Both the position numbers and the translations under genes were made by a program. 53,585 bases of DNA, taken from NCBI GenBank assembly GCA_025774805.1, contig JALGZR010000063.1:1-53585 (forward strand), written 5' to 3'. The DNA is from a bacterium (lineage in GTDB: Bacteria > ARS69). Under the pieces are notes generated by a model. The model made no database searches. It was not told the origin of the DNA and worked only from the letters and a program-made list of their open reading frames with translations. This document shows, piece by piece, positions 1 to 53,585 of this stretch; position 1 is the first letter of the stretch; each line of letters opens with the position of its first letter.

Positions 1-2
1 CG

Positions 3-221
3 ACCGCATCAGACAAGATCATGTGCCTCACCTGCCACCGTGCCCACGCGTCGTCGGCTCCCGATGCCGGACGCTGGGACTTCAACGTGACGCTGCTGCA
101 TGAGGACGGAGACGAATCGGGCTCCTACGAGATTCCGGATCCGTACAGTTCCGTGAACCAGCGGTCTCTCTGCAACAAGTGCCACAAGAAGGACGTTGAC
201 GACCACATCGAGACCCCGTAG
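3..221 (+). CDS. Multiheme cytochrome c, C-terminal fragment
   Basis: The reading frame is open at the left window edge, so this is the 3' end of a longer gene. The visible 72 or so residues contain two CxxCH heme-binding motifs (CLTCH and CNKCH), the first followed by His-Ala-His spacing usual in multiheme cytochromes c. The protein would act outside the cytoplasmic membrane, where c-type hemes are attached. A strong hairpin terminator lies about 50 bp after the stop, so it closes its own transcript and is separate from the propeller operon that follows. Total heme number and family cannot be judged from this piece. Confidence 0.8.
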   Translation, partial: TASDKIMCLTCHRAHASSAPDAGRWDFNVTLLHEDGDESGSYEIPDPYSSVNQRSLCNKCHKKDVDDHIETP

Positions 222-269
222 CCAAACGGGGGCGAGACCTGTTAAGGTCTCTACAGACGACAAGACGAG

Positions 270-301
270 CGCCCGGGCCCCTGTCGGCCCGGGCGTTTCT
301 T
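270..301 (+). terminator. Rho-independent-like terminator
   Basis: A perfect 10-bp inverted repeat (arms 270-279 and 286-295, core GCCCGGGCC/GGCCCGGGC, 6-nt loop) is followed by TTTCTT. It lies just after the partial cytochrome gene. Confidence 0.75.
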
Positions 302-334
302 GAAGAGGTGGGTCGAGGATGTCCCGAACCAGCC

Positions 335-405
335 CTGGCATGCATATCTCACCAGCCTCTGCTGCGGCAGCGGCAAAGCCGCGCCGGGTGAGGAATGCAG
401 GCTAG
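335..405. repeat. CTAG-ended inverted-repeat element, family 1, short copy
   Basis: The ends read GCATGCATATCTCACC on the left (338-353) and GGTGAGGAATGCAGGCTAG on the right (387-405), which are inverted copies of one another. The interior (ctgctgcggcagcgg) matches the interior of the full-length copy at 22202-22382 in reverse orientation, so this is a deletion derivative of about 70 bp. The right end contains the ATG used by the following gene. Confidence 0.8.
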
Positions 406-1792
406 GCGGATCGGCCGGGCCGTTCTCCTGGGTGCGCTCTGCGCGCTGGCGCATCCCGGGCCCGTAAGGTCCGCCGGTGAGGCCGACGGGGCGCAGATCG
501 TGGTGTACGTCGAGGTCCCCCCGAACGTCGTGGAGAAAACCCTCCTGCGACTCGCGAGCCTTACCCTCCAGGGGGCTTCCGGACGCGTGCCGATCGGGCT
601 CCTGGTCCGGGAGCTCGATTCGAGAGCGATCTCCGGACGTCAGGTCCGGCTCGCCGAGGAGGTCGTCCCTCCCGGTCTCTACGTGGACCTCGAGATGTGT
701 TTCGAGCTCATGGAAGCTCACCTCGGCCCGGCCGCGGTACGACCGGCGGTCCCGCCCGGCGGCGTGCGAATCCCGTTGAGCCTGGAGCTTTCGAACGGGG
801 GGGGAGCGCTGGTCGTGCTCCGCTGGTCTCCGGAGGCGATCGATCCGGAAGAGGAGTTTCATCGGCCGAGACTCGAGGTCGCGGATCCCGAAGTCCCGCC
901 CCTCGGATCTCTCGCCTTCGTGACGAATGAAGGGTCCGACAACGTGTCCGTCGTCGACCGGTTCTCCCAAAAGATCGTGGACGTCATCCGGGTGGGAGAG
1001 GGACCGCGGGGTATCACCGCCTCTCGGAGAGAACAGTGGCTCTACGTGGTCAACTCCTCTTCGAACGATCTCACGGTGATCGACGCGCGAACGCGCAGGA
1101 CGATCAAGAGAGCGACCTTGACGTTCGGCGACGAGCCGATTCGGGTGGCCCTGTCGCCGGACGAGAGCGAGCTCTATGTGCTCAACCGCGGCTCCAACAT
1201 GCTCTCCGTTCTCGACGCCCGCTCCCTCCAGGAGTCCTCGCGAATCGTGGTCGGAGAGGGCCCGCGGGCGATGGCGGTGGATCCCGTCACGGGATTCATC
1301 TACGTCGCGAGCGAGCTGTCCCGGACCGTCTTGATCGTCGATCCGGGGTCGGAGGAGACGGTGGCCTCGCTGTCCGTGGAGGTCTCCCCCGCGGAGATCC
1401 TTCTCGATGCCACGAACCGGCGGCTCTACGTATCCGGCGCCGATCAGCGGAAGCTGTCGATCGTCGATATCGAGACGTTGGAGACGGAGGAGAGGATGAA
1501 TCTCTGCTCTCCGGCCGTCGGTCTGGCGTACAATCCTCGATCGCGTCAGCTGTACGCGTCGCTGGAGGACTGTCGCGAGCTCGCCATTCTCAGCACCGTA
1601 GGCGTCTTCGAGATCGGCTCGATCGGCCTGGACGATCCGCCCGGCCTGATCTCCCTCGATCCGGAGTACGGACAACTGCTCACGATCCTGCCGACGGCCG
1701 GCGAACTGGCGTTTTACAGCGTCAACAGCAAGAGGCTCACCGGTATCGCCACTGTCGGCAAGCGTCCCCACATGGTCGTCGTTCCGAGATAG
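395..1792 (+). CDS. Secreted YVTN/NHL-type beta-propeller protein
   Basis: A 465-residue protein with an Arg-containing start and hydrophobic signal sequence (residues 1-26, ending PVRSAG). Residues about 30-160 form a domain I do not recognise. From about 170 on there are repeated blades of the YVTN/NHL kind, such as LAFVTNEGSDNVSVVD, LYVVNSSSNDLTVID and LYVLNRGSNMLSVLD. Such propellers are scaffolds rather than enzymes. The gene stops 2 bp before the outer-membrane barrel gene, so the two are surely co-transcribed, and it heads the cytochrome operon. The start codon at 395 lies inside the right end of a repeat element (ATGCAGGCTAG), so the first three codons come from the element. No other well-placed start precedes the signal sequence. 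Confidence 0.88.
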   Translation: MQARRIGRAVLLGALCALAHPGPVRSAGEADGAQIVVYVEVPPNVVEKTLLRLASLTLQGASGRVPIGLLVRELDSRAISGRQVRLAEEVVPPGLYVDLEMCFELMEAHLGPAAVRPAVPPGGVRIPLSLELSNGGGALVVLRWSPEAIDPEEEFHRPRLEVADPEVPPLGSLAFVTNEGSDNVSVVDRFSQKIVDVIRVGEGPRGITASRREQWLYVVNSSSNDLTVIDARTRRTIKRATLTFGDEPIRVALSPDESELYVLNRGSNMLSVLDARSLQESSRIVVGEGPRAMAVDPVTGFIYVASELSRTVLIVDPGSEETVASLSVEVSPAEILLDATNRRLYVSGADQRKLSIVDIETLETEERMNLCSPAVGLAYNPRSRQLYASLEDCRELAILSTVGVFEIGSIGLDDPPGLISLDPEYGQLLTILPTAGELAFYSVNSKRLTGIATVGKRPHMVVVPR

Positions 1793-1794
1793 AG

Positions 1795-3894
1795 ATGGAC
1801 TTTCGCCCTCGCGTGTCACGGACAAGCCGATGGGCCTCGATCCCGGGAATCGTCCTGGGGGCGGTTCTGGCGACCCCCCGAATCGGCGAGACGATTCTCT
1901 CGCAGAATCTTCGGGGCAACGTGGACCTGGCCGCCGTTGAATCCGAAGTCGATGGGGTCGGTCAGAGCACTTTCCGTCAGGAGTATACGGCGCGCTGGAG
2001 TCGACGACTCGCTCCCTATGTCACCCTTCGCACCGCCTTTCGATACTTCAAGTTCGATCTCGATCGGGACCAGGCGACAGGTTTCTCGCGAGACGAGTAC
2101 CAACCGTCCGGGGAGCTGGCGTGGAATCACCCGCGGTTCGCTCTCAGTTCGAGCCTTCGGCGGCGGAGTGCGCGGCTCCACGAATCCTCCGGCCGGCGGA
2201 TCAATGATGACGTCTCGATTTCCCTACGATCACGGGATATCGACTACCCCACCGTGTCCCTTCGCTTGGACTGGGGTCATATCTACGATTCGGAGGACCA
2301 GCGCGACCGAGACATCCTCGATCAGAGGCTCCAGACCGCCGCGGATTACTCTTTTCGCGGGCAGACGATGGCCTACCGGTTCACTCGTCGCACGACGGAC
2401 AACGTCGTGACGAACGTCGACGCCTCGACGAACACCCATCTCCTCCGCTGGAACGGTACGGCCGCTCCCCATCACCGCATGCGACTCACGTCGAACTACA
2501 CGTTTTCTCATCGGTCCCGAACCCAGGAGACACCCCAGGAGGGCGGATTCCTGACCGTCCTGTCCGGTGCGACCGGCCTGTACGTAGAGGATTCCTCGAT
2601 CGACTTCGGCGAGCTCGACCGTGCTCCCGCTCTTACCGACGGTAACACGGAGGACCCTGCAGTCCCGAGAATCGACATCGGAGGAGCTCTCGGGGATCGG
2701 AACCTGGGACTCGATCTCGCCTTCGTGAGAGAAGTGAGTACGCTCCATCTCTACGTCGACCGCCCGTCGGGCACGCAGCCGACCTGGAAAATCCTCTCTT
2801 CAAGCGACAACGTCTTCTGGCAGCTCTGGACGGCGAACCCCGCCGTCGAGTTCAACGCCGGACCGAGCCGGTACGAGATCTCCTTCGAATCCACGAGCAC
2901 GCGCTTCATCAAGGTCGTGAAGGGGGGCGTGAACGAGGTGCCCGAGGTCCTGGTCACGGAGCTCGAGGCGCTCGTTCAGGTCGAGGAGCGGGAGAAAGTC
3001 ACGCGAAAGGGAAGTACCCACTTCGTCGATGCCGGTGCCACCTACAGGGTCTCCGAAGCAATGCTCTCGACCGCCGACGTATCGTACGAGAAGGATTTCT
3101 CGGACAGTCCGGACGGAGGCCGGGACCGCGGCGACTACGTCCTCGGCACGAGATATCAGCAATCCCCGGTGGTCTTTCACCACATACGGTGGCAGCAGGG
3201 TTTCCAGTCCCTCGGCGGGCCGCTCGAAAACCTGACGAACCGATCCCTGGCGTATTCTCTCCTTGTCACACCGATCGAAACCCTGGACATTACGGCGAGT
3301 GCGACCTCCCGGTGGGAGGACACCGGAGACCTCCAGACGGATCGCATCCACACGGCGCTCGTACAGCTCACGGGGAATCCCCTGATCGGGATCAACATGT
3401 CCACGGAGGTCTCCCGGACGCGGAGGGTCCAGTTGATCCTCGGCACTCGTGACGATGTCTGGACCTACCGGTTTTCCGTGGACGGAACGGTGACGCGCTC
3501 CCTGGAGATGGCCCTGACTTACCGGCACCAGCGGATCACGATCAATCCGGGGTCCGACTTTCGCCGGCGCAGTCAATACACCGTCGACTTGAATTATCGC
3601 CTGACCCGGACGATATTCATGAGAGGCTCGTACAACCTTCTCGCCGAGGAGACGAACAGGGTAACTCAAGAATACTTCATGGGCTGGAATGCGACGCCGA
3701 AGCTCCGCCTCAGCGCGCTGGCATCCTTCACCGACCCGGGGGCGGACCGGGTGACCGAAAGATACAACGCGAACCTGACCTATGATCTCGGTCGTCGAAC
3801 GACCTTCTACTCTACGTATGCGACGTCCGACTTCACCGAAATCGGTGGAACGGAGACGACGTCGTTTCAAGCCGGTATGAGAACGGGGTTCTGA
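1795..3894 (+). CDS. Outer-membrane beta-barrel protein of the cytochrome operon
   Basis: The 699-residue protein begins with Arg-rich MDFRPRVSRTSRW and a short hydrophobic stretch typical of a signal peptide. The body is rich in alternating amphipathic strands with many Tyr, Arg and Thr, and it ends in ...MRTGF; a C-terminal Phe is the usual outer-membrane barrel signature. Residues about 290-400 look like a discoidin-type (F5/8) insertion, with LHLYVD, WQLW and TRFIKVV. Start chosen at ATG 1795, two bases after the upstream stop; the frame is open further upstream but that part is antisense-like noise over the propeller gene. In this context the barrel probably forms the sheath through which electrons or cytochromes cross the outer membrane (inference). 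Confidence 0.85.
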   Translation: MDFRPRVSRTSRWASIPGIVLGAVLATPRIGETILSQNLRGNVDLAAVESEVDGVGQSTFRQEYTARWSRRLAPYVTLRTAFRYFKFDLDRDQATGFSRDEYQPSGELAWNHPRFALSSSLRRRSARLHESSGRRINDDVSISLRSRDIDYPTVSLRLDWGHIYDSEDQRDRDILDQRLQTAADYSFRGQTMAYRFTRRTTDNVVTNVDASTNTHLLRWNGTAAPHHRMRLTSNYTFSHRSRTQETPQEGGFLTVLSGATGLYVEDSSIDFGELDRAPALTDGNTEDPAVPRIDIGGALGDRNLGLDLAFVREVSTLHLYVDRPSGTQPTWKILSSSDNVFWQLWTANPAVEFNAGPSRYEISFESTSTRFIKVVKGGVNEVPEVLVTELEALVQVEEREKVTRKGSTHFVDAGATYRVSEAMLSTADVSYEKDFSDSPDGGRDRGDYVLGTRYQQSPVVFHHIRWQQGFQSLGGPLENLTNRSLAYSLLVTPIETLDITASATSRWEDTGDLQTDRIHTALVQLTGNPLIGINMSTEVSRTRRVQLILGTRDDVWTYRFSVDGTVTRSLEMALTYRHQRITINPGSDFRRRSQYTVDLNYRLTRTIFMRGSYNLLAEETNRVTQEYFMGWNATPKLRLSALASFTDPGADRVTERYNANLTYDLGRRTTFYSTYATSDFTEIGGTETTSFQAGMRTGF

Positions 3895-3898
3895 GGCC

Positions 3899-4483
3899 GT
3901 GCGGTTCTTCTCGAGGATGTCGGTCGGAGCAACGATCTGGCTCGCCGTTGCCGATCTTCTCGCGGGCTGTTCCGGTATGGGCGCGACCACGTTCCTTCAC
4001 CGGGACTTCAACTTCGGTTTCATCGAAAGGGTTGCGGTCGTTCCTTTCGAAAACCTGACACGAGATCAAGGGGCCGGATTTCGGACCACCCGGTACTTCG
4101 TGTCGGAGCTCCTGGCCGCGGAAGCGTTCGACGTCGTGGAGCCCGGTGAGGTCGCGCGTGCCCTGGAGAAGCATGGAGAGGTTCGAACCGCCCAGCTGAC
4201 GCAGGCTCAGGTGATCGAGATCGGGAAGGACCTGAATGTCCAGGGCATCATTCTGGGATCGATCAGCGAGTCGACGACCACGCGAAGTGGATCAGGGAAC
4301 TTCAGCGTCGTCACGTTGGTCGTTCGAATGCTCGAGACGGAAAAGGGCACGACGGTCTGGTCCACCACGCACACGGAGGGGGGTCGGGGGTTCTGGTCCG
4401 CGCTCTTCGGGACGGGCGGCAAGTCCCTGAGTGAAGTCACCCGGCAATGTATCGAAAGGAGTGTGAAGACGCTTATCAAATGA
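3899..4483 (+). CDS. CsgG/GNA1162-like envelope lipoprotein
   Basis: A 194-residue protein starting with GTG four bases after the barrel gene. A hydrophobic segment ends in the lipobox LLAGC, so it should be lipidated. The following IERVAVVPFENLTRD...FVSELLAAEAFDVVEP is the alpha/beta fold shared by TolB N-terminal, CsgG, FlgO and GNA1162-like proteins, which assemble at the outer membrane. The last codons overlap the next gene by ATGA, so translation is coupled to a two-domain relative. Likely role: assembly or anchoring of the exported cytochrome system. The exact family is not certain. Confidence 0.82.
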   Translation: MRFFSRMSVGATIWLAVADLLAGCSGMGATTFLHRDFNFGFIERVAVVPFENLTRDQGAGFRTTRYFVSELLAAEAFDVVEPGEVARALEKHGEVRTAQLTQAQVIEIGKDLNVQGIILGSISESTTTRSGSGNFSVVTLVVRMLETEKGTTVWSTTHTEGGRGFWSALFGTGGKSLSEVTRQCIERSVKTLIK

Positions 4484-6129
4484 GGGCGCCGACGATTCCG
4501 TGGGACAGACGAGTGCAAGTTCTCGTCGTGGCAGTGGCGATGGGAGGGGCCCCGCTCCCGGCCGCCGATGCGGGCGGAGGTCTGGGCCAACTGGACCGTG
4601 AGGAGGCCAAGTTGGGAGTCCTTCTCTTTCCCAACCTCACGGGCACGAGCCGGGCCGTGGAAACGATCATGCCCCACATCTACGAGGAGCTCGACTCCCG
4701 AGGAGTCGTCTATACGGACCACGCGACCCTGCGCCCGACGCTTCGAAAGCACCGGATTCGCTTCGGAGGAGGCATTGGGGCCGAGGACGCTCGTTATATC
4801 CAAAGCGAGGCGGGCGTGACGTACCTGCTTCTGGGATCCCTCGACATGTTCAAAACGGAGGACAACCCGGAGGTTGCGGTGTCCGTCCGCCTTCTCGAGA
4901 TCGAGCGAATGAGTGTCTTCGCGGGCGCGAGCGCGGCGGCCACCGGTGAGGACTTTGCCGGCCTCTTCGGAGTCGGCCGGGTGACTTCCGTGGAGGAACT
5001 GGCGGGTCGCGTGGTGGCCCGGGTCTTCGAGCATCTCGATGAGGTGGTGGCGGAGATCGAGCGGAATCGCGAGCGCCGCGGCGGGCGACCGAAGGTCGCG
5101 GTCGTTTCTCTCGACGACATGTCCGGCACGGCGCACGCAGGTGACATCATGTCGAGTATCCTCGTTTCCGAGCTGGTAAGGGCCGGCTTCTCTGTCGTGG
5201 AGCCCGGAATGGTGACCGAGGTCTTCCGAAAGAACCGCAGGGTTTTCCGAGGCGGTATCGACTATCCCACCCTCCGGCGGCTCAGAGAGGATCTGAAGAT
5301 CGACTTCCTTCTTACGGGCGAGGTGGAGACGTTCCGGGCCGCCGTCGGGGCGATCGAGCACGCGCGGCCTTCGCTCGCCTTCGGAGCTCGGTTGATCGCG
5401 GGGCGAGACGGACGGTTGCTGATGACGTTCGACGAATCGCGAAACGGTGACGACTCCGAGACGGTATTCCGCCTGGGGCGGTTCCATTCGCTGGGTCGTT
5501 TGGCCCAAGACTCCGCCCGGAAACTCGTCCGGGAGGTCGAGAAGAGAGCGCAACGGGAGATCGAGGAAAGCCACATTCAAGAGTCCACGCCGGAAGAGAC
5601 CGTGTCGCAGGAGCCGACAGAAGGCACCGGGGAGGGCACCGGCGAAGTCGCGGGGATGGAGGGGAACGGAGACGTCGCCGTCGCGCCGGAGGAGCCGACG
5701 CAAGTCACGAGCGAAGGCGCCGGCGTGGTGGAGAGGGCCGCGGACTCTCCGGTCACTCCACCGGGGGCTGCCCCTCGCCCGCACACCGGGACTCAGGTGT
5801 CGGAGCCGGTTTCCCCGGTACCGGCACGGATCGGGGAGGATGGCTTCTCCGCGCCTTCCGCTTCCGCTCCGGGGTTCGCCGTCCATGTCAGCTCTTGGCG
5901 GAGAGAGGACTCCGCGCGCCGTGAAGCGGCGGCGCTCGAGGCGGTCGGGTATCCCGCGATTTGGCGGAGGGTCCTGGTCCCCGAGAAGGGATCCTGGTAT
6001 CGAGTCTATGCCGGCCCGTACGGCGATCGCCAGACCGCCCGGAACGCCGCCCGGGAGATCAAGTCCACCGGATTGAGCGAGTACGTACAGGTCCATCGCC
6101 TTCCGGCGGAGGAGGACGAGGGCGGGTGA
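4480..6129 (+). CDS. FlgO/CsgG-like protein with C-terminal SPOR domain
   Basis: Taking ATG 4480 (ATGA overlap with the upstream stop) gives 549 residues; an earlier in-frame ATG at 4447 would put extra residues in front of a clean signal peptide (RRVQVLVVAVAMGGAPLPAADA). Two successive domains start with LGVLLFPNLTGTSRAVE and KVAVVSLDDMSGTAHAGD; both have the FlgO/TolB-N pattern of hydrophobic strand, helix and 'VVEPG...R'. A long Glu/Pro/Thr/Gly linker (about residues 365-465) leads to a SPOR domain (FAVHVSSWRRED...WYRVYAGPYGDRQTA), which in other proteins binds denuded peptidoglycan. The protein may tie the outer-membrane complex to the cell wall. It is followed 2 bp later by the prolyl-isomerase gene. 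Confidence 0.85.
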   Translation: MRAPTIPWDRRVQVLVVAVAMGGAPLPAADAGGGLGQLDREEAKLGVLLFPNLTGTSRAVETIMPHIYEELDSRGVVYTDHATLRPTLRKHRIRFGGGIGAEDARYIQSEAGVTYLLLGSLDMFKTEDNPEVAVSVRLLEIERMSVFAGASAAATGEDFAGLFGVGRVTSVEELAGRVVARVFEHLDEVVAEIERNRERRGGRPKVAVVSLDDMSGTAHAGDIMSSILVSELVRAGFSVVEPGMVTEVFRKNRRVFRGGIDYPTLRRLREDLKIDFLLTGEVETFRAAVGAIEHARPSLAFGARLIAGRDGRLLMTFDESRNGDDSETVFRLGRFHSLGRLAQDSARKLVREVEKRAQREIEESHIQESTPEETVSQEPTEGTGEGTGEVAGMEGNGDVAVAPEEPTQVTSEGAGVVERAADSPVTPPGAAPRPHTGTQVSEPVSPVPARIGEDGFSAPSASAPGFAVHVSSWRREDSARREAAALEAVGYPAIWRRVLVPEKGSWYRVYAGPYGDRQTARNAAREIKSTGLSEYVQVHRLPAEEDEGG

Positions 6130-6131
6130 AA

Positions 6132-8009
6132 ATGGGAGAATCGATGAATCTCGGGAATGCGGTTGAGCACGTGGAGCGCGTGGTCGATCGCAAGTCGGTT
6201 ACGGAGCGAGGAGGTCGGAATCGTCGATACGATCCGGGGGACCCGGGAGCGGGGCGAGGCGACCAAGACCGTCGATCCCGACCGGGCGGAGATCGCGGGG
6301 CTCGACGTCCCTGGAGAGAGCGCGGGCGAGCCGGCGGGCACGCGACGGCGGCCTGGACCCTCCTGATTGCCGGGACTCTGGTCTTCGGCGTGCCGCCTTC
6401 CGAAGACGGGGGAAGAGTCGAGGCCCGGCCCGCCGAGAATCCCGAGGCCATCGTCCTGGCCCGCGTCAATGGCGAATCCATCACGAGCCGAGATCTGGAC
6501 GCCCTTCTCATTCGGTCTCACACGACCATGGGAGACCGAGAGCGAGCGACATTCGATTTCCGGAAGCTTCTCGACCGGTTGGTCCACGATCGACTCCTCA
6601 TCCAGCAGGCCCGAGCGCTGGGACTGGATCAGGACGAGGAGCTCCTGGCGCAGCTCTGGGACCGTCGGGTCGGCTACGCGACCCGTGAGTATGTGCGCAC
6701 GACGTTCGAGGCCCCGGACTCGGTCGCCGAATCGGAGATTCGAGTCGAATTCGAAGAGTTTTACTGGAAGATTCAGTTACGCCAGATCTCGGTTCCCACG
6801 AAGGAAGCGGCCCAAGACCTCGTCGGGAGAATTCGGAAGGGTGCATCCATGGACAGTCTGGCCAAGGAGGTGTCCGTGGACTCGCGCCGCTACCGGGGCG
6901 GCCTCCACAATCTCGTGCACTGGGTCGACGTGGATCCGGTACTGCGGGGCCCGTCCCGCGACCTCGCCTCCGGAGACCTTTCCGAGCCGTTCCCGTATCG
7001 CAACGTGTACGCCTTCGTGCGCGTGGAGGAGAGACTTCCCCCCGATGACGCCGAATACCAGGACCGCCGACGAGGTATCGAGAAGGCTCTTCTCTCGAAG
7101 GAGAAGAAGGCGGCCTGGAGGCGATTCCTCCAGGGGCTCGGCCGGCGGATTCCGGTCCGGGTCGACAGTCTCACCCTCGCGGAGATTGCCGCCGACTCCG
7201 CACTCGCGTTCACCGGAGAATTCCTGGTCGACTCCGATCGCCCCGTACTGACCGTGGACGGGGGACACACGGTCACCTCCTTCGAGCTCCGGAAGGAACT
7301 TTCTCACAATGCCATGCAAAGCGCCCGGACCCCTTTCGACACCCTTCTGGCGGAGGCAATCGAGAAGAAGCGCGAGGACCTTCTCCTCCTGCGGGCCGCG
7401 GAGGAGGACGGCTGGCTCGACAATGAGGCGGTTGTTGCGGAGTACGAGAAGGATCTCGAGCGGACCCTCATCGACGCGTATCTGACCGAGACCATCGTGC
7501 CTCAAATAGAGTTCCGTCGCTCGGAGTTCCAGGAATACTATGACTCTCATCTCGACGACTTTCGCGGACCGCCCCAGGTCCTGCTCGGAACCGTTCTCCT
7601 CGGTTCCAAAGCCGAGGCGGACGAGGTCGCGTCGAGACTCCGGGAGGGTGCGGACATCGGATTCCTCCGGAAGCAGTATTCGGCCCACGGGACCGAAGCG
7701 ATCGAGGACTCGAAGTGGGTCTCGGCCAGCATCTTCTCCGGTGAGATTCGAGATGCTCTGTCTCGCCTGGAAGTCGGACAATCCACCGACGCGTTCGAGG
7801 TGGCGACCGGCTGGATGGTGTTCAAGCTCAAGGATCGCCGGGCCGGCCCCCTGAAGAGCCTGGAGGAGGCCGACATGCAGATTCGTGAGATCATGTATCG
7901 GAAGATCTTCAAGCGGCTGCTCGACGAGCACCTGGAATTGCTGAGGGACAGGTCCGACTTGGAACTTTACGGTGAGAGAATCGATGAGTACTTTGGATCG
8001 AACCCCTGA
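6132..8009 (+). CDS. SurA/PrsA-like periplasmic peptidyl-prolyl isomerase
   Basis: About 625 residues from ATG 6132. A long basic N-terminus precedes one hydrophobic segment (AAWTLLIAGTLVFGV, about residue 75), which acts as a signal or membrane anchor. Then comes a SurA-type N-terminal region (ARVNGESITSRDLDALL, RLVHDRLLIQQAR) and two parvulin-like blocks: IQLRQISVPTKEAAQDLVGRI at about residue 215 and QVLLGTVLLGSKAEADEVASR at about 485. Such chaperones hold unfolded outer-membrane or secreted proteins. Lying between the envelope genes and two giant cytochromes, it is probably the dedicated folding factor for them or for the barrel. The unusually long charged N-terminus could mean that the true start is further in. 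Confidence 0.87.
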   Translation: MGESMNLGNAVEHVERVVDRKSVTERGGRNRRYDPGDPGAGRGDQDRRSRPGGDRGARRPWRERGRAGGHATAAWTLLIAGTLVFGVPPSEDGGRVEARPAENPEAIVLARVNGESITSRDLDALLIRSHTTMGDRERATFDFRKLLDRLVHDRLLIQQARALGLDQDEELLAQLWDRRVGYATREYVRTTFEAPDSVAESEIRVEFEEFYWKIQLRQISVPTKEAAQDLVGRIRKGASMDSLAKEVSVDSRRYRGGLHNLVHWVDVDPVLRGPSRDLASGDLSEPFPYRNVYAFVRVEERLPPDDAEYQDRRRGIEKALLSKEKKAAWRRFLQGLGRRIPVRVDSLTLAEIAADSALAFTGEFLVDSDRPVLTVDGGHTVTSFELRKELSHNAMQSARTPFDTLLAEAIEKKREDLLLLRAAEEDGWLDNEAVVAEYEKDLERTLIDAYLTETIVPQIEFRRSEFQEYYDSHLDDFRGPPQVLLGTVLLGSKAEADEVASRLREGADIGFLRKQYSAHGTEAIEDSKWVSASIFSGEIRDALSRLEVGQSTDAFEVATGWMVFKLKDRRAGPLKSLEEADMQIREIMYRKIFKRLLDEHLELLRDRSDLELYGERIDEYFGSNP

Positions 8010-8017
8010 GCACAAAG

Positions 8018-9739
8018 ATGAGGGTGGGACGGGCTTCATTGCGATCGACGAAGCACAGCACAGCGTGCAAGGGGAAGTTTCCGCCACCCGGGCTCTTGTT
8101 GCTGGGGGTCCTCTTGTGTCTTGGCGGTGTGCTCGAGTGGCGGGAGTCATCCGCTCAGATCAAGCGCGGAAAGAGGTTCGAGGCGGCGGGCGAGTGCCAG
8201 AAGTGCCATGATCTGGAGGAGTTCCCGGGCGACCACAAGCACAAGCCCTTCGCGAAGAAGGAATGTGAGTCCTGCCACAAGCCTCACGGTCTGGTCGGCA
8301 CGCTTCGTCTGAGAAACGATGGCGCGGAGCTGTGCTTCGACTGTCACGACCGGGACGACCTCGGGCTGAACCGCTCGATCGTGCACGACCCCGCGAGCCG
8401 GGGACGGTGTCTCGATTGCCACGATCCCCACGCAACGTCCCACCCGAATCTCCTCACCGAGTCCTTGGAGGATCTCTGTTCGTCCTGCCACGGCACCGAC
8501 GGCTTCGACGCGGAGCACGTCCACGCGCCGATGGAGGAAGGATGCTTCTCCTGCCACGAAGTTCACGGCGGCGACCACGCCGGTCTTCTGAAGACGAGTG
8601 AGACTCAGCTCTGCAGTGACTGCCATGATCCCACGAAGCCGTCATTCGCATCGGCTCACGGCGGATTCCCGGTCGAACGAGCCGCGTGCGGGGAGTGCCA
8701 CTCCCCTCACTCGTCTCCCCACGAGAAGCTCTTGACCGTCTCCACCCACCCTCCCGTCCTCGATGCCGACTGCGAGGTCTGTCACGTTGCGCCCGACAGT
8801 CCCGCTCCGTTCGGCCTTCTCGCCGAGGATCCCGTCGGTCTCTGCATCGACTGTCACGACGAATCGGAGGTCGCGCCGGCCGGCGTCCACTCTCCGGTCG
8901 CCGATGGAGAGTGCCTGGGCTGTCACGGGCCCCACGGCTCCTCGCAGAAGGTTCTCCTGCGAAAGCCGGCCGGAGCACTCTGTCTCGAGTGTCACGATGA
9001 GATCGGCGGGGAGCTGATCAAGGCCTCGCGCCACGATCCCGCCCGGGAGGATTGCAGTCTCTGTCACGACGCCCACGGTATGGCGGACGACAAGCTCATC
9101 GCGGGGAGCGTGGACGATCTCTGCCTGGACTGCCACTCCGAAGTACGGGCGGAGTTCGAGAACACCACCGTTCACTCCGCGTTCGAAGACGGCGAGTGCC
9201 TGGACTGCCATGTCCCCCACGGTTCGGATCACGGCAATCTTACCACTTCCCCCCGGTTCGAGCTCTGTGGCGAGTGCCATGAGGATGCGGGCGGCTGGTT
9301 GGAGCACACGAGCGTCCACGTTCCGGCGAAGATCGGCCAGTGCAACGAATGCCACGCCCCGCACTCTTCAACGCACGCCGGTCTTTTGAGGAGCGAACAG
9401 AACGAGCTGTGCGCCGGGTGTCACGCCGGGATTCTCGATGAGGCCGGTCATGATGTCATTCATCCTCCCTTCGAAGAGAGGTCCTGCGACACCTGTCACA
9501 GCGCCCACGCGGCGGATCATCCGCATCTCATGCCGGAGGAGATGTCCGCGCTGTGTGCGACGTGCCACGACGACATCGCCGCCGAATCCGCTTCCAGTGT
9601 GAGTGGCCACCTTCCTGTCGCAGAAGGTCGCTGCACCGACTGTCACTCGCCGCACGCCGGCGCCCTCGAGGGTCTCCTCCTCGACGTGTCCGGAAGGCTC
9701 TGCTTCACCTGCCATAGGGGATTGCCTGGAGTGTCATGA
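8018..9739 (+). CDS. 22-heme cytochrome c (5' part of a frameshifted 26-heme gene)
   Basis: 573 residues with a signal anchor (PPPGLLLLGVLLCLGGVLEW) and 22 CxxCH motifs, from CQKCH to CFTCH, arranged as repeating pairs 'CxxCHxPH...HxxLL...LCxxCH' about every 20-25 residues. It would be an extracytoplasmic electron conductor; its hemes are too many for a simple shuttle. The frame ends abruptly after CHRGLPGVS, while the next frame continues with four more motifs up to 9992 and an ATGA overlap with the following gene. One repeat unit looks missing at the junction near 9715-9725. So this is probably the truncated or misassembled front of a 26-heme protein. Confidence 0.88.
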   Translation: MRVGRASLRSTKHSTACKGKFPPPGLLLLGVLLCLGGVLEWRESSAQIKRGKRFEAAGECQKCHDLEEFPGDHKHKPFAKKECESCHKPHGLVGTLRLRNDGAELCFDCHDRDDLGLNRSIVHDPASRGRCLDCHDPHATSHPNLLTESLEDLCSSCHGTDGFDAEHVHAPMEEGCFSCHEVHGGDHAGLLKTSETQLCSDCHDPTKPSFASAHGGFPVERAACGECHSPHSSPHEKLLTVSTHPPVLDADCEVCHVAPDSPAPFGLLAEDPVGLCIDCHDESEVAPAGVHSPVADGECLGCHGPHGSSQKVLLRKPAGALCLECHDEIGGELIKASRHDPAREDCSLCHDAHGMADDKLIAGSVDDLCLDCHSEVRAEFENTTVHSAFEDGECLDCHVPHGSDHGNLTTSPRFELCGECHEDAGGWLEHTSVHVPAKIGQCNECHAPHSSTHAGLLRSEQNELCAGCHAGILDEAGHDVIHPPFEERSCDTCHSAHAADHPHLMPEEMSALCATCHDDIAAESASSVSGHLPVAEGRCTDCHSPHAGALEGLLLDVSGRLCFTCHRGLPGVS

Positions 9740-9992
9740 TCCTCATTTCAGCGCCCATCCTCCCCTGTTGGCCGAAGCGGTTCCCGAGCAGTGTCTGTCA
9801 TGCCACGACGGCGACGACGAGGACTTTCGTGCCGCCCATCTCGGTCGGGCCGGCGATTCGATCGACTGCCGCAAGTGCCATGATCCCCACGTTTCGAGCG
9901 ATGAGGGGCTGATCAAGGCCGTCGGGCACGATCCGTTCGTCGAAAGCGCCTGCGACGTCTGTCATCCCGACGGGCAGGGAGAGGGGCCATGA
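9723..9992 (+). pseudogene. 3' fragment of the 26-heme cytochrome, out of frame
   Basis: In the +1 frame relative to the preceding gene, GDCLECHDPHFSAHPPLL continues the same repeat pattern and gives four heme motifs (CLECH, CLSCH, CRKCH, CDVCH) before a stop that overlaps the next start as ATGA. There is no start codon or signal peptide of its own. The junction falls between CFTCH and GDCLECH, where about 20 residues of the repeat would be expected, so a deletion not divisible by three (or an assembly collapse in this repetitive gene) fits better than a single-base error. Confidence 0.75.
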
Positions 9993-11209
9993 CACTGCGC
10001 TCGATCGCGCTTGCGGCGGGCCTCTGCCTCGCGTGGCCGTGTGGGACCGGCGCCGAACGCGTCGTGGTCGACGAGCCCGCGGTCTGCTACGAGTGTCATT
10101 CCGAGATCGAGAGCCTCGGTGCCGAGAAAAACGTTCACACCGCTTTCGAGGCCGGCACCTGTTCCGATTGCCACAACCCGCACGCGGCCAAGCACGCCGC
10201 CCTGCTCGACCGGGAGCTGGGCGATCTCTGTCTCTCCTGTCACGAAGACGTACGGGACGAGCTCGAGAGCGTCGCGACACACGTGCCCGTGCTCCGCGGA
10301 GAGTGTGGTCACTGTCATGACCCGCACGCATCGGGATTCCCGAACCAGTTGAGGAAGGAATCCATCGCCCTGTGTAGGGACTGTCATTCCACCGTGGACG
10401 ACTGGACCGCCCAGCCGGTGGTGCACCGTCCGGTGCGACGGGGGGAATGTCTCCGCTGCCACGCGGCGCACGGCTCTGACGCCGAGGGGCTTCTGTCCGA
10501 CGGCGTTCCGACTCTTTGCTTCCAATGTCACGAAGCGGGTACAGCTTTTGCGAGCGCCCACGGGGGGCGCTACATCACGAACTCAAACTGCACGGCGTGT
10601 CACGATCCCCACTCGGGATTTCTCCCCGGCCTGGTGCGCAGGAACCAGCACGCCCCGTTCGCCGGGGGAACGTGCACCTCCTGTCACAGTGAAGGAAGCA
10701 GCGCCGGCACATTCGCACTCTCGACGGACGTTAAGGTCCTATGCATGAAGTGTCATCGGGGAGTCGAGGAATACGGCAAGACCGAGTTCCACGCTCACTT
10801 GGACACCGAGGAGTCCTGTCTGGCGTGTCACAACCCGCATGCGTCGAACGCGGAAGCCCTTCTAGCTGCGGAGCAGCGCGTCCTCTGCATGCGGTGTCAT
10901 TTCAATGAGGAGGGTCGCCGAGACAAGGAAACCTACGTGACTCATGGCGGAATGGACTGTTCGAATTGCCACACCCCCCACGGGGCGGAGAATCCCAAGT
11001 ACTTAGCGACCCTCGACGTGGACCTCTGTTCGAGGTGCCACGAGAGAGCCCATCGCGTCTCTCATCCGATCGGTCCCGACATCATCGATCCCCGCACCGA
11101 GATGCCAATGACCTGCCTGAGCTGTCATCGGTTGCACGGCTCGGAGTTCGAGGACTACCTTGCCCTCGACCCCTCCATGGATCTCTGCATCCAGTGTCAC
11201 CAGCGCTAG
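9989..11209 (+). CDS. 16-heme cytochrome c
   Basis: 406 residues with a cleavable signal peptide (MTLRSIALAAGLCLAWPCGTGAE). I count 16 CxxCH motifs from CYECH to the final CIQCHQR, in the same paired pattern as the preceding gene (CSDCHNPHAA, CGHCHDPHAS, CLACHNPHAS), so the two are paralogues. Translational coupling by ATGA with the 26-heme gene implies co-production. The role is probably periplasmic or extracellular electron conduction. The TAG stop (11207-11209) is supplied by the CTAG end of a repeat element that begins exactly there; the last heme motif is only two residues from the end, so little or nothing has been lost. Confidence 0.93.
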   Translation: MTLRSIALAAGLCLAWPCGTGAERVVVDEPAVCYECHSEIESLGAEKNVHTAFEAGTCSDCHNPHAAKHAALLDRELGDLCLSCHEDVRDELESVATHVPVLRGECGHCHDPHASGFPNQLRKESIALCRDCHSTVDDWTAQPVVHRPVRRGECLRCHAAHGSDAEGLLSDGVPTLCFQCHEAGTAFASAHGGRYITNSNCTACHDPHSGFLPGLVRRNQHAPFAGGTCTSCHSEGSSAGTFALSTDVKVLCMKCHRGVEEYGKTEFHAHLDTEESCLACHNPHASNAEALLAAEQRVLCMRCHFNEEGRRDKETYVTHGGMDCSNCHTPHGAENPKYLATLDVDLCSRCHERAHRVSHPIGPDIIDPRTEMPMTCLSCHRLHGSEFEDYLALDPSMDLCIQCHQR

Positions 11210-11385
11210 TCTGCATTTCTCACCCGACTCGCCACGAGACGGCGGATCGTCGTGTCTGGCGAGGAGACGGGGCGCTTTCGCCCGAGGCGGGGCCGTAGCC
11301 CCGTCGGAGGGCGGAGGCGCGGCAACGGCGGGCCAAGTGCGGCTTGGCGTTGCTTCCGCGGAGACCGGTGAGGAATGCCGGCTAG
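11206..11385. repeat. CTAG-ended inverted-repeat element, family 1, full copy
   Basis: 180 bp bounded by CTAG on both sides (11206-11209 and 11382-11385). The ends are CTAGTCTGCATTTCTCACC and GGTGAGGAATGCCGGCTAG. The interior carries the hairpin cggggccgtagccccg common to the full copies. It fills the whole gap between two convergent cytochrome genes and provides both of their TAG stops. Confidence 0.88.
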
Positions 11386-14285
11386 TGGTAGCCGAACAGC
11401 ATCGAGTAGATGATCAGGCCGATGAGGGTGACGCCGATTCCCAGGAACGCGAATCCGAACACCCGCACCGTTCGCTGCCACCTCTTCGCCACGTTCGCGG
11501 CCACGAGACGCTTTCGCAACTGGCCCCTTCGTTTCAGCTCCTCGTACTCCCGGGGCCTCTCTCTCCGGTACTCGTCCACCGACACCAGACCCGTGAACAC
11601 GACGGTGTCCATCGGGAACGCCTCGGGTCTCAGGTGCGTGTTGAAGAAGTGGATGGTGAAGATAAAACCGACCGCGAGCAGGGCCTCGTCGCTGTGCACG
11701 ATCGTCGCGACGTTGATCACCCAACCGGGAATGAATCGAGTGAAGAACTCGGGAAACCAGAGCATGAGACCGGAAACGCCGATGATGGCCACGCCCCAGA
11801 ACACCGCGAGGTAGTCAAACTTCTCCCAGTAAGTCCACCGCCCGTACTCGGGGCGGGAACCCGCTCCGAAGAACCAGCAGACCGATGACAGAAAATCCTT
11901 CACGTCCCGTCGGTTGAACATGAGGGAATCTCTGCCGAAGACGAGCTCCCTCAGCCCGATCCTCCGACGACGCTTGTGGCGGATCAACGTGAACAGGTGA
12001 AAGAAGAAGTAGCCGAAGGTCACGACCGCGGCCGTCCGGTGGATGGTGCCCGCCTTCATCACTCCGCCGAGGAGGTCCGCGAGGGTGGCGGCCCACGGCA
12101 TGGCGGAGAACTTGAGCATCATGCCGGTGAGGGCCAGCGACAGGAAGCTGACGATGACGAAGAGGTGCGTGATCCGATGGGCGAGATCGAAGCGACGGAT
12201 GTAGTACTGCTTCCTGCTCGCCGCCTGCGCCCGGTGTCGTGCCTTCTCCCGCATCATCTGGAACGACCGTGGGATCCACAAAAGGGTATGGATCCCGAAA
12301 AAGCTGAAGACCGCGATCAGGAGCGAAGTCATCGCCCAATACGTCCAGTAGAGAATCGGATACTTCACGGGGTCGTGGTGGGTCGCGTGGGTCAGGTATC
12401 CCGTGAACCGCTCGTTCGCGTCCTCGTGGCACTTCGCACAAGTCTCGACGATGTTTCGGAACCCTACGGTGGAGTTCGGATCGGTGCCCGCGAGGATCCC
12501 GTGGGCGCCGTGACAATCCGAGCACTTGGCCGCGCCCAGATACCCGAGCTGGTAAGCCTTGCCGTGCATGGTCGTCAGATACGTCTCGGAGAGATCTCGG
12601 TGGCACGAGCCGCACTGGTGCGTCACCTCGGTGAGGAAGGCGTCCTGCTCAACCTCTCCGATCGTGTGCGAGGAGTGACAGTCGGCGCAGTTCGGCAGCT
12701 CCTCGGCCTCCTCGCCATCCCTCGAGAAGTGGACGCTCTTGATGAATTCCTTGTAGATGCCTCGGTGGCACGACGCGCACGTCGCCGGAAGATTCTTACG
12801 GTGCACGGTGGAACGCTCGTCGGTGTGCTTCAGCACCTGATGAGAGCCGTGGCAGTCGATGCAGACGGCGCTTGGCAGGAGACCCTTTTCCTCCAATCCC
12901 CGGCCGTGGACGCTCGTCGAGTAGTCCGACAACGCGGACGTTTCCGTGAGAACGGCGACTTGCGATGCCGATCCCTCTTCTCGGTGACAATCACCGCACA
13001 GCGTGGGCACCGACGCTCGAAACGTCGGTGACGCCTCGTCGTCGTGCTTAATCACTCCGTGACTGCCGTGACAGGTCGTGCAATAGGGAACCTCGGGAAT
13101 TCCCTCGGCGCGAGCGACGCCGTGGCCGCTGATGTCGTACTCCTCGGAGATCCTCGCGTGGCAATTGGAGCAGTCGGCGAGTTCGGAGGGCTCGCACGGG
13201 CGCCTCAGGCGGGGGTCGACGTCGGTGTGGCACTTGACGCAGGGGATGTTCTCGTGGGTGGAGTCCCCGAGCTCCTCCTTCGAGACGAAGAGGGAGATCG
13301 TGTCACCGTCGGCGACCCGGTGAAGGTCGGGATCCTCGTGACACCGGAGGCAATCGCGATCGGAGATCGTGATCGCGATGGTCTCCTTCCGGACTCGGTG
13401 GGGCAGGTGGCAGTCCGTGCAGGCGGGGATTGCGCCCGGTTGCTTCTCCCAAAGCTCGCCGCGAATGACCTGGGCGTGCACATCTTCGATCCGCGTGTGG
13501 CAGACCATGCACTGAATCGCGATGTTTCCAGGAGAGATCGTGGCTTCCGGATTCGTGTGGGGCAAGATCTTGTGGCTGCTGTGACAGTCCGTACAGGTTG
13601 CGGTGACCGTGAGCCCCTTCTTGAAGAGCCCCTCGCCGTGAATGCTCAGGCTGTAGTTGTCGATGATGTTGTGCTCGGCGATGTCGTACACCCGGGCGAC
13701 GGGCGCGCCCTCCCGGTGGCACTCCCCACAGAGGTAGGGCTCGTTCATTTTGAAGGCCGGTGACGCCGGGTCGCGGGGAGGACGAATGTCGTGTTTCCCG
13801 TGGCAGTCGCCGCAGCGGGGGGCATACGGTGCACCGCGGTTCAGCGCCTGACCGTGACTGCTGGCGTCGAAATCGACTTGGGCATCGTCATGACAGGCGC
13901 CACAGAAGACCGGCTCCAGAAACTCCTCGTGAGGGAATTCCTCGACGTCGGCATCCGAGTGACAGTCGATGCAATCGAGATCCGCGTGGATGGAGGCGGA
14001 GAAGACTTCCGGATCGACGTGGAGAGAGACGGTGACTCCACCGCGCTCCGTATCGAAGTCCGGATCGTTGTGACAATCCAGACACGTCTCATTGTCGGAG
14101 GCGAAGGCCGCCCCGCCACCGAGAAGGACCGAGGCCAGAGCCAAAACCGCCAGGGGGCGCGGGCGTCCCGCTCGGGGAACTTCGGAATCGAAAGTTCGGG
14201 TGGTCGGTCCTGGCCTGCACCTCTCACCGCGCTCGTCGCGAAGCTGTGGATCGTCGTGGCCGGCGAGGAGATGGGGTGCCTTCAT
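11382..14285 (-). CDS. 19-heme cytochrome c fused to membrane cytochrome b (CbcL-like)
   Basis: A large fusion. The N-terminal part has a signal sequence (PLAVLALASVLLGGGAAFAS) and 19 CxxCH motifs from CLDCH to CAKCH, many followed by H-x-I/V as in NapC/NrfH-related and octaheme proteins. The last about 340 residues are membrane-spanning, with His pairs in DLAHRITH, GTIHRTAAV, FFFHLFTLIRH and IVHSDEALL/IHFFNTH, as in formate dehydrogenase gamma/thiosulfate reductase cytochrome b. Known relatives such as Geobacter CbcL take electrons from menaquinol to periplasmic hemes; this is probably the same job. The start is doubtful: a repeat element sits at the 5' end, the only nearby ATG (14285) lies inside it, and a TTG at 14144 just before the signal sequence is an alternative. 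The stop is also repeat-derived. Confidence 0.88.
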   Translation of the reverse strand: MKAPHLLAGHDDPQLRDERGERCRPGPTTRTFDSEVPRAGRPRPLAVLALASVLLGGGAAFASDNETCLDCHNDPDFDTERGGVTVSLHVDPEVFSASIHADLDCIDCHSDADVEEFPHEEFLEPVFCGACHDDAQVDFDASSHGQALNRGAPYAPRCGDCHGKHDIRPPRDPASPAFKMNEPYLCGECHREGAPVARVYDIAEHNIIDNYSLSIHGEGLFKKGLTVTATCTDCHSSHKILPHTNPEATISPGNIAIQCMVCHTRIEDVHAQVIRGELWEKQPGAIPACTDCHLPHRVRKETIAITISDRDCLRCHEDPDLHRVADGDTISLFVSKEELGDSTHENIPCVKCHTDVDPRLRRPCEPSELADCSNCHARISEEYDISGHGVARAEGIPEVPYCTTCHGSHGVIKHDDEASPTFRASVPTLCGDCHREEGSASQVAVLTETSALSDYSTSVHGRGLEEKGLLPSAVCIDCHGSHQVLKHTDERSTVHRKNLPATCASCHRGIYKEFIKSVHFSRDGEEAEELPNCADCHSSHTIGEVEQDAFLTEVTHQCGSCHRDLSETYLTTMHGKAYQLGYLGAAKCSDCHGAHGILAGTDPNSTVGFRNIVETCAKCHEDANERFTGYLTHATHHDPVKYPILYWTYWAMTSLLIAVFSFFGIHTLLWIPRSFQMMREKARHRAQAASRKQYYIRRFDLAHRITHLFVIVSFLSLALTGMMLKFSAMPWAATLADLLGGVMKAGTIHRTAAVVTFGYFFFHLFTLIRHKRRRRIGLRELVFGRDSLMFNRRDVKDFLSSVCWFFGAGSRPEYGRWTYWEKFDYLAVFWGVAIIGVSGLMLWFPEFFTRFIPGWVINVATIVHSDEALLAVGFIFTIHFFNTHLRPEAFPMDTVVFTGLVSVDEYRRERPREYEELKRRGQLRKRLVAANVAKRWQRTVRVFGFAFLGIGVTLIGLIIYSMLFGYH

Positions 14286-14390
14286 TCGAGGCGGGGCTGT
14301 AGCCCCGTCGCAGGGTGGGAGCGCGCCAGCGACGAAGCCAGGCGCGGCGAACCGCTTCCGAAGCAGAGGCCGGTGAGGTATGCAGGCCAG
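14210..14390. repeat. CTAG-type inverted-repeat element, family 1, full copy with decayed ends
   Basis: About 181 bp, with CTGGCCTGCACCTCTCACC on the left and GGTGAGGTATGCAGGCCAG on the right; the terminal CTAG has become CTGG/CCAG. The interior matches the copy at 22202-22382 (gaggcggggctgtagccccgtcg and gcgacgaagccaggcgcggcga). It lies across the 5' end of the 19-heme cytochrome gene. The remaining 240 bp up to the next gene hold nothing I recognise. Confidence 0.87.
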
Positions 14391-14629
14391 GCTCAAGTCG
14401 ACGTACCTGAGGCGGAGAGGCGCGGAGAGACGGTTGCCGGTGGGGGAGGTCGCCGGTTCCCCTCCCCTCGGCACCGCCGGGTCATCCGGGTCATCGAAGT
14501 CGAAAAGGCCGAATCGACGTGCCGCCCGATCGAGATCGGGGAGGCTCCGGTGGCCGGGCCTCCCCTCTCCCATCGATCGCGCCATGCGGAGCGGCGCAGG
14601 GCGTCGCGAGTCGCCGTCAGAAGGCCGGC

Positions 14630-15274
14630 CTAGGTCTCGGCCTCCGCTTCTGCCTCGGCGTCCGCCGCTTCCGCCTCGCCTTCCGCCGCCTCCGGGATCG
14701 GATGGGGGATTTTCTGAATCCGCTCCTCGTAGACGAACTCCTTGAAGAAGCTGTTGCCCTCCGGCGTGTGGCACTCCACGCAGACTTCCTCGGTGGGTTG
14801 GATCAGACCGAGGCTGGCGCCGTCGACCTCACCCGCGCGGATCGCCGTCATCGTCTTCTTCTTCATGTAGCTCTTACCGGGGCCGTGGCAACTCTCGCAG
14901 GAGACGCCCTCTTCCAGTGTGATCTTCTGGTTCTCGAGGTCGTCCATCACTGCAAAGGCCGTGGCGTGGCACTTGAGGCACTCGGGTGCGGTCTGGGGAT
15001 TCTCGATGCCCCTCTCCTTCGCTTCCGCCAAGGCAGCGTCGGTCGCCAACGTCTCGAACGCCTTCGCGTGACCGGTCTTTTCCCAGAGCCCGAACTGCTC
15101 CCCCTGTTTTGCACTCTTGTGGCACATCTTGCACTTCGTCACACCGACGTACTCGAACGTCTCCTCTTCGGCGCCGAGAACTTCGGTGCTGGAGGGACCG
15201 ATCAGGAAGATGCCGCTGGAAAGCAGGAAGAAGAGCGCGATGACCAGGGATCGCGCGAGTCGGCCGTCGTGCAT
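14630..15274 (-). CDS. Tetraheme cytochrome c554-type protein
   Basis: 214 residues. ATG 15274 is preferred over ATG 15280 because AAGGAG stands 7 bp before it. After a signal peptide (SLVIALFFLLSSGIFLIG) come YVGVTKCKMCH, APECLKCHATAF, GVSCESCHGPGKSYM and EEVCVECHTPEGN: the order and spacing of a cytochrome c554 domain. Such proteins serve as periplasmic electron carriers. The tail (about 30 residues) is almost only Ala and Glu and is probably a flexible acidic patch. It stands upstream of the 19-heme/cytochrome b gene on the same strand and may pass electrons from it. An FNR-like palindrome lies about 90 bp upstream. Confidence 0.9.
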   Translation of the reverse strand: MHDGRLARSLVIALFFLLSSGIFLIGPSSTEVLGAEEETFEYVGVTKCKMCHKSAKQGEQFGLWEKTGHAKAFETLATDAALAEAKERGIENPQTAPECLKCHATAFAVMDDLENQKITLEEGVSCESCHGPGKSYMKKKTMTAIRAGEVDGASLGLIQPTEEVCVECHTPEGNSFFKEFVYEERIQKIPHPIPEAAEGEAEAADAEAEAEAET

Positions 15275-15364
15275 CACCATTCTCCTTGAGGGCCGTGACC
15301 GGCCCGTCGTGTGAGCCCACCGGAGGGGTGTCGGGGCCCGGACCTCAATTGCGGGCCCACTGAT

Positions 15365-15380
15365 CCTGATATCTATCAGG
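15365..15380. promoter_or_regulatory. FNR/CRP-family-like operator
   Basis: CCTGATATCTATCAGG is a 7-bp perfect inverted repeat around two bases and fits the TGAT-N4-ATCA core of FNR/CRP-family boxes. Its centre is about 98 bp before the start of the tetraheme cytochrome gene, a suitable place for oxygen- or NO-responsive control. A GC-rich inverted repeat (15334-15340/15352-15358) lies between it and the gene. Confidence 0.5.
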
Positions 15381-15657
15381 TAAACGCGGATCGGACCAGA
15401 CTGGTTCCTCGGGGTTCACCCTTCATAGGATGAGACATCGCATTCTAGTGAAGAGTGGGGGGAGAGCACGGGCGCGCGCGGATCCGCGGTCCGGAACCGA
15501 TCGTGCCACTCTCCGGGACGGACCTGCGGGCGTCGCGACACCCGAACCGGCGTCACCCATCACCTCGACGTCAGCGGTGGCACGAACCTCTCGGGCACGA
15601 GTATCGATTCTCAGGAGTTGAAAGACGAGAGCTCGCTCCGGAGCGGTGCGACCGATG

Positions 15658-15690
15658 CTGGCCTGCATATCTCACCGGTCTCTGCTGCGT
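15658..15690. repeat. Solo end of family 1 repeat element
   Basis: CTGGCCTGCATATCTCACC followed by ggtctctgctgcg matches one end of the full-length element; no partner end is visible nearby, so this is a remnant. Confidence 0.65.
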
Positions 15691-16193
15691 TGGAACAGGG
15701 ATGCCCCCGGGCGTGTCGGGGTATCGGTCTATCTGGACGGCGACGGTCATGACGTCCACGTTTCGACCCGGGTCTTCACGAGCCTGCACGTCGTCGGGAG
15801 CGTCTCGGCCCTCCTGGACCTCTCGACGGATCCCGGCTTCGGCGTCCGATTCCGAGGGATCGCCCGGGGCCGCCGGGTCCGGTGGCCGTTCTCCCGGCTG
15901 TTCTCTGAGCAGGAGTTCGGCGGGCCCTGACCGCCGGCCGGGTGGCCTGCCACGAGGGAGGCGGTCGACACTGCCAAACCCGCCATCATCTCTGACATCT
16001 TGACTGTCAGATTGGCGGTCAGAGAGCCGTCCTGGCGGACCGGCGCGCTCGCCGCCGCCATCCACTGATCCGCATCTCCCTGGAAAAACAGTGGGTTAGA
16101 GCTCGTGTCCACCGGGGCGACCCCACGGCATGGCTCTTGCGATCCTCCTCGGCAGACTGAATGGCATCCACTCCTCCAATCAGGGAGAGCCCC

Positions 16194-18149
16194 GTGGGCA
16201 AGATCATCGGCATCGACCTGGGGACCACGAATTCGTGTGTGGCCGTCCTCGAGGGCGGGAACCCGGTCGTCATTCCCAACTCCGAGGGATCCCGGACCAC
16301 GCCCTCCATCGTCGCGTTCACCGACGACGGCGAGCGTCTCGTCGGGCAGGTCGCCAAGCGACAGGCGGTCACGAATCCGGCGAACACGGTCTACTCGATC
16401 AAGCGATTCATGGGCCGCCGGTACGAAGAGGTCGGTACCGAGATCTCCGAGGTGCCGTACAAGGTGGTCAAGGGCAGTAACGGCGACGCGCGAGTCGAGA
16501 TCGGCGGCAAGACGAACTCGCCGCCCGAGATCAGCGCGATCATCCTGCAGAAGATGAAGCAGACGGCGGAGGACTACCTCGGTCAGAAGGTGACCGACGC
16601 GGTCATCACCGTTCCCGCCTATTTCAACGACGCGCAGCGCCAGGCCACGAAGGACGCCGGGCGGATCGCCGGACTCGAGGTCAAGCGCATCATCAACGAG
16701 CCGACCGCGGCCTCCCTCGCCTACGGCCTCGACAAGAAGAAGGACGAGACGATCGCGGTCTTCGACCTGGGCGGCGGCACCTTCGACATCTCGATCCTCG
16801 AGATCGGAGAAGGCGTCTTCGAGGTGAAGGCCTCGAACGGCGACGGACACCTCGGGGGCGATGACTTCGACCAGGCGGTCATCGACTGGCTCGCCGAGGA
16901 ATTCATGCAGGGCAACCCGGGCATCGACCTCCGGAAGGATCCCATGGCGCTCCAGCGTCTGAAGGAGGCGGCCGAGAAGGCGAAGTGCGAGGTCTCGACC
17001 ACGCCCGAGACCACCGTGAACCTCCCGTTCGTGACGGCGGATCAGTCGGGTCCGAAGCACCTGAACATCAAGCTGACGCGATCCACCTACGAGAAGATCT
17101 GCGACAAGCTCTTCGATCGCTTGAAGGACCCGTGCCTCGCCGCGCTCGCCGACGCCAAGCTCGGAGCGGGAGACATCGACGAGGTGATCCTGGTCGGTGG
17201 CTCCACGCGGATACCGAAGGTCCAGGCGATCGTCCAGGAGATTTTCGGAGCCGAGCCGCATCGGGGGGTGAATCCCGACGAGGTCGTCGCGATCGGGGCG
17301 GCGATTCAAGGAGGCGTCCTCTCCGGCGAGCAGAAGGACGTGCTCCTTCTCGACGTGACCCCGCTCACCCTCGGAATCGAGACCCTGGGCGGAGTGAGCA
17401 CGGCGCTCATCGAGCGAAACACCACGATCCCAGTCCGGAAGAGCCAGATCTTCTCCACCGCCTCGGACAGCCAGCCGGAGGTGGAGATCCACGTGCTCCA
17501 GGGCGAGCGACAGATGGCGATCGACAACAAGACGATCGGCAAGTTCAACCTGACCGGGATCCCGCCGGCGCCGCGTGGCGTTCCCCAGATCGAGGTAACT
17601 TTCGATATCGACGCGGACGGCATCCTCAACGTGACCGCCAAGGACAAGGCCACGAACAAGGAGCAGTCGATCCGTATCGAGGCGTCCAGCGGACTGTCCG
17701 AGGCGGAGATCGAGAGGATGGTCAAGGACGCCAAGGGTCACGCGAGCGAGGACGCGGAGCGCCGCGAGAAGGTAGAGGTTCGCAACCAAGCCGATCAGGC
17801 CGTCTACCAGACGGAGAAGCAGATGGCCGAGCTCGGGGACAAGCTCGAGGCCGACTCAAAGAAGAGCCTCGAGGAGGCCGTGGCCCGCGTGAAGAAGGCG
17901 CTCGATGGCGAGAACATCTCGGAGATGAAGGAGGCCACCGAGGCGCTCCAGAAGATCTGGCACGTGGAAGCGGGCAAGATGTACGCGGCGGCCGGCGCCA
18001 ACGCCCAGCCCGGCGAAGCGGCGGGCGCCGCCGCGGACGCCGGGGCGGCGTCCGCCCCGGGGAGCGAAGGCTCGTCCGATGCCGGGAAGGGTGGCGAGGG
18101 AGGCGCGGTCGACGCGGACTTCGAAGTCGTGGACGAGGACAAGTCGTGA
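16194..18149 (+). CDS. dnaK: Chaperone DnaK (Hsp70)
   Basis: A 651-residue protein of normal Hsp70 length. The start GTG 16194 gives the canonical [18 protein letters not shown] with AGGGAGA just upstream; an in-frame ATG at 16161 would add an 11-residue tail lacking a good ribosome site. Visible hallmarks are the phosphate-binding loop [32 protein letters not shown], the adenosine region [12 protein letters not shown], the linker [15 protein letters not shown] and the substrate-binding domain ([18 protein letters not shown]). The Ala/Gly-rich tail ends in [12 protein letters not shown], close to the usual EEVxDxEK end. No grpE or dnaJ lies next to it. A strong terminator follows. Confidence 0.98.
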
Positions 18150-18210
18150 TCCGGACCTGATCCGGAGCGGGGAGGCTTGCGGAGCGGGCCGCCCGAGGAC
18201 ACAGCAATCC

Positions 18211-18248
18211 GGCCGCTCGGGCCCAACCGGTCCCGGGCGGCCGGTTTT
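18211..18248 (+). terminator. Rho-independent-like terminator after dnaK
   Basis: Arms 18211-18221 (GGCCGCTCGGG) and 18232-18242 (CCCGGGCGGCC) pair over 11 bp with one T-G pair and a 10-nt loop, followed by GGTTTTGG. Confidence 0.7.
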
Positions 18249-18256
18249 GGTATAGT
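18246..18256 (+). promoter_or_regulatory. Possible extended -10 promoter for the PHP gene
   Basis: TTTGGTATAGTG contains TGGTATAGT, an extended -10 pattern, right after the dnaK terminator and 120 bp before the PHP-domain gene. No clear -35 is visible. Confidence 0.35.
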
Positions 18257-18375
18257 GGAAGAGCGTTTCTGGAGGCTGGGCCGGTGCCCAGAAGCCGCCT
18301 GGAACCCGACGGCCGCGGCCCCCGCCATCGAGGGTCGACCGGCCGGCACCCGCCGACAGACCCGAGGAGAGCCCG

Positions 18376-20442
18376 ATGAAGATCCGCGCGCGGTACGGAC
18401 CAGCGCTCGCCGGATTCCTGATTCTCACCGCCGCACCGGCAGGTGCCCAGTACACCCTCTACTACGGCAACTTCCACAGCCACTGCAACCTCTCGGACGA
18501 CGCGACGGGGCAGGACTCGGGTCCGCCCGACGAGGCGTTCGAGTATGCGCGCGACAGCGCCGGTATCGACATCCTCGCCCTGACGGACCACACGCACTGG
18601 TTGAGCTGGTCGGAGTACACGGTGCTCCAGACGGAGGCGGACAACTACACGCAGAACGGCGTCTTCGTCGCTCTCGCGGGCCAGGAGCACGGGAGTCTGA
18701 GCACGAGCCGAACCGGAGCCTTCGGCCACATCAACTTCTGGGAGGCCTCCTCGCTGATCCCTCAGTACATCAACGGAGACGACTTCCGGTACAACCTTCC
18801 CGGCACGTACCAGTGGATCGTCTCGAACGTCGACGACACGGTGGGCAATCCTCTGGTCGCCAGCTTCAACCACCCTTACGAAGGATCGGGGGCGGGCGTC
18901 TGGGCGCAGTTCGCCGACTTCGCCTATGACTCCCTCGGGGACTCCGGCATGCAGCTGACCGAGGTGTTGAACGGGAAGAGGAGCGCCACCTACGAGGCCC
19001 AGTACGACGAGGCGCTCGCAAAGGGCTGGCACGTCGGAGTTCTCGGCAACCAGGACAACCACGAGGGGATGTGGGGTGATCAGCCCAACAACCTCGGGAA
19101 CATCCCTCTCACGGGAGTCTGGATGACGAGCCTCACGAAGGCCGACGTCCTGGAGGCCCTCGGGGCACGGAGAACCTTCGCCTTCGAGGAGGATCCGGCG
19201 GGCGACCGCATTTCCGTCGCGTTCCGGGCCGACGGCAACTGGATGGGAAGCGAGTACTCCACCGCCGCGGACTCGATCGAGTTCGAGGTCGAGGTCGCCG
19301 CCCCGACGAACATCGCCTCGATCGCCCTCCACCGGAACGGGATTCTCATCGCCTCGACCGGGGTGGGCGCCACGAGCTACACCTGGACCGTCTACGAGAC
19401 TCCCGGCCCCGGCAGCTTCTATTATCTGGCCAAGGTCTATCAAAGCGACGGCGACCGCGCTTTCACGAGCCCGATCTGGATCGAGTCGAGCTCCACGTTT
19501 TCCATCCCGATCGAGGTCGTGAACGAGGACGATGCCAACGGACAGCCCACGCATTGGTTCCAGTCCGTGACGGTGCAGGGCCTGGCCACGGTCGATACGG
19601 ATACGCTCTCCACGACCGAGAACCAGTTCTTCATCCAGGATGTCACGGGCGGCGTCATGATCAAGGAGACAGGCACCCAGACGGTTCACGTCACTCGCCG
19701 AGACAACGTGCTCGTGTCGGGGTACGTCGACTTCGTGCAGGGTCAGACCTTCATCGAGGCCAGCAGCATTCAAATCCTCGGAAGTGACGTGGGGCAGCCC
19801 GCTCCGATCGTGATCACGACGAACAATCTCGATACGAGCGGCGAGACCTGGGAGGGCTCGGTCATCGAGATCCCCGGCGTCTCGATCACCGCGGGGACCT
19901 GGCCCCCTCCCGGATCCGGCGGCACGGTGACGATCGACGACGGCTCCGGTCCGGCGACCCTCTACATCGACGGCGACACGTCCCTCGATGAGATCGGCGC
20001 CCCGGCCGACTCCATCTTCACGGTTCGGGGAATCGTCCTCCAGTGGGATCCGTCCTTCCCCTACCTCTCGGGCTACCGGATCATGCCGCGGTACGGGGAG
20101 GACATTTTCTCGCCAACCGGCGTGGATTTGTCCGAGCTCCCGTCCCACGAGGCGACTCGGCGGACCCGACTCCACCAGAACTCGCCCAATCCGTTCCGGC
20201 CGACGACCGTGGTCCGGTTCGATCTCGGGGGCACGCAGGAGGTTTCCGTCCGGCTGGACGTGTTCGACGTCAACGGTCGTCTCGTACGAACGCTGATCGA
20301 TGCCGAGATGCCGCCCGGGGAGTTCGAGGTGAGATGGGACGGCCGGAGCGACGGCAGGGTGAAGGTCGCGGCGGGCGTCTACTTCTATCGCCTCACGACG
20401 CCGGAGACGGTGACGTCCCGGAAGATGGTGCTGCTCAAGTGA
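18376..20442 (+). CDS. Secreted PHP-domain phosphoesterase with FlgD-like sorting domain
   Basis: 688 residues with a signal peptide ending APAGAQ. Residues about 28-260 are a PHP-type metal site: YYGNFHSHCNLSDD (His-x-His), LALTDHTHW, AGQEHG, SFNHPY and LGNQDNHEG supply the usual His/Asp/Glu ligands. Next is an Ig-like stretch, then an OB-fold-like region (FFIQDVTGGVMI...VSGYVDFVQGQTFI) as in secreted nucleases. The last 90 residues (NSPNPFRPTTVVRFDL ... GVYFYRLTT ... SRKMVLLK) are the FlgD-like/T9SS-type C-terminal domain. It probably cleaves phosphate esters, perhaps of nucleotides or nucleic acid, at the cell surface; the substrate is unknown. It stands alone between terminators. Confidence 0.88.
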   Translation: MKIRARYGPALAGFLILTAAPAGAQYTLYYGNFHSHCNLSDDATGQDSGPPDEAFEYARDSAGIDILALTDHTHWLSWSEYTVLQTEADNYTQNGVFVALAGQEHGSLSTSRTGAFGHINFWEASSLIPQYINGDDFRYNLPGTYQWIVSNVDDTVGNPLVASFNHPYEGSGAGVWAQFADFAYDSLGDSGMQLTEVLNGKRSATYEAQYDEALAKGWHVGVLGNQDNHEGMWGDQPNNLGNIPLTGVWMTSLTKADVLEALGARRTFAFEEDPAGDRISVAFRADGNWMGSEYSTAADSIEFEVEVAAPTNIASIALHRNGILIASTGVGATSYTWTVYETPGPGSFYYLAKVYQSDGDRAFTSPIWIESSSTFSIPIEVVNEDDANGQPTHWFQSVTVQGLATVDTDTLSTTENQFFIQDVTGGVMIKETGTQTVHVTRRDNVLVSGYVDFVQGQTFIEASSIQILGSDVGQPAPIVITTNNLDTSGETWEGSVIEIPGVSITAGTWPPPGSGGTVTIDDGSGPATLYIDGDTSLDEIGAPADSIFTVRGIVLQWDPSFPYLSGYRIMPRYGEDIFSPTGVDLSELPSHEATRRTRLHQNSPNPFRPTTVVRFDLGGTQEVSVRLDVFDVNGRLVRTLIDAEMPPGEFEVRWDGRSDGRVKVAAGVYFYRLTTPETVTSRKMVLLK

Positions 20443-20450
20443 TATGGAAC

Positions 20451-20530
20451 GGCCCTGTCAAGTCCCCACCTGCTCCCATCAGGGAGCGCGTGGGGTTTGA
20501 CTTTGTGAAGAACGGGTGACGGACAGGGCC
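20451..20530 (+). promoter_or_regulatory. Nested hairpin between PHP gene and membrane-protein gene
   Basis: Two nested perfect stems: inner CCCCAC(20464-69)/GTGGGG(20490-95) enclosing GCTCCC(20472-77)/GGGAGC(20482-87), and an outer 9-bp stem GGCCCTGTC(20451-59)/GACAGGGCC(20522-30). The inner part followed by TTTGACTTTG may be a terminator for the upstream gene. The right outer arm falls on codons 3-5 of the next gene, so folding could mask its start. Confidence 0.5.
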
Positions 20531-22075
20531 GGGAGGCAGCCGAGCCCCGCGATCCGTCGGGCCCACCTCACCGTCCTCGCTCTGGCTCTTCTCGTCCATG
20601 CCCTCGTCCTGATCTTTCCGACGAGGCATTTCCTCGGGCGGTTCGGATGGGGCCTGTTCTATCCCTTCCGCTTCCATCCGGATTTCAGCCTGCCGACCGC
20701 GATCCTGGTCTTCGCGACCACGTTGCTCTGCATCATCTTCCTGACCCGGCGCGTCGGAGGGTCCCGATGGAGCGGCCGGGGAACCGTTCCGCGTCTCGGC
20801 CTCCTCCTCCTTCTGGGGATCTTCGTGAAGGTCGGTCTGATTCACACCACCGGGGACGGGCTCTCCAACTACCGAATTCGAACGCTGACCGCGGGACACT
20901 CGGAGTTCCTGCTCGAAGCGGTACAGATCGACGATCTCGGAGCCACGGTGCTCGACTACGAGTCCTTCGTGAGAGACAGGACGGCGAAGGACCGCAGAAT
21001 CTACCTCAAGCAGAAGGGCCCCGGGGTCATCGTCCTGTTTTCGCTCCTCGACCGGGCGGCCAACGGTACCGTCGGTCGATCCGTTTTGCGGAGATGGGCG
21101 GAGGACGAGGCCTTCCTCGGAAAGATGTCGGTCACTCTGGACCACCGCCGGCCCCGGGAACGGTACGACCTCACGGAGAGTCGGAAGAAGGAGCTCGCAT
21201 ATCTGGTGACCCTGGTCGCCCTGGTCTTTCCCGTCCTCACGGCGACGCCCCTCATTCCCCTCTATCTCCTCGCCGGGGCCCTGATGGGGGCAAGAGCTGG
21301 TCTCCTCGTCTGCCTGTCGTGTCTCCTCGTCCCGGGAACGACGTTGATGGTCGGACATCTGGACTACGCGGTCTTCCCCGCTCTCTTCTGCGCGGTGGTC
21401 GCCTCGTTCGTTCTCGGCCATCGGCGGCGCCGATCGCGATGGATCGTTCTGTCGGCACTTCTCTTCGTTCTCTACTCGACCATGACGTTGGCGGCCACGG
21501 TTGCCGTCCTTTTCGTCGCGGTCTTCGTTGCTCTCGAGCTCGTCCGAACCGGGATCGCCGGGAGACTCGGCCGCGGGGAGCTCCACGGGAGCCTGGGAAG
21601 GCTCGGTCTCTTCCTGGTCTCCGCCGCGCTGCTGCTCCTGGTCCTCCGTCTCGCCATGAACTTCGATCCCTGGACCCGATACACGTACGCGCGCGAGATC
21701 CAGGTCAACTGGATCGCCGGGGGAGACCGGCCGTACTGGCTCGTGACGAATGCCGCCGAGTATCTGCTGGCCTTCAGCTTCTGTTTCGCCCTGCTGGCCG
21801 CCGTTCAGTCTCTCCTGTCGATCCGGAAGATGACGGCCGGGACGGGCAAGGACCTCGACTCGGTCGTCTTGTCCTGGTCGGTGGTGCTGATCGGCCTCGC
21901 TCTCGGGGGAGGGCAACACGGGGAGACGGGTCGCCTCTGGGCATTCATGAACGCGATCGGCTGTCTCGGCGCCGGCCGCCTGGTCGCGGTCCTCTTCCGA
22001 CGACGGCCGTGGATTCCGCTCGGGGGGTTCCTCTCGATCCTGATTCTCTCCCGATTCTGCCTCGCGTATTTCTGA
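20516..22075 (+). CDS. Polytopic membrane protein, unknown function
   Basis: 519 residues from GTG 20516, with about ten to twelve hydrophobic segments (for example LTVLALALLVHALVLIF, LGLLLLLGIFVKVGLI, LAYLVTLVALVFPVL, FLVSAALLLLVLRLAM). A soluble loop with GDGLSNYRIRTLTAGHSEFLLEAVQID follows the third segment. The overall plan resembles lipid-linked-sugar glycosyltransferases (GT-C fold), but I cannot find the diagnostic acidic motif, so no function is claimed. The start is not secure: the GTG lies at a hairpin, and no good Shine-Dalgarno sequence is present. Confidence 0.72.
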   Translation: MTDRAGRQPSPAIRRAHLTVLALALLVHALVLIFPTRHFLGRFGWGLFYPFRFHPDFSLPTAILVFATTLLCIIFLTRRVGGSRWSGRGTVPRLGLLLLLGIFVKVGLIHTTGDGLSNYRIRTLTAGHSEFLLEAVQIDDLGATVLDYESFVRDRTAKDRRIYLKQKGPGVIVLFSLLDRAANGTVGRSVLRRWAEDEAFLGKMSVTLDHRRPRERYDLTESRKKELAYLVTLVALVFPVLTATPLIPLYLLAGALMGARAGLLVCLSCLLVPGTTLMVGHLDYAVFPALFCAVVASFVLGHRRRRSRWIVLSALLFVLYSTMTLAATVAVLFVAVFVALELVRTGIAGRLGRGELHGSLGRLGLFLVSAALLLLVLRLAMNFDPWTRYTYAREIQVNWIAGGDRPYWLVTNAAEYLLAFSFCFALLAAVQSLLSIRKMTAGTGKDLDSVVLSWSVVLIGLALGGGQHGETGRLWAFMNAIGCLGAGRLVAVLFRRRPWIPLGGFLSILILSRFCLAYF

Positions 22076-22168
22076 GCAGTGCCTCACGAAACCGAGGCGC
22101 CACGGAGTGGAACCGCCGGATCGCTCGCGAACGGGCATCCCGACCGCCGCCAATCCACCTCGTCTCCT

Positions 22169-22178
22169 GTGGTATAAT
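22169..22178 (+). promoter_or_regulatory. Extended -10 promoter element
   Basis: TGTGGTATAATCC contains the perfect extended -10 TGGTATAAT (hexamer 22173-22178). It points rightward through the repeat element to the radical SAM gene. No convincing -35 is seen. Confidence 0.5.
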
Positions 22179-22201
22179 CCGACGCCAATTGCAGATTGAC
22201 T

Positions 22202-22382
22202 CTAGCCTGCATTTCTCACCAGGCTCGTCGCGAGGCTGTGGATCGTCGTGTCTGGCGAGGAGATGGGGGGCTTTCACCCGAGGCGGGGCCGTAGCCCCGT
22301 CGCAGGGGGGAAGCGCGCCAGCGACGAAGCCAGGCGCGGCGAGCCGCTGCCGCAGCAGTGCCTGGTGAGATATGCAGGCTGT
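22202..22382. repeat. CTAG-ended inverted-repeat element, family 1, best full copy
   Basis: 181 bp from CTAGCCTGCATTTCTCACC to GGTGAGATATGCAGGCT. Each end can also fold on itself (AGCCTG...CAGGCT at 22203-22224; GCCTG...CAGGC at the right). The interior holds cggggccgtagccccg and gcgacgaagccaggcgcggcga. Inserted between a promoter and a radical SAM gene; the ATG in its right end (22372) is in frame with that gene. Confidence 0.88.
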
Positions 22383-22464
22383 GTCTTCGTCACCGCACTT
22401 GCCGGTCGGTTGGGCAACGTCGCCGCGGGCCGCCGGTGGCCGATCGACGAGAGAGAGCACGTCG

Positions 22465-23904
22465 ATGAAGGTACTACTCGCGGACCCTCCCATTGCGGAA
22501 ATCGGGACCGAACAAGCGGACACATCTCCGAACCTGGGCATCCTCTATCTCATCTCCAGCCTGCGAGAATCGGTCGAAGGTGTGCAGATCGACTACGTCG
22601 ATGCCTTGCGCAAGATCGAATCCCACCTGGCGGAGGTGGATCGCATCAGGCCCGACGTCTACGGGATCTCGTTCGCCAGCTTCTACGCTCCTCTGGCCTA
22701 CAAAGTCATCAATGCCATCAAGGAGAAGTATCCCTCCATCCTCGTGATCTGCGGAGGCGCTCATCCCACGGCCCTCCCCGATGACGTGTTCGAGCACTCC
22801 CGCGCGGACATCTGCGCCCTGGGGGAAGGGGAAGAGACCCTTGCGGATCTCGTCCGCGGCTACATGTCCGAGGAAGACTTCGCCCACGTGGCCGGCATCG
22901 CGTATCGGGTGAACGGCGAAGTCCACCGAAACGCCCTTCGGCCCCTCCTCCGGGACCTCGACGCGCGCCCCGCTCCGGCCTGGGATTTGATCGACTTCAG
23001 CAAGTACCTGGGTTGCCGCAAGTACAAAGGCACGCCTTCCACCTCCGTCGTCGCCAGCCGAGGGTGTCCCCTCGACTGTGTCTTCTGCTCCAATCCGGTC
23101 TGGAAACTGCAGAAGCCCTGGGTCCGGCTGAGAAGCCCCGAGAGCATCGCCCGGGAAGTGGAGTACCTGTACCGTCGGGGAATCCGGGAGGTCTACCTGC
23201 GTTCGGATGAGATGAACCCCAATCCGAGGTGGTGTGCCGACGTCTTCCGAGCTCTGGCGGACTTGGGTCATTCCGATCTCTACTTCCAGTGCAACCTGAA
23301 GGCGACGCCCATCGATGATGAGCTCGCGGCGTCCTTGAGTCTGGCCAATTGCTGGGTCACTCACGTGGGAATCGAGAGCGGGAACGACCGAGTTCTGGCG
23401 GGCATCCGCAAGAAAGTGGCCGTGACGGATACCCTCGAGGCGTGCCGGACTCTGAAGAGACACAACGTCAAGGTCTTCGGCTTCTTCATGATGTACCAGG
23501 TCTGGGAAAAGGACGGTGAGCTGCAGGTCGAGACTCCGCAAGAAGTGGATCAGACTCTGGCCTTTCTCCGCCGACTCCGCCGAGAGAAGCTCGTCGACTA
23601 CATGAGCTGGTCCTATGCCACCCCCTTTCCGGGATCGGATCTCTACCGGATCGCGAAGAAACACGACCTGATCAAGCCCTCCCTCAAAGACGGCAGCGAA
23701 TACGGGGCCGCGGCCAGCATTTGGGAGATATCCATGAACCTCCCGGGCATTTCCGAGAGGCGGATGGCTCTCTCGCGGGCGAAGGGCATGTTGCTGCAAG
23801 GTCTGTTCGTCGTGCAAAGCGAAGGCTTCTTTCGACGGAAGAACTTCTTGGCGAACATGAAGCGTGCCGCCAAGAAGTTGAAGCTCGTGCTACTCCGCAA
23901 ATAG
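22465..23904 (+). CDS. B12-binding-domain radical SAM protein
   Basis: 479 residues from ATG 22465 (MKVLLADPPI), preceded by GAGAGAG. Residues 1-150 form a cobalamin-binding fold (MKVLLADPPIAE, DVYGISFASFYAPLAYKVI, ILVICGGAHPTALPDD, ICALGEGEETLADLV). The radical SAM core follows with CPLDCVFCSNP (Cx3Cx2C) near residue 210, then IREVYLRSDEMNPNP and THVGIESGNDRVLAGIRK. Such enzymes carry out methyl transfers or rearrangements in lipid, antibiotic and cofactor synthesis; the substrate cannot be read from sequence. The frame is open 31 codons upstream to an ATG inside the repeat element, which would add a low-quality extension. Confidence 0.92.
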   Translation: MKVLLADPPIAEIGTEQADTSPNLGILYLISSLRESVEGVQIDYVDALRKIESHLAEVDRIRPDVYGISFASFYAPLAYKVINAIKEKYPSILVICGGAHPTALPDDVFEHSRADICALGEGEETLADLVRGYMSEEDFAHVAGIAYRVNGEVHRNALRPLLRDLDARPAPAWDLIDFSKYLGCRKYKGTPSTSVVASRGCPLDCVFCSNPVWKLQKPWVRLRSPESIAREVEYLYRRGIREVYLRSDEMNPNPRWCADVFRALADLGHSDLYFQCNLKATPIDDELAASLSLANCWVTHVGIESGNDRVLAGIRKKVAVTDTLEACRTLKRHNVKVFGFFMMYQVWEKDGELQVETPQEVDQTLAFLRRLRREKLVDYMSWSYATPFPGSDLYRIAKKHDLIKPSLKDGSEYGAAASIWEISMNLPGISERRMALSRAKGMLLQGLFVVQSEGFFRRKNFLANMKRAAKKLKLVLLRK

Positions 23905-23910
23905 GGCGAC

Positions 23911-25062
23911 CTACCCCCCCTTGCCCGGCGCCCCTCGCGCGAGAACGTCGCGATAGACCGAGAGGATCTTCTTCACTTTTCGTGAGGTGTCGAACTCCCG
24001 GATCCTCTGCTGCGCCGACGACGCCATCCGCTGACGCAGATCGGGTTCCGCGACGAGTCGCGCAAGCGCATCGGCGGTCTCCTCGACGGATCCCGGTGGC
24101 ACGAGTATTCCGTCTCGACCCGAATCGATCAAATGGGGGACGCCCCCGACCCTCGAGCAGAGAACGGCGCAACCGGCCGCCATGGCCTCCATGACGGACA
24201 CGGGCATGCCCTCGCGATACGTGGGGAGCACGAAGATGTCGGCGGCACGGATCCACCCCCGGGCCACTTCGGGGGGCAGTATTCCGAGCAGCGTCACCTG
24301 CCCCTGCATGTCGTCCCGCTCGATCCTGCGCCGGTACTCTTCCAGGGAATGTCCCCCGATCAGGTACACGTGAGAATCGGGGTTCCACCGATCGCGTAGC
24401 CGCGCCACGGCATCCAGAAGGAGGGGTGCCCCCTTCGATTCGAGCTTCACTCCCACGAAGAGCACGACGACCTGCCCCGAGGGGAGACCCAGGGACCTCT
24501 TCTCCTCCTCCTTGCTGCGCACGGCAAACTCGTCCGTCGAGACCCCCATGTCGTTCACGGTGACTTTGGACGGATCGACCCCGAAGTCGCGGACCATCAC
24601 TGCCTTCAGATCGTCGCTGACCGCGATCACGCAATCGGCGCACTTCAGAGCTCTTCCCGTCAGCCATCGGTGCACGGCGCCTCTCGCGGGGAAGAAGTGG
24701 ATGTCACTTCCGTGGCTCGTCACGACGAGGGCGCTGCCCCGCATCCTCGAAGCCAGCCACCCGATGAGACCGGTGGGGAAGAGGTTGTGGGCGTGGATGA
24801 GGTCGTATCTCCGCCGCATCGCGGTCGCGAGAGACCGGACCAGAAGTCCGAGGTACTTGCCCAGGACGGCGATCCGCCCGCCGGACTCGCCCCGGGGCGC
24901 CACCAGATCATTTTGGATGCGGAGCCTCGCGAACTCCTCCTGATGTCGCCGGACGAAGATCCCCGAGTAAGGCTGTCGGGCCGTGGGATACATGTTCGTC
25001 ACGGTGAGTACGGCGAGGTCGTCCCGATCGGTGCGCGCTCGGCTCGGGGAGGAGCCCGTCAC
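23911..25062 (-). CDS. GT4-family glycosyltransferase
   Basis: 383 residues, GT-B fold. N-terminal part: LTVTNMYPTARQPYSGIFVRRHQEEFARL and DLIHAHNLFPTGLIG; donor-binding half: VVLFVGVKLESKGAPLLLDAV, VTLLGILPPEVARGWIRAADIFVLPTYREGMPVSVMEAMAAG, where the E-G-x-P-x-x-x-x-E motif is typical for GT4 enzymes. It probably transfers a sugar from a nucleotide donor to a lipid-linked or surface glycan in the cytoplasm. GTG start overlapping the stop of the KDPG aldolase gene by GTGA, so the two are translated together although no shared pathway is obvious. It converges on the radical SAM gene with only 6 bp between stops. Confidence 0.92.
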   Translation of the reverse strand: MTGSSPSRARTDRDDLAVLTVTNMYPTARQPYSGIFVRRHQEEFARLRIQNDLVAPRGESGGRIAVLGKYLGLLVRSLATAMRRRYDLIHAHNLFPTGLIGWLASRMRGSALVVTSHGSDIHFFPARGAVHRWLTGRALKCADCVIAVSDDLKAVMVRDFGVDPSKVTVNDMGVSTDEFAVRSKEEEKRSLGLPSGQVVVLFVGVKLESKGAPLLLDAVARLRDRWNPDSHVYLIGGHSLEEYRRRIERDDMQGQVTLLGILPPEVARGWIRAADIFVLPTYREGMPVSVMEAMAAGCAVLCSRVGGVPHLIDSGRDGILVPPGSVEETADALARLVAEPDLRQRMASSAQQRIREFDTSRKVKKILSVYRDVLARGAPGKGG

Positions 25063-25781
25063 CGCGCCGCGTCCATGGCGCGTCGCAGCCGGCGCGCCGA
25101 CTCCTCCGCTCCCTCCAGCGTGAACCCGACGGGAAAGACCTCACTTCCTACCCCCACGGCGACCGCGCCCGCAGCCAGGTACTCGGACAGGTTGCTCGCG
25201 GTGGGACCGCTCGTGGGCACGAGGGGGACGTCGGGAAGCGGTCCGCGGATCGACCGGAGGAAGTCCGGCCCGCCGAGGGGTCCGGCCGGGAAGACCTTCA
25301 CGAGCCGGGCGCCCTGGCGGTGCGCGGCGAGAATCTCGGTCGCACTCCCCGCCCCCGGAACGGCGAGAAGACCGAGACGGTGCGACTCATCGACGACCTC
25401 GGGAAGGAAGACGGGAGAGAGAGCGAAGCGACCGCCCGCGCGGGCGACAAGACGGGCGTCCTCCGGGGAGAGCACCGTGCCCGCTCCCACCACGGCCTCT
25501 CCCTCCTCCGCGAGGGTGCGGATGACGTCCAGCGCTCCGGGGGTGGTGAGCGTGATCTCGAGAACATGGAGACCCCCGCGAAGAGCGGCGCGACAGGCCT
25601 CCAGAACGGGATCTTCGGAACCCATGCGGACGGCGACGATGACGCCGTCCTCGAGAACCGCCCGGCGGGTTCTCTCGATGACCGCGTTCCGGTCTTCGGG
25701 GGGTTGCGATGAAGAGGATGTCATCTCACGCCGTCCCTTCCGGGCTCTCGCGGAGGAGCGACCCGCGGAGAGAGACGACAT
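25059..25781 (-). CDS. eda: KDPG/KHG aldolase
   Basis: 240 residues from ATG 25781 (GAGG five bases upstream), or 221 from ATG 25724; the first 19 residues are low-complexity, so the shorter form is possible. Class I aldolase of the Entner-Doudoroff pathway, cleaving 2-keto-3-deoxy-6-phosphogluconate to pyruvate and glyceraldehyde-3-phosphate. Signatures: HVLEITLTTPGALDVI with the catalytic Glu, VGAGTVLSPEDARLVARAGGRFALSP, and ARLVKVFPAG with the Schiff-base Lys, then LVPTSGPTASNLSEYLAAGAVAVGVGS. No edd or sugar kinase lies nearby; it shares a transcript with a glycosyltransferase gene. Confidence 0.93.
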   Translation of the reverse strand: MSSLSAGRSSARARKGRREMTSSSSQPPEDRNAVIERTRRAVLEDGVIVAVRMGSEDPVLEACRAALRGGLHVLEITLTTPGALDVIRTLAEEGEAVVGAGTVLSPEDARLVARAGGRFALSPVFLPEVVDESHRLGLLAVPGAGSATEILAAHRQGARLVKVFPAGPLGGPDFLRSIRGPLPDVPLVPTSGPTASNLSEYLAAGAVAVGVGSEVFPVGFTLEGAEESARRLRRAMDAAR

Positions 25782-25876
25782 GCTAGCCTCGATCCGTCAG
25801 AAAATCTCGGCGAAAAGCGCTGGCGCTCGCACGATAGCATGCCATCCGCGGCCGTGCTCGCCCTCGCCAATACTCA

Positions 25877-25892
25877 CTTATCGTGAGATAAG
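25877..25892. promoter_or_regulatory. Palindrome upstream of the aldolase gene
   Basis: CTTATCGTGAGATAAG is a 6-bp perfect inverted repeat with a 4-bp centre; an overlapping alternative CTCAC-TTATC-GTGAG (25873-25887) uses the same bases. It lies about 100 bp before the aldolase start and just after the selenoprotein stop (minus strand). It could be an operator or a weak terminator; there is no T-run. Confidence 0.35.
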
Positions 25893-25920
25893 CTCGAGGG
25901 GTTTTCCGCGCGGGTCGCCG

Positions 25921-28167
25921 TCAGTGGAGCCGGATCGCTTGGGCCGTCCGCGCCTCCCCTTCCGTCTCCAGGCGGAAGTAGTAGACGCCGGCGGCCGCCC
26001 GGCGGCCGGTCTGGTCCCGGCCGTCCCAGACGATGCGATGCTCCCCGGGCCGCCGGATCCCGTCGGCCAGAACCCGGACGCGCTGTCCCGCGATGTCGTA
26101 CACGGTGACGCGGGCGCGGGAGTCAACCGGCAGCCGGAAGCGAACCGTTGTCGCGTCGAGGAAGGGATTCGGCGACGGGGGGGAGAGCAGGAGGCCGGGC
26201 GTCACCGAAGCGGAGACCGGGGAGGGGACGGCGGAGCCCCCGCCGTCCGGTCTCTCGATCCCGAGGAGCTCGTCGATCACCGCGATGATCTTCTGCGGGT
26301 CGTACTCTGGGGACCAGTACCGTACGATCCCCTCCTGATCGATGATGAAGTCCTGCGGGTAGGGCGCCCAGGGATCGGGCACGCGATATTCGAGGTAGAC
26401 CGAGTTCCTCCCGTCCTCGAGTCCGATGAAGCGCATGCCGTAGGTGTCCTTGAACTCCTGCGAGTGGCTCATCCTCCGCGTGATCTCGAAGACGACCACG
26501 TCTTCCGGATCGTAGCGGGAGTGGATCGAGGCATCCGTCGCTGCAGCCTGCAGCGGACAGATGGGTCACCAGTTCGCCCCGAATTCGAGGTACACCACCT
26601 TTCCGAGATACCGCGTGAGCCAGTGGAAGTTCCCGTCGGTGCCGCGGAGTTGAAAGAACGGCGCCGGCGACCCCGCCTGCGGGAACGTGGTGTTGTTCTG
26701 GTAGACGAACTGGGTGGAGAAGATCTGATCCCGTGCGAACTCGTCCGGATCGTTCGAGAAATAGTGGATCTTCCCTTGGACGGAGGGGGCGCCGGTCGCG
26801 GTGACCGTGACGTGTTGGACCCCTCCCGGGGGAACCATGAAGTCCGTGGGGGAGGCGGAGAACCCGATCGGGGTGGTGATGAAATCGACGTGGAGGGTTC
26901 CCGATCCGGTGTTCCGGACCTCGACCGTCGTGTCCCGAGGGGTGGTCACCGCCCCGAAGTCCAGGTGCGTGGGGACGATCTCGATGTCCGATCCCGGATC
27001 GTCCTCCGGAAGGTAGACCGCCATCCCCTCCCAGTCGGCGACGACGTAGACCGTGTCACCCGCGCTGTTCACACCGGCCCCGGCTCCCATCGCGTACACC
27101 CGGGCCTGATCCCATCCGGTGCGGAGGATGCTTCTCGGATCGGAGACGTCGTATTCCTCCAGATACGGATAGGCCCCCACGGCGAGTCGATCTCCGACGA
27201 GCCCCATCGAGAACGCGTTTCCCAACGTCGAATGGATGTCAAGGAGGAGGGGATGGTTCGGATCGGCGATGTCGACGGTGGCGACGCCGTCCGGTCCCAG
27301 CGCCAGGATGGCCGTGGCTCCGGAGATCACGATGTCGTTCGCCAGACCGGGAAGGGGGAGGGTCGCCACCGGAGCGGGAGTCCCCGAGAGGCGCACGACT
27401 TCGAGACCGAAGCGGCCGTTGGCCACGAACAGATACCCGCCCGACGCCTCGATGTCCCAAGCGGCGTTGGAGGTCAGTCCGATCCGGCCGCCGTAGGAGA
27501 GGCTCATCCTCGGGCCGACCCGTGTTCGTCCGGCCACCTGGGCCTCCCCGGCCCGAGCCCCGTCGGCCGGTGCTCCATCGACCCGACCGTCGTTCACTCG
27601 ACCGTTCCCGGCCCGCGCGTCCCCGGTCCTCGAGTCGACACCCCACGGTCGGCCCGCGCTCACGCTCGAGTCCGGGAAGCCACCCTCGCGAATGTGGAGA
27701 ATCTCGATGCCGATTTGGTGGGAGGCCACGTAGAGCGAGTCCCCCACGCGGACGCCCCCCTCGTAAGAGGTCCTCGCCTGCAGGGGATCGTAGGCGTCGA
27801 GGAGCACCGGAATGCCGGAGGAGATGTCGTACGCCTCGACGCCGTCGAGGTGCCGGTAGCTGAAGAGCGCGTGTTCGGAGACGGAGGCCCGCCAGGACGC
27901 TCCCCCCTGCGTCGACACCCGGACCGGATCGGCCGGATCGGAGATGTCGTAGGTCTCCAACCCGGGACGGCCGAAACCCACCGACGCGTAGGCGTAGTCC
28001 CCGACGACCTGGAAGGACATCACGTGAGCGTACTGATCCAGGTTTCTACCGACGAGGCGGAGCCCGTCGACGCCGACCTGGGCGAGGGTCGGTCCCGAGG
28101 CGGCGAACACGGTCACGGCGAAGATCCCCGCCGCGGATGCCGGGCGGCCGAGACGAGACGTCTTCAC
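25921..28167 (-). CDS. Secreted selenoprotein: LVIVD propeller, thioredoxin domain (UxxC), sorting domain
   Basis: Reading TGA at 26566-26568 as selenocysteine gives one 748-residue protein. GTG 28167 starts a signal peptide (KTSRLGRPASAAGIFAVTVFA, cut near TLAQ). Residues about 35-400 are LVIVD-type propeller blades (YAYASVGFGRPGLETYDISDPADPVRVS and similar). Residues about 410-485 are an ASH/DUF1573-like Ig domain (LDFGAVTTPRDTTVEVRNTGSG). Then a peroxiredoxin/TlpA-like fold: APFFQLRGTDGNFHWLTRYLGKVVYLEFGANW-U-PICPLQ, followed in the same frame by VVVFEITRR, FIGLEDG and PQDFIIDQEGIVRYWS. The tail (SPNPFLDATTVRFRLP...GVYYFRLETEG) is a FlgD-like sorting domain. The Sec replaces the first Cys of the CxxC redox motif, and a SECIS-like hairpin follows. 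Probably an extracytoplasmic thiol oxidoreductase; partner unknown. Confidence 0.85.
26539..26555 (-). promoter_or_regulatory. Bacterial SECIS-like hairpin
   Basis: On the minus-strand RNA, ten bases after the UGA, CGCUGCA-GGC-UGCAGCG forms a 7-bp perfect stem whose loop begins with GG. The UGCAGG(U)CUGCA core is nearly the apical part of the E. coli fdhF SECIS, and the distance from UGA to loop (17-18 nt) fits the bacterial range. Confidence 0.75.
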
Positions 28168-28186
28168 GGGGACCGCCGAACCCCGC

Positions 28187-29485
28187 TCACCGCGGCCCGT
28201 CCGGGTCGAGATAGTGAGCCTTGATTCTTCCCCAGCCGACCGCGTCGACCGCGACCTGGTCGCACTTGCATGCCGGGCCCCGGGCTCCGATCGGCCCGCA
28301 CGGCGCCCCGTCGACGAACGGGGAGCAGTCCTGCAGATCGGCGGCGTCGGCACACAGGTGCGGATCCACGGATACATTGCCGTCCGATTCGGTGGGATCG
28401 GTCACGAAGCCGGCATACTCGTCGCCCTGGTTCCCGTAGGTGTCACAGCAGGCGAAGGCCGGCGTCGCGAAGGGAAAGGCGACGTGGATGCCTCCCGCTC
28501 CCGAGTTGAAGGCGGTGATCACTCCCGTGAAGGACGGAGAGGACACGCCATCGATGAGGATTCCCCCCCCGCCCGACGCCGCGGAGTTGAAGGCCAGCGT
28601 CGCGAGCTCCACCGACGGGGACGAGTCCATGATGTACAGTCCCCCCCCGTACCGTCCGCGGAGTTTCGGACCACGGCGTTCCCCCGAAAGATGCCGTCAC
28701 TCGACCGCGTCCACGCGACGGCTCCCCCGTGGCTCGTGGAGTGATTCCCCTCGAAGTCATTGTCCTCGATGGTCGGATCAGAGCTCTCCAGGAAAATCGC
28801 GCCCCCGAACGCGGCGCCGTTCCCCACGAACCGGTTTCCGCTGATCGTGCCGTCCCCGTTCTGCATGGCGATCGCGCCCCCGTTGATGGCGGACGAGCAT
28901 CCGAGGAAATCGTTGCCACGGATCTCCGCCGTTGCGGCCAGAACGAACAGAGCCCCGCCGAACCCACAGCAGGCGTAGCTGTTGTCGAAGACATTGTCCT
29001 CGATGATCGGTGACCGCTCCGAAACCGACGAAGACGGACCCCGCCTGGCCGCCGAACGCGTCGAGGAACACGTTGTTCCGCAGGGTCGGGGATCCGCCTT
29101 GGATCCAGACGGCCGCCCCCTCGAAACCGTCCGCTCCGGTAATGGTGAATCCCTCGATCACGGTCGACGCGGAAGCCTGGGGACAGCTCACCCCCCGCGT
29201 CGAGAGGGCGGCGTCGGTGACGTCGATGCGAGTGACCGCGGGGCCGTCCGTGGAGAGCAGAACGACGCCGGAGGTCATGGTGACCCCGACCCAATGATCG
29301 AAGGGATCCTGAACGAGATCCGTGTAGACGCCGGGCGTGACGAGCACGGTGTCTCCCGCCGCCGCCAGGGCCATGGCGCCGGGAATCGTGGGGGCACTCC
29401 CGGATCCGTCGGCGTGAACGACCCACGTGGCCGCCGCCGCGGGAAGGGAGAGAAACACGACGAACAGACCAACAATTCCGAACAT
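28187..29485 (-). pseudogene. Secreted parallel beta-helix protein, two frameshifts
   Basis: Begins at ATG 29485 with a signal peptide (MFGIVGLFVVFLSLPAAAATW) and a DUF1565-like start (VHADGSGSAPTIPGAMALAAAGDTVLVTPGVYTD). Repeated right-handed beta-helix turns follow (ASTVIEGFTITGADG, SPTLRNNVFLDAFGG, SPIIEDNVFDNSYACCG, TISGNRFVGNGAAFGG, DPTIEDNDFEGN). The coding signal leaves its frame near 29015 and changes again at a run of eight G at 28641-28648. Adding one G there joins SADGTGGG to LYIMDSSPSVEL exactly. The final part ends GRIKAHYLDPDGPR, as in related secreted proteins. It stands 20 bp before the selenoprotein gene. Either a decaying gene or sequence errors. Confidence 0.75.
28641..28648 (-). 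repeat. Homopolymer of eight G at a frameshift
   Basis: Eight C on the plus strand (G on the coding strand) at the point where the beta-helix reading frame changes. A ninth G restores the frame. Slippage-prone either in the cell or in sequencing. Confidence 0.7.
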
Positions 29486-29704
29486 CGCCACGACCCGTTG
29501 ACGGGCACGACCAACCGGATGCCCGTGGGAGGGTGGGGCAGACTCGCGACGGCGACCCGGACGATGCCGAGGCCCGGACCGGGGGACGGTGACCCGAGCC
29601 GACCGTCCTCCTCTGCTACGGATGCTACGGACGCCGGGGAGGATCGTGACCGAAGGCACGAGCGGAATCGGAGATCGAGTGCGGACCGGGGCTGCGTCGC
29701 GGGC

Positions 29705-31658
29705 TCAGTAGTCGGCCGTCGTCCGTCGACGGGAACGCGAGGGCTCTTCCGCGAGGGCTCGCCGGGTGCAGTCTCCGAGCTCCCGCATGAGATAGGGCTT
29801 CAAGAGGAGCGTTTGAATTCCCAGGTCTCGGGCTCGCTCCGGCGTGATCCGGTCGTCGCGGTCCGTGCAGATGATGACGGGGACTTCGGGGCGAATCTCC
29901 CTCAGGGCCCGGGTCAGCACGTCCCCGTTCATCTTTGGCATCGTCTGATCGGTGATCACGAGACGGATGGAGTCCGGCGTCTCGCGGAATCGCTCCAGGG
30001 CCTCCGCCGCCGCGGTACACGCGACCACCTCGTAACCCATGGAGACGAGCATCTGCTCGGCGAACCGGACGATGGACTCCTCGTCGTCCACGAACAGAAT
30101 ACGGCCCTGGCCCTTGGTTCCGCCGTCCTCCTCGGAGGAGATCTCTCCCTGGTACCGGGGCAGGTAGACGTGGAAGGTCGCGCCCCCCGCCTCCGGGTGC
30201 TCCACAGTGACCGCTCCGCCGTGACCCTTCGCGATTCCGTAGACGGCCGACAGACCGAGTCCCGTTCCCTGGCCCACCTCCTTCGTCGTGAAGAAGGGAT
30301 CGAAGATCCGATCGACGATGCGGGGGTCGATTCCGGGACCGGTGTCCGTGATCGTCAGGCGCAGAAAGGATTCGCTGCCGGATCCCGCCGATAGGATCCG
30401 CTCCGTCTCCCGGTCGAGGCGGACGTCCTCGATCGAGACATCGAGGGAACCGCCGCCTTTCGACATCGCATGCGCCGCGTTGCTACAGAGATTCATGACG
30501 ACCTGGTAAATCTCGATCGGGTTGGCGCGAATCAGATCCCGAGACGCCAGCCGGGGTTCGCGGATTTCGATGGAATCCGGCACGGATGCGCGGATCACTT
30601 CGATCGCCTCCCGAACCACCTCCCCCAGCTTCACGACTCTCCTCTCGCCGGAGTTCTCGCGACTGAACTCGATGATGCGTCTCACGAGGTCCTTCGCCCG
30701 GAGGCTCGCCTTGAGGGTCTCCTCGAGATTGCGACGGACTTCCGTGCCCTCCTCGGTCTTGGCCAGACCGAGCTGGACGTTGCCCAGGATCGCGGCCAGG
30801 ATGTTGCAGGATGTTGTTGAAGTCGTGGGCGATTCCCCCCGCCAAGGTCCCGATCGCCTCCATCTTCTGGGCCTGTCGCAGGCTCTGCTCGAGCACGTGT
30901 CGCTCCTCTTCGGCCCTCCGCCGCTCGGAGATGTCCCGGGCGACCACACAGAAGACCTGCCTCTCCTCGTACAGGATGAGGGTCACCCGCACCTCGACGG
31001 GTACGACGGTGCCGTCCTTCCTTCGGTACTCCCGGTTTCCCAGGAAGCTCGTGCCTTCGACGAGGATCCTCTCGACGCTCTCATCGATGGTCGCTCTCGG
31101 AGTTTCCACGAAGTCGTAGAGGGTCATCCCCAGCAGATCGGCGCGCGGGTACCCGAGGAGCGACTCCATGGCCGGATTCGCCTCGATGACTCGCCGGGAA
31201 TCCACTTCCACGAGAAAGATGCCGTCGCCGCTCTGTTCGACCACGGCGCGGTACTTCTCCTCGCTCGCACGAAGCGCGTTGAGCGCCTCCACCTGCTGCG
31301 TGATGTCCGCGTCGGTGCCCATCATCTTCAGGGCGCGACCGTTCTCGTCCCGAAAGGCCTTTCCCCGCACTCGAATCCAACGGATCGATCCGTCCCGGTG
31401 GATCATCCGGTGCTCGTTGACGTACTCGGGAGTCTCGCCGTCCAGATGGGCCTGGGCGGACGCCATCACTCGGGGGTGATCCTCCGGATGGACGCGACTC
31501 GCCCAGATCTCGAGATCGTTGGGCATCTCGTCGTCCCGGTATCCGAGGAGGGCCTTCAGGTCCGGATCGAGGTAGAACTCGCCCGTCTGGATATTCCACT
31601 CCCAGAACCCGACCCGGGCTTCCTTGCGAACCAGCTCGTTGCGCTCGAGGTCTTTCAC
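29705..31658 (-). pseudogene. Hybrid PAS-PAS histidine kinase with receiver, frameshifted at the H-box
   Basis: From GTG 31658: two PAS/PAC domains (VGFWEWNIQTGEFYLDPDLKALLGY; KYRAVVEQSGDGIFLVEVDSRRVIEANPAMESLLGY), then the dimerization box LAGGIAHDFNNIL with the phospho-acceptor His. Immediately after this a 10-bp tandem duplication throws the frame off. The other frame resumes at LAAILGNVQLGLAK and contains the ATPase domain (NLCSNAAHAM N-box, DTGPGIDP G1, GTGLGLSAVYGIAKGHGG G2) and a receiver domain (ILFVDDEES, VITDQTMP with the acceptor Asp, LLLKPY). Without the duplication the protein would be about 645 residues and intact. As it stands no kinase could be made. It has no transmembrane segment, so it would have been a cytoplasmic sensor. 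Confidence 0.88.
30798..30817. repeat. 10-bp tandem duplication in kinase H-box
   Basis: CAGGATGTTG occurs twice without a gap (30798-30807, 30808-30817). Removing one copy joins AHDFNNIL directly to AAILGN, the family's normal sequence. Confidence 0.92.
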
Positions 31659-31872
31659 GACCGCCCCCCTGCCGGGCTTCGATCTGCGGATCCGGAATCC
31701 ACTCGGATTCGTCGTCCGCTTCCCTCGTCTCGATGCCCTCGCACCGGTTTCCGGGCCGCGACTCTCACCTGGCGGCCCCGGTCGAGTCGTGTGGAAAGGC
31801 GTAACAGGCGTAGTCTCAGGGTGTTAACTCACCCCGCGCCGGAGAGCGCGAGAAGAACCGGAGAACTACGCC

Positions 31873-31992
31873 ATGACGCACGATATCACGCCGCCCGCCG
31901 TTGTCCCATTCCCAGTTGATCTTCGAGCCACGATCCGCGGCCAGATCCGCGAGGCGATCGAGGAGGTCCTCCAGGAAGAGCTCGAGGAGGCC
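31873..31992 (+). pseudogene. N-terminal remnant resembling IS256-type transposase
   Basis: MTHDITPPAVVPFPVDLRAT and IRGQIREAIEEVLQEELEEA resemble the start of IS256/mutator transposases. After the fortieth residue the frame runs straight into a HigB toxin fragment (GQHSIRINDQ). No catalytic part or inverted repeat is present. The family call rests on a short stretch. Confidence 0.45.
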
Positions 31993-32093
31993 GGGCAGCA
32001 CAGCATCCGAATCAACGACCAGTAAAACCTGCTTCGTCTGGGCTCGCGGGGATGCCCACGACGTGGAGATCGTCGATTACCTCCGAGGCGACC
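31993..32093 (+). pseudogene. C-terminal remnant of HigB-type toxin, frameshifted
   Basis: GQHSIRINDQ followed, one base out of frame, by KTCFVWARGDAHDVEIVDY is the conserved end of HigB/RelE-family mRNA interferases (known form: GQ.SIRINDQWR.CF.W....DVEIVDY). The N-terminal half is missing, replaced by a transposase-like piece. It ends where the antitoxin gene begins, the usual higBA order. Confidence 0.7.
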
Positions 32094-32397
32094 GTGGCTC
32101 ACAAGGGAATCGACCCCGTCCACCCGGGGAAGATCCTGCCCGAGGAGTTCCTGGTCCCGATGAAGCTCAGCCGGAACCGGCTGGCACGCGAAATCGGGTC
32201 CCCCCTCTCGCGTCAACGAGATCGTGCTCGGAAAGGGGCGGATCACGGCGGACACGGCGCTTCGCCTCACGCGGAAGTCCATCATGTCGCCGGGCTTCTG
32301 GATGGGCCTCCAGATGGACTACGAGCTGGAGGTCGAGAAGGACCGGCTCGAAGGACGCCTCGACCGGGAAGTCGGGCGCTACCGAAAGGCCGGGTAG
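32094..32397 (+). pseudogene. HigA-type antitoxin, frameshifted
   Basis: Starts at GTG 32094: AHKGIDPVHPGKILPEEFLVPMKLSRNRLAREIG is the N-terminus of HigA (XRE-type helix-turn-helix). The frame then shifts, and RVNEIVLGKGRITADTALRLT continues the HTH, with SPGFWMGLQMDYELEVEKDRL as the usual 'SPEFWLNLQ..YDLE' end. TAG at 32395-32397. Together with the HigB remnant it is a dead toxin-antitoxin module. Confidence 0.8.
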
Positions 32398-32448
32398 TCC
32401 GTCACCCGGCGCCGCCGTCTCCGGGACCGGATCGACGACCTACGAAGA

Positions 32449-32472
32449 GGCGGCGCCCCGAAGGACGCCGCC
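32449..32472 (-). terminator. Stable UUCG-type hairpin, likely terminator
   Basis: Minus-strand RNA GGCGGCGUCC-UUCG-GGGCGCCGCC: a 10-bp stem with one G-U pair and a UUCG tetraloop, followed by UCUUCG. It lies 72 bp after the stop of the hexaheme lipoprotein gene, the last gene of the conduit operon. Confidence 0.55.
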
Positions 32473-32544
32473 CTGATTCTGCCGTTACCGACTACGGCTG
32501 TGGATCGCTACCACAAGAGGAACAACCGGAGCATCCCCGCCCAG

Positions 32545-33528
32545 CTAGGGTGTCGTACCTCCCATGCGCGTGATGCCGTCCTGGAGCAGCGCCCTGGCGT
32601 AGTCCGCGTTGTGAACCCCCAGGCTCTGGTCCTCATGAGCCACGTACAGCCAGTTCCACAATGCGATCGCCTGATTCTCGGGCGCCTCCGTCACGATCGG
32701 ATGACCGTCCTCGGAGTTCTCGTTGATCAGCCCGGCGGCCAGCAGCAACGCCCCGAGATCGTTCCCAAGGCTATCGATCTCGGTCTGCACGCCGTTGTAG
32801 TCGAAATCCGTGGCGTCGGGGTGACACCGCTCGCAGGTCTCCTCGTCAGGCTCGAAGGTGTGGTTTCTCCCCTCGCCCATGTGGCAGGTTACACAAGTGT
32901 TCTCCGCAGCCCCGTAGTGCCCGGACAGGCTGCCGGTCACACCGGGCCCCCCACCTACGCCGAGCAGCATCGCGCTCTGCGGCCCGTGGTGCGGGCCCCA
33001 GTGTAAGGAGATCCCCGAGATCACGCCGCTAACGGCGTCGGGAATGACCCGACGGGGCTGGTGGCAGTTGACGCAGAGGTTGCCTTCGCCTCCGTCGAAG
33101 GTCACGCCATCCATGGCGTAGAAGTCCACGGGCTCTTCGGTTCGCAGTCCGAAGTCGGTGCCCGTGAAGGTCTCGTGGATCATGTGGCACGTACGGCAAT
33201 CCTGACGCGTCGGCTCAGGATCGCCGTCGTCCACGGACCCCGGATCCAGGCCGGCCGCAAGCATCTCCACGAAGGCGCTCCCGGAGTGGCATCCGGCGCA
33301 GCTCGAGCGGGTTCCCCGCACGTAGGCATCGCCCATGCCGTGCGCCGACTCGGCCCACTGGGTCGCCTTCCCGGTGATCTGATCGCTGGAGTCGTGGCAC
33401 TCCGCGCATGACAGCGGCATTCCCTCCGACGATCCGTCGTCCACCAGGTTGATGGTGCGATCGCACCCCTGAGCCCACACCAGCAGAGCAACCGCTGTGA
33501 GCGCCAGAAGCGTTCTCTGGAATGACAT
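32545..33528 (-). CDS. Hexaheme c-type cytochrome lipoprotein
   Basis: 327 residues from ATG 33528 (GGAG upstream). The signal sequence SFQRTLLALTAVALLVWAQGC ends in a lipobox Cys, so it is a lipoprotein. Six CxxCH motifs: CAECH, CAGCH, CRTCH, CVNCH, CVTCH and CERCH, with extra His residues (HMIHETF, SLHWGPHHGPQ) that may serve as distal ligands. The last about 80 residues contain no heme; ALWNWLYVAHEDQSLGVHNADYARALL is typical of periplasmic multiheme lipoproteins. As the third gene after a periplasmic decaheme protein and an MtrB-like barrel, it is the likely outer-face terminal cytochrome of the conduit, in the place of MtrC. Confidence 0.9.
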   Translation of the reverse strand: MSFQRTLLALTAVALLVWAQGCDRTINLVDDGSSEGMPLSCAECHDSSDQITGKATQWAESAHGMGDAYVRGTRSSCAGCHSGSAFVEMLAAGLDPGSVDDGDPEPTRQDCRTCHMIHETFTGTDFGLRTEEPVDFYAMDGVTFDGGEGNLCVNCHQPRRVIPDAVSGVISGISLHWGPHHGPQSAMLLGVGGGPGVTGSLSGHYGAAENTCVTCHMGEGRNHTFEPDEETCERCHPDATDFDYNGVQTEIDSLGNDLGALLLAAGLINENSEDGHPIVTEAPENQAIALWNWLYVAHEDQSLGVHNADYARALLQDGITRMGGTTP

Positions 33529-33550
33529 CTCCCGGCCTCCTCCTTTGAGC

Positions 33551-35122
33551 CTAATCGACGCGGAAGTCGTAGGCGATCGTGAACCAGACAGCATTGGCGG
33601 TGTAGTAGCGATCCAACAGCACGTAGTCGTCGTAGTTGTACACGTTGTACTTCACTTCGAAGTGGTAGTCGTCGGCGACGGTGTACATCGCCTCCAGGAA
33701 CACGATGGACTTCTCGATGTCCACGTCCTGGCCGACATCGAGATAGGTGACCCCGCCGCCGAGCCGCAGGTTCTGGATCCGCTCCAGATCCGCCCTGGCG
33801 GTGACCACGTGGCTCGTCACGTCGTACCCGTCGGCCAGGTCCGTGTACTCGTCCTGCATGAAGGTGTACGTCCCGGTCAGCCCACCCCAGCGGGGATAGG
33901 TGTAGCCCGCGTGGCCGCGGAGCATCTCCCCCCTTGCCTCCACGCCGATGTCGGGGAACTCCCGGTCCCGAACCTTGAGCCCAAGACCGATTGCGATTCC
34001 CTCCCGGGGCCTGAGCTCGAGATCGGCCTGGATACGGGAGGCCTCCATCTCCTGCAGCAGGGTCCGATTCTCGGTGTCTTTTTTGTCGCGACCCGCGTAC
34101 CGGACGCGCACGGTGTGCCGGTCGCCCCGGAGGAGCGCCCCCGCCCGCCAGCTGTGGTAGCTGGTGAGGTGACGGTCGTCGTCGTTGGTCTCGTAGCCGT
34201 ATCCGACTGTCGCGTTCCCGTCCTCGTGATAGAACGTGGCGTCCACGTCGTGCTGGAAGCGATCGGTCTTGAGGTCGGTCGTCTCGTGTTCGATCCGCTG
34301 GCCGTGGAACCCGTACTTGAACTGGAGATCGCCCACGACCCGGGCGACCCCGGTGTAATGGAAGCTGGAGAAGGTGTAGTCGGTCGCGTCCGCCGTTTCG
34401 CTCACTCCGTAGGCGGCCCGGACCACGTGAGTCAGGTTCCGGTGGAGCAGGCCGGGAGCCCAGAGTCGGGCGGAGACGACATCCCCGGTGCGGTCGGCGA
34501 CGGGATTCAGGTCATCGGTGAATTCGGTTCCCCGATAGTCCACCGCCACGCCACGTCGGTCCTTCCGCACCTCGGCCGACAGTCCGCCGGTGCGCATGGA
34601 GTAGTCGTACCCGTTCCCCAGCCAGCTCGTGCTCTGGGTCCTGAGGACGGCCCGGGTGCCGACGGGGTAGGGCAGCCGACCTCCGTCCCGATCCATGACG
34701 CCGAAGTTGCCCGATAGCCTGAGCCACGGGACCGGAGTCACGTCGGTGCCGAGCTTGAAGTCCTTCCGGTCGGAAGTGACGTTCCGCCGGGGATCGAACA
34801 CCTGCCGGTGCTGATCGAATGAGGCCTTGAGCCGGAGGACGCTCGGCTTCCGGAACAAGAAGTCGCCCCTGCGACCATCCAGGTTGATCTCATGCAGGTT
34901 CAGCATGAGGTAGGTGTCGTCGGTCGGCGTTCCCGTGAGCCGTACCTGCGACAGGGAGAACCCGTCGTGAATGTTGTACGTCTCCTGGACGGCCGATTTG
35001 TCGCCCTCCTCGTCGAGGACGATGCCTCCCACCTTGAGCGTGCCTTCCCAGCCGGCCCCCGCGGATGACGCCAAGAGGACCATCAACACGATCGGTACGG
35101 TCGAAAACGTCTTCGTTCTCAT
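33551..35122 (-). CDS. MtrB/PioB-like outer-membrane beta-barrel
   Basis: 523 residues with a signal peptide (MRTKTFSTVPIVLMVLLASSAGAG). The rest is strand after strand of alternating hydrophobic and charged residues (SVLRLKASFDQHRQVF, GDLQFKYGFHGQRIEH, ATVGYGYETNDDDRHLTSYHSWRAGALLRG, HFEVKYNVYNYDDYVLLDRYYTANAVWFTIAYDFRVD), as in the decaheme-associated outer-membrane proteins MtrB and PioB. The N-terminal CxxC of MtrB is not present. These barrels surround a periplasmic multiheme cytochrome so that electrons cross the outer membrane. It lies between its two cytochrome partners, 12 bp after one and 22 bp before the other. Confidence 0.87.
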   Translation of the reverse strand: MRTKTFSTVPIVLMVLLASSAGAGWEGTLKVGGIVLDEEGDKSAVQETYNIHDGFSLSQVRLTGTPTDDTYLMLNLHEINLDGRRGDFLFRKPSVLRLKASFDQHRQVFDPRRNVTSDRKDFKLGTDVTPVPWLRLSGNFGVMDRDGGRLPYPVGTRAVLRTQSTSWLGNGYDYSMRTGGLSAEVRKDRRGVAVDYRGTEFTDDLNPVADRTGDVVSARLWAPGLLHRNLTHVVRAAYGVSETADATDYTFSSFHYTGVARVVGDLQFKYGFHGQRIEHETTDLKTDRFQHDVDATFYHEDGNATVGYGYETNDDDRHLTSYHSWRAGALLRGDRHTVRVRYAGRDKKDTENRTLLQEMEASRIQADLELRPREGIAIGLGLKVRDREFPDIGVEARGEMLRGHAGYTYPRWGGLTGTYTFMQDEYTDLADGYDVTSHVVTARADLERIQNLRLGGGVTYLDVGQDVDIEKSIVFLEAMYTVADDYHFEVKYNVYNYDDYVLLDRYYTANAVWFTIAYDFRVD

Positions 35123-35134
35123 TCGGACACCGCC

Positions 35135-36112
35135 CTACTTGTGACAGCCCGCCGTCAGGCAACCCAGGGCCTGAAGCGAGGGACTCAGGAAGTTGCGGCT
35201 CACGTACGACCCGTGAATGTCGGAGTGGCACTCGTTGCAGGAGATGCCGGCCCACAAGGATCCGTGTTGAGAGTTCTGGCCGTGGAGAGGCGGGACCATG
35301 TGGCACTGAGTGCACAGCTGGAAGTGGGGTGCCTCGTAGGGTTGCGTCAGCATGCGCGGCTGCGACGAACCGTGCGCCGCGTGACAGCTCAGGCATCCCC
35401 CCTCTTCCGTCGAGTAGTCCAGCGTCGCCTGGTGCTCGAAGGGGAACGGTCCTTCGAACTCGATATGGCACCGCACGCAGGCTCCGTTGATCCCGTTCCA
35501 GGACAGCTCGCGGGCCGTCTCGTCGAGACCGAGATGGCACTCGCTGCACTTCACGATGCCCTCGTGGACCGGGTGGTGGAAAGGCTGGGCGAACTGCCCC
35601 TCCACGCCGGCGTGGCAGGAGACGCACAGGTCGACCTCGGCCGACCGCATGAGCCCCGTCTCCGCGGCGCCGTGGACTCGGTGGCAATCCGAACAGCCGA
35701 CTTCGTTGGTGAAGTGAACGTTCTGATCGTGCACGGTCTGCTGGTGCGAGTTCTGGTGACAGGTAGAGCAGATCCGCGCCTCTGCCGCCGCCCCGACGCT
35801 GCCCGGCCCGGGCATGGGGTACGCTTCGGGATCTTCCTCCCAGTGCCGGGAGTCTCCGATGTGACATTCGGTGCACGTCACCAGCGGTTCCATCCCGTCA
35901 GGGACTTCCAAGTCCACCCGATGCGGAGAGGTGGCGAGGTTCGTGTCTTGACCTTCGTGGCAGTCGAGACAGACGCCGGTCTCACGCAGAGGTGGCTCCA
36001 CACCCTCGACCGACGGTTCCGCTTGCACCGTGGCCGGAGCGAGTACGACGCCTGTGGCGGCAAGCAACAGGATCGGACGGCGAAACAGCGCTTTTCGGTG
36101 TGAGGACTCCAA
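35135..36112 (-). CDS. Decaheme periplasmic cytochrome c (MtrA-like)
   Basis: About 325 residues from TTG 36112 (preceded by GGGGGG), giving the signal peptide SSHRKALFRRPILLLAATGVVLAPATVQA. A GTG at 36169 would add 19 residues and lies inside an inverted repeat, so it is less likely. Ten CxxCH motifs (CLDCH, CTECH, CSTCH, CSDCH, CVSCH, CSECH, CVRCH, CLSCH, CTQCH, CNECH) show the GCSDCHRVHG/GCLSCHAAHG pattern of MtrA/DmsE. The protein ends CLTAGCHK, a Cx4CH, so an eleventh heme with wider spacing is possible. It should sit in the MtrB-like barrel and receive electrons from the periplasm. Confidence 0.9.
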   Translation of the reverse strand: MESSHRKALFRRPILLLAATGVVLAPATVQAEPSVEGVEPPLRETGVCLDCHEGQDTNLATSPHRVDLEVPDGMEPLVTCTECHIGDSRHWEEDPEAYPMPGPGSVGAAAEARICSTCHQNSHQQTVHDQNVHFTNEVGCSDCHRVHGAAETGLMRSAEVDLCVSCHAGVEGQFAQPFHHPVHEGIVKCSECHLGLDETARELSWNGINGACVRCHIEFEGPFPFEHQATLDYSTEEGGCLSCHAAHGSSQPRMLTQPYEAPHFQLCTQCHMVPPLHGQNSQHGSLWAGISCNECHSDIHGSYVSRNFLSPSLQALGCLTAGCHK

Positions 36113-36159
36113 GACATGCCCCCCACGTAGAGACTCACGAGAAGTGACCGGACCTTGCG

Positions 36160-36220
36160 GACAACTCACTCAGGGGACTTATCGCCAATTCTGAGTTGTC
36201 GATTCAGTCTTTTTCAGTCT
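36160..36220 (-). promoter_or_regulatory. Inverted and direct repeats upstream of the conduit operon
   Basis: GACAACTCA (36160-36168) and TGAGTTGTC (36191-36199) are perfect 9-bp inverted arms 22 bp apart. Just beyond, TTCAGTCTT is repeated at 10-bp spacing (36202-36210, 36212-36220), one helical turn, as in sites of some response regulators. Both lie 48-108 bp before the decaheme gene start. Confidence 0.4.
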
Positions 36221-36856
36221 TTTGAGGATCGCCAGCGCAAGCGCGAGAGAGCACATCCGCAGGAGGGTGAAAACGGACTCGCCGCGATCGCGAGTTCTCA
36301 GCGCGGACAGTGTTGCGTCCACCAAGACATGTCCCACCTTGTGGGTAGGAATCGGTTGACCCGTCCCCTTGGGGAGGCCGCCGCTATCCGGGTAGATTCC
36401 GGCATTTCCCCGTGGATCGTCGCTTTGCGGCCTTCGTGCAATGTGTGGTTCCGCGCTTCAGCGACCCGCGCCAAGCAGGATGCCAAGACGCGGCCACGGA
36501 ACGACGCGGTCAGGGGAACTGCGTGACGGTTTGGCAGTCGGAGCCGGCCGCGGTCTTGTGCCTGGCGGAGTCCGGGCGAGTCGGTGAGTCGCCGCAGGCA
36601 GAGTGCGCTGCTCTACCGGCGGCCCGGCGTCTGACATCCCGACGCCGCTCTCAGCCCTCAGCCATTCACTGAGCAGGAGCGGATGACGGGCGCCAGTGGA
36701 CCTGCCCCGCTTCGGTTGGAACTGAGGAGAACTCTGGGGTGGCCCTGTATCGATCCGAGCTGAACGCGGAGCTTGTGAGATCAGCGGATGCGCTTTCTTG
36801 GGTCCCGAGAGCGGGATGAACCTGTGGATCCCTGACTGGGTTCGAGGCACGGGCTA
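36221..36856. other. Gene-free stretch
   Basis: About 640 bp with no open frame that has a start signal, known motif or neighbourly codon pattern. The composition is less GC-biased than the surrounding genes. Probably decayed DNA. Confidence 0.5.
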
Positions 36857-37145
36857 TCACCGCTCCAGGAGGGCGGCCCACGTCTCGAGCTCCGCTGCCT
36901 CTGGCCCCCGGTCGTGCAGCCGTAAGTTGGCAGCGCGGTTCCGCAGCATCAGACTGTACTCGGCCAAGATGTTGCTCACCCGCACATCACGCGTCGTGGC
37001 CCGGATGATCCCCGGCCGGCGACCTGAAAGGTGGCAGCTCCCGAAACGAATCCTTCCACGCCAGCCGCGCGACCAGTCCTTCGCTGATCAGGTGGATCCC
37101 CCGGAACGAACGGTGACGGAACAGGTCGCTGGTGGCGTACGTGGG
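36857..37145 (-). pseudogene. Frameshifted fragment of an unknown protein
   Basis: On the minus strand TYATSDLFRHRSFRGIHLIS EGLVARLAWKDSFRELPP reads well until about 37030, then one frame over IIRATTRDVRVSNILAEYSL and NRAANLRLHDRGPEAAELETWAALLER runs to TGA at 36857. Codon use is like that of real genes. I do not recognise the family. The 5' side is cut by a repeat element at 37155, so the gene has lost its start. Confidence 0.5.
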
Positions 37146-37154
37146 GCGTCGCTC

Positions 37155-37225
37155 CTAGCCTGCATTTCTCACCAGGCTCGTCGCGAGGCTGTCGCTCACG
37201 GTGTCTGGTAAGAGATGCAAGCTAG
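37155..37225. repeat. CTAG-ended inverted-repeat element, family 1, short copy
   Basis: 71 bp between CTAG (37155-37158) and CTAG (37222-37225). The left end CTAGCCTGCATTTCTCACC and the next 20 bp match the copy at 22202 exactly; the right end is GGTAAGAGATGCAAGCTAG. About 110 bp of interior is missing. Confidence 0.85.
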
Positions 37226-37308
37226 CATCGTACCTTCCGACCTGGCAATCGCCGCGCCCGGGACCGCCGACGGCGATCAGCATCATTTTGCTGACCTCCG
37301 TCATGTCA

Positions 37309-37330
37309 AAAACTGATATTTATCGGTTTT
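37309..37330. promoter_or_regulatory. FNR-like palindrome without a living gene
   Basis: AAAACTGATA-TT-TATCGGTTTT: 10-bp arms with one mismatch. Core CTGATATTTATCGG matches the CTGATATCTATCAG at 15365-15380. It stands next to the dead SGNH gene and beyond a repeat element, so its former target is unknown. Confidence 0.4.
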
Positions 37331-37800
37331 GCTTTCCCGGTCCCGACTCCCTCCCAGCGTGGTTCGAGGAAACACCGGGGAGAGATGCGGAATCCCCTGC
37401 CCCCGCTCGATGCCCGAACAGTTTCGGATAGGCCTCGCGGATGACCTCGGCGTCCAGCGCGTGTCCCCGCCGGTTGAAGTGGATGCCTTTTTCGAGGAAG
37501 AGCCGCTGCCCGGTCTCGGCGGCCTCTCGGAAGGGCCCCACCAGATCCTGAAGCCGAACGGAATGCCGCGCCGCCCGATTCCTCCAGCGATCCGAGAACT
37601 CGGATCGGGACGAGTCGTGCGCACCCCGCTGCAATCGGTACTTCGACGGCACGACCAGGAGAACCGGCTCGGCTCCCGATCTCTCTCACCAGGCCCTGCA
37701 TCAGTTCGGAGCTCAGAGCCATGATCGCCGGATCCTCCGCGACGTAGGTGTGCGGTCCTCCGGAGATCCCCCCTACGAGCTCACGTCGCGGGGCCGGCGG
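37320..37800 (-). pseudogene. SGNH-hydrolase-like gene fragment, frameshifted
   Basis: ISGGPHTYVAEDPAIMALSS ELMQGLVREIGSRAG is followed one frame over by LLVVPSKYRLQRGAHD, VRLQDLVGPFREAAETGQRL and FLEKGIHFNRRGHALDAEVI. The last part resembles the C-terminal catalytic block of SGNH hydrolases (usual D-x-x-H-x-N-x-x-G), here with Lys-Gly where Asp-Gly is expected. The 5' end runs into the FHA gene, so the start is lost. Probably once a surface-glycan acetyl hydrolase. Confidence 0.55.
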
Positions 37801-38355
37801 TCAGTCGGAGCCGGCGCCCGGGCGGGCGCCTCCCTCGAAGCTCCGGAAGAAGAGCTCGGTATGACCCAGTCGGATGCGGCTCCCGTCCGGGATCCGGCGG
37901 CCGGTTCCCTGCTCGATGGGCTCGTCCTCCAGGTACGTGCCGTGCCGCGAGCCGAGGTCCTCGAGGACGTACGCGCCCTCGGTCGCCGGGCACTCGAGAA
38001 CCGCATGACGCTCCGAGACGTAGGCGTCCCTCAGGACGATGTCGCACTTTGCACCCTTCCCGAGGATGTTCCGACCCGTCTTCAGGCGGAAGTCCGTGCC
38101 CTCCTGCTCCCCGTTCAGGGCGACGACCCACCCGGCCAGCGGACGCCCGGCGGAGGCCTTCCTCTTGACCACCACCGCTCCCCGGCCGGGGTCGCCGGAG
38201 GGGGCGGGATCGGAAAGGTCCCTCACTCCCGACTCCGAAGGCCCGGTCGCGCCCGCCGCCCGTTCCGCCGCGCAGAACGGGCACTGCTCCCAGGACTCCT
38301 CCTGAGGATGCCCCTCGGGACACGTTCGGGGCGGCGCCTTCTTCTTTCCGAACAA
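37801..38355 (-). CDS. Zinc-ribbon plus FHA-domain protein
   Basis: 184 residues from ATG 38355. The N-terminus has CPEGHPQEESWEQCPFC, a Cx3H/Cx2C-type metal ribbon. The FHA domain covers residues about 85-175: FRLKTGRNILGKGAKCDIVLRDAYVSERHAVLE, then LEDLGSRHGTYLEDEP, with the conserved Gly-Arg, Ser-x-x-His and Asn/Gly-Thr positions. FHA domains bind phosphothreonine, so a Ser/Thr kinase partner is expected elsewhere. It is the last of three same-strand genes (38835-39557, 38423-38794 and this one). Confidence 0.9.
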   Translation of the reverse strand: MFGKKKAPPRTCPEGHPQEESWEQCPFCAAERAAGATGPSESGVRDLSDPAPSGDPGRGAVVVKRKASAGRPLAGWVVALNGEQEGTDFRLKTGRNILGKGAKCDIVLRDAYVSERHAVLECPATEGAYVLEDLGSRHGTYLEDEPIEQGTGRRIPDGSRIRLGHTELFFRSFEGGARPGAGSD

Positions 38356-38422
38356 GTGCCTCCTCCTGCGTCTCGGGACCCCCGCCCGCGCCGGGTGATC
38401 CCCGTGCCGCGGGGCTCGATGG

Positions 38423-38794
38423 CTACCCCAGGCGGGTGAAGATGAGATCCACCGATTCCGCGAGGGAGATGAGATCTCCGCTTCGGAGCTCGGTCTCCCG
38501 CGTGGGTTCGCCGTTCACACGCACTCCGTGCTTCGAACGATCCCGCAGAACGAACCGCGACTCTTCGAGGTGCAGCGTAGCGTGAAGACGGGACACCTTG
38601 GGATGGCTCACCACGATCGTCTGGTCCTCTCCGCTGCCGATCGTCGCCTCCCGGTCCGTCACGAGGAACTCGAGCCCGACCCCGTCGCCCTCCCTTAGGG
38701 TGAGCTTGCAGATCGGCCTCGTCCGCCAGAACAGCCACCAGACCGCTGCCACGAGAGCGGCCAGCGCTGCCAGAACCCCGACCGCGACGGTCAT
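38423..38794 (-). CDS. Membrane-anchored FHA-domain protein
   Basis: 123 residues: one N-terminal transmembrane helix (VAVGVLAALAALVAAVWWLF) followed directly by a compact FHA domain (EATIGSGEDQTIVVSHPKVS RLHATLHLEE, DRSKHGVRVNGEP). The domain faces the cytoplasm if the short N-terminus is outside. Phosphothreonine reader, probably working with the second FHA protein encoded 67 bp downstream. Confidence 0.87.
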   Translation of the reverse strand: MTVAVGVLAALAALVAAVWWLFWRTRPICKLTLREGDGVGLEFLVTDREATIGSGEDQTIVVSHPKVSRLHATLHLEESRFVLRDRSKHGVRVNGEPTRETELRSGDLISLAESVDLIFTRLG

Positions 38795-38834
38795 CGAATC
38801 GTGTCCGGAAGATGTCCTCGGAGCTCGGGACGGC

Positions 38835-39557
38835 TCATCGCAGGCCCTCGAGGAGCTTCTTGTCCTTCTTCCATTTCCCGTTCGCGAGCCGGTGGACGGC
38901 GACAGCGGTCACGTGATCCGAGGAGGATGACCGGTCGTCCACGCCCCCACTCTCACGGATCTCCTCGTCGGCGTACACGTCGACCTCGCGGCGGACGTAG
39001 GAGATCACCTCGGCGATCTCGTCTCCGTCGAGATCTTCGAGCTCGAACCAGGAGAGCTCCTGTCCGGACGGTCGTCCGACCTTCCAGACGTCGACGAGCT
39101 TCCTCCCGGTCCAGCACAGAAGAACCTGCCCGCCGTCGCCGGCGTCGACGTGCGCCAGGGAGTGCCCCGGACGGTACCCCGGGAACGACACCGACGCGCG
39201 GGTCACCGCCTCGTCCTTCAGGGAGATCTTCTTTCGCACGAGCCGCCGGTCCTCCCGCTCGGCGAAGAACGTGATCGTCCCGGGGCGGTTCCTCGGCAGA
39301 ACGACCAGGATCGCCTCCTCGGACCCGGCGCCGTCCATCTGACCGGAGGCGATGAACCACTTTCCGGCGGGACCCTGAGCGCGAAGGGATTCCGGCGAGG
39401 CGAGCTCGACCAGGTCGTCCGGGAGCTCCGATCGACACGCTTCGACGAGGGCCTCCGGCAGATCGGCCGGGACGGAGATCGCCTCCTCCGGCCCGAGACC
39501 GATCCCGGCGAGGGTCCCCATCGCGAGGAGAGAACCGACCCGTGCGGTGAAGACCAT
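38835..39557 (-). CDS. Secreted protein of unknown function
   Basis: 240 residues from ATG 39557 (GGAGGG before it); the frame is open upstream but only as Pro/Arg-rich noise. Signal peptide MVFTARVGSLLAMGTLAGIG. The middle has ELEDLDGDEIAEVISYVRRE, an FG-GAP/VCBS-like DxDGD calcium-binding motif, and the pattern AILVVLPRN...GTITFFAER suggests a small beta-propeller-like or integrin-like repeat. No catalytic motif seen. It is transcribed toward the FHA genes with a 40-bp gap and divergently from the PD40 lipoprotein gene. Confidence 0.72.
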   Translation of the reverse strand: MVFTARVGSLLAMGTLAGIGLGPEEAISVPADLPEALVEACRSELPDDLVELASPESLRAQGPAGKWFIASGQMDGAGSEEAILVVLPRNRPGTITFFAEREDRRLVRKKISLKDEAVTRASVSFPGYRPGHSLAHVDAGDGGQVLLCWTGRKLVDVWKVGRPSGQELSWFELEDLDGDEIAEVISYVRREVDVYADEEIRESGGVDDRSSSSDHVTAVAVHRLANGKWKKDKKLLEGLR

Positions 39558-39791
39558 GAGGCCCTCCGTGGGCGGGGGCGAAGGGGGCCCCCGGAGACGA
39601 AAAAGGTATCGCCTCGGGCCGCGGGCGGCCAGCGGAGAAGAGGGCCGGCCGTCGGGGGGCCCCAAGGCGTTGGGGTGTCGGCGGTTCCTTCCCCGCTCCG
39701 GGGGGCAAGCCGTTCTCAAGATGTCCTTGGCAGGGGACGATCAGGAGATGAGGTCCCCGACCGGGGGACAGGCCACCCCCAGGAGACCGCC

Positions 39792-41015
39792 GTGATCCGC
39801 CTCTCGACCCGCCCGGAAACGCGTCGCCCCCTCCCGGTACTCGGACTGCTCGCCGCCGTCGTGCTCGCCCTGGTCCCGCTCGGCGCCTGCGACGAGAAGA
39901 TCCTCGTCGACATCGACCGGAGTCCACCGGTGGTCGTCATCACGACCCCGACGGCGGAGACGGACGTCTCCGGGGTCTCGTTTCTCATCAACGTGGACGC
40001 CAGCGACGACGTCGGTGTCGAGGGGGTCTCGTTTCGGGTGAACAGCGGCCCCCCCTTCCTCGACTCGACCTCACCCTTCTCTCTCCGCGTGATCACGCTC
40101 GCGGAGAGCGCCGGGACGGAACTGGACATCCGGGTCGAGGCCTCCGATGCCGCGGGGAACTCCGCCGAGGCCTCGGTCGTCGCGACGGTGGCCGCCCGCA
40201 CCGTCACCCGCGTGACGTCGGACCCGGCGGACGACATGGACCCCTCGTGGTCTCCGGACGGAACGCGTATCGCGTTCCAGGCCGACCGGGACGGCAGTCA
40301 CTTCGACCTCTGGGTCATGGACTCCGACGGAGCGAACGAGCAGCGCCTCACGACGAACGTGAACGAGGACCGCAACCCCGCCTGGTCGCCGAACGGTGAG
40401 TGGATCGCCTTCGATTCCGATCGATCGGTGAACTTCGACATCTGGCGACTTCCCGTCGCCACGGGAGAGCTCGGTGCGCTGGCGGTCACTACGGGCAACC
40501 AGGACGACATCGAGCCCGCGTGGACGCCCGACGGCCTGTCACTCTACTTCTCCTCGAGTCGCGGTACCTCGGGCACGTTCAATCTCTGGCGTCAGCCGGT
40601 ACCGGGCATCGATGCACAGGCGGTCTCCGTCACCGCTCTGAACGCCGAGGACCGGGCCCCGGCGGTCTCGCCCGACGGCGAGACGCTGGTGTTCTCCTCC
40701 GAGTTGACGTTCGCGAGCCCCCACATCTTCACGCGCGATGTCGATGCGCCGGGAGTGGAGCCGCTGACCGGGGACACCGGATTCACGGAGTTCGATCCCG
40801 CATGGTCTCCCGGGGGGGAGGCCATCCTCTTCGCCCGGTCGGAGGGCACGGACTCGAATCTCTGGGTCGTGCCCAACGGAGGGACGAATCCCATCCAGGT
40901 GACCTTCGGCGCGGGAGTCGTCGGCGACGGCGGCCCGGCGTGGAGCCCGGACGGAAGGAAGGTCGCGTTCCACTCCGACCGCGACGGGAACCTCGACATC
41001 TGGGTGATGGAGTAG
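39792..41015 (+). CDS. TolB-like PD40 beta-propeller lipoprotein
   Basis: 407 residues from GTG 39792, with AGGAG six bases upstream. Signal sequence LPVLGLLAAVVLALVPLGAC ends in a lipobox. Residues about 40-130 are an Ig/cadherin-like domain (SPPVVVITTPTAETDVSGVS). Then six PD40 blades: MDPSWSPDGTRIAFQADRDG, RNPAWSPNGEWIAFDSDRS, IEPAWTPDGLSLYFSSSRG, RAPAVSPDGETLVFSSE, FDPAWSPGGEAILFARSEG and GGPAWSPDGRKVAFHSDRDG. Such proteins resemble the TolB propeller and usually act as envelope scaffolds. The TAG stop (41013-41015) coincides with the end of a repeat remnant. Confidence 0.9.
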   Translation: MIRLSTRPETRRPLPVLGLLAAVVLALVPLGACDEKILVDIDRSPPVVVITTPTAETDVSGVSFLINVDASDDVGVEGVSFRVNSGPPFLDSTSPFSLRVITLAESAGTELDIRVEASDAAGNSAEASVVATVAARTVTRVTSDPADDMDPSWSPDGTRIAFQADRDGSHFDLWVMDSDGANEQRLTTNVNEDRNPAWSPNGEWIAFDSDRSVNFDIWRLPVATGELGALAVTTGNQDDIEPAWTPDGLSLYFSSSRGTSGTFNLWRQPVPGIDAQAVSVTALNAEDRAPAVSPDGETLVFSSELTFASPHIFTRDVDAPGVEPLTGDTGFTEFDPAWSPGGEAILFARSEGTDSNLWVVPNGGTNPIQVTFGAGVVGDGGPAWSPDGRKVAFHSDRDGNLDIWVME

Positions 41016-41044
41016 CCGGCATCTCTCACCGGGCTCGTCGTCGT
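41012..41044. repeat. Solo end of family 1 repeat element
   Basis: GTAGCCGGCATCTCTCACC followed by gggctcgtcg matches the left end of the full-length element. It supplies the stop codon of the propeller gene and ends just before the mtnP stop; no right end is present. Confidence 0.7.
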
Positions 41045-41052
41045 ACGTCGGG

Positions 41053-41910
41053 TCACACGTACTTCCCGATCAACAGCTCCAGTCGCCGCTTCGCCTCGTC
41101 GGGAATCGCGTCGCGGGCGGTGAGGATCGCGTTTGCCAGACTGCCCGCGCAGGGGTTCGTCAGATCCACCGGCAGATCGCGGCAGAGAATCCGGATCGTC
41201 TCCTTCGCGTTCGCGACGTTCTGCCGGAGCACGTGGAGCACCGCCTCGACGGTCACGTCCTCGTGCTCCTCGTGCCAGCAGTCGTAGTCGGTGGCCAGCG
41301 CCAGGGTGGCGAACGCCATCTCGGCCTCGCGTGCGAGCTTCGCCTCCGTGACGTTCGTCATCCCGATGACGTCCGCTCCCCAGCTCCGGTACAGTTGGCT
41401 CTCCGCCCGGGTGGAGAAGGCTGGCCCCTCGATGCAGAGGTACGTGCCCCCCCGCCGGACCGTCACTCCCGCCTTCGCGGCGGCGTCGGCCAGAGGTCCG
41501 GCGAGCTCGGCGGTGATCGGATCGGCGAGAACGACGTGGGCCACCACGTCCTCGTCGAAGAACGTGGCCGGCCGCCCCCTCGTGCGATCGATGTGCTGGT
41601 CGATCACCACGAAGTCCCCCGGAGCGATCTCGTCCCGGAGGCTGCCGCAGGCGGAGATCGCGACGAGAAACTCGACGCCGAGCTGCTTCATCCCCCAGAC
41701 GTTCGCACGGTAGTTGACGGTCGAAGGGCTGAGGCGGTGACCCCGTCCGTGTCGGGAGAGAAAGACGATGTCCCGGCCCTCGAGGGTGCCGGTGACGAAG
41801 GCATCCGACGCGGCACCGAAGGGGGTGTCGATCCGGATCTCCTCTCGACCCTCGAACCCCTCGATGTCGTAGAGTCCGCTTCCTCCGAGAACGCCCAGCC
41901 GGCTACTCAA
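41053..41910 (-). CDS. mtnP: S-methyl-5'-thioadenosine phosphorylase
   Basis: 285 residues, full length. It splits methylthioadenosine with phosphate to adenine and methylthioribose-1-phosphate in methionine salvage. Signatures: LGVLGGSGLYDIEGFE, FLSRHGRGHRLSPSTVNYRANVWGMKQLG, AISACGSLRDEIAPGDFVVIDQHIDRT, TYLCIEGPAFSTRAES and DVIGMTNVTEAKLAREAEM, with the substrate-binding Asp in ATDYDCWH. TTG start overlaps the DUF2914 gene by 8 bp, so it is translated from the tail of the Bat operon. Confidence 0.96.
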   Translation of the reverse strand: MSSRLGVLGGSGLYDIEGFEGREEIRIDTPFGAASDAFVTGTLEGRDIVFLSRHGRGHRLSPSTVNYRANVWGMKQLGVEFLVAISACGSLRDEIAPGDFVVIDQHIDRTRGRPATFFDEDVVAHVVLADPITAELAGPLADAAAKAGVTVRRGGTYLCIEGPAFSTRAESQLYRSWGADVIGMTNVTEAKLAREAEMAFATLALATDYDCWHEEHEDVTVEAVLHVLRQNVANAKETIRILCRDLPVDLTNPCAGSLANAILTARDAIPDEAKRRLELLIGKYV

Positions 41911-42370
41911 GGCGAAACTCGGCGGTCGCGAGGATGTCGCCCTCCTCGGTGGCCACCTCGACGCGCCCGGCCTCCTCTCCGCCCGCCGGGATCCTCTTCC
42001 GGGTCCAGCAACGCCAGCGGGGTCCCTTCACTTGGATGGGGATCTCCACGGCGAGCCGATCTCCGAAGAACCAGCGGTGGAAGACGGGGGTGGGCTCCTG
42101 CGCTCCCTTCACCTCGGTGAAGCAGTAGAGACGGCCGACGTCCCGCGGAAAGGTCGTGTCGGCGCCGACGGGAGAGCGATTCTCCACGCCCCGGCAGATC
42201 GCCATGCGCACGATCACGAGTCCGGCCTCCTCCACGGACGGAGCTTCGCGTTCCTCGGGTGCGTTATTCCTCGCGCTCTCGGCCGTCTCCGCCGGTGAGC
42301 GGCTCACCGTGAATGCGAGAGCGGCCCAGATCGAGACTCCCGCGGCGACGGCGCGGCGGATTTGCATCAT
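41903..42370 (-). CDS. DUF2914 domain protein with signal peptide
   Basis: 155 residues from ATG 42370 (GGAGGA before it; GTG 42373 is an alternative). A signal peptide (VAAGVSIWAALAFTVSRSPA) precedes one DUF2914 domain: IVRMAICRGVENRSPVGADT, GRLYCFTEVKGA, FHRWFFGDRLAVEIPIQVKGPRWRCWTRKRI and GRVEVATEEGDILATAEFRL. The function of this domain is unknown; it is often found in secreted or membrane proteins. It overlaps mtnP and is separated from the BatD/E gene by a family 2 repeat element. Confidence 0.88.
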   Translation of the reverse strand: MMQIRRAVAAGVSIWAALAFTVSRSPAETAESARNNAPEEREAPSVEEAGLVIVRMAICRGVENRSPVGADTTFPRDVGRLYCFTEVKGAQEPTPVFHRWFFGDRLAVEIPIQVKGPRWRCWTRKRIPAGGEEAGRVEVATEEGDILATAEFRLE

Positions 42371-42401
42371 CACATCCTCCCGACTGATGCCGAGCGATCT
42401 T

Positions 42402-42585
42402 CTAGCCCGGACTGTTCATGAAGATCGTCGCGAGATTGCGGAGACGCCCACCGGACGGGCACCCGCAGGGGTTTGGACCCGAGGCGTATCTCAACGATAC
42501 GTTGCAGGGTACGGACCCCGAGGACGCTCGTCCGGTGGCGCGTATCCGCGATCGCAGCAGATCCTTCATGAACAGTCCGGGCTAG
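42402..42585. repeat. CTAG-ended inverted-repeat element, family 2, with 12-bp flanking duplication
   Basis: 184 bp with perfect 22-bp terminal inverted repeats that begin CTAGCCCGGACTGTTCATG. The sequence GCCGAGCGATCT stands directly on both sides (42389-42400 and 42587-42598), one base from each CTAG, as expected of a target duplication. The right copy and the CTAG form the last codons and TAG stop of the BatD/E gene. The interior differs from family 1. Confidence 0.88.
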
Positions 42586-45212
42586 AGCCGAGCGATCTCC
42601 TCCGATTGGATCCAGCCTCTCAGATCCCCGGGGAGGGAGACCTCGACCCAACGTCCTCGCTCTCCCTCCACGACGACCTCCGCCCCCTCGTGCAAGACGA
42701 ACGCGACGTCGAAGGAGTCCCCGGGACCGTTTCGGACCGAGGCCTCGCCAGGCAATACCACCGCCTCGTTCAGATGACGCGCGCGATGCTCGACGGCTCC
42801 GGCCACCGCGAAGGATACCCCCCACAGGGCGAGCAAGACCACGAAGGAACGACGCGCCGCGAGCGCCGCCCGCGACCCGAGCTGCCAGATCACCCCGGCG
42901 AGTCCGGCCAGGATCCAGAAGAGGGCGGGAATCCGGAAGGCCTCTTCGGGAGTGACGCGATCGAGCCAGCCCTCGACGCGCAAATCGGTCCGAGCTCCCT
43001 CTTCGAGGCTGTCGAGCACGAGGAAACGTGCGTAGTCGAGATTGGCGCGGATGTCCTCGTCCCGCGGAGCCATCCCTTGGGCACGGCGATAGTGGTAGAT
43101 CGCGAAACCGAGTCGGCCGCTCTTGAAGTGCGAGTTCCCCAGGTTGTAGTGAACGACGGGATCGTCGACGCCCGCGTCGAGAACGGACGAGAACGTCTCG
43201 ACGGCCTTCTCGAACTCTCCCCCCTCGTATTCGGCCATTCCCCGGTCGAAGAGCCCCCGGGCCGATTCCGAAGCCGCCCGGGCCGCCGGAGCGGTCGCCA
43301 CCGGCAGGAGGAGCGCGAGAACGAGAGAGCGCGAACGCCGGGGAGAGCGCCGCCCCCGGGACGACTCCCGGCGGGCGATCCACTTCTTCGCCTCCTCGAG
43401 CAGCTCGGCCGCTCCTCCGGCGTCCCTTCCGAGGGGTGAGAACCGGGCGGAATCGCAGGCTTCGAGCATCCGGAAGAGCGAGTCCGCGTCCTCCGGCGAC
43501 GCGCCGGACGCGGCCAGCTCCCGACGAACCTCCTTCTCGTCGAGGTTCGCGGCCGCCAGATCCGCCTTGTCGGCGACGTAACCGCGGAGGGCTGCCGACA
43601 GCTCGCCGAAGAATGCGGGGAGATCCCCCGAGTCGAGAGCGGCGCGTGCGCCCCGGAGGCGTTTCGTCGCCATCCGGCCGGCGCCGCGGGAGCGGGCGTA
43701 GCGGAGGTCGCTCCGCAGGCGATCGCGGTGGCGGCGGACGAAGACCGCCCCCGCGAACGCGAGTCCGGAAGCGAGATGCGCCAGGAGAAAGGCGGGTCGG
43801 GTCCATGGAGGGCCCCGTTCGGTGCGGAAGCGATCGGGGGCCGGCTTCACGTAGCGGATGTCGCGCTGGCGCAACCGGACCCGCTCCTTGGTGAGCCGGA
43901 GATCGTCCCCGCGGGCGAGCGCCTCGTCGAGCGGCGTGGTCTCCACCTCCAGAGGGAGGGGCCGAGTCTCCAAGAGGACGTAGTCCTCCCGGTCCGGGTC
44001 GAAGACGGAGATCCGCACGGACGGAATCTCGATGTCACCGCCCGTCGTGGGAACCAGGACGAACTCCCACGTCTTCCGACCCCGGATCTGACCGTCGGCC
44101 GCGTAGGTCGTCTCCGCCGTCTCCGACTGGTAGATCTTGAAGTCCTCCAGGGCACCGAGGTCGGGGCTGGGAACGACGCGGATGTTCCCCTCCCCGGAGA
44201 GAACGACCTCGAGCGTGACCGGATCGCCCGCCTTGACCTCCCGCTTGTCCGCGCGGGCGGCGAGCTCGAAGCGTCCCACCGCCCCGGAAAAGTCCTCCGG
44301 TTTCCCGGCCTCGGGCAGGGGCCTCACCCGGATCGGAAGAGGATCGGTGTTCAGCACGACGTCCCGTCCCGACCGGAACAGCCCGAACCGATCCGTACCG
44401 AAGATGTCGAACGGGTCCCTCCGCCGCCGGCGACTCCGGTCCTCAACGGTGGCGGACAGCTGGGCCGGGCCGATCTCGTACTCTCCCGGGCTCGTCGGGA
44501 AGAGGGCGGTGCGCACCCGGTCGGCGTAATACCGACGCCCGTCCACGATCACCTCGGTGGGACCGGTGGTGTCGAGGTTCTCGACCCAGAAGCCGGTCGC
44601 GGCGGGGGCGGTGTACTTCGGAGTGTCGAGGAGACGAATCCGACGTAGAAAAGTGAACGTGTACGTGATCTGCTCGTTCACGTAAGGATCGTCGTCGCTC
44701 ACGCGCGCGACCACGAAGAGGTCTTCCGCTCCCTCGGCGGCGTCCTCCGGCCGGCCGGAGGGAGGACGGACCGTCGCCCCGGAGCCGGCCGGGTCGACCT
44801 GGACCCGGATCGTCTCGCTGGTCACGGTCTCGCCGTTCTCCTTCACCGTGGCCGGTCCCAGCGCGTAGGTCCCCTCCCGATCGGCCACCAGGACGTACTG
44901 GAGCACGAGGCTCGAGGTCGCGCGGCCGTTGACGTAGGAGAAGTTGCGCGAGGAGTACTTGTTCAGGCGACGGACGTGTTCCACGTCCGGGAGCGTCGGC
45001 TCCGGCACGTTGCCCATGCCGCCGTGGCTCACCTCGACGGAGAGGGTGAACTGCTCGCCGACGCGGACGCGGGTGCGAGACGCGCTCATCTCCACCTCGA
45101 GACCGAACGCGGTCTCGGCCCCGAAGAGCGCCAGGAGAAGAAGGATCCCCGCCGCCCCGGCCCGGAACGGCGCAGGTCCGACCCGGCCCGAACGCTCTCC
45201 CCTACCAATCAT
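42582..45212 (-). CDS. BatD-BatE fusion protein
   Basis: 876 residues. Residues 1-480 are BatD (DUF7507/BatD-type Ig repeats: MSASRTRVRVGEQFTLSVEV, VNEQITYTFTFLRR, GFWVENLDTTGP, LPIRVRPLPEAGKPEDFSGAVG, DIEIPSVRISVFDP), followed by a transmembrane helix and a cytoplasmic helical part (GDLPAFFGELSAALRGYVADKADL). A second signal-like segment (SLVLALLLPVATAPAARA) opens a BatE part: TPR repeats (ARGLFDRGMAEYEGGEFEKA, VVHYNLGNSHFKSGRLGFAI), two helices and a C-terminal SH3 domain (EASVRNGPGDSFDVAFVLHEGAEVVVEGERGRWVEV). The two are usually separate genes. Starts inside the BatC gene (11-bp overlap). Stop supplied by a repeat element. Confidence 0.9.
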   Translation of the reverse strand: MIGRGERSGRVGPAPFRAGAAGILLLLALFGAETAFGLEVEMSASRTRVRVGEQFTLSVEVSHGGMGNVPEPTLPDVEHVRRLNKYSSRNFSYVNGRATSSLVLQYVLVADREGTYALGPATVKENGETVTSETIRVQVDPAGSGATVRPPSGRPEDAAEGAEDLFVVARVSDDDPYVNEQITYTFTFLRRIRLLDTPKYTAPAATGFWVENLDTTGPTEVIVDGRRYYADRVRTALFPTSPGEYEIGPAQLSATVEDRSRRRRRDPFDIFGTDRFGLFRSGRDVVLNTDPLPIRVRPLPEAGKPEDFSGAVGRFELAARADKREVKAGDPVTLEVVLSGEGNIRVVPSPDLGALEDFKIYQSETAETTYAADGQIRGRKTWEFVLVPTTGGDIEIPSVRISVFDPDREDYVLLETRPLPLEVETTPLDEALARGDDLRLTKERVRLRQRDIRYVKPAPDRFRTERGPPWTRPAFLLAHLASGLAFAGAVFVRRHRDRLRSDLRYARSRGAGRMATKRLRGARAALDSGDLPAFFGELSAALRGYVADKADLAAANLDEKEVRRELAASGASPEDADSLFRMLEACDSARFSPLGRDAGGAAELLEEAKKWIARRESSRGRRSPRRSRSLVLALLLPVATAPAARAASESARGLFDRGMAEYEGGEFEKAVETFSSVLDAGVDDPVVHYNLGNSHFKSGRLGFAIYHYRRAQGMAPRDEDIRANLDYARFLVLDSLEEGARTDLRVEGWLDRVTPEEAFRIPALFWILAGLAGVIWQLGSRAALAARRSFVVLLALWGVSFAVAGAVEHRARHLNEAVVLPGEASVRNGPGDSFDVAFVLHEGAEVVVEGERGRWVEVSLPGDLRGWIQSEEIARL

Positions 45213-45981
45213 CGCGCGCGACCCCGCGGCTCTCCTCTTCGGACGGCTGGAGCTGCTCGAGAACCTTGAGCTCCTCGGTCTCGACGGCGTTCAGCAGACG
45301 CTCGGCATCCTCGCGGCTCATCCGTTCTTCCGGCCGGGGCTGCCGGGTGGAGTCGGGCGGCTCCTCGTCCTCCGGCTCCTCTTCGGGAGTGGGGGACTCG
45401 TCCTGCCCCTCCGACGGCTCGTCGGGAGGCGTCGGCTCGGGCCGATCCTCGTCCTCCTCGTTCTCGGATTCCTCCGGCTGAGGCTGAGGCTGCGGTTGCT
45501 GCTGTTGCTCCTGGAGTCGCCGGACCGCGAGCTCGAGATTGCGCCGGGCGTCCCCGTCCTCGGAGTCCAGATCCAGGCTCTTCAGGTAGGCCTCGATGGC
45601 CCGACCGTACTCCTCATGGTCGAAGTGCACGTTGCCGAGGTTGTAGAGCGCGTCGGCGGCGATCTCGGAGTCCTCCGCGGCCGCCGCGCCGAGAAAGGCG
45701 TCCCGCGCCGGGGCCGGATCCTCGCCGCGCGCCAGCACGATTCCGCGGTTGAAGTCGGGCACCGGGCTCGAGGGAACGGCCTCGGCCGCCCGCTCGTAGT
45801 GCTCCAGCGCCGCCGCGTCGTCGCCCCCTTCGGCCGCGGCGTTCCCCTTCTCCACGTTCTCGAAAAACGGATCGAAGAACGACCATCCCCCGAGAAGGGG
45901 TATCGCCCACAGGATCCCGAGCGCACCGAGCGCCGTCCGACCCCTCGGCGGAGGCGCGGTGCGGAGCTTCCTCTCGCTCAT
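45202..45981 (-). CDS. BatC-like TPR protein
   Basis: 259 residues: one N-terminal membrane helix (ALGALGILWAIPLLGGW), then about four TPR units (ENVEKGNAAAEGGDDAAALE, ADALYNLGNVHFDHEEYGRA) and a Gln/Pro then Asp/Glu/Pro-rich low-complexity tail (about residues 155-220), ending in a helix with RMSREDAERLLNAVETEEL. That layout is the one known for BatC in Bat aerotolerance operons. It stands between BatB (ATGA overlap) and BatD/E. Confidence 0.86.
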   Translation of the reverse strand: MSERKLRTAPPPRGRTALGALGILWAIPLLGGWSFFDPFFENVEKGNAAAEGGDDAAALEHYERAAEAVPSSPVPDFNRGIVLARGEDPAPARDAFLGAAAAEDSEIAADALYNLGNVHFDHEEYGRAIEAYLKSLDLDSEDGDARRNLELAVRRLQEQQQQPQPQPQPEESENEEDEDRPEPTPPDEPSEGQDESPTPEEEPEDEEPPDSTRQPRPEERMSREDAERLLNAVETEELKVLEQLQPSEEESRGVARDDW

Positions 45982-47009
45982 GCGAACCTCCCTTCCCAGT
46001 CCCGGCGGGTCCGCACGCGCTCCGGGAGCGCGAAGTCGATGAGAAGGAGCAACAGGGCCAGGCCGAGCGGAAACTGGAAGCGCTCCTCGTACTGCGTGAA
46101 GGAACGGGAGGCGACCTCCCTCTCCTCGAGGCCGGCCAGCGTATCGTAGATGCGATCCAGCTCGAGCTCTCCGGTCGTGGCCCGATGGAACTCGCCGCCG
46201 GTCTCGAGGGCGATGCGCTCCAGGGTCTCGGCGTCGAGGGCGGTCATCACGATCTCTCCGGACCGATCCTTCTTGTAGCCCCCCCCTCCCGTGTCATCGG
46301 CCGGAAGGGGAATCGGCTCTCCCTCTTCCGCGCCGACCCCGATCGTGAAGATCCGGATCCCCCGGCGGGCGGCCTCCTGGGCCGCGCCGAGCCCGGCCCC
46401 CGAGAGATCCTCGCCGTCGGTGACGAGAATGATGGCCTTGTACTTGTCCTCCTCCTCCCCGAACGCGTCGAGCGCTTTTCGGATCGCGCCGCCCAGGTTC
46501 GTCCCCGGGCGCGACACGGAGTTCTCGTCGAGTACCTCCAGGAACATGCGCGCCGCCCCGTAGTCGAGGGTCAGCGGGCACTGGAGAAACGCGTCCCCGG
46601 CGAACGCGACGAGTCCGACGCGATCTCCCTCCAACCGATCGAGGAGAGCGACGACCTCGCGCTTCGCCTTCTGGAGGCGGGAGGGGGGAATGTCGCGGGC
46701 CATCATGGAGAGCGAGGTGTCCATGGCGATCAGGAGGTCGATGCCGCGTCGTCGCATCGTGATCTCCCGGCTTCCGACCCGCGGACCCGCGAGCGCGAAG
46801 AGAACCAGCAGGAGGGACACGATCTGCAGCACGCCCTTCACCCTTCGTCGGGCGGGGCTGAACCCGCGCGCCAGCTTGGGGAGGAGATCGGAGCCGACGA
46901 GCTCGAGTCGCGCCCGATCGGTGGAGCGGGACACCAGGATCGCGAACAGCGGCAGCAGGATCGCCGCGATCCAGAGGAGGTGCAGGAGCTCCGGTCGGGC
47001 GAACCTCAT
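45978..47009 (-). CDS. BatB: VWA-domain membrane protein
   Basis: 343 residues from ATG 47009, overlapping the BatA stop by ATGA. Two N-terminal helices (LLHLLWIAAILLPLFAILVS; LQIVSLLLVLFALAGPRV), a von Willebrand A domain with an intact metal site (LLIAMDTSLSMMARDIPPSR, FAGDAFLQCPLTLDYG, PGTNLGGAI, AIILVTDGEDLSG), and a C-terminal helix near FPLGLALLLLLIDFALP. BatA and BatB are paralogues thought to form a periplasmic or membrane complex; in Bacteroides the operon aids aerotolerance, but the biochemical role is unknown. Confidence 0.92.
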   Translation of the reverse strand: MRFARPELLHLLWIAAILLPLFAILVSRSTDRARLELVGSDLLPKLARGFSPARRRVKGVLQIVSLLLVLFALAGPRVGSREITMRRRGIDLLIAMDTSLSMMARDIPPSRLQKAKREVVALLDRLEGDRVGLVAFAGDAFLQCPLTLDYGAARMFLEVLDENSVSRPGTNLGGAIRKALDAFGEEEDKYKAIILVTDGEDLSGAGLGAAQEAARRGIRIFTIGVGAEEGEPIPLPADDTGGGGYKKDRSGEIVMTALDAETLERIALETGGEFHRATTGELELDRIYDTLAGLEEREVASRSFTQYEERFQFPLGLALLLLLIDFALPERVRTRRDWEGRFA

Positions 47010-48010
47010 GGCAGGACCCTCAGTCGCGTGTGGGCCAGGCCCAGCTCCAGGAGCAGGAGGACCACGGCGGGAAACGCCGCCCAGCGGAAGTACTCGTGCG
47101 CCTTCTCGAACTGCTTCACCTGGAACTTCGTGCGCTCGAGCTCCAGGATCTGGGCGTAGATCTTCCGGAGCGCCTCCGCATCCGTCGCCCGGAAGTACTG
47201 CCCGCCGGAGGTCTCGGCGATCTCGGTGAGGCTCTCCTCGTCGATCTTCGTCAGAACGAGGGATCCGTCCGCATTGCGCGCGTAGATCTTCCCGTATACG
47301 GGATGGTCGACGGGAATGGGCGCGCCGCCCTTCTTCCCGACTCCGATCGTGTAGACGCGGACGCCGAGCGCCTCGGCGACCTTCGCCGCGGTCGCCGGAT
47401 CGATCTTGCCCGCGTTGTTCTCGCCGTCGGTGAGCAGGATGACGACCTTGCTCTCGGCCGCCGAGTCCTTCAGGCGGTTCACGCTGTTGGCGAGCGCCGT
47501 GCCGATCGCGGTTCCGTCCTCGATCATTCCGATCTCGACCCGGGCGAGGAGCGTGCGGAGAACGTCGTAGTCGAGGGTGAGCGGACACTGCGTGAAGGCC
47601 TGCCCCGCGAACACGACGAGCCCCACGCGATCGTTTCGGATCAGATCGAGGAACTCGGACACCACGTTCTTCGCGACGTGCAGGCGGTTTCTCGGCTTGA
47701 AGTCCTCGGCCTGCATCGACCCCGAGACGTCGAGCGCGAGCATGATGTCGATGCCCTCGGTCTTGATCTCCTCTTCCTTCTCGACGAGCTGCGGTCGGGC
47801 GAGCGCGAAGGCGAGCAGGGCCAGGGCCGAGATCCGGACGAGGGGAAGCGCCCGCCTCGCCCACACCGCGAGGGAGGATCCCTGTGCGAAGACCCCCAGC
47901 GTGGGGTACCTCGCCCCCGGTCTTGCCCGCAGCCCGAGGCGGAGGACGAGGATCGCGGCGCCGACGATCGGCACGAGGAGGAGGAGGAGGAGAGGATCTC
48001 GGAAGCTCAT
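47006..48010 (-). CDS. BatA: VWA-domain membrane protein
   Basis: 334 residues from ATG 48010, overlapping the previous stop by ATGA. N-terminal helices (LLLLLLVPIVGAAILVLRLG; LVRISALALLAFALARPQL), VWA domain with MIDAS residues (IMLALDVSGSMQAEDF, FAGQAFTQCPLTLDYD, DGTAIGTALANSVNRLKDS, VVILLTDGENNAG) and a C-terminal helix (FRWAAFPAVVLLLLELGLA). About 40 percent identical by eye to the next gene product, BatB. Part of the moxR-DUF58-bat operon. Confidence 0.92.
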   Translation of the reverse strand: MSFRDPLLLLLLVPIVGAAILVLRLGLRARPGARYPTLGVFAQGSSLAVWARRALPLVRISALALLAFALARPQLVEKEEEIKTEGIDIMLALDVSGSMQAEDFKPRNRLHVAKNVVSEFLDLIRNDRVGLVVFAGQAFTQCPLTLDYDVLRTLLARVEIGMIEDGTAIGTALANSVNRLKDSAAESKVVILLTDGENNAGKIDPATAAKVAEALGVRVYTIGVGKKGGAPIPVDHPVYGKIYARNADGSLVLTKIDEESLTEIAETSGGQYFRATDAEALRKIYAQILELERTKFQVKQFEKAHEYFRWAAFPAVVLLLLELGLAHTRLRVLP

Positions 48011-49041
48011 GGGACCGCCTTCCGGGCGGGTCGGGGCATGGTCGCGTGGACGAGCTCCCGCGCCCGCTGCTCCACCGATCGGGCCTCCGTCGACTCCGGC
48101 ACGGCCCGGGCGAACTTCACGAGATCCGCCTCCCGGAGGACCGCGAGGATTCGGGACTGAACGGGGTCCGGTACCGGGGAGGGTCGCAGGTGACCGCGCA
48201 GCTCCTCCGTCGTCGACTCGAGCGCCGGAACGCCGTACCGATCCTCGAGATAGCGGCGGAGGGCCTCGGTCACCTCGACGTACTGCAGATCGACCTCCCC
48301 CCGATCGACGTAGCCCGCCCCCACGATGCGATCGAGCTCCTCGAGGGCGATCTCCCAGGCGGGCCGCAGCGGCTTTCGCGGTGCGGCGGGGTCCTCCTCC
48401 GCGCGCCGCCCCCGGCGGCGCCTCCACCGGCGCAGGAGCGAGTACCCCAGGAGAGCGGCCGCGACGAGGGCGGCCGCCGCCAGGATCAGGGGGATCCAGT
48501 CCCGGGAGACCGTCCGCGCCGGCTTGTAGTCCGCCCGGTCGGGCGGGGCTGCGTCCTGTTCCCCGCCACCCGCGCCGCCGTCCTCTTCGCCGTCCTCCTC
48601 GGCGGCGGCCTCCGGGGGAGGGGCGGGAGGGGGCAGGTTGGATGCGACCGTCACCGGGATCGGCGGCGTGGCGATCTCCTCCTTCGCCCCCCCGGATCCG
48701 TGGGCGGTCAGAGTGACGGGGGGAATGTCGATCTCCCCGGCGTTCAGCGGGACGATGCGGAGCCGAAAGGCCTCCCCGTCGGGTCGGGGCCGGCGCTCCA
48801 CTGCGCGGACCCGGAAGGGCTCGAGGTCTAGGTCCCGGGTGGGGGGGTCGACCAGCCATCCGGGGGATCGGTCGACCTCCACGGTGAGGTGGATCGATCC
48901 GCCCACGGTCGTCGCGCTCGTGTCGACCGAGGCGCGCAGCGTGGGGGGCGGCGGCGCCGGAGTTTCGGCCGCGGAATCGCCCCGCGCGGAGTCGCCCCGC
49001 GCGAGGATCAGGAGGACCGGGAGGAGGAGGATCGCCCTCAA
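48007..49041 (-). CDS. BatD-like/DUF4381-type membrane protein of the bat operon
   Basis: 344 residues from TTG 49041 (TTGA overlap with the DUF58 gene). Signal peptide (MRAILLLPVLLILARGDSA), an Ig-like domain (LRASVDTSATTVGGSIHLTVEV...FRLRIVPLNAGEIDIPPVTLTA), a Pro/Ala/Glu-rich linker, a membrane helix (WIPLILAAAALVAAALLGYSLL) and a cytoplasmic helical region (AWEIALEELDRIVGAGYVDRGEVDLQYVEVTEALRRYLEDRYGV). This is the small protein usually found between DUF58 and BatA in such operons. Function unknown. Confidence 0.85.
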   Translation of the reverse strand: MRAILLLPVLLILARGDSARGDSAAETPAPPPPTLRASVDTSATTVGGSIHLTVEVDRSPGWLVDPPTRDLDLEPFRVRAVERRPRPDGEAFRLRIVPLNAGEIDIPPVTLTAHGSGGAKEEIATPPIPVTVASNLPPPAPPPEAAAEEDGEEDGGAGGGEQDAAPPDRADYKPARTVSRDWIPLILAAAALVAAALLGYSLLRRWRRRRGRRAEEDPAAPRKPLRPAWEIALEELDRIVGAGYVDRGEVDLQYVEVTEALRRYLEDRYGVPALESTTEELRGHLRPSPVPDPVQSRILAVLREADLVKFARAVPESTEARSVEQRARELVHATMPRPARKAVP

Positions 49042-49919
49042 AGCGCCATCTCCCTCTCCCGCTTCCGGAAGAACGCGATCAGCGGCTCGGTGTAGGGTCG
49101 GTCCGTCTCCAGATCGATCGCGTCCACCTTGTACTTCCGGAACAGACGCGTGCGCGTCTCGCGGGCCGCGTGCCGGCGCCGGCGGAACGACTCCCGGACC
49201 CCCCGATCGGAAGCGTCCACGAGCCGGTCCCGTCCGGTCTCCGCGTCGACGAAGTGAATCAGGCCCACGGGGGGAACGCGGTCCTCGGCCGGATCGGTGA
49301 TCGAGATGGCGACCAGATCGTGCCGCCGGTTGGCCACGCGCAGGGGGAGGGAGTAGTCGGGGGAGACGAAGTCCGAGACGAGGAAGACGACCGCCTTGCG
49401 GCGGACGACGCGGGACAGGTACTCGAGCGCCATCCCGACGTCGGTTCCCCGCCCCTCGGGCCGGAAGAAGAGAAGCTCTCGGATCACCCGCAGGACGTGC
49501 TTCTTCCCCTTCTTCGGAGGGATGAACAGCTCGATGCGATCCGTGAAGATGATCGCGCCCACTTTGTCGTTGTTCCGGATCGCGGAGAAGGCCAGCACCG
49601 CCGACACCTCGGCGACGATCTCCCCCTTCATGCGCGAGATCGTTCCGAAGTCCAGGGATCGGGAGGCGTCCACCAGGAACATGACCGTCTGCTCCCTCTC
49701 CTCCGCGAACTTCTTCACGTGCGCGTGACCGGTGCGCGCGGTCACGTTCCAGTCGATCGACCGGATGTCGTCTCCCGGCAGGTACTCGCGGACCTCGGCG
49801 AACTCCATGCCCCGGCCCTTGAAGACGCTCTGGTACTCGCCGGCGAACACGTCGTTCACGAGGGAGCGGCTCCGAATCTCGATGACCCTCACCGCTTGGA
49901 GTATCTCTTTCGGGATCAT
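49038..49919 (-). CDS. DUF58 domain protein
   Basis: 293 residues from ATG 49919. The family signature GRGMEFAEVREYLPGDDIRSIDWNVTARTGHAHVKKF is complete, followed by a degenerate VWA-like fold (TVMFLVDASRSLDFG, DKVGAIIFTDRIELFIPPKKGKKHVLRVI, AVVFLVSDFVSPDY). DUF58 proteins work with MoxR ATPases, probably as substrate or adaptor. It has no signal or membrane helix, so it is cytoplasmic. Second gene of the operon, 27 bp after moxR. Confidence 0.94.
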   Translation of the reverse strand: MIPKEILQAVRVIEIRSRSLVNDVFAGEYQSVFKGRGMEFAEVREYLPGDDIRSIDWNVTARTGHAHVKKFAEEREQTVMFLVDASRSLDFGTISRMKGEIVAEVSAVLAFSAIRNNDKVGAIIFTDRIELFIPPKKGKKHVLRVIRELLFFRPEGRGTDVGMALEYLSRVVRRKAVVFLVSDFVSPDYSLPLRVANRRHDLVAISITDPAEDRVPPVGLIHFVDAETGRDRLVDASDRGVRESFRRRRHAARETRTRLFRKYKVDAIDLETDRPYTEPLIAFFRKREREMAL

Positions 49920-49946
49920 GGGGCGATCCGGGAAGCGGGGAGGTCC

Positions 49947-50939
49947 TTACGGAACCTCAACGGTATCGAGGATCCGGCGCACGACGTCCTCGGAGGTGAC
50001 GTTCTCCGCCTCGGCCTCGTAGGTGAGAATGATGCGGTGGCGCAGAACATCCATCCCGAGGGCGCGCACGTCGTCGGGGGTCACGTAGCCGCGGCGGCGC
50101 AGGAACGCGTGCGCCTTCGCCGCGAGGATCAGGTTGATCGTGGCGCGGGGGGAGGCCCCGTACTCGATCAGATCGGCGAGGTCCGCGAGCCCCGCGTCCG
50201 CCGGCTGGCGCGTCGCGAAGACGAGATCGACGGCGTATTTCTCCACCTTCTCGTCGACGTACACGTCGCGGACGACCCGCCGGGCCCGGATGAGCGCTTC
50301 CGGAGTGATGAGCTTCTCCGGGGGCTCCGGCGGCAGGCCGGTCTGACGGCGGAGGATCTCCAACTCCTCCGCCCGCGCCGGATAGTCGACCACCACCTTC
50401 ATCATGAAGCGGTCGACCTGCGCCTCGGGCAGGGGGTACGTCCCCTCCTGCTCGATGGGATTCTGGGTCGCCATCACGAGGAACGGCTCGTCGAGAGGGT
50501 AAGTCGTCTCGCCGATGGTGACCTGCCGTTCCTGCATCGCCTCCAGAAGCGCCGACTGGACCTTGGCCGGAGCCCGGTTGATCTCGTCGGCCAGAATGAG
50601 ATTCGCGAAGATCGGGCCCTTCTTCGGGAGGAACTCGCCCTTTTGCTGATCGTAGATGAGGGTGCCGATGAGGTCCGCGGGCAGAAGATCGGGGGTGAAC
50701 TGGATCCGCTGGAACTTCGCCGCGGCGAGCGCCGCCAGCGTGGACACGGTAAGGGTCTTGGCGAGCCCCGGAACCCCCTCCAGGAGAACGTGGCCGTCGG
50801 CGAGGAGAGCGACGAGAAGGCGCTCCGTCATACCCCGTTGCCCGACGATGACCCGTCCCGTCCCGTTCAGGACGTCCTCGACGAAGGCGCTCTCCTGACG
50901 GATCCGATCATTCAGCGATTCGATCTCTTGGGCCAGCAC
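49947..50939 (-). CDS. MoxR-family AAA+ ATPase
   Basis: 330 residues from GTG 50939 with GAGGAGG seven bases upstream; the longer open frame before it is not coding-like. Walker A HVLLEGVPGLAKTLTVS, Walker B LILADEINRAPAKVQSALLEAMQERQVTIG, sensor 1 FLVMATQNPIEQEGTYPLPEAQVDRFMM, and a C-terminal lid with GASPRATINLILAAKAHAFLRRRGYVTPDDV. MoxR ATPases act as chaperones for VWA-domain partners, here surely the BatA and BatB products of the same operon. First gene of the operon. Confidence 0.96.
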   Translation of the reverse strand: MLAQEIESLNDRIRQESAFVEDVLNGTGRVIVGQRGMTERLLVALLADGHVLLEGVPGLAKTLTVSTLAALAAAKFQRIQFTPDLLPADLIGTLIYDQQKGEFLPKKGPIFANLILADEINRAPAKVQSALLEAMQERQVTIGETTYPLDEPFLVMATQNPIEQEGTYPLPEAQVDRFMMKVVVDYPARAEELEILRRQTGLPPEPPEKLITPEALIRARRVVRDVYVDEKVEKYAVDLVFATRQPADAGLADLADLIEYGASPRATINLILAAKAHAFLRRRGYVTPDDVRALGMDVLRHRIILTYEAEAENVTSEDVVRRILDTVEVP

Positions 50940-51496
50940 GCGTCGTCCTCCTCTTCGGCACGGTCGTAGGCGACGGGTCTCCGGCGGAGCGAGCCGGCGA
51001 CTCCCCGGTTTCCGCGGCGGGCTCGGTTCGAGCTCGCCGAGAGACTCGGGCCGGGAGCGGCTCCCGGGGCCGGTGCACGTCCGGGGCGCGGTCCCTCGAC
51101 ACGGAGCGACGGCCCGACCTCGGAGGGTGATACCACCCTCCCGGAGGGGGAGTTCCCGTCGCGCGGACGGGGCGCGGGACCCGAAGGACGGCTCCGATTC
51201 CGTTGTCAGGGAACGCATTCTAGCCCGCCTCCCCGGGACGATCCACCGCCGCCTCACCGTCCGGCGGCCCGAGGTCCGACCGGAGGCCCTTCGCTCGTGG
51301 GGCCGACGGCCCGTTCCGGCCCGGTCTCCCCGGGGGAGCACCCCCCCGGCGACCCGCTTCCGCCCGTTTCGGCCGTTTTCTCGGAAGCGACCTTTGGCAT
51401 GGGGTACAATTGACACTTGATCCCTGACAGGGGCGACGACTCCCGGAGCGACCGCCGCTCTCCGGGTGCCCTTCCCCGCAGTCCAGGACCGCCACC
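50940..51496. other. Divergent intergenic region between moxR and the FlgD-tailed protein gene
   Basis: About 560 bp. The part near 51400 holds a possible promoter for the rightward gene. The rest is GC-rich with no credible frame or repeat. Confidence 0.55.
51403..51410 (+). promoter_or_regulatory. Possible -10 element
   Basis: GGTACAAT (hexamer TACAAT at 51405-51410) about 87 bp before the following gene, similar to TGGTATAAT at 22173 and TGGTATAGT at 18251. No clear -35. Confidence 0.35.
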
Positions 51497-52666
51497 ATGT
51501 ACCGCAGCGTCTGCCTCTCTCTCGTGGGCCTTCTCCTCCTTCCCGCGGCCAGCCCGGCGGAAAGGGCCCAGCGCATGTCCGAGCTCGCTCTTCGCGACCC
51601 CCATGTCTGGGTGTTCATCGACTTCTTCGGATGCCGGGACGTGACCGATACGGCCCCCCTGGGGCTCGGCGACGCGTTCAACGAGAGCATCGAGAAGGCG
51701 CTCACCCTGGATGGCGACGAGGACGGGTATCTCGACCTCAACCCGCTGCTCTACTTCCCGCCACCGGAAGGGGCGACCGGATTCGTCACCATGCCGACGG
51801 AGATCACGTGGGATCCCGAGTTGGAGGAGGGGGAGCTGGTCTTCCACTTCGGAACGTGCACGACGCCGCTCGAATCCCCGATCTGCGACCCGGATCCCGT
51901 GAACCCGATCCAGTGGCTCGGCTACGTCACCTCCGACACGTCGGTGTGCCTGGACATCATCCCGGGAACCACGTTCGGCTACGATCCGCCGGTCTCGGTG
52001 CCGAACGAGCCCTGTTTCGTCACCGAGCCCTTCAGCTTCCTCCTGGAGCTCAACGGCGTGATGCTCCAGATGGAGTACGGGCAGCTGGGCGCGACGTTCA
52101 GCGGCGGGGGGACGGAGCCCGTGAGCCTGGTGAACGGACTGGTCCGCGGATGGCTCCGGGAGTCGTGCGCCGACACGACCATCCTGCCCCCGAACATCCC
52201 CATCATGGGGGGACAGCCGGTCAGCGCGCTCTTTCCGGGAGGCACCGGGTGCTGCGCGGAGTGGGACGAGCGGGACGTGGAGCCGGGAGGCACGGATCTC
52301 GGTTGGTGGTTCTACTTCAACTTCGCGACGGCCGCGGTGGAATTCACCCCGGCGACGGGTGCGCCGATGGTGGCTGGGGCCGGGGGCGCGCAGGTGGAGC
52401 TCGGCCCCGGCTTCCCGAACCCCTCGCGGGGGACCGTGCGCCTGGAGTACGCTCTCCCGGCGGCCTCGGCCGTGGATCTGTCCGTGGTCGACGTGAGCGG
52501 ACGGCGGCTGGTCACGCTCCTTCGGAGCCTCCGCCCGGCGGGCCGTCACTCGGCGATCTGGAACGGGAACGACGCCACCGGTCGTCCGGCCGTCGGGGGC
52601 GTCTACTTCGTGCGTCTCGAGACCTCGCTGGGGGACCGGACCCGGAAGATCGTCATGTCCCGCTGA
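51497..52666 (+). CDS. Secreted protein with FlgD-like sorting domain
   Basis: 389 residues; signal peptide MYRSVCLSLVGLLLLPAASP. Residues about 25-290 are a Cys-containing beta-rich domain that I do not recognise (HVWVFIDFFGCRDVTD, FHFGTCTTPLESPICDP, GGTGCCAEWDERDVEPGGT). It mentions no catalytic motif. The last 90 residues (LGPGFPNPSRGTVRLEYALP, VVDVSGRRLVTLL, WNGNDATGRPAVGGVYFVRLE, TRKIVMSR) are the FlgD-like/T9SS-type C-terminal domain seen in two other proteins of this window, so it is probably exported to the surface. Alone between its promoter and a strong terminator. Confidence 0.85.
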   Translation: MYRSVCLSLVGLLLLPAASPAERAQRMSELALRDPHVWVFIDFFGCRDVTDTAPLGLGDAFNESIEKALTLDGDEDGYLDLNPLLYFPPPEGATGFVTMPTEITWDPELEEGELVFHFGTCTTPLESPICDPDPVNPIQWLGYVTSDTSVCLDIIPGTTFGYDPPVSVPNEPCFVTEPFSFLLELNGVMLQMEYGQLGATFSGGGTEPVSLVNGLVRGWLRESCADTTILPPNIPIMGGQPVSALFPGGTGCCAEWDERDVEPGGTDLGWWFYFNFATAAVEFTPATGAPMVAGAGGAQVELGPGFPNPSRGTVRLEYALPAASAVDLSVVDVSGRRLVTLLRSLRPAGRHSAIWNGNDATGRPAVGGVYFVRLETSLGDRTRKIVMSR

Positions 52667-52670
52667 TCCC

Positions 52671-52703
52671 GGTCGGGGATCCCTTCGCCGGGGATCCCCG
52701 ACC
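52671..52703. terminator. Bidirectional terminator hairpin
   Basis: Perfect 13-bp arms GGTCGGGGATCCC (52671-52683) and GGGATCCCCGACC (52691-52703) with a 7-nt loop, between two convergent genes. No T-run, so strength is uncertain. Confidence 0.65.
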
Positions 52704-52753
52704 CGGCCCGAAAGCGCGACGCTGGCGGCCCGCGCAACCGACTCGGTACCGGG

Positions 52754-53585
52754 CTACCCTTCCTCTTCGGCGTCCCCGACCGCCGCGATGGCCTCCTTGC
52801 CCTGGATCGCCCGGGCGTACGCATTCGGATCGAGAAGAAGATCGATCGCGGCCTGGGCCTGGGAGTCGTTGCGCAGGATGACCTCCCACATGGCGGCGTC
52901 GCCGTGGGCCTTGGCCTGGATCTCCCGCTCCAGGCCGAGCCTGATGTAGTCGAGGTTCCTCTCGAAGTCCCTTCGCTTCTCGTCGTCGAGCCGGGTTCCG
53001 AGATCGTCCAGGGCCGCCAGGGTCTGCCCTTCGTATCCCTCCTCCGTGGCGAGCTGGCGCATCCGCTCGAGCTCGCGCTCGGCCGCCGACTCGTAGTCGA
53101 ACTCGACCTCTTCGAGGTACGACCGGAACTCTTCGAGGAGGGTCTCGCCGGCGCGGAAGTCCCTCGGCACGTCCGGATGCTCGATGAGGTACTCCACGGC
53201 GAACCGGAAGAAGTGATTGCCCCGCTCGAGCTCGAACCCGTAGCGGGTCACGCGGTCCCCCTCCATGACGATGTCGGGCAGGATCCCTCCCGTCGTGCGA
53301 AGAGACTTCTCGATCTCCGCGTCCTCGCCCCCTTCTTCCACCTGCAGGGCCTCCACCTCCCGGCCGGGCTCCTCGTCGCTCTCATCGGAGGCGTCCTTCT
53401 GGATGCAGCGCCCGGACGGGGTGTACCACTTGGCGGTGGTGAGCTTGAGGTTCACGTCCGCGTCGAGAGGGATCAGGGTCTGAACGAGCCCCTTGCCGTA
53501 GGTCAGCTCGCCGAGGATGACGGCCCGCCCGTCGTCCTGCAGCGCGCCCGAGACGATCTCAGAGGCGCTCGCGGTCGAGGGGTTC
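52754..53585 (-). CDS. S41-family C-terminal processing protease, C-terminal part
   Basis: The frame is open at the right window edge; about 277 residues are visible. It opens inside the catalytic core: NPSTASASEIVSGALQDDGR contains the nucleophile Ser, and LTYGKGLVQTLIPL the general-base Lys, as in CtpA/Prc. Then LTTAKWYTPSGRCIQ, typical of the family, and an acidic insertion (DESDEEPGREVE). A long helical C-terminal extension (about 150 residues, LLEEFRSYLEEVEFDYESAAERELERM...) goes beyond the minimal protease and resembles the tail of larger periplasmic Ctp enzymes. It would cut proteins in the periplasm. Confidence 0.92.
   Translation of the reverse strand, partial: NPSTASASEIVSGALQDDGRAVILGELTYGKGLVQTLIPLDADVNLKLTTAKWYTPSGRCIQKDASDESDEEPGREVEALQVEEGGEDAEIEKSLRTTGGILPDIVMEGDRVTRYGFELERGNHFFRFAVEYLIEHPDVPRDFRAGETLLEEFRSYLEEVEFDYESAAERELERMRQLATEEGYEGQTLAALDDLGTRLDDEKRRDFERNLDYIRLGLEREIQAKAHGDAAMWEVILRNDSQAQAAIDLLLDPNAYARAIQGKEAIAAVGDAEEEG

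Follow-up and report, generated by a model that had tools for sequence, protein, structure and literature searches.

A probable osc-type operon with an OmcS-like head gene, PelC-like lipoproteins and giant cytochromes in a little-known bacterial phylum

A tight row of seven genes, preceded by the end of an OmcS-like gene, was found at one end of the window (i.e., the whole stretch of DNA analysed, 53,585 nucleotides, which is the entire contig C262 of the genome G000, 5.1 Mb in size and 96% complete). This locus corresponds to the osc operon, the omcS companion of Geobacter, as judged by gene order, heme counts and secondary accounts of that operon, not by alignment with the GSU proteins. It is quite probably an operon of osc type, i.e., an OmcS-like hexaheme cytochrome polymerising outside the cell plus the set of proteins that folds, exports and wires it. 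The host phylum, a small and little-known group of uncultured members, is represented by only five genomes in the collection, and the locus appears to be known machinery in a new phylum, with a few informative twists.

Organization of the locus

The seven genes, located at 395-11209, are all carried by the forward strand in an operon-like arrangement. They are separated by 2, 4, 2 and 8 bp or overlap by 37 and 4 bp, in agreement with the tight spacing claimed by an earlier note made from the sequence alone. The features of the locus are as follows.

3-221, forward strand: 3' end (72 codons and the stop) of the gene of an OmcS-like hexaheme cytochrome, OscC equivalent (84% identity to a Calditrichota OmcS-like protein)
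395-1792, forward strand: YVTN/lactonase-type beta-propeller, 465 aa, OscD equivalent (PF10282, E 3e-13; TIGR02276)
1795-3894, forward strand: outer-membrane beta-barrel, 699 aa, OscE equivalent (weak Porin_4 match; family conserved in order in relatives)
2632-2973, forward strand: F5/8 type C (discoidin/CBM32) domain, an insert of the barrel spanning about residues 280-393 (the family profile matches CBM32/F5_8C structures)
3899-4483, forward strand: PelC/LpoB-type outer-membrane lipoprotein, 194 aa, OscF equivalent, initially called CsgG-like (lipobox LAGC; PelC profile match)
4447-6129, forward strand: FlgO/PelC-like protein with a C-terminal SPOR domain, OscG equivalent (SPOR, E 9e-12; FlgO, E 1e-4, just under the cut-off)
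6132-8009, forward strand, start at 6132 or 6144: periplasmic SurA/PpiD-like peptidyl-prolyl isomerase (PPIase), OscH equivalent (Rotamase_2, E 2e-18; SurA_N)
8018-9739, forward strand: giant cytochrome, first 22 hemes (22 CXXCH), OscI equivalent, cut short by an in-frame stop that follows a net 53-bp loss
9717-9992 (in ORF 9603-9992), forward strand: giant cytochrome, last 4 hemes in a different frame (4 CXXCH; homology to the C-termini of intact 26-heme proteins)
9989-11209, forward strand: 16-heme cytochrome, OscJ equivalent (16 CXXCH)

The earlier note was mostly right about this gene content. Its propeller, barrel, lipoprotein, FlgO/SPOR protein, PPIase and 16-heme cytochrome were all recovered, but its 26-heme gene is not a single frame, and the OmcS-like gene end at 3-221 had been missed.

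An OmcS-like gene opens the operon

When the same genome was searched with the Calditrichota OmcS-like protein, the C-terminal 70 residues of the query aligned with positions 3-212 of the window (84% identity). The N-terminal part of the protein was found at the edge of another contig, C38, whose end shares 114 identical overlapping bases with the start of the window. The joined protein contains six CXXCH motifs and its mature part begins FHDAGVAHCNGCHTMHNS. It is shorter than OmcS: counted from its mature-like start region, it has 352 aa versus 407 in mature OmcS. The Calditrichota homolog itself matches the OmcS structure 6EF8 with an E value of 4e-40. The position of the two halves of the gene, joined to this match, indicates that the operon starts with an OmcS-family filament subunit. 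The gene is preceded on C38 by an NHL gene. The N-terminal histidine of the OmcS motif CHTMH is conserved in the head gene (as the His of CHTMHN); it presumably corresponds to the inter-subunit heme ligand of OmcS (His16). In OmcS filaments, a histidine ligand crosses the subunit interface (PMC12307469).

The filament subunit is most probably, to judge from these sequences, the OmcS-like hexaheme encoded just upstream and not the giant cytochrome. The earlier note had proposed that the whole set exports and assembles a giant cytochrome, perhaps a filament. The direction of this interpretation was right, i.e., a set devoted to the assembly, export and wiring of a cytochrome filament, whereas the identity given to the filament was wrong. 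That the 26-heme and 16-heme cytochromes are themselves the exported filament or surface conductor now looks improbable. Their size, the largest among the cytochromes of the operon, their encoding together with export-like genes and their visible signal peptides speak for this reading. However, in the loci read completely on their upstream side, the present operon among them, an OmcS-family subunit stands at the head, and the proteins encoded by GSU2495 and GSU2494 are periplasmic according to a published table. Furthermore, the relationship of the giant proteins to MtrA, their invariant length and their natural fusion (see below) would better suit rods that form a discrete bridge.

The same genome holds a second OmcS-like N-terminus at a contig edge, that of C16, close to a fragment of a 4Fe-4S protein that looks by eye like a reductive dehalogenase (L047, 738-1070, reverse strand). 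A cytochrome with 18 CXXCH (L046, 9129-11429, reverse strand) is encoded a few kilobases upstream of the NHL and OmcS-like genes.

Conservation in other phyla

Scanning contigs with two peptide patterns led to two further loci. The sister genome DHS20C21, labelled Gemmatimonadota, carries genes encoding an NHL protein, an OmcS-like protein, a barrel, a lipoprotein, a FlgO-like protein, a PPIase and an intact 26-heme cytochrome. The other locus belongs to the Calditrichota MAG CLD4, which harbours, like G179, the complete row N-C-D-E-F-G-H-I-J (N being the NHL gene). Near-complete sets are present in DHS20C21, G159, G172 and G046. Of 290 genomes searched with a profile of the barrel, almost all of them from other phyla, seven gave a match, and four of these (G159, G172, G179 and G046) possess the same gene set. 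Homologs of the propeller occupy the equivalent position in CLD4, G046 and G179; likewise, the PPIase shares 47% and 31% identity with the PPIases found at the equivalent position in relatives.

The use of the 16-heme gene as an anchor gave orthologs in 14 of the 290 genomes (E <= 1e-60), distributed over eleven families. The 26-heme gene adjoins the 16-heme gene in all loci with a flank that was read but one, G002 (i.e., DHS20C21), where the 16-heme gene is at the contig edge. Lipoprotein and/or PPIase genes are located upstream in most of these loci, and only cytochromes and an NHL gene were seen in the stretch read in G013, G028 and G175. None of the plasmids searched at E 1e-30 carries a 16-heme gene.

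A gene order that recurs in several phyla argues for a general machinery. The neighbourhood survey that the earlier note had suggested as a check of gene co-occurrence recovered this order in other phyla through two independent anchors. The genome is rich in cytochromes, and the PPIase, propeller, porin and LpoB-like lipoprotein families are each common, so that unrelated envelope genes and cytochromes could have come to cluster by chance. Nevertheless, such a cluster would not be expected to show equal order in several phyla from two independent anchors; the survey leads to its rejection, and its probability is negligible.

A looser variant was observed in G111 (L040, 5342-11419), where genes of a barrel, a PelC-like lipoprotein, an NHL protein and a cytochrome with about 10 hemes are found together, without the 26/16-heme pair.

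A putative PelBC-like exit

The lipoprotein had been called CsgG-like, a label that holds only at the level of the fold, the closest known structures being PelC and FlgT. A profile built from 11 OscF homologs matches PelC (E 8e-12), GNA1162 (1e-6) and LpoB (0.02), and CsgG is absent from its sequence matches. In the same way, the lipoprotein of the window has no match to PF03783 (CsgG) at E 0.01; this domain is matched by 4 of the 11 family members. The AlphaFold model of OscF has a pLDDT of 62 and was used only jointly with the sequence profiles. Its top Foldseek match is the PelC dodecamer, and the Z values obtained with VIA-align are 12.8 for PelC, 12.9 for FlgT and about 9.6 for CsgG. The mature chain is about 171 aa long and its loops are short in this model of middling confidence, which would leave little room for two transmembrane beta-hairpins. 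A CsgG-type pore was rejected for the lipoprotein, PelC being closer by both profile and fold.

The FlgO-like protein shows a comparable relationship, since the C-terminal half of its family profile matches PelC (E 6e-8). The earlier note regarded the lipoprotein and the FlgO/SPOR protein as new for such a locus. This does not stand for the lipoprotein and the FlgO-like part, whose equivalents have this position in every one of the better-covered loci examined; furthermore, the Geobacter OscE, OscF and OscG located there were already proposed as OmcS secretion genes, according to PMC13194489. It may stand for the SPOR domain, which was not found in five other OscG homologs. From these sequences, this domain looks peculiar to the present lineage, being carried by only one of the six proteins checked.

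The barrel encoded at 1795-3894 did not match PF11854 (MtrB/PioB) in a Pfam search. Its F5/8C insert is the most conserved part of the barrel family and includes most of the invariant columns; in the Calditrichota barrel homolog, PF00754 is above the cut-off. The AlphaFold model of the barrel, built from three sequences, has a pLDDT of 36 and was set aside for strand count and fold search.

PelC is a dodecamer that belongs to the outer-membrane exporter PelBC (titles of PDB entries). The presence of a barrel gene beside genes of PelC-like proteins suggests a PelBC-like gate, and the analogy with the Pel system suggests an exit that would be PelBC-like rather than a CsgG pore. The likeness with the PelB-PelC exopolysaccharide exporter consists of a PelC-like lipoprotein gene beside an outer-membrane barrel gene. 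The differences concern the cargo and the barrel, which in the window belongs to another family, is a separate protein and carries an F5/8C insert. The relation to PelC nevertheless provides a concrete and testable model of the exit. The OscE barrel and a ring of PelC-like OscF and OscG would form this exit in the outer membrane, OscH would hold the heme-loaded subunit in an export-competent state and the propellers could aid assembly.

The giant cytochromes

The 26-heme gene is broken in the window, and the count of 26 given by the earlier note is right only as a total, i.e., 22 CXXCH, a stop, then 4 in another frame. Hemes 22 and 23 are 22 nt apart in the window, whereas relatives have 25 codons at this interval, so that 53 nt net are missing. 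All 26 heme sites are present although the frame is broken in this contig, and the gene is unbroken in DHS20C21 and CLD4. The intact 26-heme homolog matches MtrA (6R2Q) with an E value of 2e-16, and OscJ is 49% identical to its Calditrichota homolog. By homology, the 26-heme and 16-heme proteins can be classified as wires related to MtrA. They differ from MtrAB (6R2Q) by their 26 and 16 hemes versus 10, and by a barrel that is not matched by MtrB_PioB.

In the loci where it could be counted, the number of hemes is fixed. OscI has 26 heme sites in all ten unfused loci read, as in the broken copy of the window; two OscI loci show 25 CXXCH, with a CX4CH at the missing position. OscJ has 16 hemes in 10 of 10 proteins read. 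The heme spacings also follow one register, in which a 28-residue step recurs at the same two intervals. In three genomes (G013, G029 and G198), OscI and OscJ are fused in a single open frame of 42 hemes, in which the OscJ part begins just past the expected end of the signal peptide.

L066, 1600-4734: 42-heme fusion
L067, 12981-16091: 42-heme fusion
L070, 13045-16866: 42-heme fusion

Such a natural fusion is direct evidence that OscI and OscJ work together. The tree of OscI and OscJ is saturated, with long branches and half of its forks open, and for this reason only the group of the window, CLD4 and G159 and the fusion pair G013-G198 were retained. The grouping of G013 with G198 supports at least one fusion event, the placement of G029 being open.

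The fixed numbers of 26 and 16 hemes and the 42-heme fusions suggest a wire of fixed length. The invariance and the three fusions speak for an end-to-end function in which length matters. The two MtrA-like rods, placed end to end, would take up electrons at the inner membrane and deliver them to the filament base, and we infer that they could behave as a single rod whose length is set by the envelope. A more precise model can be put forward tentatively: OscI and OscJ could form an envelope-spanning rod of fixed length with 42 hemes, plugged into the base of an OmcS-type filament that leaves through a PelBC-like gate (OscE with rings of OscF/OscG), the heme number being a ruler for the width of the envelope. 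At about 8-9 A per heme, as in MtrA and OmcS, such a rod would measure roughly 30-37 nm. If this model is true, the wire, the exit it takes and its power lead would all be built by one operon. Giant cytochromes that span the envelope would supply the link that is missing between respiratory chain and filament.

Comparison with known systems

The osc operon of Geobacter sulfurreducens corresponds to GSU2501-GSU2493 (Shen et al. 2025, doi 10.1016/j.chembiol.2024.12.013), as cited in PMC13194489 and PMC12977616. In the latter (2026), the eight-gene block downstream of GSU2501 is tied to the maturation and secretion of OmcS. According to PMC13194489 (2026), the roles proposed after Shen 2025 are folding for OscH, secretion for OscE, OscF and OscG, and morphology for OscD. 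GSU2495 is a 26-heme cytochrome (PMC12977616); it is listed, like GSU2494, as periplasmic in the published table mentioned above. The two operons share in equal order an OmcS-like hexaheme (OscC), a propeller (OscD), OscE/F/G, a PPIase (OscH), a 26-heme (OscI) and a 16-heme (OscJ) cytochrome; the three genes at 1795-6129 are matched to OscE, OscF and OscG by position, not by comparison with the Geobacter sequences. The locus of the window differs by its phylum, by the SPOR domain of OscG and by an OscI broken in the assembly. The resemblance to Geobacter loci of OmcS type, pointed out by the earlier note, is borne out by the OmcS-like head gene, the conserved order and the matching heme counts.

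The locus also corresponds to the operon with 26-heme and 16-heme cytochromes, PPIase and propeller described in ANME partners, Geobacter and others by Skennerton 2017 (PMC5539420). The SEEP-SRB1 operon shares this core of four genes. However, no porin homolog was reported there from a search with known porins (PMC5539420), whereas the operon of the window includes a barrel and PelC-like lipoproteins. A literature search that combined Calditrichota with OmcS nanowires found nothing. The physiological or respiratory role of OmcS filaments is disputed (PMC11077965), which limits the functional claims that can be made about the locus.

Porin-cytochrome conduits and neighbouring genes

The locus probably corresponds to the Oet conduit as well. 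Murali 2023 (PMC10553843) described OetABI, a porin conduit found with homologs of OmcS and OmcX. Both systems have a barrel and large cytochromes alongside OmcS-like genes, but OetABI is read as a porin conduit that includes the lipoprotein OetB as its extracellular cytochrome, whereas the giant cytochrome lacks a lipobox in the clade of the window. In line with the Oet reading, the locus could encode a pure electron conduit, i.e., an MtrAB-like porin filled by the giant cytochromes, the OmcS-like filament leaving the cell elsewhere. The relationship of the 26-heme protein to MtrA, the linkage of the barrel and the giant cytochromes in one operon and the interpretation of such a set by Murali 2023 (PMC10553843) argue for this alternative, which is nonetheless rather unlikely. 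PelC-like ring proteins and a dedicated PPIase are better suited to export, and the barrel of the operon has no MtrB/PioB match in Pfam, whereas another barrel of the window does match this family, beside a decaheme MtrA-like gene. This second barrel belongs to one of the cytochrome-containing features found downstream of the operon.

11382-14171, reverse strand: 19-heme protein fused to a cytochrome-b561-type membrane domain (PF01292, multiheme families, 19 CXXCH)
32548-36169, reverse strand: MtrABC-like porin-cytochrome set with a decaheme cytochrome (MtrA 6R2Q, E 3e-20), an MtrB/PioB-like barrel and a hexaheme lipoprotein

The second barrel (33554-35122, 523 aa) matches PF11854 with an E value of 1e-4, just below the cut-off. 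Its location beside genes of a decaheme cytochrome and a hexaheme lipoprotein suggests that the organism seems to have a separate porin-cytochrome conduit.

The 19-heme/b561 gene is convergent to the operon and lies outside its conserved part; its product is a candidate quinol dehydrogenase of the inner membrane, according to its predicted domains. A gene encoding a tetraheme cytochrome c554-like protein (14633-15280, reverse strand) adjoins it. Further downstream, the reverse strand of the contig carries, at 42585-49919, genes for BatD and DUF58 that belong to a Bat cluster of the aerotolerance type.

Follow-up and report, generated by a model that had tools for sequence, protein, structure and literature searches.

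A gene on the minus strand of the analyzed stretch of bacterial DNA (53,585 nucleotides; here, the window) almost certainly uses an in-frame TGA to insert selenocysteine (Sec), placing it, as read from the sequence, at the redox site of a large thioredoxin-like protein destined for export. We hold with high confidence the explanation as a whole, namely, that the gene encodes a selenoprotein in which SelB and a hairpin direct Sec to codon 534 of an exported thiol redox protein. Read from position 28167 down to 25921, the frame has the TGA at 26566 to 26568 as its sole internal stop, as reported in the first-pass annotation of this DNA, and ends with a TGA at 25921 to 25923. The internal TGA is found in the context LEFGANW-U-PIC, where it occupies the position of the first cysteine of the thioredoxin W-C-x-x-C site and gives W-U-P-I-C. 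Gene calling with translation table 11 breaks the gene into a 603-aa ORF (26566 to 28377) and a 192-aa ORF (25921 to 26499), the kind of split that the same annotation had anticipated. The features identified in and next to the gene, all on the minus strand, are as follows.

25921 to 28167, minus: selenoprotein gene, 748 codons plus the terminal TGA, with a GTG start assumed; single frame, 67% identical to a paralogue.
28078 to 28167, minus: probable Sec-type signal peptide, residues 1 to 30, MKTSRLGRPASAAGIFAVTVFAASGPTLA-Q, read by eye from the sequence.
27010 to 28068, minus: LVIVD-repeat beta-propeller (PF08309, 1.6e-10; all-beta model resembling 8-bladed propellers).
26773 to 26991, minus: Ig-like domain of the ASPM-SPD-2-Hydin/choice-of-anchor D type (PF22544, 1.2e-4, under the curated cut-off; NF012200, 3.5e-4).
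26260 to 26679, minus: ResA/TlpA-like thioredoxin domain with the UGA inside (PF00578, 48.8 bits versus a cut-off of 26).
26566 to 26568, minus: UGA predicted to be read as Sec (residue 534).
26557 to 26559, minus: codon for residue 537, the partner cysteine of the UxxC motif.
26539 to 26555, minus: putative bacterial SECIS (bSECIS) hairpin, 6-bp stem and AGGCU loop, the second base of which is G.
25960 to 26148, minus: FlgD-Ig/T9SS type A-like C-terminal domain (PF13860, 1.5e-10).
28187 to 29434, minus: upstream beta-helix (NosD/DUF1565-like) gene, located by tblastn with the N-terminal half of homologue L110 and by Pfam matches on L110.

The two sides of the TGA lie in one frame and had been proposed to make up a full thioredoxin fold, with which both the PF00578 match and a structural model agree. 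In an AlphaFold2 model of the thioredoxin domain spanning the UGA, made apart from the rest of the protein (pLDDT, 87.5; pTM, 0.85), the best PDB matches were ResA (1su9; TM score, 0.85) and a Geobacter thioredoxin-family protein (3hdc; TM score, 0.77). The full-length model is of moderate quality (pLDDT, 64), and in it U534 is located just before a helix comprising residues 537 to 551. A paralogue in the same genome (locus L049, contig C261) carries TGA at the same codon; its N-terminus differs from that of the window protein but is similar to it, and its Ig-like domain matches PF22544 above the cut-off. The scores against the sorting-domain model TIGR04183 (cut-off, 23 bits) were 22.4 bits for the window protein, 23.5 bits for the paralogue, and 34.7 bits for the homologue in genome G059. 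The propeller of the window protein also contains an insertion of ~55 residues rich in Gly, Ala, and Arg (residues about 160 to 215; about 27520 to 27690, minus strand) that is not present in the paralogue or the other homologues.

When 386 genomes were searched with a thioredoxin-domain profile, each of the six best matches (290 to 108 bits) carried one TGA: two in the window's genome (G000), two in G126, and one each in G059 and G060. The seventh-ranked match (82.8 bits) is without a stop, and the tier below the six consists of ResA/TlpA-like proteins. The G059 homologue is 29% identical to the window protein, again with TGA at the same codon. The UGA occupies the same column in all six family members, whereas the three aligned distant homologues (L117, L118, and L119) have Cys both there and at +3; the first-pass annotation had suggested looking for such Cys-containing homologues. 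The +3 Cys (residue 537) is invariant in all 13 aligned sequences. No close full-length homologue with Cys was found in the 386 genomes, and the Sec/Cys pairing is thus seen in distant homologues only. Scanning the genome contigs with two patterns, one of which had Cys at the Sec column and was blind to TGA copies, recovered G059 alone as a close relative. Outside the window's genome, the UGA-bearing homologues occur in three genomes (G059, G060, and G126) and two other phyla; G126 belongs neither to the window's phylum nor to that of G059 and G060 (represented by five and six of the genomes searched, respectively), so the family is counted over three phyla.

The first-pass annotation had also described a hairpin with a GGC loop ten bases after the UGA. 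Such a hairpin is found at 26555 to 26539 (CGCUGC-AGGCU-GCAGCG), beginning 10 nt past the UGA, and can alternatively be drawn with 7 bp and a GGC loop. The SECIS element of Escherichia coli fdhF is a hairpin ~10 nt after the UGA, with GG in the loop and a UGCAGG run, and the window hairpin is similar, although its stem has no visible bulged U and other members of the family have an AGUU loop. An Rfam scan of the window returned nothing at gathering scores, so the SECIS assignment rests on published constraints and on covariation. The published bSECIS model (PMC13188914) specifies a loop of 3 to 9 nt, a stem of 4 to 16 bp, an MFE of ≤ -7.5, a G at either of the first two bases of the loop, in most cases with G or U next to it on the 3' side, and a distance of 16 to 37 nt from the UGA to the loop. 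With a 5-nt AGGCU loop, 6 bp, G at position 2, a distance of 16 nt, and an MFE of -21.9 kcal/mol for the 44-nt hairpin stretch (z, -4.1), the window hairpin falls within these limits.

The register of the hairpin is identical in seven sequences with different stems (e.g., GUCCGC/GCGGAC, GUCCAC/GUGGAC, and CUGUGG/CCACAG, in addition to that of the window), and the loop invariably begins with AG. Among these seven sequences, three of which have one common stem, so that there are fewer than seven independent stems, all six pairs are altered on both sides and 97.6% of the cells are paired, with one mismatch in G060. The covariation score was 0.841, versus a mean of 0.263 for shuffled alignments, none of 500 shuffles reached it, and slid versions came nowhere near. 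The two copies in the window's genome are identical at 43 of the 45 nt after the UGA, and there are 2 synonymous changes in the 13 codons that follow it, versus 9 in 28 and 7 in 25 flanking codons. When the downstream codons were recoded synonymously, the six pairs were kept in 65 of 2,000 trials (3%), and the observed MFE was reached in 0 of 500. Under loose rules (at least 6 bp), 379 of the 1,175 TGA triplets in the GC-rich window have a SECIS-like hairpin, and the hairpin by itself is therefore weak evidence; the exact register with AG at the loop start occurs once among the 1,175. Chance is excluded by the conservation of the UGA, the frame, and the hairpin together in independent copies.

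Decoding genes were also identified. As to selA, selB, tRNA-Sec, and selD, which the first-pass annotation had named as the genes to look for, the first three are present in the window's genome (selA, 536 bits; selB, 383 bits; tRNA-Sec, 94 nt with a UCA anticodon, 72 bits), and selD was not found in the assembly (96% complete, 284 contigs), where nothing scored above PurM level. The only weak match, L018, was rejected as a selD candidate, being a PurM by sequence. A genome without selD would make no selenophosphate, and the UGA could then be read through with cysteine or another residue; this is very improbable, since selA, selB, and tRNA-Sec are retained, the assembly is 96% complete, and a selD with an in-frame TGA, which would make SelD itself a Sec-containing protein, is present in all four genomes of the same family (G001 to G004) as well as in G059, G060, and G126. 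Because of its presence in all four same-family genomes, the missing selD is most simply put down to a probable gap in the assembly. The three more distant genomes have selB as well as selD, and G059 and G126 also have tRNA-Sec, which was not found in the G060 assembly (83% complete). The decoding genes, the TGA- and Cys-containing homologues, and the constraint and covariation of the hairpin all support the reading of this gene as a selenoprotein gene that was originally put forward.

Less probable still is that the TGA is an ordinary stop that a mutation or a sequencing error has introduced into a pseudogene or split gene undergoing decay. The metagenome-assembled genome is fragmented, and the upstream beta-helix gene runs in frames -2, -3, and again -2, with shifts near 29015 to 29046 and 28642 to 28648 that cancel out; these could be either assembly errors or real decay. 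However, TGA occupies the identical codon in five other copies, of which four lie outside the window's genome, and by this the explanation is already refuted, and the thioredoxin domain requires both halves. In addition, comparison of the two copies in the window's genome indicates that both sides of the UGA evolve as protein, under purifying selection (dN/dS, 0.29 before the UGA and 0.39 after it; above 1 in shifted frames).

In one gene, a TGA reassigned genome-wide to a sense codon (e.g., Trp or Gly, codes 4 or 25) would look the same as a Sec codon, but the chance of this is negligible: (i) TGA terminates the selenoprotein gene, its paralogue, selA, selB, glmS, and other genes; (ii) there is no internal TGA in the 3,485 codons of eight other genes; and (iii) the position is Cys, and neither Trp nor Gly, in the three aligned homologues. 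Equally negligible is the possibility that the minus-strand frame is the antisense shadow of a real gene in the 1,184-aa plus-strand ORF at 24670 to 28224, which is the longest ORF of the region but has no Pfam match and shares its sequence with two minus-strand genes, an intact one for KDPG aldolase and, in part, one for a glycosyltransferase, whereas the minus-strand frame has several types of domains and conserved homologues. This spurious, domain-free ORF is one that a gene caller might favor.

In homologue L110 of G126, the beta-helix is continuous and fused in frame before the propeller-Ig-thioredoxin(U) protein, in a single 1,104-aa frame (1285 to 4596, plus strand) with a C-terminal region that has no FlgD-Ig match. 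This fusion, together with the separate adjoining beta-helix gene in the window, suggests that the two products are linked.

The frame, the conservation of the UGA, the covarying hairpin, the decoding genes, and the thioredoxin fold are computed results; we infer actual Sec insertion, export, and an enzymatic redox role with its substrate and partners. SelB carrying Sec-tRNA(UCA) would bind the hairpin, which lies 10 nt past the UGA, and deliver Sec at codon 534, and translation would proceed through the full thioredoxin domain with the active site U-P-I-C. The product would be exported and retained outside the cytoplasm by means of the N-terminal signal and the C-terminal FlgD-Ig tail, and the selenolate/thiol pair would most likely be a thiol-disulfide (or peroxide-type) redox center on a beta-propeller scaffold.

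Other thioredoxin-like genes with an in-frame TGA were encountered as well, namely, L113 (YWUGSC), L114 (YSUPFC), L115 (TWUPSC), and L116 (TWUGGC), which are probable further exported selenoprotein genes; by eye, the ends of L114 and L116 resemble FlgD/T9SS-type tails. Standard gene calling turns one such gene into two wrong pieces, and, given that several more were encountered, selenoproteins appear to be missed among the exported UxxC proteins of bacteria in which FlgD-Ig tails abound. The window gene adds a well-supported selenoprotein in a phylum represented by few of the genomes searched.

This is almost certainly a new bacterial selenoprotein, of a known kind but in an unusual architecture, and its decoding mechanism is a textbook one. 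The literature searched yielded no match to the architecture as a whole, and selenoproteins and LVIVD never occur there in the same paper. On balance, we slightly favor the view that it belongs to a new subfamily, made up of large selenoproteins that are exported (LVIVD propeller, Ig-like domain, U-P-x-C thioredoxin domain, and sorting-type tail, with a beta-helix fusion in one lineage), which in the genomes searched exists only in the Sec form and may constitute an extracytoplasmic selenium redox system in poorly known phyla.

Among the closest known systems is the family of Prx-like thiol:disulfide oxidoreductase selenoproteins, listed in Table 1 of PMC13188914 with PF00578 and UxxC/UxxU motifs. 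Like these, the window protein has a PF00578 domain, Sec first in UxxC, and a bSECIS directly downstream, and its thioredoxin domain fits that known class; set against the family description in that source, it differs in that the domain is part of a far larger, probably exported protein with propeller, Ig-like, and sorting-type domains. Typical peroxiredoxin selenoproteins have a TxxU motif, whereas the motif here is W-U-P-I-C. The window protein resembles ResA, TlpA, and CcmG in its fold, its W-x-P-x-C site, and its predicted extracytoplasmic setting but has Sec for the first Cys and a multidomain context, and it scores 34.9 bits against the ResA subfamily model (curated cut-off, 170). It shares with the WAxxUGC selenoproteins (NF041054) the nature of a ResA-like selenoprotein, but these have a UGC motif instead of UPxC, and only the G059 homologue matches that model (28 bits; cut-off, 300). 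Finally, the choice-of-anchor B proteins (TIGR04312) likewise combine an LVIVD propeller with anchoring domains that vary at the C-terminus; what the window protein has beyond them is Sec and the thioredoxin domain, and again only the G059 homologue matches the model (31 bits; cut-off, 100).
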